From Aporrectodea caliginosa (taxonomy: Eukaryota > Annelida > Clitellata > Crassiclitellata > Lumbricidae): 64,000 nt of DNA. The notes under the pieces are model-generated. The model saw only the letters and a program-made list of their open reading frames with translations. It was not told the origin of the DNA and did not search any database. The DNA lies in the NCBI GenBank assembly GCA_020284085.1, contig JACEVL010000272.1, forward strand, positions 127,501 to 191,500. The letters run 5' to 3'. Positions within the stretch are counted from its first letter, which is position 1. Every line of letters begins with the position of its first letter. A program made the position numbers and the translations under genes. Shown here piece by piece: positions 1 through 64,000 of the stretch.

Positions 1-440
1 TTTCAATTTACCTCGCCGCCGATGTCGAGTACTTTCTTTCAGTGAAAACCCTTTGGTATAGTTGTCAAAGACAACACGCACTGAAACGTAGCCACGACCT
101 TTCGTATCGATTAGCTCGCGGTAACCTTCCACTAGATCTTTCCCGGTCTTGAAGTTCCGCACGGCCATTAATTCTTGCATCGACAACCAAAGTCGTTGCA
201 GTGTGATCTTCAATCGAGGTGAAACTATCAGTTTGCACAAGACCTTCCAGAAGATGGATAACACTACTCTTGTCATTGGTTGGATGAAGTGACCCATCCG
301 ATTGCATCAGTATCTCGTTTATGCGTGAAATCTCGTGGATGCCTATTACCTCTTCTAAGTCGATGTCTCGAGATGACTTGGCAACCAACAACATTCTTGC
401 AAAAAGGGATGATTTCACTTTCAAAGACACGAGTTCCGTC
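1..440 (-). pseudogene. Relic of an unidentified repeat-type reading frame
   Basis: On the minus strand a reading frame starts near 440 with KTGTELVSLKVKSSLFARML and runs through an acidic, hydrophilic stretch to about 190. It then shifts frame near 185-190, and a second frame (MQELMAVRNFKTGKDLVEGY, ending in a basic RHRRRG stretch) is open to the window edge. The two frames read as one protein broken by a frameshift. The style resembles uncharacterised proteins repeated many times in aquatic invertebrate genomes, but I cannot name the family. It is cut by the window start, so the far end is unknown. Most likely it is a decayed copy of a mobile-element or multicopy gene. Confidence 0.4.
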
Positions 441-453
441 CCAGTCTTCATCT

Positions 454-1730
454 TGACGTCATGCTAAAAACGTCCGCTAGGGGGAGTTAACCATGGAACA
501 CATATTGGCTCATAAATATGGTATCATGAATTTAACCTTCATTGCCAAGATTGTATCCAAAACTTATCTCTTTCCTTATGTAAGCCTATAGTCGATGCGT
601 CATGAGTCTATCACAGCTAATTTCCCAAACTGAGGGGGAGGGAAATGCTCACCTTCCCCCAAGTGACGTCCCTGGCTGCAAATCTCGTATAGATAAGTGT
701 TTGCAATTAGTTCTATTGGAATCCTTGCCCCTAAATATGTGTCTTTAGACATCACGATCACGATTCTAAGCGAACTGGAAGCTGGGGTTATTGAAAAAGT
801 CTTTTGGTCGGCCATTTTGGAAAATGGCCACCAATCTCGCGTAGGTAATTGTTTGCATTTAGCTCGACTGGAATCCTTGCCCCTAAATATGTATGTTTAG
901 AGACCAAAATCACGATTCTAAGCGAACTACAAGCTGGGGTTATTGAAAAATCTCTTTTGGTCGGCCATTTTGGAAAATGGCTGCCAATCTCGTTTAGATG
1001 AGTGTTAGATTGTCTATTGGAATCCTTGCCCCTAAATATGTATGTTTAGACACCAAGATCACGTTTCTAAATGATCTACAAGCTGGGGTTATTGAAAAAT
1101 CTCTGTTGGTCGGCCATTTTGGAAAATGGCGGCCAATTTCGTTTAGATGAGTGTTTGTAATTAGGTTTATTGGAATCCTTGACCCTAAATATGTATGTTT
1201 AGACACCAAGATCACGTTTCTAAATGATCTACAAGTTATTGAATCTCTTTTGGTCGGCCATTTTGAAAAATGGCGGCCAATTTCGTTTAGATGAGTGTTT
1301 GATATTGGAATCCTTGACCCTAAAAAGTAGACCCCAAGATCACGATTCTAAATGAACTACAAGCTGATATATTGAAAAGTCCCTATATCGGTCGGCCATT
1401 TTGGAAAATGGCTGCCATTGAGGCCAGAGTGCAAATCTAAGATGGCCCTATAGCTAAAATTTGTCCTCATGGTATGTTGTTACCATGTACCAAATTTCAT
1501 GCTTCTATCATCATGTGAGCAATTTTTACACCAATCTGTTTAGTTAATTGGCAGTTTTAAGGTGAAGAAATGACGTCATGCTAAAAACGTCCGCTAGGGG
1601 GCCTAAACCACAAAAGAAAAATTGGCAACAACGTTTTTCTGCTTCAGAACAATCAGATCTTTAATTTAAGCATCGTTGCCAAGATTCTACCCAAAATTTT
1701 TGTTTCCTTACATAAGCCTACGGACGTGAC
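454..1730. repeat. Large direct repeat flanking a satellite
   Basis: The 31-bp segment at 454-484 (TGACGTCATGCTAAAAACGT followed by CCGCTAGGGG) recurs at 1571-1601. The sequence after each copy is also related for about 120 bp (GCCAAGATT, then TTCCTTA and TAAGCCTA). The two copies are about 1.12 kb apart and bracket the satellite at 640-1430. This points to a duplicated larger unit or to the flanks of an inserted element. Confidence 0.6.
640..1430. repeat. Satellite of about 145-bp units
   Basis: Five imperfect tandem units each contain the palindrome-like block GGCCATTTTGGAAAATGGC (near 812, 964, 1112, 1254 and 1394) and the block GGAATCCTTGCCCCTAAATA. Spacing shrinks from about 153 to 141 bp along the array. 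Short reading frames here on both strands are by-products of the repeat. Confidence 0.75.
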
Positions 1731-1973
1731 AGACGATGGAAGAAAGACAGTCGCACAGAAGAATTTATATATACAAGGAAAGATACGCTCATAAGCACAA
1801 CCAGTAGTCAGACGACCAACAGGAATTGAATAAGGTCTAATCTAAGTTTAGATTGGCTACCAGTGGTTAGAAGTGGAGGTAGCCTCAAGTGAGGTAGTAG
1901 TGGTAACCACAGCAATGGGCTGATCGGTTTGATGGGCTGACCAGCCAGTAAGATGAGAAACCGAGACATAAAT

Positions 1974-2201
1974 GGGGCGCGGTGGTGTAGGGGTATGTTC
2001 GGTGCCTTGCAACCGGAGGGTTCGAATCCACCTCAAGCCGCCGCGTAGGGACCCTGGGCAAGTCCTTCACTCGCAATTGCTCATGCGCTTCGGCGTGAAA
2101 CTCCGATTCAGTGTCCGCGCTGTAATCGGGAGCGCCTCTGAGTAGAAATCTTGAAGGGGCGCTATATAAATATCCGAAATGAATTAAATGAATGAATAAA
2201 T
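1974..2201 (+). mobile_element. tRNA-derived SINE, copy 1
   Basis: The head reads GGGGCGCGGTGGTGTAGGGG, which fits a Pol III box A. About 40 bp later GGTTCGAATCC is a good box B. A conserved body follows (GGGACCCTGGGCAAGTCCTT), then a tail with CTTGAAGGGGCGCTATATAA and an AATGAATG-type simple repeat. A second nearly identical copy lies at 20607-20803 and fragments occur near 10733 and 57524. The tail matches the 3' end of a LINE at about 26.7 kb, so that LINE probably mobilised it. Confidence 0.85.
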
Positions 2202-2394
2202 GGTCACATGAAGGACAGGTACAGTACATCAAAATACAAATACAATGGCTGGAATTGGCACATAATAGTCCTTAGAGGTTGTTCATAACGAACCTCTAAA
2301 TAAACACAAACAAACTCTCTCTAGTAGAAACTGAAGTAACTCTCTGATAAACACTAGCCAATAATTTCTGGCTACGAATACACGACCCCCTAGT

Positions 2395-2560
2395 CTATTC
2401 CCAAGTACGATAATAACCAATTTGTCACTCTTTTGTTGTGTCGCTCTTTCGTTACGTCGCTCTTTCAAATCAGCAATATTTGTGTCGCTCTTTTAAAACT
2501 GCTGCCCATTTGTCGCTCTTTTGTTACGTCGCTCTTTCGCTATGTCGCTCTTTCGAACCT
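2395..2560. repeat. GTCGCTCTTT minisatellite
   Basis: The decamer GTCGCTCTTT (or close variants) occurs about seven times, several times followed by GTTACG or GCTATG, with irregular spacers. No gene is seen here. Confidence 0.65.
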
Positions 2561-3517
2561 AACCCAGTTAAAAGACTATGTTGTACAGAAATATAGAATA
2601 GTTATATAGGTAGATACTTGGCTACTGGCTAGAGATGACTGTAACGATTCCGTTTGTTAGCACAAACAATCTTATCTATGTCTATGTAAGCTTATAGGAT
2701 TGTATAGGCACCATTTAATCTTATACAACTACCCATTAATGATGTGTATTAATTAATTGCCCATGAAAAATTGTGGCATTATGTTATATATTTATGAAAA
2801 TATATAATGTGTTCTAAGAAGGACCTCTCTTGCCCTGGTCTTCCTATTATTTAAGGTGTGTTTATTACAATTTTACCAATGAACAATACAAGCATGTTCA
2901 CGTGGTAAAGATAAAGCACGTGTTAAATAGCTGATACAAGAGGAAGGAAGAGCAGTAAGCCCATAGTCACAACTGGAACTAATAGGAGATTGTAGTTCAG
3001 AATACAACTTTTAATATGGTAACTTTGTGCTTGTAAAACATGTATTGTATAATATACTATGTAGTATAATAATTATAATATTATATTGCATAATAATATG
3101 CAACACTATGTGCTTACTGTGTACTGTCGTGCATTGAAGATTTAAGTTACACCTAACATTGTCTATGCTTGCTGGGATAGATTTGTGGTTTTCGGTCTCA
3201 GGAACTCATGGATCAAAATTAATACCACGAAAACGCTGATAAAAATAAAAATAAGCAATAAACGAGAACATAAACTTTGAAAACATTATTTTTTAGTTGT
3301 GCTTAAGCAAAGTCATCCTGCCTTTCTGTTGAAAACTAAACATAGGTTCAAAAATGCGAATAAAATACTTATATTCGAAATGACGAAAATTGTTTGTAAA
3401 ATCAAAATTTCAAAGACGTTGTGCTAGTCCTAGATATTGTTCGATCCTGATAATTTTTTGGCTAGATCACTTTTATATTAATTGACACGGAATGCTGCGT
3501 TAGAGAAAGTAAACAAC
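2561..3517. other. AT-rich sequence without recognisable gene
   Basis: About 950 bp of AT-rich DNA with many stops in all frames. I see no coding, RNA or transposon signature. Confidence 0.6.
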
Positions 3518-4244
3518 TTAACCCTCAGGCTACCAAGGTTTTTTTGTGACGTTGGCTATCAAGGGAGGGGGGGCTTGAGACGACCCCACTTGGATTTCGT
3601 GTTTGGTTTCACATATCATAACTTGTAATACATCATTGGATTCAGCATTCAGTTCTGCACAAAATGGTATATTTAGTTGTACATTATGTGAATGATATTT
3701 AGTTGTACATTATGTGAATGCACATCGAAATTACATAATTTGTAACAAAGGCACCGATAATTAGCGATATCTTATATTATTATTGAATATATCCTGCACT
3801 TGTTGGATAAACAAATAAAAGATTATATGTGTTTTGAAACTAATCTATGTATCCAAGATACATACATGTATACATCCCTACACATGTTTATATACATAAA
3901 AATATACATCCATACATATATACAGTCATGCATTTACACGCATTCATGCATGTACACACATACATACAATTTCATACATGGATACATAGGCCTACATGTG
4001 TACATACATCCCTGCATAAATACGTACATACATACATACATACATGCATACATACAAACATACATACGTACAAACATACATACATACATCTATCCATACA
4101 TAGATCCATCCATGCATACATACGTACATACTTACATGCATACATATATACATACATACATACATACATTTATACATACATATAAACATATATACATACA
4201 TACATACATACATACATACATACATACATACATACATACATACA

Positions 4245-4278
<34 letters not shown>

Positions 4279-4708
4279 CATGCATACATACTTATCACAG
4301 GCGTCACAAGAACTTTCGTTCACGTAGAAATATCAGTTTTTCACTCAGATAACGCGTATTTTTATTTATTTTGATCACTTCCGGTTTACAAAAGACAAAC
4401 ATCTAAGTATGCAAATAAAGCCCTGCATTCTCTCTAAAGAATGGTATATTTGTTTCTCTTCCAGGAAGAAAAATGAGTACGCTATAGACGAAAAACTAAG
4501 GGGGTCGTATCAACCCCTCTGGTACCTCGGGTAAATGGGGTGTAACTTTTGAATGGCGTGAGATATCACAATGATGTTTACCTCAAAATGTGCGCAAATG
4601 ATCCTGCTACAGATACTTAAATTATCAAAATTATATTCCCCATGGAACAAGTTTTCGAAGCAAAAACCTAGAGGGGTCGTAATAACCCCTTAGTAGCCGG
4701 AGGGTTAA
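3518..4708. mobile_element. piggyBac-like non-autonomous element (TTAA flanks)
   Basis: Both edges carry TTAA (3518-3521 and 4705-4708). The inner ends form an imperfect inverted repeat: CCCTCAGGCTACCAAGG on the left, and CCCTCCGGCTACTAAGG read inward from the right. TTAA target duplication with CCCT-type ends is typical of piggyBac. There is no transposase inside. The middle (about 3860-4290) is an impure CATA microsatellite, and subterminal blocks such as GGGGTCGTATCAACCCC lie near 4500. Confidence 0.7.
3860..4290. repeat. (CATA)n microsatellite inside the piggyBac-like element
   Basis: Long imperfect CATA/TACA repeat. It yields open frames of His-Thr-Tyr-Ile or Met-Tyr-Val-Cys on the two strands that are not genes. 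Confidence 0.9.
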
Positions 4709-4747
4709 GTTGAAAATTTTCCATTAGAGATGCGACCTACCTAACAA

Positions 4748-4942
4748 ACATACATACATACATACATACATACATACATACATACATACATACATACATA
4801 CATACATACATACATACATACATACATACATACATACATACATACACATACATACATACATACATACATACATACATACATACATACATACATACATCAT
4901 ACATGCATGCATACATAAATACATACATACATACATACATTC
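4748..4942. repeat. (CATA)n microsatellite
   Basis: About 195 bp of nearly pure CATA repeat, about 40 bp outside the right edge of the piggyBac-like element. Confidence 0.95.
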
Positions 4943-6285
4943 CTTTCCTATTAAAGTTCGACGTCTAACCCATCTATCCAGTCGGTTGCTGTTTTATATT
5001 AAGCTTTTCATTCTAAACTGATGTCCCATCATTTCAAGAAATCTTAGCTTGACTCATACAATATGACGCCTTTCCAAATCTTTCGATTAAACCCACTTTA
5101 ATTTCCTCTGTGCTCTTTTCTCTCCGGGCTGCAACATTATACAATGTCACGTAGGACTTGTTCTTTAATTGACATCTTTCGATTACCCCTCTGTCCTGAC
5201 GCACTCTCGTGCATTAACTAGTGCGCTTAGCTTCAAAGCAGCGCTATAGGAATTTCCTAATTTACGACTACAATTCAGACAGCAGACTACTGAGATATTG
5301 CCTCAATGAAGGTCTGTTAAAATAGCCGTAAAATAAATTAGCGAAACTTTTGTTATAACATTATTAATATTACTGATGTTAATATTTTAAATGTGATAAA
5401 ATTGTTTGAAGTCTGATCGAAACACAAATTCACGTATTGGTTTTCGGGTGTGGCTATGGAGGTTCGCGCATAAACAGAGACTCGTCGAGGAACTCTGGTA
5501 GTCTGCTATCATCCTTGGATTGGCTCTGCGTCACAGCTGAATCTCACCTGCGCTGAAGCTTCAGTTTCTTGAGCATTGTGTCCTTAATGGTTAAATTTTT
5601 CTTTTTAATAGCTCTGATATTATTTAGATTAACGCAGGAGGAGCTTTGTGAGGCAACACGCTATATAGTAAGTATACACGTGGGGTTAATGCATATTGAC
5701 ATAGGCCTTCATATACACATACATACATACGTACGTACGTACGTACGTAGATATACATAGGCCTAGGCCTACACAAATGCAATCATGGCTTACGTACATA
5801 CATACCGTTAGCTAATAATCTGCTTATGACGTAGTGTTTGTGCTATACAGAACTCTGTACTGTGGCTACGCTTGCTTGTCACGTTTGACTAGTTTTTGTC
5901 AGCCACCTAGAGGCCATGAAAGTTTATATAAGCCGATGTCGATGAATTTTTTGGAGCTTGGCTATTAAATTTTAGGGTTGGATTTTATGAGATCTTGTTT
6001 TGTATTACGGTACTAAGTCCTACTGATATAATTAAGTTTGAAGGACCGCATCATGTTACTTCATTGTCTTAAAGTCGTTAGCTTTCTGGTAGAGTTTTCT
6101 GCCGCTGTTTAATGTTTGTCCTCGAATTCGCCGACTTTCTATCTGGCTCTTTTGACGTCTGTATCGGTGGCTGTCGACTTAAGGTATAAGTGTGTTTTCT
6201 GCTCAAGTATTAAAGAATATTTTGTCATATTCCAAGTGAGCCGTTCTAGATACTTAAGGGGGCCTTGTAACAATGCATAGTTGCA
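4943..6285. other. Unassigned non-coding sequence with ACGT run
   Basis: No gene recognised. It holds a short CATA/ACGT alternating tract at about 5718-5760 followed by TAGGCCTAGGCCTAC, one of several GGCCTA-rich words in this window. Confidence 0.5.
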
Positions 6286-6311
6286 TAGGGGAGAACTGGC
6301 ACCCTTGATCC
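6286..6311 (+). repeat. Left terminal inverted repeat of the pogo-like element
   Basis: Twenty-six bases starting TAGGGGAGAACTGG, identical to the reverse complement of 9960-9985. The outermost TA is the expected target duplication. Confidence 0.9.
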
Positions 6312-7233
6312 TGATGCACCCTTGATCCTTAGCTGTTTATTTTAAAATTACTTACTTACTAGACTTTAGCAGGGCACCAGACTATGTAAAATATTGATCG
6401 TTTCCATTTCCTGTGTTTTGGACTTTCGTTCTTTCTTTGTTAAGCTTTAATGCCCGTCACATGGTTTTAGCGCTGCAAAAGTAATTTTTTTCGTCATCTA
6501 ACGAACCTCATATTACGGTCCTATCTTCAATTCTCGTCATCTCCGTTATATATGTGAAGGCAGAAATAGTCTACTTACCGTACACATATATTTCAGCGAT
6601 ATATTTGAGGTGAGTATAAAGTTTTAATATATTTTGTGAAAAGACAATGGTGAGGCCCCCTTGATCCCAGTGCGCATGGGCACCCGTGATCCCTCAGATC
6701 AACGGTGCCTACCTAAGCATGCAGATGATTAATTACGGACACCATTAGCTCCCCGTCTCAATATTATGACATATAAATCTGTTATAAACAATTTTACAAT
6801 TTACAGTAGGCAGAATGTTCAGGTATAGGCTATATTTACTTGTTAATCTTTCAGAAGCTCTAATGGAACTGTGAAATATAACACTAACCCTAGGCCTACA
6901 GTTGACTGCAAACAGTAAATTTAATCCGTCTGCTTATGATTTTTTTAAAAGTTTTATGAAGAAATAAGTTTGTCTTATAATGTTAATAGAAGATAACAAA
7001 ATATAAAAAATAAATAATCCAGACGGCTCATAACGAGTTCTAGCCATCCCATAATGGTTTTTTGTATTCTCCCGAGAATTATTTAATTATGGAGGGATTT
7101 GAGGTAGGCCCCAATTTTGTCACATTATTAGGGCCTAGGCATGTTTACGCTATTATCTACTGGTTATTATTTTCTAATAGGCCTAGCTGTATTTTATAAC
7201 TATATTTATAGTTGCTGATTATTTGTTTCAGAA

Positions 7234-9456
7234 ATGCCTTACCACAAGAAAAGAAAAACAGACAGACCACCAAGAGGACTGGTTCCAGAAGATGCAATGA
7301 AAGCTGCTGTCACTGCTGTTTTGCATGGCAAGGCAGTGAACACTGTCGCAAGGGAAAGTGGTGTTGATCGCATGACGTTAAAACGATACGTCAGGAAAAT
7401 GAGAGCAGACCCAAACACAATCTGTCGCCCTGTTTTCGTAACAACACAAGTTTTCACTGATGAAGAAGAGAAAGCGCTCTCCGATTATCTGCTTCATGCG
7501 GCTAAGATTCACTACGGGCTTTCTACAAAAACAACCCGGAAATTGGCGTTTGAATTTGGTGTGGCAATTTCAAAACAGATTCCAGAATCATGGAAAGCCA
7601 ACAACTGTGCAGGCAAAGACTGGCTGCAGTCTTTCATGAAACGCAGAGTGGAACTGTCTTTACGTTCTCCGGAAGCCACCAGTTTGGCTCGTGCCACAGC
7701 CTTCAATCGGCACACTGTCAGCGAATTTTTTACAAATTTGAGAGATGTTCGTACACGTTACAATTATGCACCACAGAGCATATATAATGTTGACGAGACT
7801 GGACTCACCACGGTGCAGAAGCCGGTGAAAATAATCGCAGGCCGTGGAGATAAACAAGTCGGCAGGATGACTTCAGCAGAACGGGGGACTTTGGTCACTG
7901 CCTGCTGCTCGGTCAACGCCATTGGAAATTCCATACCGCCTTTCTTCATCTTCCCTCGGGTACACTTCAAGGAGAGCATGATCCATGGAGGACCACCTGG
8001 ATGTGCTGGAACATCTAATCCATCTGGATGGATGAATGCTGCCACATTCTTGGAATGGATGAAGCACTTCATCAAACACACAAGGTGTTCACTGAGTGAG
8101 CCAGTTTTGTTACTGCTTGACAATCACGAGAGTCATATCTCAATCGATTGCTTGAATATGGCTAAGCAGCATGGAGTGACAATGCTTAGCTTTCCACCTC
8201 ACTGCAGCCACAAGCTGCAGCCACTTGACAGGTCTGTCTACGGACCTTTTAAAAGATATTACAATGCATCGTGCGATGATTGGGTTGTCACCAACACGAG
8301 ACCGATGACAATATTCGACATTGCTAAAGTAGCAAGTCAGCCTTATGCCCAAGCCTTCACGCCATCCAATATTGTTGCCGGATTTACGGTTGCTGGCATA
8401 GAACCGTTTAATCCCAACATTTTCAAGGATGACGAATTCCTGGCATCATCGGTTACTGACCGCCCAGAACCAGTTGTCATTTCCACCGTCACAGATACTG
8501 TAGGCCTACAACCATCAAGTGAGACGGTGACTGCCAATACTAGTCCGACTACACCTGGCCTGCCGTCGGATCAACCGCAGCCAATCACTGCAGTCGCAAC
8601 TAGCACTGTTTCAGCGTCAGACAATGTCACCGTATCTGCTGTTCCATCGACTGCATCTGCCGAATGTCGTTCCCCGAATGAAGAACCAATTACAGACGCA
8701 GAAACTCTTTCTTTGAGCCTGCAAAAAATAAAACCGTACCCGAAAGCTCCTGCTCGAAAAACTAACAGAGGTCGCAGACAGCAGCGCACACGAATTTTAA
8801 CTGATACACCTGTCCGAGATATAATTCAACTAGAACAGCAGAAGAAGAAAAACAAAGTCTCCAAAATTGATGTGAAAGGAAAAATGAAGAAAAACCAACC
8901 AGAACCCAAACTAAAAACCAACAGTTGCAGTAAGAGAATCAAAAGAACCTCGGGCCCAACCAAGACAAAAAAGGCGCGTCGAAAACTTGTTCTGACTGAT
9001 GAGAGTGACCGTGGTAATGATGAAGTCGCAAACATGGAAACCGATGAAGAAACTGGCCAGCCTCTTCGGGTTATGTTATCCGACAAATCTGACGATGATA
9101 TTAGATGTGACTTAGAAAGTGATGACGAGTCTTCCATCAGACGAGAAGATTTAAAATCCGGAGATTTTGTTGTAGTGCAGCTGAAAGGCTTGAAAACTGC
9201 CTTTCATTACATTGCTCGCGTTGAAAATCAACCTAATGAGCTGGACATTGAAGTTGTGTATCTGGAGAAGAAAAAGACACAGAAAGAGGACATTAAAATG
9301 GAACGATTTGTTATTCCAGAGCATTTGAAGAGATATGAGGTACCACTTGAGGACATTATCAAGAAACTGCCTCCCCCAATGATGACTGGGGGCACAAAGC
9401 GCACCAGCGCTCACTTGGTTTTCCCGGTGTCTTTGACGGAATTCAATCTGTCTTAA
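7234..9456 (+). CDS. Pogo-like transposase, DD35D, 740 residues
   Basis: This protein would bind the ends of its transposon and catalyse cut-and-paste transposition in the nucleus. Residues 19-56 look like a Psq-type helix-turn-helix (AVNTVARESGVDRMTLKRYV). A DDE_1 catalytic core follows with D187 in NVDETGL, D296 in LLLDNHESH and D332 in HKLQPLDRSVYGPFK, giving DD35D spacing. After about residue 430 comes a Ser/Thr/Pro-rich linker, then a strongly basic stretch (about 530-590, likely nuclear localisation) and an acidic segment. A C-terminal module of about 100 residues starts at LKSGDFVVVQLKG. It is longer than minimal pogo transposases because of this tail. The ATG lies two bases after a TTTGTTTCAG acceptor-like site at 7231, so a spliced 5' leader is likely. 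No internal stop or frameshift is seen. A domesticated host gene is unlikely because the flanking inverted repeats are perfect. Confidence 0.9.
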   Translation: MPYHKKRKTDRPPRGLVPEDAMKAAVTAVLHGKAVNTVARESGVDRMTLKRYVRKMRADPNTICRPVFVTTQVFTDEEEKALSDYLLHAAKIHYGLSTKTTRKLAFEFGVAISKQIPESWKANNCAGKDWLQSFMKRRVELSLRSPEATSLARATAFNRHTVSEFFTNLRDVRTRYNYAPQSIYNVDETGLTTVQKPVKIIAGRGDKQVGRMTSAERGTLVTACCSVNAIGNSIPPFFIFPRVHFKESMIHGGPPGCAGTSNPSGWMNAATFLEWMKHFIKHTRCSLSEPVLLLLDNHESHISIDCLNMAKQHGVTMLSFPPHCSHKLQPLDRSVYGPFKRYYNASCDDWVVTNTRPMTIFDIAKVASQPYAQAFTPSNIVAGFTVAGIEPFNPNIFKDDEFLASSVTDRPEPVVISTVTDTVGLQPSSETVTANTSPTTPGLPSDQPQPITAVATSTVSASDNVTVSAVPSTASAECRSPNEEPITDAETLSLSLQKIKPYPKAPARKTNRGRRQQRTRILTDTPVRDIIQLEQQKKKNKVSKIDVKGKMKKNQPEPKLKTNSCSKRIKRTSGPTKTKKARRKLVLTDESDRGNDEVANMETDEETGQPLRVMLSDKSDDDIRCDLESDDESSIRREDLKSGDFVVVQLKGLKTAFHYIARVENQPNELDIEVVYLEKKKTQKEDIKMERFVIPEHLKRYEVPLEDIIKKLPPPMMTGGTKRTSAHLVFPVSLTEFNLS

Positions 9457-9959
9457 CATTTCCTAGACCTTGAAGTTGACAGTTCTTTGCAAAATTGGAT
9501 TATGTTTAACACAAAACACTTTTAGTCTACTTACTTTCAGGAGATTTTTATTCAGATTTTTAGCACTAGGCCTATCTTAAGTTTTTTTAGACCAAAAACT
9601 ATATAAACTTTCACAGAAAAGTTTAGTACTGCAAGATATATAATCTGTTTGTCAATTCTAACCTAGTTGTTCTTATTTTGATTGAAATAGCTTGTATAAA
9701 AGCATGTGCAAATATAGAGGATCAAGGGTCCCTACATGGGATCATGGGTGCCAATATAGGGGATCAAGGGAGCCCACCTGTGGGCACCCTTGATCTCTTT
9801 TGGGTACCTCAACTAAATTTATAATATCTTTTGTAAATGACATTTGTTTGAATCATGCAATATGTTGAATGATACATTACATAATTCTTTATAAAATGAT
9901 ACCTTAACATATTTACTATTGGTCACATAGTCACCAAAATTCATAAAAATTGAAAAAAA

Positions 9960-9985
9960 GGATCAAGGGTGCCAGTTCTCCCCTA
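9960..9985 (-). repeat. Right terminal inverted repeat of the pogo-like element
   Basis: Exact reverse complement of 6286-6311, ending CCCCTA with the TA target duplication. Confidence 0.9.
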
Positions 9986-12369
9986 CATATATATTCATGT
10001 TTACGTAATAATCATGAAATGTTCTACCGGTCACGAGGTAGTTGGTCATTTCCAAGAAAATTTCCATACAGATCAATAGCACAGAAAACATCCTCGCGGA
10101 ATTGGCCGTTGAAGTTTGTCCACTTTTGTAGAGAAAAGAAAAATCTGAAATAAACGAAGATACAAATGTAGAGTTGCATTTTTAGTGTTGCAATTATATT
10201 TTCACAGTACACTGATTGAAACACAAGATCATACAAGACCATACAGTTTAAGCGAGCGTGCCAATATGATACATGTATAAGACTGAGCAACACTTTGAGC
10301 TCACGTCAAGAAAGAACACCCTCCCGTGTTCATGGCTATGACGTCCAAGATATCTAAAAACAGCCTCAAAGGCAACGGTTTTGCACAAAGGACTAATAAT
10401 TATATTCGTTTATTGAGAAAGACAACTCTAATTGACTGTTCGTATGCTAGGCAGTTACTCCATTGCTTCTGATGAAGCGTAGTCGATTTCATCAAAATAC
10501 ATAGGAGCTGTTCTTTCATCCCGAACTGATCTTGCCAGCGCTCTTAAGTCATGCAGTTAACTTAAGCTGAGTTCTCCATAGCCTATGTTATAGAAGAACA
10601 CGTGAGACTTCTTTATTATATTTTTATTCGATATACTTCTAATACGCTGAAATACCGACTTTTCTCTATACTTATGTGGCTATCTATCGATATATCTATC
10701 TGTCTTTCTGTCTGTCAATCTGTCTATGAAATTTATATAGCGACCCTTCAAGATTACTGCTCAAAGACGCTCCCGACCTAGGCCCGGACGTAATACGTGT
10801 AATCCTTAACTCTAGAATGACGAGGCAGAACAGTGTTTACACTTCATTACACTTTCAGTGTTTACACTTCATTAAGCTGACGTTCAAACATTCATAACGT
10901 ATACAATAATTCGAAACAATTGTCGCTTTAATGAAACTCACAAAGTACCCCAACAGGAGTGTCTTAATCGTCCAGAATGTCAATGAGAACTTGCATCACC
11001 AGCCGAAAATTTATATCAGACTTCACCTAATTTATTCAGCTACCAACGCCAGACAACCCAAACGCAGCAACAACTCTTGCCTATATTGTGATCTAGAACT
11101 TCCTGAATACTAAAATCCATTATTGAGTTTTGTTAGCGATGGACTCGGGCTAATGCTTCAAGTTACATTAATTAATTTCCAGAATAATGCAGTCTGAAGA
11201 CTCAGAGATAGACGGATTCTCAACTGCATGGTGATTTATGTTCCTCTTCCTGGTTATATCGAAGTTCATTAACTTGTGGGTATTAAACCAGTGCAATACT
11301 GGTTACATAATTATATTATTTCCAATACCAGTAAGTAGTTCTTTATAAATTCATTGACAATACCAATCCCGATTCTGTTGTTTGCAGTACAAGCATTTCA
11401 ATTGTAATACATTAACTTAGTTCATTTGTATCTCAATGACACACATACAGTAAGGTTAACAAGCAGTAGTGAGGTATTATCCACATACCAACTTTCTTTC
11501 TTTATTCAGATAATTTATATATGGAGTCACTCAATTAACCAGTAGCGCAAACAGTTGGACCTTAGCAAACAGATTCAGAGTATATGGACCAAGTTATGAG
11601 TTTGGTCCAGAGACACTAAATTAAGATGCCCTAACCATAACTATAGCCAGAAATTTTATTGAACCCAAGTATCAGTACTGACGACGAAAGACAAGTAGGC
11701 CTACAATAGAAAAAACAGACTAGCAACAAGGAGACCAACAGGACTACGACCCTAAGAGACGTCCCGCTAATGGGCCACCTGTAACAAAAGCATATTTTTG
11801 GCAGTACCATAAAATAAAATAAAATATTTAATACTACCAGACAATCGGGGTGATGAGACGAGACCTGGTCTAATTTTAAACAGTGAGATGTTGGTTAAAT
11901 TATGTATGGTGAAAGGTTTATCATTCCAAGTTCTGGGGCTATCGCATTTTATAGAAAACATCTGAGAATTGGTCTTCTTCTATTTCACCAACTATAAAAA
12001 TAATTTCCTGCCACATTTCCTGTAGATAGGCTTGCAAGCCGGAAGCTATGCTCTTCAGCACGGAACATCTTCAACCTCTGAATAAGTAGTCAGTTAGGCT
12101 TTGCTGATATACGAGAGACTAATCTAATCTAGTCCAAAGTCTTCTATAATACCACTGACTTAATGCACAAAGCATCAATAGATGTTAGCTGCTATGCAAA
12201 ATTGTTGTACAAGCCAAAATTCGGAGTCAATCCGGTCAAAAGCTAAGATGGAATTCTGAGAGAACAGGAAAACAATAATGATAACAATAATAATGAGACG
12301 ACTACCCAGGCCAAAGAAAAGTTAGCCTATATAATTATACGTGAGTTACAAAACTTAATGATAGTCATA
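9986..12369. other. Unassigned sequence with a SINE tail fragment
   Basis: No gene recognised in about 2.4 kb. At about 10733-10795 there is a minus-strand fragment of the SINE tail (TATATAGCGACCCTTCAAGA). The rest is AT-rich single-copy-looking sequence. Confidence 0.5.
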
Positions 12370-12379
12370 TGAAAGATTA

Positions 12380-13265
12380 AGTTTTGAGTTGTGACTCCAG
12401 AGGTGGGACATTCTTCGCATGGTCTAGAAGGCTGTTCCACAACGTTGGTCCAGCGACAGAGAAGAGAAGGAACACTCCTTATAGAACACCGCTTGACTTT
12501 CAGTTATTTTAAGATGAGGATTGTAACCGACGTCTGTTTCGGTTTTCTTCTACCCGAATGCAGAAGTCATAGCTGTACTCTGGCATGAAGGTCATTCGGT
12601 GTTTTATTATCATAGGTGATCAAGATCAATTAATAGGTAATCCGCTGAGGAACACGCAACCAGTGAAGGAGGTCGCACAGCAGATCAATGACATGATCGG
12701 ATGGTGTCATGGATTCAAGGGGCAGCAGAGTTAATCACCGATTGCATTCGATTTGAGTTTACAAGCGGCAGACCCGCCATTAGACTGTTGCAAGAGTCAA
12801 CACTGGAGGCTACGAAGTTGTTGACTAGCCCAGATGACGTCTCCTTCCCTGCCAAATGGACAGGCTGTGCGCGCCCTTTTATGTAGGATTCAAGCAAACT
12901 GAGCGCTCTATCCTTGATTCCAAACGAGCGAGACAGTTGACAAATTAAGGCGGTTTCGAATGCAGCTGACATGTCAAGTAGTGATCGAAGCGCCAGTTGG
13001 CCTGAATCTATTACAATGACTACGTCAGAGGACACTTTTATAAGCGGAACCTCGGTCGATTGCCCACGCTTATAGGCGCACTGAAACCGAGAAAGGAGGC
13101 GAGATTCAGACAGGTACTCGGTAATCTGATGGTTAGCAATACGCTGCCGTACTTTTGAGACGAACTTAGGATTAGAGACCTGCCTGACGTTCGTAGGTGA
13201 CGATTCTTCGGGTCCAGTTTACTTAAGGAGTGGCTTGACTATTAGTTGCTTCCTTTTAGATGGCA
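12380..13265 (-). mobile_element. LINE reverse-transcriptase relic, inverted segment
   Basis: Minus-strand translation gives broken pieces of a non-LTR reverse transcriptase. These are SRLLSRFQCAYKRGQSTEVP, LALRSLLDMSAAF and SRSFGIKDRALSLLESYIKG (palm region, about 13080-12850), then a LLHWLRVPQRITY piece near 12640 and a SVAGPTLWNSLLDHAKNVP tail near 12450. Frameshifts and stops interrupt it. It faces a plus-strand LINE tail at 13380-13840. Confidence 0.7.
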
Positions 13266-13379
13266 AACTGCCAGTGGCAAAAGCATGGCTAGACATCCGA
13301 GGTATGGAATACCCCAGCAGCGGAGCACCTCCATCAATGTCAATAGAACACTGTTTCTGCAGTGATAAAACAATGTCCT

Positions 13380-13840
13380 TAATACTTGCAGTCTGTTATC
13401 AGTATGATAATGTTACGCCACTCCTCCGTGATGTTCTGCACTGATTGCCAGTTTCTCTCCGTATTGAGTTTAAAATCTGTTTGCTGGTATATAAGTCACT
13501 TCACGGTACCGCGCCTCAGTATCTGCGCGACTAATGTATTCGAACGCATTCCTCCGCTTCCGGGTTGCGACACCTATCGCTCGAGAAAAGCGATCTTCGT
13601 GAACAACGGGTGAGAACCCGCTTGGCTGATAGCGCTTTCTCAGTGACTGACCCCAGATGCTGGAACGGGCTTCCTCCTGCTCTACAAGCGGTGACTCAAT
13701 TGACTCCGTCATATCTGGACTCAATAGTTATCTGTTTTCTAAGGCCTACTCTGCTGTTAGCTGACTGTGAGGCGCCCTTGTTACGGCATGGCCGAGTAAT
13801 GGCGCCATATAAATTGTCATTGTTATTATCAATGACATCT
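13380..13840 (+). mobile_element. LINE 3' end relic
   Basis: Plus-strand translation reads VTPLLRDVLH, LPVSLRIEFKICLLVYKSLH and AFSVTDPRCWNGLPPALQAV. These are typical C-terminal reverse-transcriptase motifs. The 3' untranslated end GCCATATAAATTGTCATTG follows. The same 3' end type (GGCGCCC, then CATGCCGTTACAAGGGCG in reverse) recurs near 48.97 and 51.23 kb, defining a LINE family. Confidence 0.75.
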
Positions 13841-15092
13841 TCCCTGGCAATCGGTTGGAACTCGCACATGCCCGGTTTCGATGCTCGGATGTCAGCAATT
13901 TTCGTTTCGCTGTAGTCGTGATATGCGGGAACTGTTTCACTGACTGCCACACACATCGCTGATTGTTACCGGCCAACGCGATTCTCGATTTACCGTAATA
14001 AGAGACATTCTGTTGGGATAATTTTCTAGTCACACGCAGGTCTGTGCGCAAGGCTGCTTATCATCTGCACCAGCAGTGGCGATCAGACATCGTCGGGCCA
14101 GACGTGAAGCCGTTCACCTAGCCTACGTTAATGGACATTAGAAGATTGATCAGACAAATAGGAACAGAATACAATGGATATTTCTGTTGTTGCCAGTTAG
14201 TCGCTATTCATATGCATCTGTCTCTTAAATTAAAGTCCCTTCCTGATTGTCACTAAGTTATGTCCCAGAAACGCGCTTTTCATCTGTATATATCTGTTCC
14301 TCTCAGGGTTAGGGTTATCTGTTGATCTTAATCGCTGTTTTATCTCTAACTGCTTTTGATCCCACTTCTTTTGCACATGCAAATCCCTCCTAAACTAACT
14401 CGCGCTTTGCCTGCAACTTCCTGATCAGCTTTACATCCTTGTGGATGGTTGGCTGTTCATTAAAAGGCGTCGCATGACTTCGGTATTATTTCACTGTTAC
14501 AAACTTATGAATCCAAACTCACTTCTGTGCATTTCATTTGCAAATTTTCTCATTTTCAACTGTGTTGCTTTAAGACTGATATGGATTTCATGCTTCGTTG
14601 AAGTATTCTGACAGTTGTTCATTTCTAGCTGCCGAGTTGCTTGATTTAATGCTATTAGAACGTGTCACTTATTGCGTTTCGACAACAAGACTTTTGATCG
14701 AATAAACGAAAATGCATATAAACATGCTCTCTCACTGTCTTTCTCTCGTGCTGGCTTTATCTCTCTTGTTGAAGTTCGATGCTTCCGTATCTCGATGTCG
14801 ATCTCATAACTTCGTTATTATCATTGAGACTTAGTAATAAATTTGTAACGCGCTCATAGTCACACCGAAATGAATTCGTGCATTTTCTTACACATTACAC
14901 TACACGTGCTCTTACATAACTTATTATATTGATCATACATGTAGTGTTCATTCACTTGCCATCCATTCACATCTCTCTTGGCTTAATATTTATCCAACTA
15001 GACTATATAATTTCTAGCTATTTTATCAATCTATGAATTAATCCGTTTTTTTCATAGTTTGCCACTTTCATTTAGCCTATGTCTTTGTATCT
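13841..15092. other. Unassigned non-coding sequence
   Basis: No coding region, RNA gene or element end could be supported. Low-complexity pyrimidine-rich stretches occur near 14.3-14.8 kb. Confidence 0.5.
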
Positions 15093-15100
15093 ATCTCATT

Positions 15101-15558
15101 TAGGGTTGCCACCTTTCGAACTAGGAAGTCGGGACGCAACTTTAACTTTCTCGTAATCATCGACGTCGATGCTCACGAACAGGGCTTTTTTTAAGGAATT
15201 TTTAGAACTGCATAACAAAAAAAAGTTGACGACCGGGAGGGGGTAGTGACGGAAAAAGTTGACGACCGGGACCGGGGAAAAAGTTGACGACGACCGGGGG
15301 GGTAACGACGTAACGACACTTTTCCTCAATTTTTCACCGCACAAAATTGCTTTTGCAATTGCACAAATTGATTTCCGACTGCACATTTTGTGTAGAACTG
15401 CACGCTAAAAAAAGCCCTGGTCACAAACATTTTCTTAGTTTGGTCACACATCTGAAAGTCGGGACATTTCGCTGTCCCGACTAGGTCAAGTCGGGACACG
15501 GGACATTTCCCTCGAAATCGGGACTGTCCCGACAAAGTCGGGACGGGTGGCAACCCTA
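15101..15558. mobile_element. hAT-like MITE with 8-bp target duplication
   Basis: The 458-bp element starts TAGGGTTGCCACC and ends with its inverse, GGTGGCAACCCTA. The 8-bp word ATCTCATT flanks both sides (15093-15100 and 15559-15566), the target duplication length expected for hAT elements. The inside carries repeated GTCGGGAC and TTGACGACCGGG words and no transposase. Confidence 0.85.
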
Positions 15559-15734
15559 ATCTCATTGGATCACATTAAGTCGGTCTTACGTACCTTAATT
15601 TCAGAGTATTCCTTTTAGTTTCCCTCTACCCATTCCACTGATACCCATTGCAGGTGTGTAATACTATCCCATTCTTAGTGTATCTCTTACTTTCTTCTCT
15701 TACAAGTCTAGTGTCAATTATAGTAGGCTATATA

Positions 15735-16065
15735 AACAAATAATGTGGAGGTGCGCACGAGAGTGGGAAATGCAAAAAATATAAAACAAATGAAAATGGA
15801 GAGGAAACTAAACTTCTTTGGACATGTAGGCAGAATGGGAAACGACAGACTCGTCAAACACGTCATCTTCGGGATGATGGACGGAAAGGAGTTAGAGAAA
15901 GGCCGTGCAGCGAATGGCTGGATGACGTCGCAGACTGGTGCGAAATGGAAATCCACAAACTTAGCAGAATGGCGCAGGAGAGAGACAAATGGAGATGGAT
16001 GGTGAAACATGCGATTGACACCAACGGGCACTGAACCCATGGACCGCAATGGTGATGAATTGAGT
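15735..16065 (+). mobile_element. LINE (endonuclease-reverse transcriptase type) C-terminal relic
   Basis: The frame KMERKLNFFGHVGRMGNDRL, then HVIFGMMDG, matches the C-terminus of the common invertebrate endonuclease-reverse transcriptase family. That family shows a FFGHV-RM core, a GRP-type loop and a WLDDV-type segment. Here the second half continues in another frame after a single-base shift near 15900 (MTSQTGAKWKS versus ADWCEMEIHKL). It is a truncated, non-functional copy. Confidence 0.7.
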
Positions 16066-16097
16066 TTGAGCTCAAAATCTGTTTGTTCAAACTCTCT

Positions 16098-16127
16098 GTC
16101 TCTGTCTCTGTCTCTGTCTCTGTCTCT

Positions 16128-16183
<56 letters not shown>
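16098..16183. repeat. (TCTCTG)n and (TC)n microsatellite
   Basis: Six-base TCTCTG units change into a pure TC run. Confidence 0.95.
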
Positions 16184-17180
16184 AAAACAGAATTTTGCAT
16201 TCTCTCATTCTCAGTCTCTTGTTTCATTTATTTTCACTCAATCGTAGCCAATTTCCAGTACCTACGGCTGATATTTTTATGGACGCAATCTCAGTTAGTC
16301 AGTTATTTAATCGATCTAGTCCGTGTATTTGGATTATATATCTTTAGTTGAATTCGCAAAGAATGTGTTCAAGAGAACTTGCCAACTGTTTTCTTGAATT
16401 GATTGCTATCAATGTTGAACGCTATCGTTTTGATGATTTCAGAAGCAGATGGTCGAAAATTTGCAAAATCAAAGAATACAATCGGTCAGCTGATACGCTT
16501 CGTACATCTTCTGAATATTTCAATAGCTTCATGTGAATGACACAAGACACAAACGACCAAAGTCTGACTGTCCAATTGAGAGTCAAGGATTTCTATGCCT
16601 TTATCCTCCAGTTGACTGAAGAGTTGACCTGTTTTTGTGACCATGATTAGGTTCTGCTTCGAAGGTCCTTATTTGTTTTATTAAAGTAGCTCTGTGTCCA
16701 TGGACGTTGTCACTATAGCTCTATACCTCGACCATGAACGCGTGCTATCTAAGTATGCTTTATATATTTATATACATATATGTATATATATGTATATATA
16801 TGTACATATATGTATTTATATACATATATGTGTTCTATATACATGTATATATTAGGGTGAGGCGAAAAGTAAAGAAAACTCAAGTTCAGTTCCCGGACAA
16901 ACCTAAATCAGTGGTCCATGTTAAATTTGATATTGTACATAGCAAAATGGATTTCTCATATATTATATCATCGTTTTCTAGCAACTTTGTCTGAAACACA
17001 AGCCCGAAAACGCAATATGTTGTAAAATGAGAGCTGGTCTTACATCAGCCGGTTTAATGGTAATGACTGTTAAATTTAGAACCCAAAGTTAGAGCTACAA
17101 AAAACAATGAGCAATAAAAGAAATGAAAAAACCACCGGCACAGTACTGCAGTATATTAAGTGTTTTAATTTAGTTTAGAT
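16184..17180. other. Unassigned sequence with TATACA run
   Basis: Contains a TATATACATATATG-type tract at about 16755-16855. No gene recognised. Confidence 0.5.
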
Positions 17181-18500
17181 AATCAACTTCAGTTTCAATA
17201 GCTGACAATTCCAATCTTGATTTCTTGGGTCACGCCCATAAACTCCGCCACTGACTGCAGACAGCGTCTTTGATATTTCTATCCACATCTTGCGAATGCC
17301 ACGGATAGGGAGGTAGAACTACTCGTTCATTACTGATAATAGCTTTCGACGTGGTGTCTTGCAGAAGAGGAGGTGCGTCGAAGTCGCACTTTTACCATTC
17401 AACCATATGTATGCACGAGTCAGATGTAAATTTAACTGTAATCGTTTTCTTGTCAAAGCAACAAATTGTATCACTACAGTAGAGTGAGTATTATTAGACT
17501 TTAGAATTTTCTCACATGCAAATTTTCTGATATTTTCATCTTCATCGCCAACGGCTGCCACCATGATATTCTCAGGATGACAAAAGTAACCTAGCTGTTG
17601 TTCTGAAGTACTGGAGCGATGACAGCTTGATCAGTTTTGTAAAGTTACTGGTAGGCTACAATGATAGCGTGAAGAAGAAGTTCTTCCCTCCATCCTGGCA
17701 CGTCGGATGAGATTTGATATGAAACCATGATGATGCATAGAAATTCAATACGAATGTCATAAAGCGTTGCAAGGTGTAGGAAGGACATTCTTGGTAAGCA
17801 TACAACCTACGCAATCGGTTGGCTTTAGTTAGCCATCTGGCATGATTGCTTGCACCAGGTTGAGCGGGCTGCAATTAAGAGATGTGATTCTAATCAGCAT
17901 TGTAGCCACGTTGAATCAGCGACATATTTTAAGAAAGTACAACTGATCTGCACTTAGGTCATTCATCACCGCATCTTCAAGTTCAGCAACACAATCTGAA
18001 ACAGGAGAAAATTCAATGATTGGTTCCTGTTGTGCGTAAAATTCCAACAAGGCCGATATCTGTCCGTCTGCAGTTCTTCAGACCATTGGTCTTCCCATCA
18101 ACGACTTCCATTAGCTTCCTCAAAGTCAATTCGTTAGCATGCATTAAACAAAGTAGCCACTGAAGAGGTCTTTTGATATGAAGTTCAATGTATTGGATTA
18201 GGGTCTACTCCATTGTTTCACAGCTGTTCCATCGCAAACAATTGCTCCCTCATAAAACTGGTTAATGTGGGTTCTGATTTACTGTCTCTAATCACGGACA
18301 AAATTTCTCTTGAAATGTCTGCAGACTTTCCTGATGCAGGAACAATGTTCAACGTGACTTCGGCTAGGGAAAGATACCAAGGCATAGTGTTGTCTTTAAT
18401 TTTTCGACGTGTATGACCTGCAGGGCGTGCACAATGTGTAAGAGTTGTATCAAGCTTGCCATCAAAACCAAGACAAGCAATTCCTTGATTTTCTCCTTTC
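17180..18500 (-). pseudogene. Decayed DNA transposase, unclassified family
   Basis: The minus strand carries ordered pieces in shifting frames: KIKDNTMPWYLSLAEVTLNI near 18400, then ADISREILSVIRDSK, HIKRPLQWLLCLMHANELTL near 18150, GASNHARWLTKANRLRRLYA near 17840, and ASSWFHIKSHPTCQDG near 17720. The order and the motifs PLQWL-CL-HANELTLR and HARWLTKANR recall a widely dispersed invertebrate transposase-like protein family, from memory of its general look. Stops and frameshifts break it many times. A related HARxxAK-type relic lies at 59.6-61.1 kb. I cannot assign a superfamily with confidence. Confidence 0.5.
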
Positions 18501-19359
18501 TGAGCTTCAACTAACGTTTGTATATATTGCCAAATGGGTGTATTAATGTGATTGTGTACTATATAAGTCTATGATTTTATTATACTTGAAATTACTGAGT
18601 TTCCATTACCCAATTGTTATAATATACGGAAAATAAATTTGTTATTTATTTCCAATGAAATATATTATGTCATAAATCTTTTAAAGTTGCGACCCCTAGA
18701 CACGATATAGAATATGAAAATGAATTATTTCATTAACCAGTACATGAGGGAGCTTCTATTTATTATTGTCTGGTTAAGGCAACTGGAATTTGCCCCATCC
18801 TAATGAGCACCCGCTAGCTAATTAACATGCAATTGTGATTGGATATCAATAACGCACCACTTCTAAAGAAACCGAACAGAGATGACTCTTCCCAAGGGCC
18901 TAGGTCCTACTCTAAACGAAACGACTAGCATAAATCCCATTAAAAAGAAAGTTAACCATAATTAATTTTATCTAACAGGAGTCAGATAAGTACTTAAAAA
19001 CCATTGGTGCTTCCCACGCAGAGGCAGATTCAACCAGTGGATTACTTTCTGTACATGTATATTATATCGAGTTGACAGTTGATACGATGTTGAGGATAAA
19101 CGTCAGGCAAAGGTACGTGGTTTCTTTAGCGGTATAGGCCTACCCTATATTCCACGGCGTTCGAAGACATTTCTAAACACATATAATTGTTTTATAATTT
19201 TACAATGGCACTCTAACTTGATCTACATTAAATATTAATCGTCCCAGAAATAAAATTCTAGGATAATTATTCTTCAATCAGAAACGTTACCTCATGTTTA
19301 TTACAAGTCTCAATAAACGAAGTGGTTGCATGGCACTCGGTAACTGAAGTCTAGCAGAA
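18501..19359. other. Unassigned sequence
   Basis: No recognisable gene or element. AT-rich. Confidence 0.45.
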
Positions 19360-19391
19360 CTATCTTCGATTGACATGGCCCTCATAAATGC
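19360..19391 (-). CDS. Candidate terminal exon of Ig receptor (IYEGHVNRR tail)
   Basis: After the acceptor-like ATTATTACAG the minus strand reads, in phase 1, G-IYEGHVNRR and stops at TAG. The phase matches the phase-1 donor of the transmembrane exon at 21474, and IYE repeats the tyrosine motif of the 19.78-kb exon. It could be an alternative or later cytoplasmic exon. It is short and could be chance; the other phase is also open (AFMRAMSIEDSSARLQL) up to a GTAACG donor-like site at about 19289. Confidence 0.25.
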
Positions 19392-19576
19392 CTGTAATAA
19401 TAAATTCATAACATGATTTAGATCAAATATAAATTGTTCCACCAAAAATAGTGATAATGACTCGACAAGAATATACAGTAAACGTAAGCGCATATCAGAT
19501 CTGATACAAGTTTCAATACTTGAAATCTATGCATGTCAGTCGATTTCGATGAAGTTTGTCAGAACTATTTCGTGAT

Positions 19577-19780
19577 TTAAAGTTTATGACAAATCGCCTG
19601 TTTAGCTGGAAGACGTGGGTGTGTGTGTGTGTGCGCGCGTGTGTGTTACAGTAGTATCCAGATAACTATCCTCTGATTCAACAACGTTGAATCCATTTCC
19701 ACGGTCATTTTCGTAAATATTGCTTTCTCCTCCTCTTTGTTAGAGTTCATGTTCGTTACCATCGAATCCGTGACGAATGT
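19577..19780 (-). CDS. Candidate cytoplasmic exon of Ig receptor, with in-frame TAA
   Basis: The acceptor CTTTTCAGCTGCAG is followed in phase 1 by DIRHGFDGNEHEL, an in-frame TAA (19740-19742), then QRGGESNIYENDRGNGFNVV and ESEDSYLDTTV. The tyrosine motifs IYEND (a YxN Grb2-type site) and SYLDTTV resemble docking motifs of immune receptor tails. The phase agrees with the transmembrane exon upstream on this strand. Either the receptor ends at the TAA with a short tail, or the TAA marks decay or a splice choice. After SYLDTTV the frame runs into a CA-repeat-coded Thr-His stretch. Confidence 0.35.
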
Positions 19781-19904
19781 CTGCAGCTGAAAAGTTGTAG
19801 AAGAAAATCACGTCTAAATACGACGCAGTCAATTTTTAAAATACAATATTATTAAAGACAAGAAGATAGATAGTTGTTTTTTTCGAATTTAAATAAATTG
19901 ACTT

Positions 19905-20070
19905 TCTGGCAAGCCAGACTTGGACCTCCTTTTGACTACCCTCAGCCGTCTTGAAGAAGCTGGTACCCTGCCTTCAACTTTCAAGTGACGCTAGCGGAAT
20001 TTGGAGTTTATAATAAGGATTACGATTATCTGCTCATGTTTCATCTTCAGTTTGATTCATTAAAAAAATA
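19905..20070. repeat. Dispersed repeat copy (AAGCTGGTACCCTGC family)
   Basis: AGCTGGTACCCTGCCTTCAA followed by a TTACGATTA end is a divergent copy of a repeat also seen at about 30010-30105 (GACGCAGCGCTCGTGAATAA) and about 62025-62095. It is probably the 3' tail of a retroelement. Confidence 0.5.
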
Positions 20071-20606
20071 AATAAACAATTAGTAAATAAATAACCAGCC
20101 AAACAATCAACAACCAAGCAGCTAATCATCCAATCAACCGATTAACCAATCACAATCAGCCAAACGACCAATCAACCAACCAGCCTGTCTGCCAGACAAA
20201 AAGCCAGGTAGCCGACCGACCGCGATCGAACGACCGATCGACCGGTGACATAGATATGGCTCAATCAAAATCCATGCTGCTTCGTGTAGGGGTCTATATA
20301 ATATAATTTTTTTACCTACATACACATATAATTATAAATATTTACATAAAGTTGACTTTCGTGGCTCCAATAGTTTTATTGGAGACCTGGACGCAGAGGC
20401 AGACATTTTGAGACTCGATTGTGCAGGACCACGAGCTTGGCAGGCCAAACCGAATGCCGCTGTCGAAGAGTCGCGCAGGTGACACGAGATAAGACTGCAG
20501 AAACATTCATTCTAATAGCAATCACAAGTTGCAACAAACACCAATAGGCTACACATACACACAATGTCACATAGACCTACATAATTATATGCTTATATGC
20601 AAATAT

Positions 20607-20803
20607 GGGGCGCGGTGGTGTAGGTATGTTCGGTGCCTTGCACCCGGAGGGTTGCGGGTTCGAATCAACCTCAAGCCGCCGCGTAGGGACCCTGGGCAAG
20701 TTCTTCACTCGCAATTGCTCATGAGCTTCGGCGTGAAACTCCGATTCAGTGTCCGCGCTGTAGTCGGGAGCGCTCTTAGTAGAAATCTTGAAGGGGCGCT
20801 ATA
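20607..20803 (+). mobile_element. tRNA-derived SINE, copy 2
   Basis: Same head (GGGGCGCGGTGGTGTAGG), box B (GGTTCGAATC) and body as the copy at 1974. The tail is cut after GAAGGGGCGCTATAA and runs straight into a CATA microsatellite. Confidence 0.85.
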
Positions 20804-20812
20804 ACAAGTGCT

Positions 20813-21017
20813 CATACATACATACATACATACATACATACATACATACATACATACATACATACATACATACATACATACATACATACATAAATACATA
20901 CATACATACATACATACATACATACATACATACATACATACATACATACATACATACATACATACATACATACATACATACATACATACATACATACATA
21001 CATACATACATACATAC
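20813..21017. repeat. (CATA)n microsatellite
   Basis: About 205 bp of nearly pure CATA repeat directly after the SINE tail. The open frames in it are artefacts. Confidence 0.95.
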
Positions 21018-21084
21018 AGTTTTGTTAGCATTTGATTTTTGGTTCTTTCTGTTTTTGCTTCATTTCTTTGATTTAGTTGAGTAG

Positions 21085-21342
21085 GGATGGAATTCCCCTG
21101 CCGTCCATTTAGTTCTAGAAAATAACTTGCAAGTTTTGCTATATAGTTAAAGCAATTAGGCCCCTATTCAGCGGGACTTGTCCCTTCGGGTGTGCCCTTT
21201 GCTCCCTCATACCATCTCTTCATAGATAAACTTCTGTAATAATTTGCACAATGTTTGTGTAACTTTATATACTTTAGTTTCATGCTGTTAATTTTGTTTT
21301 GTTTCTGGGATCAATAAATTGATTGATTGATTGATTGATACA
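21085..21342 (+). mobile_element. LINE 3' end with ATTG tail
   Basis: The segment CCCTTCGGGTGTGCCCTTTG through TTTCTGGGATCAATAAATTG and a GATT repeat has the look of a non-LTR retrotransposon 3' untranslated region ending in a short tandem tail. No coding part is attached, so it is a severely 5'-truncated copy. Confidence 0.55.
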
Positions 21343-22500
21343 TACATGCATACATACATACATAGCCTACATACATACATACGTGTATGGATAGATAATT
21401 TCATAAATGCGTTAACAAATATACACAACTTACAAACCTATATAACGAAACTAAGCTTAATAGAACTATATACCTGAATTTCTTTTCAGTTGACTACATT
21501 TACAACTAAGTAATTTGGCCAGAATGACGATATTAGTTAGGACCGCTGCTCCAAGCAGCAGGCCCAGAATATAAACCAGCAGCTTTTGGTTCTGATACGT
21601 TTATCTTTCTAAAATAAGAATAAAAATATATTAAATACGGTAATTAAAGTTGAACATATCTAAGGTAACATGTAGAATAAAGGGTTTCATTTTTGAAAAT
21701 ATTTCTCTCAAGATGTTGTCAGATAAAACCGAAGTTGTAGCCTATATAGTGATTTAAGTCCGTATAGACGATTTACGTTGAACTATATGAAATATATTGA
21801 AGAAATGAAGAAGTAGAATATTATCAAATATTATGAATATCATCAAAGTGTTACTGAACTAAAATAATCCATGAATTACTATTTTGGGAGATCTATACCT
21901 TGATATAAAGTAAATACAAGACAGTTATAAGTGATAAATTATTAGACTGAAGGTCCAACTAGATTGAAGGGGCGTATGTCAGCGATATATACTAACGAAT
22001 AACAGTAGAAAAAAACGATAGAAAGGTTGTGTTTATATTTTAACACCTGTACACAGAGTTAGTGACGTAACAAGACAGTTTTCCAGAACTGAAGCCACCA
22101 GAGACATTCAGCCTTGGCAGACGAAGATGTCACAATGCACGAGCTGGATGCGAAAGACGACATGTCGATCTAAACTTTGAACCGTTTATGTCGTTGAACC
22201 TTATCTAATAACAATGTCAAATTTAGACTTCTGCACTTACATTGATGGGTTGCACACGGATTTTGGCTACAACCATGAACAAGAACAATGGCGTTCTTTA
22301 CGGATGCGTCACTGTTAAGCCTGAAAGCTGAGTTGTTGCATATTGGCAACGCTAACCCTTCAGCACCTATTCAGTAGGCATAAGCATGAAAGAAACCTAC
22401 GACAGCATAAAAGCTGAAACACACTTAGTACAGCAAACTACAGCTGGAACATTTCTGCTGAACCAAAAGTAATTGCACTGCCGCTAGCAATGCAGCTAAG
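21343..22500. other. Intronic or intergenic sequence, otherwise empty
   Basis: Apart from the transmembrane exon and a short CATA tract near 21340-21385, nothing is recognised. Confidence 0.4.
21474..21591 (-). CDS. Transmembrane exon of a candidate Ig receptor
   Basis: Between a TATCAG acceptor and a CAG|GTATAT donor, 118 bases read NQKLLVYILGLLLGAAVLTN followed by IVILAKLLSCKCSQLKRNS. This is one hydrophobic span of about 25 residues followed by cysteines and positive charges, the usual stop-transfer pattern with the cytoplasm after it. It ends in phase 1, which matches both candidate cytoplasmic exons downstream on this strand. The Ig exon lies 4 kb upstream, also on the minus strand. An in-frame TAA sits just before the acceptor, so the exon cannot extend further. 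Confidence 0.5.
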
Positions 22501-22506
22501 ATATAT

Positions 22507-22623
22507 GACTACGTTAGAATTAGTTTTCAAAAGGATTTTGTGACAAAATATTATTGATTACAGGGAACAATAATAATATTTTGTCACAAAATCCTTATTG
22601 TTATTATATTATAATAACAATAA
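22507..22623. repeat. Hairpin cluster: two adjacent palindromes
   Basis: The 25-base arm at 22531-22555 (AAGGATTTTGTGACAAAATA and on) is repeated inverted at 22572-22596 with a loop of about 16 bases. It is followed at once by a second palindrome at 22595-22623 with 14-base arms and a one-base centre. The flank TTAGAATTAGTTTT and loop ATTGATTACAGGGAA recur at about 24195-24262, so this is a dispersed family. Confidence 0.8.
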
Positions 22624-24190
22624 GAATAATAATCATAAGGAATAATAATAGATTATTATCTTGCGTTTGTTTCGTTTCGTCTGATCTCCCTCCTTTTCCC
22701 CACTAACTAATCCGTTCCCTATAATGTCTTTGTTCCTCTGACTTCCTTCCAATAATCTTTTGAATCCATGAAAACTATGTAATTCCATATAGACACGCCG
22801 GGCTAAATAGGCCTGATTAAAACTTCGCATCGATTAATGCCATTAAAAATGCCTGTACCAAACGTTCACTGCATGATGAATGCTACAAAAGATCTGAATT
22901 TCCTTACGTAAATAGTTATGGTGATAGAACAATGATCACTTTGTTTGTTGACCTTCTCGGTGATTAGTAGTTCCTCTGACTGAGTGTTAGTTCCGAGCCA
23001 CGAGAATTCAATTCTTTTCTTGCGGAATCGTGAGGTCGTGAACATTTCCTTCGGCGTCCTGACTGAGGTGAGATGGGTGGTTACGATATGCAGTGTATGC
23101 ACACTGCGGCACTGTGGAGTCTACTCTACAGTTACTTTGAACCACTCGATATTAACAAAAAGAACAGAGAAGTGAGATCTTGGCTCAGGATTCACAATGA
23201 CGGCTAAAAATGACAAGATGGGCGATAATCTCAGCTATTCCTTCAAAGGCTAATTGCGTAACTTATTGCGCTTATGCATTGCAAAGGGGCATCTGGCATC
23301 TGTTTCGATGTATGCGGCCTTTGCCGCTATCAAACTTCATTCAGCAATGATTCACAGTTATGGTCTATATGTCTTTAAAACACTTTTTCGCGCTGCGAAT
23401 TCGAGACAAATCTATTACATGCTTACTATGCAAATATTTATTCTTTTGTGATTTACTGCTTTACTTTTTTGTAGCAAAAACTGAGTTCGTAATGACCTCT
23501 TAGAATTGTTTTAATTATAACCGGTATGATGTAATTCGCACTTATTTATTAAGCGCCACTTTCTCATAGACAATGGGTTATTAAGTCGCTATCAGCAGAT
23601 CGAATTCCAGGATTATATTTCATCATTATTTAAACAAATAAGTATCAAGGTTAGACCACTTAGACTTTCAGGTGTATATTATTAGCAGCATCTATGCTAG
23701 TATTATCTTTAGGCCAATTTATTTATAAATATATTCAGAGGAGCAAAAGTGGCATAGCGCCTTAATACATTTCAATATAACTTATAAGAAAATGACACTT
23801 ACTAAATACGTGCAAATTACAATACTGGTAATAATAAAATAATGCTCGGCGATCATTACGAACTCAGTCCTTGCTACAAATAACGGAAGCTAATAAAGTG
23901 CAGTTAATCACATAAAGAAATAAACTGATACTTGCATGCTAAGCGAATGAGTTTGTAGGTAGAGCATAAACACAATGAGGAAAAGAAAAAACGGATGGTT
24001 CCGATGCATGCAGGCCTTGGATGCGGTGCGATTGTATGCGAGGCCACTGCGACGACTACAAGCTTTCCTATTTTAACACGCTCTGTTTTCAGTTATTCGT
24101 AGCCATTCCGCTAAATGTTAGGTAAGCCGTTGTCAGTAAAAAATCAATCAGCGCAGCGTGAGGTTTAGGGAAAGCCCGGTTCTAACACCA
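22624..24190. other. Unassigned sequence
   Basis: No gene recognised; probably intron of the candidate Ig receptor. Short frames lack domain signatures. Confidence 0.4.
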
Positions 24191-24194
24191 TATA

Positions 24195-24261
24195 CGACTA
24201 AGTTAGAATTAGTTTAACAATTAACTTTATTACAAAATATTATTGATTACAGGGAAAAATT

Positions 24262-24262
<1 letters not shown>
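24195..24262. repeat. Second copy of the TTAGAATTAG repeat
   Basis: Shares GTTAGAATTAGTTT and AAAATATTATTGATTACAGG with the hairpin at 22.5 kb but has lost the palindromic arms. It sits at the 3' edge of the LINE relic that follows. Confidence 0.6.
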
Positions 24263-24805
<543 letters not shown>

Positions 24806-25089
24806 ATAAATGCGCCCAGTAAGAGCAAGCAAGTCTCGAGAAATTGAGATGTGTCTGGCATGAGTAAAAAATAAATGGGAATATCCCTCATGAAATGCGA
24901 AATTAATAATTAATAGATGTAATTTTTGAAACCATAACATCAAGGCACTCCTTTTTTAAGAGATGTAGGTAGACTGCCAAGGAGGAGGCATCTATTGGGT
25001 GGGGATAAGTTGAACTGACAGAACGCTGTTTAAGACATGAGATATGGAATCGAGATAGAGAAATTTATCAGAGGTAAAGGAGTCAGCCT

Positions 25090-25620
25090 ATAATAACTCA
25101 GTACCAGCTAATATCTGCACGTTCGAACTACATATGTATGTATGTATGTACGTATTTTATGTGTTGTGTGCATGCACATGGTAGACTGAGCAAGCAACGG
25201 GGCAGGAAGATTCTTTGGTAGAAGATGGCCTGCCAGTGTCAAGATATAAAATATCTCACAAAGAACATCTCCCGGACTGACGAAGTCTTCTTTGGAGACT
25301 GTTGCGAAATTCTGTCTATTAAATATCAATTTCCCTGTCTACAATACAAGGTCGTCCATAAAAAATCGCTCCTCATTTCGGTTGCAGGTTAATTATAAAT
25401 TTATACTAAGGCTTAGATAAGTCAGCAATATTACAGGTAATAGATTAGGTCGGAGTAAAGAAAGATCATTACGAGTAAGGGACAGTTGAAGTCCCTGCAT
25501 AATAGATATAGGAACCTCTAGTAAATTAGAAATTTAATTTTATAGTCGTCTTCAGTTGCTTCCAGAAAGTACTGTTTAATTTCAAAGTTCTTGCAGCACC
25601 ACAACAAATAATTAATCACT
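25090..25620. other. Unassigned, probably intronic
   Basis: Holds a short ATGT tract near 25133-25150. No exon recognised. Confidence 0.4.
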
Positions 25621-25623
25621 CAC

Positions 25624-25959
25624 TGATTGGTGCTAGGATTGCTCTTGCCGATAACAAAGTGGAGTCTGTGCAGACCAAACTGCCTGCCAGAAGACTTAGG
25701 TTATGTCTACGTGCAGTCACGATCAGATTACACGATCCCGGTCCTAAAGTTTCTGTCATGAACCAAGAGCTATAAGGCGCTGAAGTGACTACTCCGCAAG
25801 TCGAGTTTGTTATTGTGAAGTTGCTTGAGTTTTGAGCGTTGATTGTCCACCAAGGAAGATACTTTGTTGATGCTGTGCAGTTGAAGATTGTAGGGTCATC
25901 CTTATCTGAACGAGGGAAGGCGTTTGAAGGCTTAGTAGAAAAACCTCCGGTTACAATGT
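25624..25959 (-). CDS. Ig-like domain exon (phase 1-1)
   Basis: A 336-base exon lies between the strong acceptor TTCTTCTATTTTCCAG and the donor A|GTGAGT. Both boundaries are phase 1, the standard arrangement for a single Ig-fold exon. The translation contains DPTIFNCTAS, YLPWWTIN and then GSLVCTDSTLLSAR. These supply the first cysteine, core tryptophan and second cysteine of an Ig domain, with several N-glycosylation sites (NCT, NSS, NFT, NST, NLS). It would be extracellular. With the transmembrane exon at 21.5 kb and tail exons near 19.4-19.8 kb on the same strand it suggests a type I receptor. No signal-peptide exon is visible upstream on this strand within the window. Confidence 0.6.
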
Positions 25960-26675
25960 CTGGAAAATAGAAGAAATTGGCATTGACTCCAATTTTAACA
26001 AAGATAACACCAGTGCAACTCAAATTAGCCTCAATAGGCTTTTCTTACAAGCGATTTTGCTGGCTTTTCCGTGTCCATATTCTAATTGTTCGTTATTTTG
26101 ACAACTGATTGGTGTATTGGCGTATGTGCGGTTTTCAACTGAACTGATCAATGGGGATTTCCTGTGAGTTTAGTACTGCAGTGCTTTCAGTCAGCCTATG
26201 CAGAAACTTTATGAAACTGCATGAGAACAAATATGTTTCAATTATACACTGCTAGTTAAGCACCAGGTCTAGCTCACTAATAATCCTGTAACGAAAGTTT
26301 TAGTAGGCCTATCTTATTTTCAAAAACATATGTGGTATACATATTCATTAGGTTCAAGGGAGAAAATATTTGTCAGCACACGTTGTGTAATAATGATTCA
26401 AAGTTGCCAACATGTTAGTGTAAACAGATTTTGATTTGTGCCTTCTACCCTCTACCGGCGGTATTATATTAATATATAAAAGTATTTCGAAACACATCCA
26501 TGTAGTGCATTTCTTCTTGAACTGTGGTCGAAGCTTCAGATCGATCCGCCATATTAGATCAGGCAGTTGCGAAAATCGCATGATTCGCATCTGAAGTGAC
26601 AGGCTACAGGATTGTGGAACCGAAACGACTAATGAGTGCAACGACTTCATTGACAGGATCAATATTAGGGGAGTT
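25960..26675. other. Unassigned sequence
   Basis: No supported exon or element. Confidence 0.4.
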
Positions 26676-27215
26676 CATTCATTCATTTCGGAAATTTATA
26701 TAGCGCCTCTTCAAGATGCTTACTCAGGAGTACCCCAGCCCAGCCATGGCTAAAGATATAGGACTTAAGCAAGTAGTAGAAAGCAGGTGGATTATTCAGG
26801 GCAGTAAGCGGAGGGGCCAACAACAGAGAAGGCTCAACGCTGTCTGACCAAAGAATGGGCCCGAGTGACCAGGAGACCCTCCTAGCCGAAGAGCGTGAGA
26901 GCTCGACGGGGAGGTTATGTCAGATACTGGGCGACAGAGGTCGGACAGGTTGGACGGAGCACCATCATCGAGACACTGCCAGACATGCGCTGCTGTCCAA
27001 TAGGAAATGTGTTGTGAGGCAGGAAGCCAGTTGAACACATCTCGCACGATGGCAGAGACTGGGGCATATTTTGGAATATGAGCAATAAGCCGAGCAGCAG
27101 AACGAAGGACGCGGCCAAGGCGCAGTATTAAGCCCGACGTGTCACCAGCAGGAACCGAGCAACAATAATCAACTATACTGCTGACAAAGGCGTAGACAAG
27201 GACCAAAGCCGTCCT
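26676..27215 (-). mobile_element. LINE reverse-transcriptase relic with 3' end shared with the SINE
   Basis: The minus strand reads FVSSIVDYCCSVPAGDTSGL, VLRSAARLIAHIPKYAPVSA and VRDVFNWLPASQHISYW, the C-terminal part of a CR1/L2-like reverse transcriptase. The 3' end reads (minus strand) CATCTTGAAGAGGCGCTATA then TAAATTTCCGAAATGAATGA. That is nearly the tail of the SINE copies at 1974 and 20607, so this LINE family is the likely driver of the SINE. Confidence 0.8.
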
Positions 27216-28980
27216 ACTCTTGAGTGATTTATGAAGCTACAGCGACATATCGTCTGCTGTCATATTTGTCATATTTGTTAAAAAGGCAATGGCGACATCA
27301 AAACTGAATACTATTTCATTAACACTTAGAATAACAGCTGCTGCAGTCTAATTATCCACAAGCATTTTTTCGTAATTCAGAGTAACAGAAGGCATGAAAA
27401 CTAAATTGGGACCAATGCATATTGTAAATTCTTAGAGAACAGAGACAATAATCCGGAATTATTAAAGTCAATGCTCACAGACATAATACAGACATTTGCA
27501 ACACGTTTGGTTATATAAAACCTACTGCTTTCTACACAGCTGCACGATCTTCAACACAAAGCCAGTCTTGAAATACTATAAATGAAGCAATGAATTGACT
27601 GCTTAAGTTGCATTAAACAGCAGCATAAAAATGCACGATGGAGGCCAACATCTGCGGGTAACCACTGTTCATGTATTATACATTGCATTGTATCATCACA
27701 AAGGCCAACTAGTCCAACGTTCGGCGTGTAACTGCAGCAGTGAGTCCGTAGAGGCTCCGGCCATAATTATCATTCAACGAAATATCAGTCAACCAGATCA
27801 CCGATAGGCTATACATTTTCAAACGCTATTAAATAGTTGAGTGTTGCAGAATGTATACTTGATGTGTAACACTTACCGTCGCGGTATAATTGATTAGGAC
27901 GTGTGTCCTTTCACCTTGCTTACTTAATATCGTTTATTTAACGACGCCGTCATATCGACGATGATTGGCGTAACTTTTGCTCTACAGTTCGCATAATTCT
28001 GTCTAAAATTATTCGGGTAGCTCTGAAGCGTTCATGCGCTATTTTGGTTATCTCTCATAAAATTATACACCTATGCGACTGGTATTTTTCAAATTTTACA
28101 TCATAGCCTTTCTGTACTTAGACATTCCTCAGTATTCTTCCAATTTATCCAGAGCCAGCTATTCGTTCGTGTTTAAATTATCATCAGTCATGCAGCTGCC
28201 AAGATTTCTACGTTTTCCAAGAGCACCACTTAGCTTATTATTAATTTTGACCCAAACTAACTGGCAAACTACCATGCGCAAGCACTTTGAATAAATGAAA
28301 AAGAAAGATTAAATAATCTAGAAATGGTGAGAGTAAAGTATGTGATCTGTTCGTTCATATAAATCAGAAGCTTTAATTCTATTTGTCTGTACATGAACTG
28401 CTCAAAATGCTAAATCAACCGTAATGAGAAACAAATGAAGCCAGCCATTTACATTACACAGATGGAACCAATCAATATTAAAGGAACCTACTGCAGGACA
28501 GCACAGAAGTATTTCAACGTATGTGAAAGATAGATTTAGTATCCATGAACAATAGACCAAATAATTATAATCAAAATACATCAGATAAAAATAGGCCCTA
28601 TTCGCTGTATAATTTCTAATCCGTTGCTTTGCTTTGTAGTATGCAAATGAGTCCAATTTGCCATTTAACGGACACGGTTCTCTACAATCGGACCAGAATA
28701 AATAAACTCGATCGATTATTATTTTACTGGCGTATTATGCGATCGGGTGAACTGAAAAAGTACACTGCTGGACTTCAATCCTAAATGTAAGGCCTTGAGC
28801 AACTAACTAGGACGGTTGCTTGTTCTTGTTGATACTACATTATATGTAGGTAGGAAAGGTGAAGCTAAGCAACATTGAAATCAGTTAGGGTAAGGGTTAT
28901 GGTAATGTGAACATCCATCGAATACCACACTACATGGCATCCAGTCAGCCCTCTATCCTAACAATGTCGGTAAATAATAA
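27216..28980. other. Unassigned sequence
   Basis: No gene supported. A minus-strand frame near 28400-28650 contains CCPAVGSFNIDWFH, faintly like an Ig strand pair, but there is no convincing exon structure. Confidence 0.4.
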
Positions 28981-29002
28981 TTATAACAATTATTCCGTTT
29001 AC

Positions 29003-29263
<261 letters not shown>

Positions 29264-29823
29264 TTATTTTTGCACCTCTTAGGCGAGGTATACAGGATCC
29301 CTCAGGGACTTAGATATATACTAACTGATGTAATTTGTCTTAAGATGAGCCCTACACGTCGTTGTCCTGGTTGGAGAAAGTGCCTCGGAACGCAATTGCG
29401 GTATAGCGTTGTATCGTTAATGAGATGCGCTGGTAAAGGATGGATGCCTTTCTCGTGGGTCCCCAGTGACCACACTAAGTTTTTTCCTAGGTCAGAGAGA
29501 AAGGCCTGGCCTACGTGGTTTATCGGACCCATGGTCTCGAAAGCCCAGGCTTTTAACTGCTACGACTGTAGAATAATTATTAACATTACAATAAAAGCGT
29601 TGACCTGGAAAAAACCCATTACTGCATGTGTGACCTTAAAAGTCAAAGCTCGCAACGGTTGAATGACATCACAATTGAATTCATTGAATTAATTAAACTA
29701 GTTAAATTATGTCCTATGCTAATGACTTACTCCGCGTCTGAAATAAATATCGATGCAACGGGATGCTTGTTGTCTTGTGAAGGTAACTTTGGTCAGGTAC
29801 AGCATCAACACACACACAGCGTG
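29264..29823. other. Unassigned upstream region of a signal-peptide exon
   Basis: No repeat or gene named with confidence. It could hold the promoter of the short exon at 29824. Confidence 0.35.
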
Positions 29824-29890
29824 ATGGCAAATACGCAGCTGAAGTTCCTTCTGTTCTGCGTTTGCATTCTGTTTTCACCAATAACAAAAG
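29824..29890 (+). CDS. Candidate signal-peptide first exon
   Basis: ATG opens MANTQLKFLLFCVCILFSPI-TK and meets an AAAAG|GTAAGTGA donor in phase 1. A basic residue followed by about 13 hydrophobic residues and a small polar end is a good secretory signal, and a phase-1 donor is typical before an Ig-type exon. No following exon was found on the plus strand: the next 2 kb are LINE and MITE. An 18-base piece from its start (ATGGCAAATACGCAGCTG) recurs at about 30444, where a stop follows at once. Confidence 0.4.
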
Positions 29891-30009
29891 GTAAGTGACG
29901 TCGACCTAATATCTGCAAAGGTAGATTCAAATAAAGCTGTTAAAGTCTTACATAAAAGTGGAGGTAACGCGGAACAATCAACTTACTATATTGTTGGGCA
30001 TCACTCTGA

Positions 30010-30105
30010 CTCGACGCAGCGCTCGTGAATAAGCTGGTGCCCTGCGCTTGGCTTTCGAGTGTCACTTAAGAAGTTTGAGAATTACGATTACGATTACTAT
30101 TGTTA
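30010..30105. repeat. Dispersed repeat copy (GACGCAGCGCTC family)
   Basis: GACGCAGCGCTCGTGAATAA followed by GCTGGTGCCCTGCGCT and a TTACGATTACGATTA end. Best matched by the copy at 62 kb. Confidence 0.6.
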
Positions 30106-30454
30106 CAAAACTTCTACTTGGAAACATAATATCATAAGGCATCGAAACCTAAGACAATGTATCATTTTAGTCCGGTAGAATCAGCTTAGCTATATCCTTG
30201 TAGACCCAGCTGTGTCAAGAACTGTTTCTCTGATTGAAGATCTATCCAAAACTTGCGAGAAACGAACAGAATGTTGCCTTATGAGTATAATAGACTAGAG
30301 TTTTCTGCAAATGACGGACCCTACGGAGTATATTAAGCTTAATTAAAATTTTATATAGTGCATTGCTATTAGACAAAAGCAAAAGGCATTCATCCGAATA
30401 AATTGCTAGAAATGTGTAATTAATGAACTAATAGTATACGTATAATGGCAAATA

Positions 30455-30570
30455 CGCAGCTGTAGAGCGCCTCTTCCGAAACTCTCAATGACACTGTGAA
30501 ATTGTTCCATTGGAATTCGTAATAAGACAGCCATTGAGAGTAATCGAGAAAGCGCTATGCAGCTGTTTAG
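30455..30570. repeat. Small imperfect hairpin
   Basis: GCAGCTGTAGAGCGC and ACTCTCAATG at the left recur inverted at the right (CATTGAGAGT, GCGCTATGCAGCTG). It could be a very short MITE. Confidence 0.4.
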
Positions 30571-30639
30571 CTGTGTTACATTACAAGCGTTATATTGACA
30601 TCGCTATCAGAGTTTGGTCCATGCATCAGATCGAGAGAA

Positions 30640-31200
30640 AATTTATAAGACCGTTTCAGAGTGAAAATATTTAAAAGACCGAGCCCACATCACAAAATTT
30701 AGAGGCGAAACATCCGAGTCAGTTCACATCAATGCTAGCGTCATACAACGTCTTAGGCCCTCCCTCATACAAGATCTCTATCCGCTTCATGAAACCAACA
30801 ATATGTAACCAAGGTACGCTGACGACCCATACCTTCTCATTGGCTCTAACCTGCATACCGCCGCGGACGAATTCGCGCATATTGCAACATGAGAACGGGA
30901 TATCATTCTGCCACTGAACCCGCTCAAAACAATAGGGATGCTGGTATCGAGGAAGAATATTGGGAGCCTAGCCATTCCAGCGATAATCCCTGGACCTAAG
31001 CGGGGTTAGAATCCATACACGTATACTTGGCGTCAACATCACCTCCGACCTCAGAATGGATCAGCACCTTGACAGTGTTCTCGCGCATCTGCCTCAACAT
31101 CTTCATACTCTCTGGGGATCCTGCGCTTTCGTGTCCTCTCTGGAAAGGCCCTTCATAAGAAGGCAAAGACAACTAGACTCTCGCACACCCTATGCGACTT
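30640..31200 (+). mobile_element. LINE reverse-transcriptase relic with YADD motif
   Basis: The plus strand reads VHINASVIQ near 30730, the catalytic YADD at 30815-30826 followed by PYLLIGSNLHTAADEFAHIA, then LPLNPLKTIGMLVSRK. In another frame comes IRILGVNIT-like HTRILGVNITSDLRMDQHLD at about 31015-31070. Several frameshifts and stops make it dead. It is one of the few LINE pieces here that retains the active-site motif. Confidence 0.75.
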
Positions 31201-31205
31201 CCCCT

Positions 31206-31626
31206 AGAGCTGTACCGACATCGCTTTTTGCCGATTATGCCGATACCGCGTATAGCCGATTATTAAACTGCCAGTACCCATTAATGAGACCGAATATTTC
31301 ATTATTTGCTTTGTAAAAATGTTCAGTTCCGAAACATAAACCAGTCTATTGTCACAACTATAAGGGTGGACGTTTAAATTAAGTTGGGAAGTTGTAAACG
31401 ATATGTTTTAATGCGTAAATAATTAGGGACGTAAAACGATAGATGAAAATCGATGAAAAACTTGGAATATGCAATAATTCAAGTAAAATTATTAAATTAT
31501 AACACAATATCGACATCGGCACCGATTAATCGATTATTTCTGCCGATACCGTACCCGATTACACCGATTGTTCTAATAATCGGCCCGATTATGCGTATGG
31601 CCGTTTAATCGGTAGCCTACAGCACT
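31206..31626. mobile_element. hAT-like MITE with CCGAT-rich interior
   Basis: The ends are AGAGCTGTA on the left and TACAGCACT on the right. The interior is rich in CCGATTA and ATCGGC words on both sides. The flanks ACTTCCCC and AACTCCCC are similar but not identical, so an 8-bp target duplication is possible, not proven. The left end directly abuts the LINE relic. Confidence 0.5.
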
Positions 31627-32018
31627 AACTCCCCGGGATGTTGGGGTTATGCCAGCTCCGAGAAGCGACAACCTGTCCTCTATAGCCTTTCTTCGGATTT
31701 GAACTCGAGGCCTATTGGTAGATCCTTTGTCAGTACTTTTCCCCAACAGTACGTGCAGTCGCTAGAGGGCGCCACGCACGCTTCAATAGTTTCGTCTAAC
31801 GTTGCACAACTTTAAAGAACCAATTAAAATTATATTTGTCTTATGAGTTTAAGACACAAAATCAACCAATCTTGTAGCAGAACTTCTGAAAACAAATTAG
31901 AACACTTTTGATGCGTTATTGGTTAGTAAAACAAACCCGGCCGAAGCCAACCAATGACAATGATTTTCTACAACTCTACAAGAATCATCTATGTACAATT
32001 TTGCCATTGACATATATT
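31627..32018. other. Unassigned, downstream region of the Mab-21 paralogue
   Basis: No feature recognised. Confidence 0.4.
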
Positions 32019-33542
32019 TCAGCCTAAGCAGTGTTCTGCATTCGCACCGTTCTGAAGTTGTCGAAGTTTTTGTTGAAGAAAACAGCTTATGATGTGCTCA
32101 GAAGGAAGACTGGGTTTGAGATTCTTAAATTCAAACAATGCTTCTGAGAGTGAGTGACAGCGATCGATCAGACATCTCACTTTTAAATATCTTGCCAAGA
32201 AGTGTCTTCTAAGAATATAATGACAACGCATGTTGTAACTCACTTCAAGAACTATAGAAAGTAAGCACTTGTCGGAATGAATCTTCTGGACAAAAAACTG
32301 ATTGAAGGTCCAATTAGAAGGTCTTTCGCTTTTCTGCAAAGACTCACTTCGTGGCAACAAATAATAGAACAGTGTGTGAAATCCAAGCAAACATCGGACT
32401 TCGCTGTCGAAAAAGGAGTCAAGCGGTGGCAACACCATTACATTGGCAAATGCAAGTTTCTTCGAGTCACTCTGAAGATCTCGATCCTCGAGAATTCGTT
32501 CACACAAATACAAAACTTCAGGATATTTGCGACGCTGGTACAGATACACAGCACGGTAACAATCAGCTGTATTGCAGTGAATGCCAAAGTCTTTGCCGAC
32601 GGCATTGTAAAATGATGTAATATTTTCTAAGGAAAATTCCATTAGCAATTGAATAATACCTTCTTCATCTGGCAAACATCTTTCATTGAGCGCTACTAAT
32701 TTATTCATTGGATCTGTTCTGTGGTAAACGCGCAAAACACTATTTCTGTTCGCTAATATTCGTGAAAATTTCCGATTTGTTATAGCCATCAAAATAACAT
32801 CGAGCGGAAATGTTGGAGTTATAAAAATGTTATTAGGTCCAAAAGCTCTAGCTTTTCTTTCAATTGACGAAATTGTTAAATAGTGAGCAACAACTTCTGG
32901 TGTAAGACAAATATCTATGAAAAACTGCCTCTTAGTATAATGCAAAGAAGCGTCTTTAGTCTTCCTGAAAAGTAAATAAAATCCAATTATCTCCGAAATG
33001 TCTTCAATATACAACAGACAGCCTGCATTCAATGTTTCTGTGTCTTCGTTTCGAGGCTTTTTATTCACGATCACTCTCGAGCAAAGGTCTATAACAGTTT
33101 GATATTCTGATGCGGCAAAATGAAGAGCCGCCATGTAGGACAAAGTTGCCTTGGCGATTGTGTTTGTTTTAGAATCCTTACATTCCAAAGCTTTCCTGAG
33201 AAGTACTTTTGATATTTCAGCCACAACTTTAACTTCTAGATTATGACTTGATCCAATCAGATTTTCCATCAGATCCTGAGCTCTTACGAAATATAATAGG
33301 CTTTTAGTAAGACAAGTGGTTAACGGTCTGGGCATGTTGTGGTGCTTGGATCTATAAAATTTTGGTTTGATCAAAACTTGTCTTATTTCGTCAACAAACC
33401 ATTCGCTGTCACAGTGAATTTCTTTACAGTCCAATAAATGGGCAGCGTGCAATATACGCAGCATCGATCCATAAAACCAGTAGCATGATTCAATTTCTGC
33501 GGATGGCCGACGATCATATCCATCCAAAATAACAAATAACAA
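32019..33542 (-). CDS. Truncated paralogue of the Mab-21/TPR-like protein (C-terminal half)
   Basis: An uninterrupted 507-codon minus-strand frame matches the C-terminal half of the larger gene at 45-48 kb along almost all its length. Shared blocks include YMAALHFAASEYQTVIDLCS, LNAGCLLYIEDISEIIGFYL, CNTADCYRAVYLYQRRKYPE, LCERILEDRDLQSD, MVLPPLDSFFDSEVRCLLGF and RRHFLARYLKVRC. The repeated helix pairs with A, L and Y at TPR-like positions suggest an alpha-solenoid. It lacks the CARD, TRADD-N-like and nucleotidyltransferase parts. The frame opens with TTG, not ATG, so it is either a downstream exon of a gene whose 5' part is lost, or a pseudogene still open. An acceptor-like ATATAG lies just upstream near 33546. 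Unlike the larger copy it has no stop before the conserved RRHFLARYL end. Confidence 0.7.
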   Translation of the reverse strand: MLFVILDGYDRRPSAEIESCYWFYGSMLRILHAAHLLDCKEIHCDSEWFVDEIRQVLIKPKFYRSKHHNMPRPLTTCLTKSLLYFVRAQDLMENLIGSSHNLEVKVVAEISKVLLRKALECKDSKTNTIAKATLSYMAALHFAASEYQTVIDLCSRVIVNKKPRNEDTETLNAGCLLYIEDISEIIGFYLLFRKTKDASLHYTKRQFFIDICLTPEVVAHYLTISSIERKARAFGPNNIFITPTFPLDVILMAITNRKFSRILANRNSVLRVYHRTDPMNKLVALNERCLPDEEGIIQLLMEFSLENITSFYNAVGKDFGIHCNTADCYRAVYLYQRRKYPEVLYLCERILEDRDLQSDSKKLAFANVMVLPPLDSFFDSEVRCLLGFHTLFYYLLPRSESLQKSERPSNWTFNQFFVQKIHSDKCLLSIVLEVSYNMRCHYILRRHFLARYLKVRCLIDRCHSLSEALFEFKNLKPSLPSEHIISCFLQQKLRQLQNGANAEHCLG

Positions 33543-34405
33543 ACCTATATCGCGAAAAACTTAACTAGTAAAATATTAGTTTCACGTAATCATCCATTTT
33601 CGTGCTTGCTGAAACTGATTATATAAGTTATTGTAGGTCGTCCTATATTCTAAAATTACCGCACTTACTAACAGTACTGTAGTCTATGCTTAGGTCCAAC
33701 GCTATAATTTTTTATACTGTGATAAATTGATAATTATATATTACTGTGACACGGGAAATTATCTAGCAAAGACACAACAGCGGTGGATCGAGTCATTCAT
33801 TAAACCTATGATTCTGTAAGTACGAATCAAAGTAAGCGTTTGCGTTTAAAATTTGAATCTCAATTTCTAAAAAACGCGGTATTGCTTATTTGCAAAATAA
33901 TTTCCTATCATAAGCTATATAGGCCTAAACGGCAGCTAGTTTGGACTTAATAGTCTGTTTGAACTCCCAAACAATTCCATTTTCGCTTTTCCGATACTCT
34001 AAAAATAAAGTTGTCTATATTTAGAATGCTAAGCCCAGCAAAATTACCCAAGTCTTGTTCAGTTTTTCTCTATCTTGATTGTATGTTTCCAGTTATGAAT
34101 TGGTATGGTCGTATTGAATAGTAATTGGAAACGGTTTTAGCATAATTATGATAACAGCGCATGGAATATTTGTGTCATAAGATTGTATTAGTAATATTGC
34201 TTCCATTTAATTTAGCATACAGGTCATAAGAATAATATTTCGCGTTGAGCAGCTTTCCTAATTAGCCTTCTCTGCGGTATTTTAATAATAAGATGAAAAT
34301 TAATGATGATTATAATATTATTAAGAATACTATTTATATAGCGCCATAGTGGCGAAGCCAGAGAAAATGACGATGTACGTGAGTTAAACTAATAAATGGT
34401 AGTCA
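33543..34405. other. Unassigned sequence upstream of the truncated paralogue
   Basis: No CARD, TRADD-N-like or Mab-21 N-terminal exon was found here on the minus strand. AT-rich. Confidence 0.5.
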
Positions 34406-35290
34406 TAGGATAGCTTATTTTTAAAGATCGGTCTTGTACTGTTATTTGAATGATTCAGGAAATCGCTAAGTCTGCAGACTCTGCACACGATATTATTATG
34501 TAAAAATACCGTCGTACAAGCTATCTACGACCCTATACTAAGGTATTTGGTTAAGATAAATGGGAAAAATGTTAACCTAAGCTGTGAAACTAAGCAAATG
34601 TGATGTTAACATAAATTGTAATTGTAATCGAACAATTATATAGCGCCGTTCAAAATCAGCAGAGCTCTCGACCTGCATCAGTGCCTGCATCAGGAAACAA
34701 AAAGTCTTAAGACGTCTACCGTAACGGAACTGGGAAGGAGAGAGGGCTAGTAACTCAAGGGGAAGAGACTGGGGAAGAGAGTTCCAAGCTGATGGGCCAA
34801 CACGGGCAAAGCACCTAGAGTGGGCCGTAGCAGAGCGCATGCGAGGGACAACCATAAGGCCACGGGTCGAAGATCGCAAAGAGGCCCTCGCAGGTAAGGA
34901 GGAGACAAAGGTGCAAAAGACCTCAGGTAGGATGGGGCCACCCCAACAAGGTAGTTACGCATGCGGGAAAGGAAGTTTACCCGCTGTTGGATAGGGAGCC
35001 TAAGCAAATGTGATGTTAACAGGATGTGATGTTAACTTGTAACAGTACAAGACCGATCTTTTAAAAATAAGCTATCCCGAACATAGCCTGTGATATGGGC
35101 AAACTTTGGAATGGCGCCTATAAGCCGAGCAGCTGCATTAAGAATAGACTGGAGTTTGTGAGTATTAGAGGCGGAGAGTCCAATGTATGCAGAGTTCCCA
35201 AAGTCGACCCGAGTGCAGATCAATGCGTGGATCAGAGTAGTAATGGCATGGAGTGAAAGAGCTGCGAAAAAGCTCGTAGGCTAATTCTGG
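34406..35290 (-). mobile_element. LINE 3' relic with templated insertion
   Basis: The minus strand reads ICTRVDFGNSAYIGLSASNT, SILNAAARLIGAIPKFAHIT and GYVRD (35225-35080), then LPIQQRVNFLSRMRNYLVGV, ARVGPSAWNSLPQSLPLELL and a tail ending near 34612. Between GYVRD and LPIQQRV lie about 80 foreign bases (34998-35078). They consist of a 22-base direct copy of 34590-34611 and an inverted copy of 34408-34443. The LINE protein is contiguous across this insert except for about three residues. Confidence 0.75.
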
Positions 35291-36128
35291 AATTGAAATT
35301 GATGCGATTTTATCTTACAAAAACAAATTGCATTCTATAGATTTATTTCTTCCTTCTGTTGTCAGGGTCGTTTAAAGGTCGTCGTAGGCTCTAGGCACTC
35401 TTACTTTCGCAGGCCGCAACTGCCAGCTCTAAAATTTAATCTGAGTTAATGAGGGAAATGACATTTGAAGGCGTTATAAGCCAAACCTTTTTATGGTGGG
35501 CCAGCCGCCAGTGGCAATATTTTTTCACCAAGTAGCGGCCATGCACGGCGCCGAAGGCGCCTGAGCAAAATAGGTCGGTATCTGTGAGGAAGCTCGGTGA
35601 GCCCGTCTTCAGAAAGTTTTTGCAAAACTAAATCTTAGATGCAGTTTTTAGCAAAACTTTGAAAAATCGTTGACTTACAGTCATGCACCGGACAAGTTAT
35701 TTCACATAAAAATGCCAATTGGCCTCATCTGTGGCATGATGACTGCAATGAACATGATTCCTTATTTGCAAGTAATTTGAGTCGGTTTGTCTTGAGATAT
35801 TTACTGCTGCAAAACATACCAGTGTCATTCCAGTATGCTTTCATGTGATTGACTTAGGCCTACATTGTATAGCTAGCCGAACTATCACAGTCCAGCAGAT
35901 ACACTTCAGTGTGATCGGTCTATCTTTCTGGGTCAAGTTGCCAAGTAGCATACGATAAGAACATCTGGTTCTATTCCTGTCTCTTTTCCAGAAATACCTA
36001 GAAACAATTTGTTCGAGCATGGTCAGGTCGGTATCGTGTCTGAAGACTATTGCTTGAATATGCTCGATATAGCTCAGAAGTGAATTCAGCTATGTTACTT
36101 TAATTGTTGTCGATATCCTATTTTGCAG
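35291..36128. other. Upstream region of the BTB gene
   Basis: Likely holds the promoter and a non-coding first exon, because the coding exon begins after an acceptor. No specific element is recognised. Confidence 0.4.
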
Positions 36129-36144
36129 GAACAGCATAGACATC

Positions 36145-39100
36145 ATGGCGTTGACAACCCGTGGCGAATATGGATGGCAATATGACAAGACTGTGTTGGA
36201 ATGCAATCGTTACATGCTCGACAACGAAATAGCAACGGACGTCTGCTTCAAAGTGGGACCACCAGATGGCGTATCAGTCTGCATTCGGGCTCATAAATAC
36301 ATGTTGGTTTCACGCAGCGCTGTGTTCGAAGCGATGTTCTCCAGCGGAATGTCAGAGACGAAGTGTGATCCAGAGGCAGTGATAAGAATCGAGGATATTG
36401 AACCTGGGGTATTCAGAGAACTTCTCAGGTGTGCCCATTTCACATACTTGTAATCAAGAAGTGATTGAGTGATTGACTGATTGATTGAATGATTGATTGA
36501 TTGATTGAGTGAGTGAGTGAGTAGATTATATAAAGTAAGTAAGTAAGAATATTCTTTATTTGACTACCAGCAAACGAACAGTAGCTTACAGAAGAAATAA
36601 ATAATACACAAACATGTATGCAAACTTGCAAAGTCATAAAACATTCTCATAATAAAACTTCTTTTGCAAAGGCATCAATTCTAGGTAGGGTGAGATCATG
36701 TGGTTTGGGTCGAGTATTGTATTTAGTGACCTTACGGGGAGGGAGGAGGTCGTGAAGGACGTGACAAGGGTTTGAGAGAATTGAACGGAAAAGAGTAGAA
36801 TCAGCTCTAGAACAATGTTTGTCGAAACTAGGAAAATCAGCAGGGAGTAAGCCTGAACGGGTCAATTTTCTCAGAATACCGTTAAGTCGATTACGCTCCC
36901 CTACAGTGGCAAATCCCCACCAAACAGGGGAGGCATAAAGTAGCCGTGCGAGGGTAGTAGCTCTAACAACGTCAAAGAGACGTTTACCGTGGAGACCGTG
37001 GACGACCAAAACACGTAGCGCGAACATGGATTGTCGGGATTTGCAGCATATTTTGTCAATGTGTGCCACAAAGCCAATCCGATCAGAGATAGTGACACCC
37101 AAAATAACCATCTCCTGGACCCGCTCGATGCCAGGGATGGGGGAAGGGAGGGCAATAGCTTTGGACCTCGGTCGTCTAACGACCATTTCTCAGGTCTTAG
37201 CATGGTTTAATTTAAGATTGCTAATGATGCCCAATGAGAGACATGATCAAGTTCAGAAAGAGTGCTGTCAATGCAGAAAGCAGGAATCGGCAAGTAGCTA
37301 TCGTCGGCATATTTAGGAAGACGGTTTCCACTTCATTTAGGTTTAAGGCTACAAATAGCTATGACCAAATCAGTAGGTCCAAGGCCAGAGCCTTGCACTA
37401 TGCTGGCATTAATGGTACAGAGGGGAGAGATTTCACCCCAAATTTAGTACAGTGCTGAGTGCTGACGCTCGTGCAAGAAAGCAAGTATCCAGTTGTACAA
37501 AAAATCCGGAATGAGCTGAGCTGCTAGTTGATCAAGCTAGGTGTTTGTGTCTAACCGTATCGAAAGCCTTACTAAAATCAAGGGACAGGAGCCTAACATA
37601 GGGCTCAGATTCGAGCATCGATTGAAGTTCATGGGTTATGGATATCAGTGCAGCAGATGTGGATCCGGAAGGCGGAAACCGAATTGGTCTGTAAAAATCC
37701 TGTTAGAGCATGGTTGAGTGATAAAAGGGTAAAAAGGTAAGTACCTACAACCATTTTCTCCAAGATATCGTGAGAGGATGGAAGTGATAGAGATGTGTCT
37801 AAAATCAGCTTCTTTAAGAGGGCGGGAAATCTTGGGTATGGAGGTGATCATACTGAGAGGCGCCACTGTAAAGGGACATAAGAATTGGCAAGAGAGCATA
37901 CAAACAGATTCGTAACAGGCTGAACTAAAAGATGCGCCATGGCTGATATCAGCCATGGAGGAGGGTATGCCATCAGGGCCGGTGTAGGAGGCTGAATGCA
38001 CTCCCCGTAGAAAAAGACTCCGGGAGTGTTTTTATCCTAGTATGTAATGACTCTAGAGTTAATCCATACTAGGACAAAAACACTCCACCCAGCGAATAAA
38101 CACTCCGGGAGTGTTTTCGTTTAAGATCGGACCAAATGACTTAGGGAGTTAATTCTTCCTAGGACATATTGAATGGGGGGAGTTAATTCTTCCTAGGACA
38201 TATTGACTGGAGGAGTTAATTCTTCCTAGGACATATTGACTGGGGAGTTAATTCTTCCTAGGACAAATTGACTGGGGGAGTTAATTCTTCCTAGGACAAA
38301 TTGACTGGGGAGTTAATTCTTCCTAGGACAAATTGACTGGAGAGTTAATTCTTCCTAGGACATATTGACTGGGGAGTTAATTCTTCCTAGGACAAATTGA
38401 CTGGGGAGTTAATTCTTCCTAGGACAAATTGAATGGGGGAGTTAATTCTTCCTAGGACAAATTGACTGGGGAGTTAATTCTTCCTAGGACATATTGACTG
38501 GGGGAGTTAATTCTTCCTAGGACAAATTGACTGGGGAGTTAATTCTTCCAAGGACATATTGACTGGGGAAGTTAATTCTTTTTAGGACAAATTGACTGGG
38601 GGAGTTAATTCTTCCTAGGACAAATTGACTGGAGAGTTAATTCTTCCTAGGACATATTGACTGGGGAGTTAATTCTTCCTAGGACAAATTGACTGGGGAG
38701 TTAATTCTTCCTAGGACAAATTGACTGGGGGAGTTAATTCTTCCTAGGACAAATTGACTGGGGGAGTTAATTCTTCCTAGGACAAATTGACTGGGGGAGT
38801 TAATTCTTCCTAGGACCATATGACTTGTAAAGTTGATTCTTCCTAGGACAAATTGAGGCAAACAATTAGTATCGTTGTGCGTAAGTTTACTGGCGTGTCA
38901 CAGTATCTTTTGGCATGCAGCGAGGAAGGTACCATGTTTTCTAGTGACGACACTAACCCTAACCCTGACCCTAACCGACTCTCACGACGCCTAACCTTAC
39001 CCTAACCAACTCTCACGACGCCTAACCCTGACCCTAACAGACACTCACGAAACCTACGCACTCAGATTCTAAATCTTTACCCAAATTGAATGGGGGTGGA

Positions 39101-41489
39101 CTCATTATTACTATCATTATCACTGCGTAGCCGGTATTTGACTGTTTTCGTTTGGAGGAGTTTTTTCCTACTTCTTATCTAAGACTACGCCATTCGATTT
39201 GTCCTAGGAAGATTTAACTCCACAAGTCATTTGGTCCCTCGAAAAAACTCCCTTAGTCAATTTGTCCTAGGAAGAATTAACTTCCAAGTCAATATTATGT
39301 CCTCGGAAGAATGAATTCCCCATTCAATTTGTCCTAGGAAGAATTAACTCCCCCAGTCAATATGTCTCAGGAAGAATTACCCCACCCCATTCAATTTGTC
39401 CTAGGAAGAATTAAGTTCCAAGTCAATAAAAGTATGTCCTAGGAAGAATTAACTCCCCAGTCAATATGTCCTTGGAAGAATTAACTCTCCCAGTCAATAT
39501 GTCCTAGGAAGAATTAACTCCCCTCATTCAAATTGTCCTAGGAAGAATTAACTCCTCAGTCAATATGTCCTAGGAAGAATTAACTCCCAAAGTCAATATG
39601 TCCTAGGAAGAATTAACTCCCAGTCAATATGTCCTAGGAAGAATTAACTCCCCATTCAATTTGTCCTAGGAAGAATTAACACCCAAGTCAATATGTCCTA
39701 GGAAGAATTAACTCCCCCAGTCAATTTGTCCTAGGAAGAATTAACTCCCAGTCAATATGTCCTAGGAAGAATTAACTCCCCCAGTCAATATGTCCTAGGA
39801 AGAATTAACTCCCCAGTCAATATGTCCTAGGAAGAACTCCCCCATTCAATTTGTCCTAGGAAGATTTAACTCCACAAGTCATTTGGTCCCTCGAAAAAAC
39901 TCCCTTAGTCAATTTGTCTTAGGAAGAATTAACTTCCAAGTCAATATTATGTCCTCGGAAGAATGAATTCCCCATTCAATTTGTCCTAGGAAGAATTAAC
40001 TCCCCCAGTCAATATGTCTCAGGAAGAATTACCCCACCCCATTCAATTTGTCCTAGGAAGAATTAAGTTCCAAGTCAATAAAATTATGTCCTAGGAAGAA
40101 TTAACTCCCCCAGTCAATATGTCCTTGGAAGAATTAACTCCCCCAGTCAATATGTCCTAGGAAGAATTAACTCCCTCATTCAAATTGTCCTAGGAAGAAT
40201 TAACTCCTCAGTCAATATGTCCTAGGAAGAATTAACTCCCCAGTCAATATGTCCTAGGAAGAATTAACTCCCAGTCAATATGTCCTAGGAAGAATTAACT
40301 CCCCCAGTCAATATGTCCTAGGAAGAACTATCTCCCCATTCAATTTGTCCTAGGAAATATTAACTCCCAAGTCAATATGTCCTAGGAAGAATTAACTCCC
40401 CAGTCAATTTGTCCTAGGAAGAATTAACTCCCCAGTCAATATGTCCTAGGAAGAATTAACTCCCCAGTCAATATGTCCTAGGAAGAATTAACTCCCCAGT
40501 CAATATGTCCTAGGAAGAATTAACTCCCCCATTCAATTTGTCCTAGGAAGAATTAACTCCCCAGTCAATTTATCCTAGGAAGAATTAACTCCCCATTCAA
40601 TTTGTCCTAGGAAGAATCAACTCCACTGGAGTGTCAATTCACCAACAGGAGTGTTTTAGTCCTAGTAACAATACACTCCACCGGTCAATTATTCCTAGTA
40701 AGAATTAACTCCACGATTCAATATATCCTGGGATAAATAGACTCCGGAGTGTTTAAAAGGGGACTACACCGGTGGAGTTGCCTTTGACTGATGCAAGACA
40801 GATACTACCTGAAGAAACGCCCTAAAATGCTTTCTTATTGCAGAAATCAAATTTGATCTTTTAAGTGGTCTGTCTCTTCCAGGCTGGTTTGAGCTGCTAG
40901 TTTAGAACAAGACGCTTGCACAATATGACAAGAAATACTGCTTCTTTCTTTTAGGTTCATATATTGCGATAATGCAGAAGTAACAGCAACATCGGTCTAT
41001 TTCCTGATGACCGCTGGCAAGAAATACATGCTGCCTAAGCTAGTCGACCTATGTTGCGGATACCTTCAGAAAGGTCTCCAGAGTGAGAATGTGTGTTCTA
41101 TACTAAATGAAAGCCTTGTGCTCGATGAACCAAAACTTGTGAAACGCTGTCTTGATCTTGTCGTGGAAAACTCATCGGAAGTCCTTAAACCGGAAAACTT
41201 GCAAAACGCTTCTCGCCAAACAATGGAAGCCATACTGAAACTGAATTCTTTAGAAGAAGATGAAATAGTAATATACAATGCATGCATCGATTGGGCTAAA
41301 ACTCAGCTTAGTAACCAGAAATCAATCGATCATCCAAACGATCAACAGATAAGAGAGATGTTTGGAGATCTTATCTACGAAATTCGCTTTCTAACGATGG
41401 AAGCAGAAGCATTTGCTGGACTAGTCGAAAGCAGCACTGTTCTTTCATACGAGGAACAATCATCCATACTTTGCTACATCTTAAATTAG
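36145..41489 (+). CDS. BTB-BACK protein (BTBD1/2/3/6-like), two coding exons, PHR domain after an in-frame TAG
   Basis: Members of this family bind Cullin-3 through the BTB domain and present substrates for ubiquitination. The coding exons are 36145-36428 and 40955-41489. The splice CTCAG|GTGTGC to TTCTTTTAG|GTTCAT restores the family sequence ELL-R-FIYCDNAEVTA. Exon 1 encodes the BTB fold (TDVCFKVGPPDG, RAHKYMLVSRSAVFEAMFSS, IRIEDIEPGVFRELL). Exon 2 gives the BTB end (SVYFLMTAGKKYMLPKLVDL) and a BACK domain. At codon 273 an in-frame TAG (41487-41489) stops it after SILCYILN. The same frame then continues for 166 codons with a PHR domain. Exon 1 follows an acceptor at 36128, so there is a 5' non-coding exon. 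Family members normally carry the PHR domain, so either the stop is a disabling mutation, or it is read through, or the short form is real. Confidence 0.85.
36540..37998 (-). mobile_element. LINE relic in the BTB intron
   Basis: The minus strand reads GPDGIPSSMAD at about 37970, then DFRHISITSILSRYLGENG, FTDQFGFRL (reverse-transcriptase fingers and palm) and, after frameshifts, VILGVTISDRIGFVAHIDKI. LYASPVWWGFATVGERNRLN, ADSTLFRSILSNPCHVLHDL and PPRKVTKYNTRPKPHDLTLP follow. It is a jockey/CR1-like element opposed to the host gene. It stops within a few bases of the foldback element that starts at about 37998. Confidence 0.8.
38150..38860 (+). repeat. Left arm tandem array of the foldback element
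   Basis: About 24 copies of the 30-bp unit, each with the CCTAGG palindrome. Spacers alternate between CATATTGACTGG-like and CAAATTGACTGG-like forms. Confidence 0.9.
38945..39050. repeat. Telomere-like CCCTAA repeats in the foldback loop
   Basis: ACTAACCCTAACCCTGACCC and two further CTAACC clusters are separated by ACTCTCACGACGC. This gives about three units of a 37-bp repeat that contains degenerate TTAGGG-type telomere motifs. Confidence 0.75.
39190..40620 (-). repeat. Right arm tandem array with 652-bp higher-order repeat
   Basis: About 45 units in the opposite orientation to the left arm. A distinctive run of variant units (GATTTAACTCCACAAG, GTCCCTCGAAAAAACTCCC, GAATTACCCCACCCC) at 39211 recurs in the same order at 39863. 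That shows a segmental duplication within the arm, with a period of about 652 bp. Confidence 0.85.
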
Positions 41490-41990
41490 CGTAAGAGAGG
41501 GAGCATGAAGTTCAACTGTGACAAAAGGATTTGTAAGGAACAGTGCGTTGACCGGAGTGGAAGCGTTACTGGCACGTGGAAATCTGGCTCAGATGCCATT
41601 GACGTAAAAACCGACAGAAAAGTTCTCATAACTGGCTTAGGTCTTCTTCCTGAAAATAATGCAAACGGATCAGGATACACTCTTGACGTTGAAATTCTAA
41701 AGGAATCGGTATCAGTGTTCAAGATGTCATCCCTCGTTCCTTACACAGGGAACTCTACACCATATAAAGTGGCTTTTCAGACACCGATACTCATAGAACC
41801 TGGAATTCTGTGTACGGTTGTTGCCAATTCTTGCACCGGTAAAGCTTTGTATCAGTTGATCTCTTGTCTGCCAATATGTACAAAAGACAATGTTACATTC
41901 ACGTTTTCCGCAACTGTATGTAGATCGAACAACAGTACTAGTCCCAGTTCTGGCCAAATTCCGCAAATATATTTCAGGATTCCAAAATAG
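41490..41990 (+). CDS. PHR domain continuation of the BTB gene (after in-frame TAG)
   Basis: In the same reading frame as the BTB-BACK exon, with only TAG between, comes RKRGSMKFNCDKRICKEQC. A PHR beta-sandwich follows: SGSDAIDVKTDRKVLITGLG, SGYTLDVEILKE, FQTPILIEPGILCTVVANS and, near the end, GQIPQIYFRI. The last block is the usual PHR C-terminal motif. In this family the PHR domain supplies substrate binding. A fresh ATG at 41505 could start a separate product, but the natural reading is one gene interrupted by a stop. No splice pair that removes the TAG is evident: the nearest GTAAGA begins after it. Confidence 0.7.
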   Translation, partial: RKRGSMKFNCDKRICKEQCVDRSGSVTGTWKSGSDAIDVKTDRKVLITGLGLLPENNANGSGYTLDVEILKESVSVFKMSSLVPYTGNSTPYKVAFQTPILIEPGILCTVVANSCTGKALYQLISCLPICTKDNVTFTFSATVCRSNNSTSPSSGQIPQIYFRIPK

Positions 41991-42142
41991 TTATGCCTTA
42001 AAGAACTGTAGATTGCTGTAGCTTTAAAAACGTTCGTTCTATTAATATCTGAATAGACAAGTAGCATTACCTATTCTTAGTTGTCATGCCACATTGGAAT
42101 AAGTTGTATAGCTTAGTTTGTTCCTTATGCGGCATAATATTG

Positions 42143-42148
42143 AATAAA
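42143..42148 (+). terminator. Polyadenylation signal of the BTB gene
   Basis: AATAAA lies 153 bases after the PHR-frame stop codon, in AT-rich 3' sequence. Its position favours a transcript that includes the PHR region. Confidence 0.5.
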
Positions 42149-42640
42149 ACAAACAGAAACGCCCAAGTTTGTGTTTTCCTGCTGTGCAAGATTTGAACAG
42201 TTGTCTGGTTTAAATTTAAATAGGCTAGCATGGTAGTGCTAGATAAAAGGTAATAAACAAAACATAAATTATGTTTTTGCTTTTACATTTACTTATATGA
42301 GACAATAATGATTTATCCTTACGTTTTACGACAACGTTGTGTAAGTCTTTAAATTAGATTAGACTTGTTTAGAATAACCTAAACTCTTTAAAGACTTCGG
42401 CACCTGTCGGTATTGGATCCTTCGGCGATAGCTTTAGCCATACAGTGGTGCACTAACGCTGTCGTTCCCTATAATGCCTCCTTCCTTGTGGTGCGTTGCA
42501 TGAAGGCGCGAGCAACCTCAGACTCTCTTTTCGGCGGTTGAAGTGTGAAGAACCTGTAAGCCGAGATTTGAATCCCTGAAGTTGTAAGGAAGATTACATA
42601 ACATTACAAGGGTTTTAAGTGGTTCAGAAGATGCTTTATC
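42149..42640. other. Sequence downstream of the BTB gene
   Basis: No feature recognised apart from likely 3' untranslated sequence. Confidence 0.4.
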
Positions 42641-42649
42641 TGTGTTAGA

Positions 42650-43800
42650 CCAATGCAAATTGACCTGGAACGCTTAATACCCAATTCTCCCTAGCTTCTT
42701 CTTAAAAGCTGTGACAGTGTCCACTGAGGCAGTACTATCATCCAAGCTATTCCACGAGTCTGTACCTCTCGCACTGAAAATTTTCTGTCCTAATGTTCCT
42801 TTTGGCTTCTTAAATAATTTATTCCTGTGTCCTCGAGTTGCCTTGTTTGGAGATAATTAAAAAAACCTCTGCCACTGTAGACCTTCCTTTCCAGTAATAA
42901 TCTTGTAAGCTTCGATTAGATCTCCTCTCCTCCCGCTTCTCTCCAATGTTGTTAGTCCACATTTTTTCAACCTTTCTTTAAAACTCAAATCTGTGTATCC
43001 CTTAATCTTCTTTGCACTTTCTCCAGTTTTTCAATGTCATGTTTTGCCTGGATGCAGTATTCCAACTGTGGCCTAACCAGTTATCTGTACAGACTCTGTA
43101 TTGTATCCTTGTCTATGGTGACTTCTAATCATACCTAAAGTTGAGTTAGCCTCTTTGATGCTTCAGCACATTGCCTTGAAAGTTTTGTACTGTTGTGCAA
43201 AATTACTCACAAGTCCCTCTCTTTCTCATTCACTTTCAACACCATAATCCCCATCTCATATGAAAACTCGCTGTTTTTCTTCTCCATATGCATCACTGAG
43301 CACTTCTCCAAAATAAAGAGCATTTGCAAATCATGTGACCATCTGACTATTCTTCTTAGATCTTCCTGTTTTATCTCTGCTTCTTCTTCATCACTCACTG
43401 CTCTACATAGTTTTGTGTAATCTGCAAACTTAACATCCCATCGTCTATGTCATTAACAAAAATTATGAACAGCAATGGCCCAAGCACTGATCGTTTTGGT
43501 ACTCCACTTAGCACTGTTGTCCAGCTAGAATTTTTTTAGCACTTATGTCCACCTTTCGTCTTCCTGAAAACCAGCTTTGATTGAATCCATGATAGTACCT
43601 GTCCTCTAATCTCACATGCTTGCAAAATTTTGGCCAGCCGTGCATGAGGTACTTTGTCAAATGCTTTAGCAAAATCCAGGTAAATCGCATCCACATGTTT
43701 CCTTCGTTAATCCTCTCATAGACCGCTTCAAAGAACTCCAACAGATTTGTTAAACACGAACGGCCTCTGGTAAATCCATGTTGGCTGCTTTTTATAAGAT
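42650..43800 (-). mobile_element. LINE reverse-transcriptase relic (L2/CR1-like)
   Basis: Minus-strand pieces in order from 43770 are a [20 protein letters not shown] palm block, SVMHMEKKNSEFSYEMGIMV, GTRIQYRVC..., KNWRKCKED, FKERLKKCGLTTLERSGRRG DLIEAYKI (split here for length), a RGHRNKLFKKP-like block and RGTDSWNSLDDSTASVD. They fit the classical non-LTR C-terminus. Many frame changes show it is old. It sits between the BTB gene and the Mab-21 gene. Confidence 0.75.
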
Positions 43801-43969
43801 CGGGCTATTTAGAACACCAAGTCGCCACACTAAGCCGGGTATACATACGTGAAAGACCTTTGAATAAAGATTCAGTTGTTTTTCATCACATATTGAAAAA
43901 CAAATTTCACATGGAAATAGAAGTCGGTAATTGTTAACAATGTCATGAGCTCGAATTATTACTTAATAA

Positions 43970-44600
43970 CACAAAGCTTTTTAGTAGAAACCTGCAAATG
44001 ATGTGTTCAAACAGCATATTCAGTCATTACTTCTGACTACGGAAGATTACATTCGATACAACATCTGATTTGCAGATATCTTGCAAGCAAAATTTCCAAC
44101 AAAATGGTGACATTTAATGTAGCAATGAAAAATCAATAAAAAAACAAGGGTAAATAGGGCCGGGCAAACCGGTGTTCAAATGTTTAACTCAACTTTCACC
44201 ATATCGTCATTCAGAGGTGATGAATACTAATGGAGTGTTTAAAAACACCAGATTCCACCTATTACTGTATGCTAGTTGGGCAAACATGTGCTCAAACGCT
44301 GAATCGGCAGTTACCTCAACTCTTCCCCATATCGTCTTTCAGAGTTGATAAATAATATGGGGTCTGACATCCAAGAAACGACTGTACGACTCTATCAAAA
44401 AGAGTCAATCGGTTGTAGGCAACAAACATTCGCTAATGCAAGCATCTAAAAATCGCGCCCGATGTCAGGCTCAGGAAGACTTGTAAAGGTACAAAGCAGG
44501 CAATTGTGTTGCACTGGATGTCAAAGTCTTTGCGGATCACACTGTAGAATGAAATTATATTTTCTAAAGCATAGAACACCAATTACTGAATGCAGATCAT
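43970..44600 (-). pseudogene. Decayed fragment of the Mab-21 family C-terminus
   Basis: 43981-44110 is a degraded copy of 45001-45150 (shared words ATATTGCAAG-type, GGAAGATTRCA and CGATACAACATCTGA), which encodes the C-terminal HFLARYL region. 44331-44570 is a degraded copy of 45251-45545 (CAAAGTCTTTGCRRATCAC, GTTGCACTGGATG). The order is the same as in the intact gene, so the 3' end was duplicated in tandem and has since lost its frame. Confidence 0.7.
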
Positions 44601-44977
44601 GATGCTCACAGTCAAAATGGCCTACCATTTGTTCGCTTCATTCTTTGACCTTCTCGTATTATTGGTTTAATAAAGAATATACTTATTTAATACTACGGCT
44701 GTTAAAGTAGAATGCTAAGCGGAAGAACAGGAACTTGTTGTGGAGCTAAAATCGAAAATAGGAAACTCCCAGCTCGAAGTTAGAGTAGCCCACACTCCAG
44801 AAGAAGCCTTGTCCCATAATTATTGATAAGGAAGACTGAACTTTATCCACAAAGAAGTTGCCTCACTACGAGGGTGACACTTTAAGCCTGGTAACGTAGA
44901 AATACCGTAGAAAGTTTCCAGTATTCAGCATCGCATATAACGAATCGTCCATTTCACACGATAAAAGTCCTAAATTA
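44601..44977. other. Unassigned sequence 3' of the Mab-21 gene
   Basis: No gene recognised. Confidence 0.4.
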
Positions 44978-45256
44978 TTATTTAATAACACGAAGCTTTC
45001 GTACAAGAAACCTGCGAATTATGTGCTCAAACGGAAGATTAGTTTCCTGAACAGCAAATTCAGACAGTGCTTCTAAATATGGAAGATTGCAGTCAATACG
45101 ACATCTGACGTTCAAATATCTTGCAAGGAAATGTCTTCCAAGAAAGTACTGGCTTTTTAATGACGCTCTCTGGCTTTGAAAGAGATTCTGAGAGATCAGT
45201 ACTCTGAAATCGCACATCTCGGAGAAACCAATGTGCACATTTCCCCATATCGTCAT
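44978..45256 (-). pseudogene. In-frame C-terminal extension beyond the TGA of the Mab-21 gene
   Basis: The frame of the 45257-48060 exon continues after its TGA for 92 codons. It contains FLGRHFLARYLNVRCRID and LPFEHIIRRFLVRKL, clear matches to RRHFLARYLKVRCLID and LPSEHIISCFLQQKL at the end of the intact paralogue at 32 kb. This region was therefore once coding. The current stop removes it unless it is read through. About six residues are missing relative to the paralogue near the TGA, in a T-rich stretch. Confidence 0.65.
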
Positions 45257-48200
45257 TCAGAGGTGATAAATAATAAAAAAGAGTGTGTGAAATCCTAGCA
45301 ACGACTGTATGTCTCTATCGAAAAAAGAGTCAAGCGGTGGCATCACCAACACATTCGCAAATGCAAATTCCTTCAAATCGCTCTGCAGATCAGGCTCATG
45401 CAGAATTCGTTCACATAAATGCAACACTTCATCGTATTGATGACATTTGTAAAGATACAAAGCACGGTAGCAATCAGCCGTGTTGCACTGGATGCCAAAG
45501 TCTTTGCAAATCACATTGTAGAATGTAGTCAGATTTTCTAAAGCACATTCCATCAGAGCATAAATTACTGTCTCTTTAAACATCAAAGGATTCATGTCGG
45601 CTGCTGTCAAGGAATATGTTCTGCGGTAAATGCTCGGTTTGGTAGCATCAAAATGAATACCTGACTTCATTGCAGCAATATATTTCGGCTTTCTTAAAGC
45701 CTTCAAATAATCGTCCAAAGGAAATGCTGAATCTGGTAAACCATGATAAAAATCAAAACTTGTGGATATTCTTTCGGCAGATAATGCAGTTAAATAATGA
45801 GCAAACACCTCGGGTGATAGACGCAGATCGAGATAAAACAGTCTGCCAATGTAATGAAGATCATTGTCAGTAATATTCTGGTGAAGCACACGCAATCCAA
45901 CGATTCTTGCGACATCGTCAATAAACAATAAACATCCTGCATTCAGTGATTCTTTTTCCGTTTGAGGAGTATGATCTTCAAAAACTGCAGAACAGAAGTG
46001 CATTACCTGTTTGTATTCTGATGTTGCAAAATGGAGAGCAGCCAGATAGGCCAAAGCTGCAGGAGCAATCCCATTAGATTTTGAATCTTCGTATTCTAAA
46101 GCTCTTCTAAGAAGCTCTTTTGACATGAGAGACAGTAGCTGAAATTCGGAACGACTATTTGATCCAGTTAAATTTTTCAATAGATTCTGAGCACAGATGA
46201 ATTGAAACCGACTATTTTGGGTCGTGTACATTGTCGGAAAGTTATGATACTGAGATCTCACAATTTTAGGTGGCATCGAAATTGCGTTGACATATTCAAC
46301 AAAGAGACTACCATCCCATGAGATCTCTCCAAAACTTAAACCGTGTGCAATATGCAAAGTATACAGTAGAAAATCATAGTACTTGAAACACAAGACCTTC
46401 TCTGTTGTTGTAAGATATGTCATTCTGTTGTGTAGTTTCGAATCAAGATTTCTTTTATACTGTCCGTGTCTTAAGCTGTGGCGCGGCAATCCTGAACATA
46501 AACCGTACTCAACCGCACAACGACAGATCTCACTAGAATTTTGGAATTTGAAAGAAAACACCGAATCCAAAGATTCCAATTCAAGCGCTTTCTGGTGTTC
46601 AAGGTAAGACCGCAAATAATCCATGGAATCTGGTATTACATTCCTTGTGCTCAAAAACTGAAATTGTGTCCAAGTGATTGGCAGTATGTAATTCACAACG
46701 AACCAATGAGAAAGAATGCCACGATTGTGGAATTCATTAAGTCGTCTTTCAGTCTTTTCAAGCTTTGTGATGTTCGATGGCTCATAAAATAGATTTGCTT
46801 CAGGAATAAAATAGTTCGGACAATGTCTCGTCTTCAGCCATTCTGAAAGCCTGTTCAATAACTCACAGCAGATTGTAATAACAGAAGAGGAATTCCACCA
46901 TTCCGGCGACATCTCTTCACAAGTCCATAACATCAGCGTCTTTAAATGATACGGAGATAGAACCTCATCCTCCTTTGCACAATCCTTTTGTATTAATTCT
47001 CTCTTTGCAAAGAATCTCAGCAAATGATAGACAATTTGCTGAATTTGAGTCCAACTCTGAAGTAAAATTATTTCTGCGAGTGAAAATGACAATCTCCACT
47101 GATAAATATCGTCCCTGCAGGAACGATGCTGGACATAAACAACGTGACAACCATTTTGTACAACTTCGGAGATATTATCCATTGTCGGCCATCCGAAATT
47201 TCTCAGTCGAACTGGCCAATTGTTGGCTTCTCTAGGCCACTGAGGGCAAAGTACGCTATTGACGGTATCAAATCCAAAATAAAAGTTGGAATCTCTTCTA
47301 CATGACATTGTATGCTTTATTTGCGGACCGCAAACAATTCTTGGAAACGATACACCACTCAACTGAGTAAGTTTTGAAGTTGCAACATTACCTATGTTGA
47401 ACGCAACGCACATACCTGGATCAGCTGTATGGTTAAATTCGTACTTTTTATATTTCCAATTGTAGTTCATTTCCCCGAAAACGTGCAATCGAACAAAACC
47501 TGGAAACTCATGGTATGATTCAATCTTGTAGCATGCGATCGTATCGGCTAGGCCACTCAAATCACTTGGCAACACTGGAAAGTCACCACTGAAGACCAGC
47601 GCATCAGCATTGCAGAACAGAAAATCCATGTCCGTAATGCATGTATTCAGCGGACGGATATAGAACTCCGCAGAGCTACCACACAAAATCGAATACACTT
47701 TCGATGGAGGGTTCTGTGACATGTATAAGTTTTGCAAGTGATCAGAAGCAAAATGGCACGACTTTGGAAGCAATTGGCAAGTGCTAACGATGAACTCAGA
47801 TGCCATTTCTTCAGTCGAAATAACCGCATAGTCATCAACCTTGAAGATTAATGCATCAACGTCGCTGGTGCATGATGCATTCAGCGGTCGGATGTAGAGT
47901 TCCGCCAAGCTGCCACACAAAAGAATATTCGATTTCAAAATCGAATACTCTTTTGGTGCAAGGCTCAGTGACATGACTAAATTATGCATGCAATCTGAAG
48001 TAAGAGAATACGACTTCGGAAGTTCTTGGACGATGATATCCGACACATTTTCTTCGATTGCTGCAACCAGAGGAGAACAGACTAACTATGATCATCATCA
48101 TCACTATTTGTAGTCGTCGGTAACATGATCAAGTGTTCTTATTATTTTGTTTATCAAGATCGAACTCAAATCAATCGGCGGTAAATTTACGTTGCTAAAT

Positions 48201-48873
48201 TATTCTAATGTCTTCAATGCCGTACTTGACTTTGGTAAGCAGTCTACCTATGTGCATGATAAATATCACCACCTGACGCCACCTATATTTTATCAATAAT
48301 AAACTACGTAAGCAATATGAAAAAATATGAAACTGAACCAACCTTTAGTAGCAAAATATTTATTGATATTTTCCAGGTCATCGTCTTTTATGTAGATCTC
48401 TGTTATAACCACATCTGTTTGTGAGTCTGCTCGTTTACAGAGTTCTTCAATATTGAGTTTCAGTGTACCATCTTCTATGTCGCTCTTCATTTCTACCCAC
48501 GACTCAAGTGTTTCGAAATAATAGTAGAAAACGATGCTTTGACCAATCTTGACGGCAATAATTTTATCTCTCACCATTTCTAATATTCTATCGACGTCAT
48601 CAATCGCTGTGCCCTGAAGTAGATTTGTAATTTTGTTAACTACTCTAACTTCCGCTGAAGGTTCTTGAAGCACTGCGTGGACTGGCAGTACAGCTGAAAT
48701 TAAACCACACATATCAAATTGGGCAACATCCAATGCTTAATAAAATAATTCAATAGTCTCAAAGTTAAACTCATTTATAGACGCTGGTCTTTAAGTGAAT
48801 GGGGGTCGTCGACTGTTAAATATTCAGATAGGGAAACCTTAAATATTTAATAATGAACACAGCAGATTTGCAT

Positions 48874-48964
<91 letters not shown>

Positions 48965-51596
48965 GTGAATTTATATGGCGCCGTAACACAGCCATGCCGT
49001 TACAAGGGCGCCTCACAGTCAACTAATTAATGGTCGACTCGAGAATAATCTTAAATGCTGGTTTAATTTATAAATATTTAACTGTATTTTGGTAGACATT
49101 GAGTTTTAACGTTGTGTTTTCGTCACCTACATGTACTAAATGACTATACATATGAAGGACAAGAAGTATAAGAAAGAGCAGTAAAGACACGGGTACAATA
49201 CTGAGGTTGTAGGAATCTCTGGTTATGCCACAGTTGGAATACTGCATCCATGTTTGAAGGCACAAGACAGATATACTAGGAAACATGCAAAGCAGCCTAG
49301 AGGAAACAAGGTTGATGACAATGATGAGGCAGAAAGAAATATGAAGCACAACTGAAGCCAGCATAGTGTCTAAAAGCGGTCATAGTTGAATTAGATTAGA
49401 TTCAATTCGACTAGATTACACAACATCCAATATTATTTAATATTGGATTGGGTTACATTCTGCTGGGTTCAGTTATATTATGTAGGATTGCGTTCGTTTC
49501 AGGTTAGATTCTTAATGGCCTAACTTGACGTAAACACGTTCACTTACCGCCACCTTTCTCTAGAATTTCAGCGATATGATCCTGATTAGAATCACGAAGA
49601 CACTTTATTGTATTTTCATAGTCACTAATGCTTCCACGCCTCAAATGGTCTACGAGGACTTCATTCTTTTCTGAGTCGGTTGCCTTGCTGTAGATAAGTT
49701 GCTGCTGGCGGTGGCTTAGTACTCTTTCAGCCATGAGTATATCAACCAAACCTCCTCTCAACTCGATAAGATCTTTGAGGAAGCCGTAATTTGCATCGAT
49801 TATATTTAATTGCGCTTCTTCCAATGGCCAATCTTTTAATCTATTTGCACTGCAAACTTTTCTCAAATCGTTTGGTAGCTCTACTAAAAACAGACAACGT
49901 GACATACGAATGAAGATTCCGTCTTAAGAAATATCTTAAATTACTTCTTAAATATAATGGTTCTAAAAATAGTGGTGTAAATTTACCGATAAAATATTTT
50001 TGCGGTAAGAAATCCAGATTTTTACTGGTCGAATTGGTAAAACATGGTTAAAATGGTAAAACATGGTTTAAGTTATATATCTTGGCTAGTGTTCCCCAAC
50101 GGTGTCTTTATCAGTTACAGACAAATACTGACATGCCTTAGTAGTCCAACTGAACTGCTAAATAGATGGTTTGTTTCCAAAAACATGTTTTTATTACAAA
50201 GTCAGGTTTCGTCCACTGTCAAAAATTGCAATAATTGTTGTGATTCAGCTCAGATGAAAATTTCTCTTATAATTGGTGGCCTATGTATAAGGTCTCATTC
50301 ATTTTAAAACACTACAACTTATCCGTTCCAGTAGGTAGAATTTAGAGAAATAGAAGATAGGTAGGCGCCAGTGTTGGTGTCTATTAGGCCCTACACTATA
50401 GCCTCAAAGGTGGATTTCTGCTACAGAAAATGGTGCACGAAAACCAGTTGAAATTTTGGAAGACAGCGTTTGACTTTGTTAGACATGATGTAATACGGGC
50501 GATGCTAAAATTATTTAGATTAGGAAGGCTGACGCAAATGATCCTAAATGTTTGCAAAACCGCGAAGTCAACAGTCAGAGAAGGCAATGATCTGGGTGAT
50601 TGGTTCAGCATCTCAAGAGAAAAGACAGAGGGACCATATAATTTATTTCGCCGGCAAAATTCATTACATTATCTGGAAAGAGTGATTGACAAAATCCAAG
50701 GCACTGAAACATGAACTCAGAATCAGCAACCTAAATAAAAAAATAAAAACTTTAAGGATTTACCATTTTAATCATTTTTACCATATTTACCGGTTTTTTT
50801 TACCACGGTAAACTATAATGCGGATTTTTTACGAGTAAAAATCATTTCACATCACTACTGCAACATCTATAATAATAATTGATGTGTAGTGTACATGAAC
50901 GAAATTTCTCATCGCCTCACAGCGTCAGAAAGACCAGCTTATCAATGGCACTAAGTCGCTTGAATTTAGCAGGAAGCAGGTTAATATTCTAAAAGTTCAA
51001 GAAGCCAAGAAAGGCAATGAGCTGCTAAGGCAGAGATGGGTACGGTATGATGTGTGTTTGAATCATTGTGGAAGAAGAAAATAATTTAAGACAGTTTGAG
51101 TTAAGTTTTGAGATTTCAGTATTCTAGAAGAGTTGAGGTAGAGGAAGTTCACGGAATTTCTTTAAAGAGTAAGAACTGCCCTCTAAGTCTACTATCATTA
51201 TGATGATGATGATGATGAATACGACAATTTCTACAGCGCCGTAACACGGCACATGCCGTTACAAGGGCGCTTTGACACGATACAAAACTATGTACAACCC
51301 CAGGAATTTAGTTTTATCAATGTCTGCAACTCATCCATTATTATACATTGTAGCTACGACTCAACAATTTTACCGCCTATCTGAACCATGACTTGCGTTG
51401 AACTTGCCCCCGTCATATATTAAGTAATTTGCCAAATGTTGTTGGTTTGTGTCTCGAAGTGCGTTGATAAATTCTTCCTCGTTGTCCTTTTCAATAATGT
51501 AGTCCAAGAGCCTTTCATTTTTTTTCCAGATCGTTGATCGGCTTCTCACTTCATCCACTTCTTCTTTGGACAGAATAGCATTTGCCAGTAGGCAGT
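45257..51596 (-). CDS. CARD-CARD-TRADD-N-like-Mab-21/cGAS-like multidomain protein (four exons, N-terminus incomplete)
   Basis: The minus-strand exons 51596-51408, 49883-49548, 48693-48343 and 48060-45257 all join in phase 1, giving about 1,225 residues. Mab-21 proteins share the nucleotidyltransferase fold of cGAS, and invertebrate cGAS-like receptors sense RNA or DNA and make cyclic dinucleotides. CARD domains signal by homotypic assembly. The large exon has two active-site-like segments, CGSLAELYIRPLN..SDVDALIF and CGSSAEFYIRPLN..TDMDFLF. Each holds a GS pair and a DxD. After these come the Mab-21 helical signatures YQWRLSFSLAEIILLQSW and LSPYHLKTLMLWTCEEMSPE. A helical TPR-like C-terminus of about 500 residues is shared with the 32-kb paralogue. 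The plausible role is a cytoplasmic nucleic-acid sensor wired straight to death-fold signalling. The third catalytic acid could not be placed and no zinc-binding insertion was seen, so enzymatic activity is uncertain. No start codon exon was found, and the 5' side is disrupted by the duplication at 51.6 kb. An in-frame TGA trims the C-terminus. Confidence 0.75.
48343..48693 (-). CDS. TRADD-N-like linker domain exon
   Basis: The 351-base exon (117 codons, phase 1-1) lies between TTTAATTTCAG and AAAG|GTTGGT. Its centre DRILEMVRDKIIAVKIGQSI followed by VFYYYFETLESWVEMKSDIE and DGTLKLNIEELC resembles the TRADD-N type domain seen next to NACHT and death domains in invertebrate immune proteins. That type shows a GSIVF strand, then a helix with L--L and a G-L turn. 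It is a fair but not certain match. Confidence 0.5.
48884..49025 (-). mobile_element. (AAT)n microsatellite at the tail of a LINE 3' end
   Basis: About 78 bp of AAT units join directly to ATATGGCGCCGTAACACAGC and CATGCCGTTACAAGGGCGC, the reverse of the LINE 3' end found at 13.8 kb. The microsatellite probably grew from the tandem tail of that LINE. It lies in the intron between the CARD2 and TRADD-N-like exons. Confidence 0.7.
49180..49340 (+). mobile_element. LINE reverse-transcriptase scrap
   Basis: The plus strand reads VMPQLEYCIHV, the LEYC-Q-W-type motif of non-LTR reverse transcriptases, then degenerates. Confidence 0.45.
49548..49883 (-). CDS. Second CARD exon
   Basis: The 336-base exon (112 codons, phase 1-1) lies between CTGTTTTTAG and GGCG|GTAAGTG. 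It reads ELPNDLRKVCSANRLKDWPL, then the CARD: AQLNIIDANYGFLKDLIELR, GGLVDILMAERVLSHRQQQL, IYSKATDSEKNEVLVDHLRR, TIKCLRDSNQDHIAEIL. All six helices are present with the typical L-D-L-, ILT-like and FL-L--- pattern. Death-fold CARD modules assemble filaments with other CARDs such as those of caspases and adaptors. Confidence 0.7.
49906..50429. other. Intronic sequence, nothing recognised
   Basis: Between the two CARD exons. No further domain exon was seen. Confidence 0.4.
50431..50712 (+). mobile_element. LINE reverse-transcriptase fragment (endonuclease-RT type)
   Basis: The plus-strand frame KTAFDFVRHDVIRAMLKLFR, LTQMILNVCKTAKSTVREGN and DLGDWFSIS is the palm region (FD-V-R--LW, then a V--G---WF strand), followed by LHYLERVIDKI. 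It belongs to the same family as the relic at 15.7 kb. It lies in the CARD1-CARD2 intron, antisense to the gene. Confidence 0.7.
51195..51285 (-). mobile_element. LINE 3' end with (ATG)n tail
   Basis: ATGATGATGATGATGA joins TTCTACAGCGCCGTAACACG and CATGCCGTTACAAGGGCGC. Same 3' end family as at 13.8 and 48.97 kb. Confidence 0.65.
51408..51596 (-). CDS. First CARD exon (partial CARD, GC-AG donor)
   Basis: The 189-base exon reads DCLLANAILSKEEVDEVRSR, STIWKKNERLLDYIIEKDNE and EEFINALRDTNQQHLANYLI. It aligns with helices 2-6 of the CARD in the next exon but lacks helix 1. Its donor is GGGG|GCAAGTT, a consensus GC-type donor, at the same position and phase as the GT donor of the next CARD exon. 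The acceptor-like CTTTAG lies only about six bases from the breakpoint of the 1.72-kb duplication, so the 5' half of this exon was probably lost in that rearrangement. Confidence 0.6.
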
Positions 51597-51602
51597 CTAA
51601 AG

Positions 51603-53322
51603 CTTTGGTCTGGCGTCTATACGTCCCTTTAGAAAGTATCGCAACTTGGCTATTTTACTCATTGCTTTCGCCATTGCACTTGCTTCACTTTTACTGCACG
51701 CTTTTGTTGTATAACCGATCTGAAAAAGCAACATACAACTGGATGCAATGTTAAATTAGTGTTTCATCATAACTGAAGTACGAGTCTCCTGTGGGTAGGC
51801 CTACGTCGTCTCAAGTAATTCATATTATTCTAAAATCGGTTAAAATATGTAAGTAGGACAGTAGGTTGTAGGCCTAGCCTTTATTCAAACGGTGCACGTT
51901 ATATAGCTTTGCAAAGTGTTGGACCCCCATACAACTGCTAATATTAGCCTATACAGGCATGCTGCATGAACCATGGTCATGAAATGAAATGCTCCACTGA
52001 CATTCTCAAATGAGTTGGTGCTCATAACTACGCGGCATGCAGGCCCACAGCATCGAGCTATTCAAACAAGAAGCGAAGGCCCAGCAGAGGGAGCAAACGG
52101 AGCGTTTAATTAAATGTTTTTGCATATTTTACAAAAATAAAATCTTTTGATTATTATAATTAAGCTTATTACAACACGATTTTCAAAGCGAAAGTCACTT
52201 AATAATTACCCAAGTCCTTGACCATTATTTATTTTGAAGGTTGTAACGTGTTCATGAATTGTTCCATGGAAAAAGACTTTTCGTTTAGCCTACTTCCTCT
52301 GGCGAATTTTTTAAATGTACAAAGTAATTAAAATGGAAAGTAAAAATGGGCTCAAACATTAGTTAAAATCCTTCCAACAGCCAGTGGGGTAACGACGCCC
52401 GGGCAATTACGGGTTCCATTTTGACTCTATAGTTAGACCACTGCCAACAGTGCTGGCGGCTGTTGGGATCCGCGCCAGACCCCTAATCGCGGGGGCGAGT
52501 GCCGAGGGTGACGCGATCGGTTGCTTTCGTCACCCTCGTTACTCGCTAGGCCTAGTTATCAGGTCAACATTTAAAACTTTGCTCCTCCTACTGTAACACA
52601 AATTTTTGAGGTCGCCCATGTCTAAGTGGCCTCTAATTATACGCTACACTGTACGTATTGTAATAGGCCTAGTCAGTAGTCAGTTCATTAATTCAGCCAG
52701 CTCTATTCGCATAATCACTTAACACTACAGTTGGGCCTACAGGCGTATTGGCCTAATACGCCTGTAGGCCCACTGTTTCTATATTAGCCACTGCTGCTGT
52801 TCGAGCAATGAGCTTGGTATTGGGTGCCCTGGAGACCTGGATGTCAACGAACCGCCTGCGCCTCAACCCATCAAAAACCCAATTTATCTGGCTGGGCACT
52901 TGGCAGCAGCTTGCGAAGCTAGACCTTTCTACCATTGCTGCTGACTTCCCTCAGTTTGTCTTTTCCTCTGTTGTCCGTGACCTTGGAGTTACACTGGACC
53001 AAGAGATAACCTTTGCCCCTCATATAAACCGCCTCTGTCGTGATTCATACTATCAGTTACGCCAGTTCCGCACTGTTGCTCGCTCACTTACTTCAGACTC
53101 CACCGCTACACTTATCCACTCTTTTATCACAGTCCGACTTGATTACTGTTGCTCACTCTATGTTGGCCTCCCAGCTAGTCGGTTGGGGTGCCTGAACCCG
53201 GGTCCTGCGCTCTGCTGCACGCCTTTGCGGACGTATCCCCAAATTTGGCCACGTCTCAGGTTATATGCTGGATGTGCTTCATTGGCTCCCCCTACTTCAG
53301 CGGATCTCGTATCGGATCATCG
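51603..53322. repeat. Tandem duplication, unit 1 (1,720 bp)
   Basis: Nearly identical to 53323-55038. The differences I can see are a 5-base AAATG duplication near 51985, one substitution near 52600 (ACACAAA versus ACATAAA), two extra T in unit 2 near 54680, and one C less in unit 2 near 54913. These account exactly for the 4-base length difference. Both units begin CTTTGGTCTGGCG, as does the junction at 55039. Confidence 0.95.
52733..52771. repeat. Perfect 17-bp palindrome (also at 54448-54486)
   Basis: Arms GGGCCTACAGGCGTATT and AATACGCCTGTAGGCCC with a five-base loop GGCCT. It sits immediately before the 5' truncation point of the LINE in both duplicate units. Confidence 0.9.
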
Positions 53323-55250
53323 CTTTGGTCTGGCGTCTATACGTCCCTTTAGAAAGTATCGCAACTTGGCTATTTTACTCATTGCTTTCGCCATTGCACT
53401 TGCTTCACTTTTACTGCACGCTTTTGTTGTATAACCGATCTGAAAAAGCAACATACAACTGGATGCAATGTTAAATTAGTGTTTCATCATAACTGAAGTA
53501 CGAGTCTCCTGTGGGTAGGCCTACGTCGTCTCAAGTAATTCATATTATTCTAAAATCGGTTAAAATATGTAAGTAGGACAGTAGGTTGTAGGCCTAGCCT
53601 TTATTCAAACGGTGCACGTTATATAGCTTTGCAAAGTGTTGGACCCCCATACAACTGCTAATATTAGCCTATACAGGCATGCTGCATGAACCATGGTCAT
53701 GAAATGCTCCACTGACATTCTCAAATGAGTTGGTGCTCATAACTACGCGGCATGCAGGCCCACAGCATCGAGCTATTCAAACAAGAAGCGAAGGCCCAGC
53801 AGAGGGAGCAAACGGAGCGTTTAATTAAATGTTTTTGCATATTTTACAAAAATAAAATCTTTTGATTATTATAATTAAGCTTATTACAACACGATTTTCA
53901 AAGCGAAAGTCACTTAATAATTACCCAAGTCCTTGACCATTATTTATTTTGAAGGTTGTAACGTGTTCATGAATTGTTCCATGGAAAAAGACTTTTCGTT
54001 TAGCCTACTTCCTCTGGCGAATTTTTTAAATGTACAAAGTAATTAAAATGGAAAGTAAAAATGGGCTCAAACATTAGTTAAAATCCTTCCAACAGCCAGT
54101 GGGGTAACGACGCCCGGGCAATTACGGGTTCCATTTTGACTCTATAGTTAGACCACTGCCAACAGTGCTGGCGGCTGTTGGGATCCGCGCCAGACCCCTA
54201 ATCGCGGGGGCGAGTGCCGAGGGTGACGCGATCGGTTGCTTTCGTCACCCTCGTTACTCGCTAGGCCTAGTTATCAGGTCAACATTTAAAACTTTGCTCC
54301 TCCTACTGTAACATAAATTTTTGAGGTCGCCCATGTCTAAGTGGCCTCTAATTATACGCTACACTGTACGTATTGTAATAGGCCTAGTCAGTAGTCAGTT
54401 CATTAATTCAGCCAGCTCTATTCGCATAATCACTTAACACTACAGTTGGGCCTACAGGCGTATTGGCCTAATACGCCTGTAGGCCCACTGTTTCTATATT
54501 AGCCACTGCTGCTGTTCGAGCAATGAGCTTGGTATTGGGTGCCCTGGAGACCTGGATGTCAACGAACCGCCTGCGCCTCAACCCATCAAAAACCCAATTT
54601 ATCTGGCTGGGCACTTGGCAGCAGCTTGCGAAGCTAGACCTTTCTACCATTGCTGCTGACTTCCCTCAGTTTGTCTTTTTTCCTCTGTTGTCCGTGACCT
54701 TGGAGTTACACTGGACCAAGAGATAACCTTTGCCCCTCATATAAACCGCCTCTGTCGTGATTCATACTATCAGTTACGCCAGTTCCGCACTGTTGCTCGC
54801 TCACTTACTTCAGACTCCACCGCTACACTTATCCACTCTTTTATCACAGTCCGACTTGATTACTGTTGCTCACTCTATGTTGGCCTCCCAGCTAGTCGGT
54901 TGGGGTGCCTGAACCGGGTCCTGCGCTCTGCTGCACGCCTTTGCGGACGTATCCCCAAATTTGGCCACGTCTCAGGTTATATGCTGGATGTGCTTCATTG
55001 GCTCCCCCTACTTCAGCGGATCTCGTATCGGATCATCGCTTTGGTCTGGCGGTCCTTGCTGGGCCTAGCCCCTGCCTATCTACGTGACCTCTGCTGCCCT
55101 ACTTTGGGTGCTCCGGGTCGTCGCTCTCTCCGCTCTACTGAGCGGTGCGTGGTCATGGTCCCTTTTGCCCGCACAGCTACTAAGCAGAATCGGGCCTTCT
55201 CAGTGGTTGTAGCTGCGTTGTATTGAGGCTTCCGGCTTTCGAGCCTTACA
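52772..55250 (+). mobile_element. 5'-truncated CR1/L2-like LINE, split by the duplication
   Basis: The plus strand reads RAMSLVLGALETWMSTNRLR, NPSKTQFIWLGTWQQLAKLD, VVRDLGVTLDQEITFAPHIN, RLDYCCSLYVGLPASRLG, RVLRSAARLCGRIPKFGHVS and MLDVLHWLPLLQRISYRIIA. The frame is nearly open. The ancestral copy is 52772-53322 joined to 55039-55250, where SLLGLAPAYLRDLCCPTLGA and an AFSVVVAALY end complete it. Small indels in each unit break the frame at different points, so they arose after or during the duplication. Confidence 0.8.
53323..55038. repeat. Tandem duplication, unit 2 (1,716 bp)
   Basis: Second copy of the unit above, followed at 55039 by the true continuation of the LINE coding region. Confidence 0.95.
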
Positions 55251-55960
55251 CCAACAGTCAACCCCCATCGTCAATCATAAAAACAATTGGCCATAATATT
55301 ATGTATACTCCGCAGGACCTGCTGGGTTATTTAGGGCTAATAATAGAATAACTACTTAGTTTTTGGCGCAACATAATTACATGTCATATGACTTCAGTAT
55401 TAAACGCCTTGCTGTACTTCCAGCACAACTGAACACTTGAGGCCGACTTTTCAATGGACAGTTTGATAGGGGGTCTACGTCATGAATATCGCGTAATCTC
55501 AATTATTAGGCCAAATAGCAAATGTAGGCCTACTCGTTAACCAAAGGCAACGCTCCAGAGAGAGTCACACCACTAATAGTGATGATGATTGCGATGGTGT
55601 TGGTGGTGGCGGCGGTGGAGGTGATGAAATTCCTGACCCATATAATTGAACTAATCCTGCTCCGAATACCAGAACTATATATGCTTGTTGGAAGCACCTC
55701 AAGATCGTATTTATTTTCAACTCCTCCAACTTAAGAACCGTCTCTTTAGATCTGTTTTGATAGCTCATCTAAGATTCTTTGAAAGGCTCACTCATATATA
55801 AATATGTATGCATACAATTTATTTAAATGATCCCTGCTGTATATTATTTGCTTTACCTTATATTGAGCTAGATAACATCTAAATCTAACTGGTAGGCCAC
55901 AAGCGTTTAAATAACCTTAGGAAGAAGTGTAACATTTATAGAGCAATTTCTGGAATCACT
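55251..55960. other. Unassigned sequence
   Basis: Holds a GGTGGTGGCGGCGGTGGAGG stretch near 55600. No gene supported. Confidence 0.4.
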
Positions 55961-55969
55961 CAAAAGAAC

Positions 55970-56145
55970 TCTGTCCATGAAACTGAAATGATGCGTCTTA
56001 ACTTTAAACTTTTTTTTAGCTTGTCAGTTAGCTGTTACCTAGAATCTAATGGTCTGCTCCCGGTTAATCAGTCCGGTTTCCGTAAGGATCATTCTACTGA
56101 AGCCCTTCTAGTACGCCTGAGCTCTGTTATATATGTATAGGCCTA
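55970..56145 (+). mobile_element. LINE reverse-transcriptase fragment
   Basis: YLESNGLLPVNQSGFRKDHS and TEALLVRLSSV form the fingers/palm motif with Q-GFR---ST. Only this short piece is recognisable. Confidence 0.6.
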
Positions 56146-56369
56146 TGGAGCCATGAATTGGTCCCAAATTTCACTTCTTTCGTTGTATGACGTCACACAC
56201 TTTAAAAAAGGTTAGTACATAGGTCTAGTTATAAGCAATATAAAATCACAAGGTATGATTCTAATGCAGTGGGAACTTGGTCCTGTAAAATTAATGTGCA
56301 AATATAAATATAAGTTCAACTGCAGCGACCGTACACAGCCCAGCAAAATTGTCGGCGAGTTGATCGGAT

Positions 56370-56545
56370 GACATCATTCACCACTATGTCATGCACACAA
56401 TAAGAATGAGACAAATGAAATGGACAGGACACACACTGAGAGGAGATTCGACTACTAAGAACGGTCATCGAAGGAAAAATGGAGGGAGCAGAACAAGAGG
56501 AAGACCGAGACAGATGATGTTGGACTGGACAATGCAAGATGCATA
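56370..56545 (+). mobile_element. LINE C-terminal fragment
   Basis: MRQMKWTGHTLRGDSTTKNG and GGSRTRGRPRQMMLDWTMQD are the W-GH-LR and RGRPR---W signatures of the endonuclease-reverse transcriptase family. It is cut by the following MITE. Confidence 0.65.
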
Positions 56546-57034
56546 GGGTTGCCAGATACGTTGGTAGCCAAAGGGGACAAAGAAAACCAGAAAGGCGGAC
56601 AAAGGAGGATGCACTGAATGTTTCACTGCGGAGTCAAGTAAGTAAATAAGAAATGAAGACACATTGAAGAGCTGCATATAAAATCAGTTGAGGCTTCTTA
56701 TCATAATGTTCCATAGTATTTATTTGAGCAATGAGTTGCACCTTCTTCATAACGCACAGTATTTCACTGAGGATCCAACTGTCAGCACTCAGCAGCAAAT
56801 CTTCATTAGGCGTACCAATAGCACACGCATAAAAATCTCACAAGAAAATTTGTGAGAATGATTCCCTTCACAGGGTGCTTTGTCCAATTAAACTGCCACA
56901 AAAGAAAAGCCCAAACACAACAAACATACAAAAAGCCCGACATTTTCCAGGGTTTTATCTTTGCCTGCCGGACAGAGGACTTGAGGCCAAAAAGGAGGAC
57001 ATGTCCTCATTTTGCCGGACGTCTGACAACCCTA
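56544..57034. mobile_element. MITE with TAGGGTTG ends
   Basis: TAGGGTTGCCAGA on the left pairs with GTCTGACAACCCTA on the right, 491 bp in all. The interior ends carry GGACAAAG and AGGACATGTCCTC words. It resembles the hAT-like MITE at 15.1 kb, but I found no matching 8-bp flank duplication. Confidence 0.6.
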
Positions 57035-57211
57035 TACAGGATAGGCTACAGGAAGTTGAAAGAGGTGGGTGATCTAACAGCGAGAACAGTGGCGTCGTCG
57101 GAAATTTGAACCTGCCTAAGAGGCAGAGAACCAGAAACAAGAAGATCATACTTCTCAGGTTATTTACTTTCAGAGCCTAATCATTTTTATATGATATAAA
57201 TTTAATCTTAC

Positions 57212-57322
57212 CTCGTTTTACCTTCTCGTCAAAGAGTGTCGGCTGATATACGCGGAAGAATACTCCGAAACCTGGTTGAAAGTCTGGCTGAAGTCGGGTG
57301 TCAAAGTCGTTTTCACAGTTGC
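57212..57322 (-). CDS. Candidate phase 1-1 exon of unknown identity
   Basis: Between TTGCTATTATTAG and CGAG|GTAAGA, 111 bases (37 codons) are open on the minus strand and read GNCENDFDTRLQPDFQPGFG followed by VFFRVYQPTLFDEKVKR. Both boundaries are phase 1, like all exons of the CARD-Mab-21 gene downstream on this strand. It could be an upstream exon of that gene or of another gene. I do not recognise the domain. Confidence 0.3.
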
Positions 57323-57523
57323 CTAATAATAGCAACCAATAGAAACTGCCCGAACCCGAACTCTTTATGCATGCGTTGTTGAGGCAAGTCTATAAATTCC
57401 TTCTGAGAATTTGAACAGCGTGGAATTTTCCACATGTATTTTCTGTAAGTCATGGTTACAAGTAAGTAAATAAGAAGAGCGTAATGCATAGTGCTGACTG
57501 GTTAAACGTCGCTGGTGACACTG

Positions 57524-57655
57524 GTGGCACGGTGGCCATTTGGTTAGAGCGCTTGACCTGTAGCCCGGAGAGTACGGGTTCGAACGTCGCCTGAGGCATT
57601 TACTGTGTAGGGACCTTGAGTAAGTCCTTCACTCACAATTGCTCAGAGCCATCGA
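57524..57655 (+). mobile_element. Divergent tRNA-derived SINE fragment
   Basis: TGGCACGGTGGCCATTTGG then box-B-like GGTTCGAACGTC, followed by TAGGGACCTTGAGTAAGTCC, TTCACTCACAATTGCTC. Clearly related to the body of the two full SINE copies but diverged at the head. Confidence 0.7.
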
Positions 57656-57734
57656 TGTTCTGTTCTATGGTGGTATGCACTGCTGAACTTCGGAAGGAGG
57701 GCAATATCAAGTACAGTTGTATTGCATTGTTTCA

Positions 57735-57892
57735 AATGCAGTTGTATAACAGGGAATGGACTGATGACATCAGGAATTGGTGCAAACAAGACCTACACAG
57801 TTTGAGTGTATTGGCGCAAGACAGAGGATTATGGAAACAAATGACGAAATTTGCATTGGACACCTACGGGCTTTCGGCCCATGGATCCTGAT
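57735..57892 (+). mobile_element. LINE C-terminal fragment
   Basis: NREWTDDIRNWCKQDLHSLS, VLAQDRGLWKQMTKFALDTY and GLSAHGS form the W-D-I--W----L--L---A-DR--W motif of an endonuclease-reverse transcriptase C-terminus. Confidence 0.65.
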
Positions 57893-57899
57893 GATGATG

Positions 57900-58489
57900 A
57901 TAATGACATAATACTACATTCTTAAAGTTAAACTACCACAGAAATAGTTTACTGCAATTGGGAATCGTTTTAAAAAAGGTTACTGAAGGGATTTCTACTC
58001 ATTTCATCGAGTTATTTATCGCTCTAAATCTGTTGCTCAGTTGAGTTCAAATTTATCAAATTTCCAGTTAACCAAAATGAAAACTGCTACACCAGAAACT
58101 TGTTGTAATTGTAATTGAAATGGAACATTTATAAAGCACCATTCATCTATTCAGCGGCTGTGGGAGACAAATTACGAGATAACGTTACAACAAATTTATC
58201 TCCATATTTCCATGGAATTAATTTTTTGGGATCCATGTTGTCCGCCCGTATTACATCAAAATTAGTATTGTAGCGAGTCTCGTGTGTGTGGGTATTGCCT
58301 GAGGTTCCTCGTGTATGGACCGTCCTTACAGAAAGACGGAGGGTAGTCGAGCACAGGAGCCAGGTTATTTGCTATTGCATACAAAAATAAGAGATTTTGA
58401 AACTGCGCTAAATAGGTAGACTTTGCTTGGTACAACGACTAAATCCATCTGGCGGTATCGGTTGAGTTACTTCAATGAGTATCTACAGT
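57900..58489. other. Unassigned sequence with LINE tail
   Basis: A TTGTAATTGTAATTGAAATG tail near 58105 looks like a LINE 3' end. Otherwise nothing is recognised. Confidence 0.4.
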
Positions 58490-58674
58490 TACTGTAGTGG
58501 CCATATTATTGTGGTCAAGGCTAAAAAAACAGTTATTTTCACATTTCGCACTTATTTTATGCAATCAAAGGACTGAGAACATCATATAACATACCAAATT
58601 ACCCAGTCGATATAGTGTAGTGTCCCTAGTACTTAGTTTAACGACCTTGGGCCTTTATTAGAGCCTTTATACGT

Positions 58675-59124
58675 TTTGGCATAGTCTTATAGAGCACTTT
58701 GCGATAAGTTGCGGGATTTCCTCATTGCGATGCCACACTTCAACAATTCATCACCACCGTCTTCACCGCCACAGACAGCATCATCACCACCACAGACAGC
58801 ATCATCACCACCACAGGCAGAATCTTTTCCACCACAGACAACTGTGTCTTCATGCAGGACAGTGAACCTTGCCACACAGCGAACCTGATAAAGAATTTCT
58901 TCAATGACGTTGGTTTAGAGGTTCTTCCGTGGCCGGGCAATTATAGTCCGGATATGAACCCAATAGAAGGAATCTGGCACAACTTGAAGGACAAAGTCAA
59001 CGACGACGTCTCCACTAACAAACGGCTACTAATCGAACGAATTGTTGAAGTGTGGCATCGCAATGAGGAATTCCCGCAACTTATCGCAAAGTACTATAAG
59101 ACTATGCCAAAACGTATAAAGTAG
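58675..59124 (+). mobile_element. Tc1/mariner transposase 3' fragment with inverted copy of its own end
   Basis: The plus strand from about 58840 reads CVFMQDSEPCHTANLIKNFF, then LPWPGNYSPDMNPIEGIWHN and TMPKRIK, stop. This is the second D and the E of a DD34-type catalytic core (QD--PCH and SPD-NPIE--W) and the C-terminus. The last 85 bp (59038-59123) are repeated inverted at 58668-58751, giving a stem with a loop that contains a CACCACAGACAGCATCAT triplet-like repeat. It is not functional: the N-terminal two thirds are missing. Confidence 0.75.
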
Positions 59125-59479
59125 TGTGGTCCAAAAAAACCAAGTTCAAGCTAGAAGCCAAGGCACCTTCTCAGTTTGTTAGACCTGTCAATAGTATTAT
59201 TGAGACAAAATTTCATCTTCTTATTCCAACTGGAAGATGGTGCTCAATGACATATAATATTACCATTATAGTAGTATTAGCAGTGAATCTTGATGCCATA
59301 TAACTTGGTCAACATTTGTCATAAAGATGAGCTTGAAATAATTTATGTTGTGTAATCATACTTACTTACTTACTTACCTACTAATTGGTATTTGCTCAAG
59401 ATCGTGATTTCTTGCTTGATCAGAGAGGGGCCAGGAAATGTATATAGCAACAGAAGACAAGGAATTTTCAAACAGGCAA

Positions 59480-61160
59480 GCGCGGGTTCGTCAGCGGCAA
59501 CTTGAGGCAGAGGTACGTCGAAAGAAAGCCGACACAGGCGTTATCGCGTCAACATCAGTAGCTTCAGAGGTTTAACTGACAGATGGAACAGAGACCTCTC
59601 ACTCCCAGAGCTCCAACGATTCTGATGAAGACTTAAAGCCAGCACTACGGAAAACATGTGTAAAAGCAGCTCACCACGATCAAGACTAGCCATGTGTTCA
59701 CTAATCATGTGACAAGTGCATTGGATCGAAATAAGACTTCTGATGGCGAAGCATTAAGATTGGAGGTGTCAATTGCTGCAGCGCTTGGCTGTGAACCCTT
59801 TGCCCCACCACTTTCGTGGAGTACCACCCACAGAGAGCGCAAGAAAGCCAAAAACGAGCATCCTGGAGCTGTATATAAGATCTGAATATGTACCAGAATA
59901 TCCACAGGTACTGCATTGGAGCAGGATGTCGACCGCCTGCCAGTGCTGGTTTCAGGTGATGGTGTGGATAAGCAACTCGGTGTGCCTAAATTAGCCTCTG
60001 GGACAGGATACAACGAATCCATGGCCAATTGACCATTCATAATCTTCTGGAGATGGAAATTCACTGACAAGGTTCAAGCCTTGAGTCTCGATACAACGTT
60101 TGTCAACACTGGACATTTCAACGGAATGTGCGTTGTGCTGGAAGACAAGATAGGTCGAGAGCCTCTGTGGTTGGTCTGCCATCATCTTGTGATGGAAATG
60201 ATTTTAGCCAAAGTATTCACCTTGTGCTGCGGTCCACCTAATTCACTATCCAATCTTCAAGAGATTTAAAGCTGCCTGGGAAGGTGTTACACGTGAGAAC
60301 TTCCGAGGACTGGATGTCATATCCAACCTTCCATGAAACAACACTCAGTTTTCTCAAGGAATTTGCTGAACGAAAGCCATATTCAAATACCAAGAACTCA
60401 TTGAGCTGACAATGATTGTTGTTGGAAATCAGCCTTTGATAATTCACTGGAGAACCTCTGGACTAATTCACCATGCACGCCAAGTTACTGTACGCCATCA
60501 AAATCTGCCTTTCTCGCGACCAAGTACACGTGAATTGACCGTGAGATGAGCGCTGTTGCCAGGAAGGTCCCAGAAAATCACTTGTGGTACCTTCCAGATG
60601 AAGATGTAGGTCTGGTACTGTTCTCAGATCAACTTTCTGCAACAGAAAAGGTGAAGATTGTCGACAGAATAACTGCGAAACCTGATGAAAGGAAGGTGAT
60701 GCTACGGTAGGCCCACTGTAGGAGGGGGCTTGCTGGGTGATTCTGCAACCCAGCGAACACTGACACTACTGTCACGCCTGAAGATTGGTGATTCCTTTCT
60801 TACACTTCCACCAGAGAAATGGATCCGGAATAATGATTACAAGCAAGGACTGGTACAGAGAGAATTCAGCAGTTGAGAGTGGTCAACGAAACGGTTGAGA
60901 GGGATGTGAAGTTGTTCGAGGAATTCAACCGACTCATCACCAATGATGAAGAAGAAAATTAGTTTCTTCTCCAAGTGGTCAAGGCAAATAGGAAAGCTGT
61001 TCCCATTCACACAACAAAGAAGTCTGCTGTTGAGGCAGTGCTTGCAAATCCTTGCAGTTTGTAGAGTCTAAGTCTGCAATGGTTTTGGAAGTAATTAAAA
61101 TAAGAATAACCGACATTCGACATTTATGAACTGGACGATGCTTTTTGGCATTTTTGGACA
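59480..61160 (+). pseudogene. Decayed transposase-like frame of the composite element
   Basis: The plus strand carries pieces in changing frames: ALRLEVSIAAALGCEPFAP, VSGDGVDKQLGVPKLASGTG, FTDKVQALSLDTTFVNTGHF, NGMCVVLEDKIGREPLWLVC HH-type block, ENFRGLDVISNLP, and then HHARQ/HAKLLYAIKICLSRDQ near 60470. The DTT-NTG--NG-C--LE motif and the H-R--AK block recall a transposase-like family seen in many invertebrates, similar in style to the relic at 17-18.5 kb. Stops are frequent. It is probably the original transposase of this element, but the superfamily is unsettled. Confidence 0.5.
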
Positions 61161-61656
61161 TTTCTAATTCTTCAAACTTACTGAAATTTTACAGTTCAAT
61201 CTGACTAACTGATCCAGTGTTGTCAAGTTACAGTGTATTTGATACCATCTTGACATGAAATAAATGTGAACGCTCGCTGCATTCATTTCTAAAATGATTG
61301 TGCATTTGTCGGCATAGGGCAAAGTAACACAGTCCGTGAGCATCATCTTCCAGTTTGAATTGGAAGCTGAAATTTTGTCTAAATAATACTATTGATAGGT
61401 CTAACAAACTGAGAGGGTGCCTTGGTTTCTAGCTTGAACTTTAGTTTTTGCCATGTATCTGTGAACCACCCTAGTATAAAGGCTCTAATAAAGGCCCCAG
61501 GTCGTTCAACTAAGTACTAGGGACACTGCACTATATCGGCTGGGTAATTTGGTATGTTATATGATGTTCTCAGTCCTTTGCTTGCATAAAATAAGTGCGA
61601 AATGTGAAAATAACTGGTTTTTTAGCCTTGACCATAATAATATGGCCACTACTGTA

Positions 61657-63060
61657 GAACTATGTGCTGTTCAGTACTCATGTGTGACCTTCCTAACCCA
61701 TTGAAATCTGCAGTAGCCTACACGTCAAATAAAGTAACACGAACGAGGAGTCTTTGTGGCGCCTTGCTATACAGATCATAGCTTGGTTATGGGGCGACCG
61801 CGCAATTGTTCGATAGACCTATCGTGTTTATTAGACACGGTGGTTACACAGTAGCTGTAATTCCCACCATGACTCATCTGATACTCCGCCTTCCAATTCG
61901 TCTCGACTAGAACGACACCCCTTCACTTGTCAGATCCTCTACCTCCTCTCTCTAGAATCACTGCCTACTGTTACAGTACTTCGATCTTCTTCTTGCAATC
62001 TGTAGACGATACTGTAGACGAATCTGATACGACGCAGCGCTCTTGAATAAGCCGTTGCCCTGCGCTAGATAGGGCAGGTGTCTTCCAAGTATTACTGTCA
62101 AGCCTATTATCATTGATCGCAAGCTATTTATTATGTCTTGAATGAATTTTTTTAATATAATCTTAACACTTCAGAGTGTCATAATCATTGAGGCCGATGG
62201 ACAGATGTATAGCCAAATCCAGGATGAGGCAGCATGTGTTATGAAACAATAGTTGGATATAGAATTCTACCAATTTTGTAGAAATGCAAGAGATGTTTTA
62301 TTTCTGCCTGGCATACTTTGTCACTGTTATAGTCCTCCTCCTCGTCATAAACATTCTACCGATTGTCTTCTGGCGTTCCGGTTGTCATAAAATCAATTAT
62401 TACTACTTTAAAGATCCGTCAAAGCGTTTGACTTTAAAGAACTGTGCTTCTGCTTAACATTAAAATTGTGTTATCACATCTAAGACCAATGTTAACTAAG
62501 TGTGACTATCTCGGTGCAAAGGTCAAGTGAATCGCTCCAGTTGTCAACACCGAACTGTTAATAGATCAGGAACCAGTCATATATCTCAAATGACGGCCAT
62601 TAAAACCGATGGACTGATCGAATACCCAAAACCATGAGGAGGCGAAATGTTTCTCTTAGGAAACGATAGTTGGATTTAGGATTAGTCTAATAATTACGTA
62701 GAGATACAAGAGGCGTTTAACGTTTCATTTCTAGATGGCATATACGTTAGGGTGTCCCAAAATGACAGAGACTTTTCAAAAGTTTATATATCTTAATGGC
62801 CAACCTCTACAAAGTTTCTTTAGGACTAGTTATTATATTGTATGAAATTACAGCTAATTTGATTAACATTTAGACGTGGCTCAAGCGACTCTAAGTTAAG
62901 CATTGTATAGCTGAATCATTCACATTGATTTGCCATTGAGAAATTTTATCCCAGAGTATCTCAGAAACTAAAAGCAATCGAGAAGTGATTTTTTTGTCTA
63001 TGACAGGGTTTTCCGGGGTGAAGTCAAAAATGCTATTTCTCACATTGTAGGACAATCGGA
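61657..63060. other. Mostly unassigned sequence with one dispersed-repeat copy
   Basis: At 62025-62095 lies GACGCAGCGCTCTTGAATAA, then GCCGTTGCCCTGCGCT, the same repeat as at 30 kb. No gene is recognised elsewhere. Confidence 0.45.
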
Positions 63061-64000
63061 TGACCTTCATTTTCAAGGTCATTTGACATCTATTGTCATA
63101 ATATTTCGTTTTCGGTGAAGGCTAAAAAGCAGGTGTCAGTCCAAAATTTCTGGACTCAAGGAAATAAAATAGAGTTATAAACAACCTGGTATGACCATCG
63201 TATGACCATAGCATGACTTTGTAGTTCAAGGTCACTCGACCTGTAATGGCTAACCTTTGGCCTCACGGGAACTACAAGTTATGTAAAAACATTTCTGGCG
63301 TATATGATGTTTTTCAGTCTTGGATTCCAAAGAAGTATACTCAACAGAGTCATGATGACTCATATGCTGAGTGCATGACTGTAGATCAGAGTCCATTGAC
63401 CGGCAATGTCTAACCTTTGGTTCTCCGAAACTACAAGTGCTAGAATTGTTTTCTTGATGTCTATTAATTTTTATGATTTTAAGGGCCGCCATAAAAACTG
63501 TACAATCAACATTATAGGTTACGATCGCTTTCCTCATTCTGCAGCTTCTCTCCAACCTTTCCTTTCTTTGGACCAGCATGATCTCTTTGTCCCGCGAACT
63601 AGGACCACTTTGGCGCAAGCTAGGTCATTCCTCACCATTGGGCCTGCCCTGTGGAATTCCCTCACCTCCTCTTTACGCGTTTCCATTCCTTCTAGATCTT
63701 TTCCTACTTCTCTTTCTTCAAAACCTATTTCTTCTCTAGGGGTACTCGCACTCGGAGCACTACTGAATGGTCACTGCTATTAACGGCGCTATATAAGTTA
63801 CCAATTACATTACACTACATCTGAGGTTCAAAGTCACTTGACTTGACGACCCGGCGTGTTTGCCCTTCGTTTCTCGGGAATTGCAAGCAATAGAATTGTG
63901 ATTGTGGTTCATATTCAGTGAAGGCATATAAGCACTTTCCTAATCATGAGATTTGTTATTGTACGTTGTGATTCACAGAAAATTGATCTAGGAAACTGTC
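63060..64000. repeat. Irregular tandem repeats invaded by a LINE
   Basis: Blocks of the type GGTCAxTxGACC, TGGCTAACCTTTGGC and then GAACTACAAG recur at about 63225, 63390 and 63830. The third is separated from the second by a LINE fragment. Units are about 165-190 bp and diverged. Confidence 0.6.
63500..63830 (+). mobile_element. LINE 3' end relic inside the tandem repeat
   Basis: The plus strand reads DLFVPRTRTTLAQARSFLTI, GPALWNSLTSSLRVSIPSRS and LGVLALGALLNGHCY, stop. GGCGCTATATAAGTTACCAA and a TTACA tail follow. This is a short C-terminal and 3' untranslated piece of a CR1/L2-like LINE, truncated at the 5' side. Confidence 0.75.

Follow-up and report, generated by a model that had tools for sequence, protein, structure and literature searches.

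A candidate chimeric receptor gene joining tandem CARDs and a TRADD-N-like domain to a Mab-21 nucleotidyltransferase in Aporrectodea caliginosa

The gene lies on the minus strand of a 64,000-nucleotide stretch of Aporrectodea caliginosa contig JACEVL010000272.1 (hereafter, the window) and comprises four exons, E1 to E4, that encode two CARDs, a TRADD-N-like domain, and a Mab-21-type nucleotidyltransferase (NTase) with a long C-terminal region (Table 1). Joined, the exons give a frame of 1230 residues (E1, 51612-51408; E2, 49880-49548; E3, 48693-48343; E4, 48060-45257), interrupted by introns of 1527, 854, and 282 nt, with all exon junctions in phase 1. The introns begin with GCAAGT, GTAAGT, and GTTGGT, respectively, and only 3.3% of GT/GC sites score at least as high as each of the three donors. 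Acceptors were ranked against 514 AGs by a simple home-made scoring: the E4 acceptor is strong (top 0.6%) and in phase 1; the E1 acceptor, at 51719, is in the top 2.5%; and the E2 and E3 acceptors are middling, with 8-14% of AGs scoring equally high (14% for E2). The splice sites are conserved in paralogues.

A preliminary description of this DNA had proposed four minus-strand exons, all of phase 1; its junctions and joined frame hold, but its E1 start and E4 end are wrong. Specifically, it had E1 beginning at 51596, a candidate that we rejected, as the acceptor there is weak (46% of AGs score equally high) and seven paralogues have residues 1-91 within a single frame; the exon instead starts upstream, at the acceptor at 51719, with the initiating Met at 51674 following a 5' UTR. 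The E1 donor is GC rather than GT, making the first intron one of the GC-AG type.

Table 1. Features of the locus, in window coordinates.
Feature	Position	Strand	Content
E1	51408..51719	-	5' UTR and CARD1; Pfam CARD 2.5e-10
E2	49548..49880	-	CARD2, phase 1-1 exon; Pfam CARD 3.1e-6
E3	48343..48693	-	TRADD-N-like domain (predicted), phase 1-1 exon
Intron 3	48061..48342	-	282 nt; candidate recombination site
E4 part 1	47846..48060	-	Partial NTase N-terminus, including a GS and a DxD
E4 part 2	46760..47845	-	Complete Mab-21 NTase and Mab-21_C
E4 part 3	45257..46759	-	Long C-terminal region kept in the ~960-aa Mab family
Rest of Mab C-terminus	44978..45256	-	Two further frames; compared with intact C-termini
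Tandem duplication	51602..55051	+	1.72-kb copies, 99.5% identical; left edge inside CARD1

The order CARD-CARD-TRADD-N-like-Mab-21 had been read correctly: the CARD and Mab-21 parts are matched by Pfam, and the TRADD-N-like part by its predicted fold. In particular, E1 and E2 match the CARD family (PF00619) at 40.7 and 27.5 bits, both above the curated cut-off of 23.9, and E4 matches PF03281 at 30.5 bits and PF20266 at 54.1 bits, both above their cut-offs of 24.1 each. The exon-by-exon Pfam check that had been proposed therefore finds CARD and Mab-21 in the expected order, but leaves E3 without a TRADD-N match. CARD2 has a dN/dS of 0.22 against the copy L041 (67 codons, NG86 only). Two papers are drawn on below: PMC8195603 (Kaur et al. 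2021) and PMC9980059 (Li et al. 2023).

The assignment of E3 comes from its predicted structure, an RRM-like four-stranded sheet with two kinked helices, which matches the TRADD N-domain. The turn between b2 and b3 carries an invariant G-x-S in eight sequences, and the uS motif described in PMC8195603 is not matched exactly. Pfam returned nothing for the window E3 at E up to 10; two of seven relatives likewise had no match, and the other five matched unrelated families below cut-off (E 0.036-0.14), with no TRADD-N model. A single-sequence PDB search, a profile search, and NCBIfam gave chance-level rows only. The TRADD-N-like domain has a dN/dS of 0.50-0.53 (112 codons) and, searched alone against public proteins, gave one match, P0121, 73% identical and from a 1.3-kb metagenome contig.

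The earlier reading of E4 as a Mab-21 NTase with GS and DxD motifs is borne out by the Pfam scores and by the catalytic residues kept in its second unit. The closest solved chain is 8gjy, cGAS-like receptor 1. The exon is composite: its opening segment is a truncated NTase that shares 48% identity with the beginning of the complete unit 2, and such an opening is odd for a working enzyme and counts against a working fusion. Unit 2 contains an active site with all three Asp present (GS at 47680-47675, DxD at 47632-47624, and the third Asp at 47269-47267). Among 61 public relatives (those passing a length filter among 120 of 155 matches listed), all 61 have GS and the third Asp, and the two DxD aspartates occur in 60 and 61. 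The strict cGLR motif given in PMC9980059, h[QT]GS X8-20 [DE]h[DE]h X50-90 h[DE]h, does not occur in E4, which has Cys before GS and a second spacing of 116, and E4 thus falls outside the cGLRs as that rule strictly defines them; none of 62 family sequences has a second spacing of 50-90, the range being 92-141.

Unit 2 is 62-70% identical to near-full-length genomic Mab copies among the matches listed, and belongs to their ~960-aa family. The dN/dS of the Mab unit is 0.40-0.53 against five copies, and that of two intact copies between themselves is 0.45-0.51. The long C-terminus previously described is conserved in this family, but it extends past 45257 in other frames; four intact copies, compared at their C-termini, place the true end at 44978. 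Its E4 portion matches no known domain by sequence, and a TPR match, weak and below cut-off, was obtained in two of six relatives.

The window copy differs from its relatives at the start of the Mab unit. Among 20 distinct genomic copies bearing the motif CQL[LIV]PK, 18 have an ATG 20 codons before it, mostly right after an AG; of the two others, one has its ATG at 17 codons and one has no ATG at 20. In the 61 public relatives, at most 46 residues stand ahead of the same motif column. At the conserved start position, unit 2 of E4 has a valine codon, a loss that would be expected if the Mab unit is now internal. The E4 acceptor coincides with the start of Mab homology, and all 19 other Mab copies compared lack an equally strong in-phase acceptor within 400 nt.

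Three frame breaks are present in the window copy, one in CARD1 and two close to the Mab C-terminus. Across seven paralogues, a single open frame covers CARD1 residues 1-91; in the window copy the match spans only 16-91, so E1 carries a frame break, with the first ~21 codons and the remainder in different frames and helix 1 out of frame. Across this break, which coincides with the edge of the tandem duplication, CARD1 and CARD2 align at their FLK motifs. The duplicated segment comprises the 5' end of the gene and part of a reverse-transcriptase-like element, and the joint lies in a stretch of ~15 bp common to CARD1 and that element. By eye, the element resembles a non-LTR retrotransposon; Pfam gave nothing for its reverse-transcriptase-like frame at E 0.001. 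Both Mab C-terminal breaks are at homopolymer runs, where assembly errors are common. The allele as assembled cannot make a full-length protein. The three breaks mean either that the copy died very recently or that the assembly is wrong there, and the lack of a stop in ~1230 codons likewise suggests recent damage or assembly error.

Searches of the 1.1-Gb assembly place the CARD-CARD-TRADD-N part and the Mab part in two distinct families, each much expanded. The best 150 of 463 candidates were scored for CARD1, and the best 150 of 866, the window included, for CARD2; three Mab searches scored the best 150 of 917, 48 of 1947, and 150 of 640 candidates; and TRADD-N gave 129 matches at E up to 1. 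As only the best candidates were scored, these counts are lower bounds, and further meetings of CARD-TRADD-N with Mab may have been missed. For 109 of the 129 TRADD-N matches, a same-strand CARD2 occurs no more than 15 kb upstream (median 1.4 kb), compared with 4 in the downstream control. CARD1 precedes in order at seven of the eight closest TRADD-N loci among the matches listed (four on C283 and one each on C4316, C3789, and C434); the eighth, on C4368, has CARD2 and no CARD1 among those matches. CARD-CARD-TRADD-N is thus a multi-gene module. The 109 matches have the death-fold plus TRADD-N constant part and the lineage-specific expansion set out in PMC8195603.

The C-terminal partner of the module at the window locus is Mab-21. 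NACHT was considered as the usual partner of CARD-TRADD-N and rejected: of nine NACHT matches in the genome, one (on C4) shares a contig with any of the CARD or TRADD-N matches listed, at more than 0.5 Mb. With nine NACHT matches against at least 109 CARD-TRADD-N and at least 150 Mab-21 matches, CARD-TRADD-N proteins may serve in this animal in the place that NLRs take in others.

Among scored matches, the two families meet only at the window locus, with one uncertain exception. Within 20 kb of the 198 Mab matches listed (200 less two C-terminal pieces of copies already counted) lie 1 of 129 TRADD-N and 1 of 150 CARD2 matches, both at the window locus. At the exception, C434:259094-280461, the four parts follow one another on one strand in the sequence CARD1, CARD2, TRADD-N, Mab, with the Mab exon (from a further best-150 Mab listing) 12.7 kb downstream of TRADD-N; it is a possible second fusion and may be due to chance, the expectation for such a case being 0.35 at about 300 Mab matches listed. 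Downstream of two close paralogues of the module, no Mab above chance was found in 3.5 kb (C283:198981) or 0.59 kb (C4316:2120). In the upstream regions of 20 Mab copies, no CARD1 or TRADD-N was found at E 1e-3 within up to 9.5 kb (3.6 and 5.8 kb in two regions), and a search for CARD or TRADD-N at E 5 gave a best value of 0.04. Among 2810 candidate public proteins, in a search limited to relatives of 0.55-1.75 times the query length with short words in common, none had a CARD-CARD-TRADD-N N-terminus at E up to 0.01. C4316 retains, at 89%, the TRADD-N donor and the first ~41 nt of intron 3, and the far end of intron 3 is a GAT-rich stretch resembling Mab 5' flanks, a weak likeness because it is a simple repeat.

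The strong in-phase acceptor, the lost Mab start, and the conserved exon borders make a single spliced unit, as judged from sequence, the better-supported reading. We consider it likely, with a probability of roughly one half, that the four exons are spliced into a chimeric receptor whose NTase would detect nucleic acid and whose CARDs would signal by assembly; the likeliest reading is that this receptor arose by recombination in intron 3 and was recently damaged or mis-assembled. The most serious alternative, appreciably less probable and yet substantial, is that the juxtaposition is dead or dying, recombination in a Mab-21 cluster having cut short a CARD-CARD-TRADD-N gene, leaving a Mab-21 copy downstream of it, with no working fusion. 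The three frame breaks, the lost Mab start codon, the partial NTase duplication, the duplication edge inside CARD1, and further Mab-21 family fragments on the same strand of the window, at 32022-33560 and about 44010-44570, would all fit such a remnant. A remnant would, however, sit poorly with about 1230 joined codons free of stops, with a Mab dN/dS resembling that of the intact pair, and with a strong in-phase acceptor exactly where Mab homology begins; moreover, two of the three breaks fall in error-prone homopolymer runs.

A second alternative, which we regard as unlikely, accepts one fused protein but has a cyclic nucleotide as its output, the CARD-CARD-TRADD-N part clustering or localising the enzyme and STING-type receptors signalling. 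The complete set of catalytic residues in unit 2, conserved in 60-61 of 61 relatives, argues for it, as does the predominance of lone second-messenger enzymes among the cGLRs of PMC9980059, but tandem CARDs are an established contact-signalling module in other receptors, the RLRs. Two live genes, with CARD-CARD-TRADD-N splicing to another, distant exon and Mab-21 expressed from an internal Met, would agree with the own ATG, just after an AG, at which the Mab copies checked normally begin and with the usual absence of Mab near CARD-TRADD-N among scored matches, but are improbable given that the conserved ATG is gone in the window and that the 282-nt gap makes a plausible intron of matching phase with strong sites.

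RIG-I and MDA5 carry two CARDs in tandem at the N-terminus, followed by a catalytic domain that senses nucleic acid. The chimeric receptor would have formed, and by analogy with RIG-I would work, as follows. Recombination inside intron 3 would have set a Mab-21 gene behind a CARD-CARD-TRADD-N gene; the Mab-21 gene would have gained a new acceptor at its front, and the new exon would have been spliced to the TRADD-N donor. In the protein, the tandem CARDs would, as in RIG-I, be held in check until the NTase binds ligand; ligand on the NTase would cluster or open the protein; and the CARDs would then nucleate a filament, recruiting CARD-bearing caspases or adaptors, with TRADD-N adding a contact surface. 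We infer contact signalling by the CARDs after sensing from this same analogy; a cyclic nucleotide released from the intact active site may be a further output. It is a more speculative suggestion, and on balance a doubtful one, that the gene represents a receptor class in which a cGAS-type NTase is hard-wired to tandem CARDs, like the helicase of RIG-I, so that sensing of nucleic acid sets off CARD filaments directly in addition to making a second messenger, and which arises by recombination between the CARD-CARD-TRADD-N and Mab-21 repertoires, with the C434 locus as a second product.

The window protein resembles RIG-I and MDA5 in having tandem N-terminal CARDs and a predicted sensor catalytic domain, and differs in having an NTase in place of the helicase and a TRADD-N-like domain between; no DExD/H helicase or RIG-I C-terminal domain was matched by Pfam in the exons. 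It may thus work like an RLR, yet it is no RLR by domains. Like the cGLRs of PMC9980059, it has an NTase core, a Mab-21_C bundle, and GS-DxD-D, and the Mab expansion is large, as in some bivalve cGLRs described there; 87% of cGLRs in that source are single enzymes, fusions with TPR, with ANK, and of multiple cGLRs are named, and the word CARD is absent from the main text. Unlike the ~960-aa genomic Mab-21 family of which unit 2 is a member, whose copies usually begin at their own ATG with no CARD or TRADD-N upstream at E 1e-3 in 20 regions, the window unit has both ahead of it.

The closest published architecture is that of oyster XP_011454060.1, a HEPN-Ig-DED-TRADD-N-Mab-21-TPR protein (PMC8195603). 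Both proteins have a death-fold and TRADD-N ahead of a Mab-21/cGAS domain in a lineage-specific expansion; the oyster protein, compared by description only, has one DED with N-terminal HEPN and Ig where the window protein has two CARDs, and ends in TPRs where the latter has its long C-terminal region. The same source reports, for marine invertebrates, expansions in which death-fold plus TRADD-N is combined with variable C-termini, and suggests that retrotransposons help to make them. In the titles, abstract openings, and text passages searched, among them passages of PMC10732462, PMC6321704, PMC10855445, and PMC9334734, no CARD-Mab-21 fusion was found; an unlisted example, in a supplement for instance, is possible. 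The preliminary description knew of no protein of exactly this order; that holds for the literature searched, but the claim needs qualifying by the published DED-TRADD-N-Mab-21-TPR relative. What is new here is the CARD-CARD version, as a variant, and the finding that CARD-TRADD-N itself is a large family in the Aporrectodea caliginosa genome.

If the gene is expressed, diffusible cyclic nucleotides and death-fold assembly, the two main intracellular routes for reporting foreign nucleic acid, would be joined in one protein, and which of the two outputs dominates would become testable. Intron recombination between two large repertoires is a plausible step in the building of invertebrate immune receptors, and the locus would have caught it while the two parental families, the exons at the border, and the loss of the start codon are all still legible.

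Several other features of the window were observed. Intron 2 contains a perfect 29-copy ATA/ATT array (48875-48962), and a short dispersed repeat, 89% identical, occurs in intron 2 (48968-49011) and intron 1 (51226-51270); the segment 48956-49026 also resembles 13757-13829. On the plus strand, 40929-41987 encodes BACK and PHR domains in one frame split by a single in-frame TAG at 41487-41489, a BTB-BACK-PHR-like gene that is either broken or read through, and frames of DDE transposase type are present at 7219-9453 (PF03184) and 58708-59121 (PF13358).
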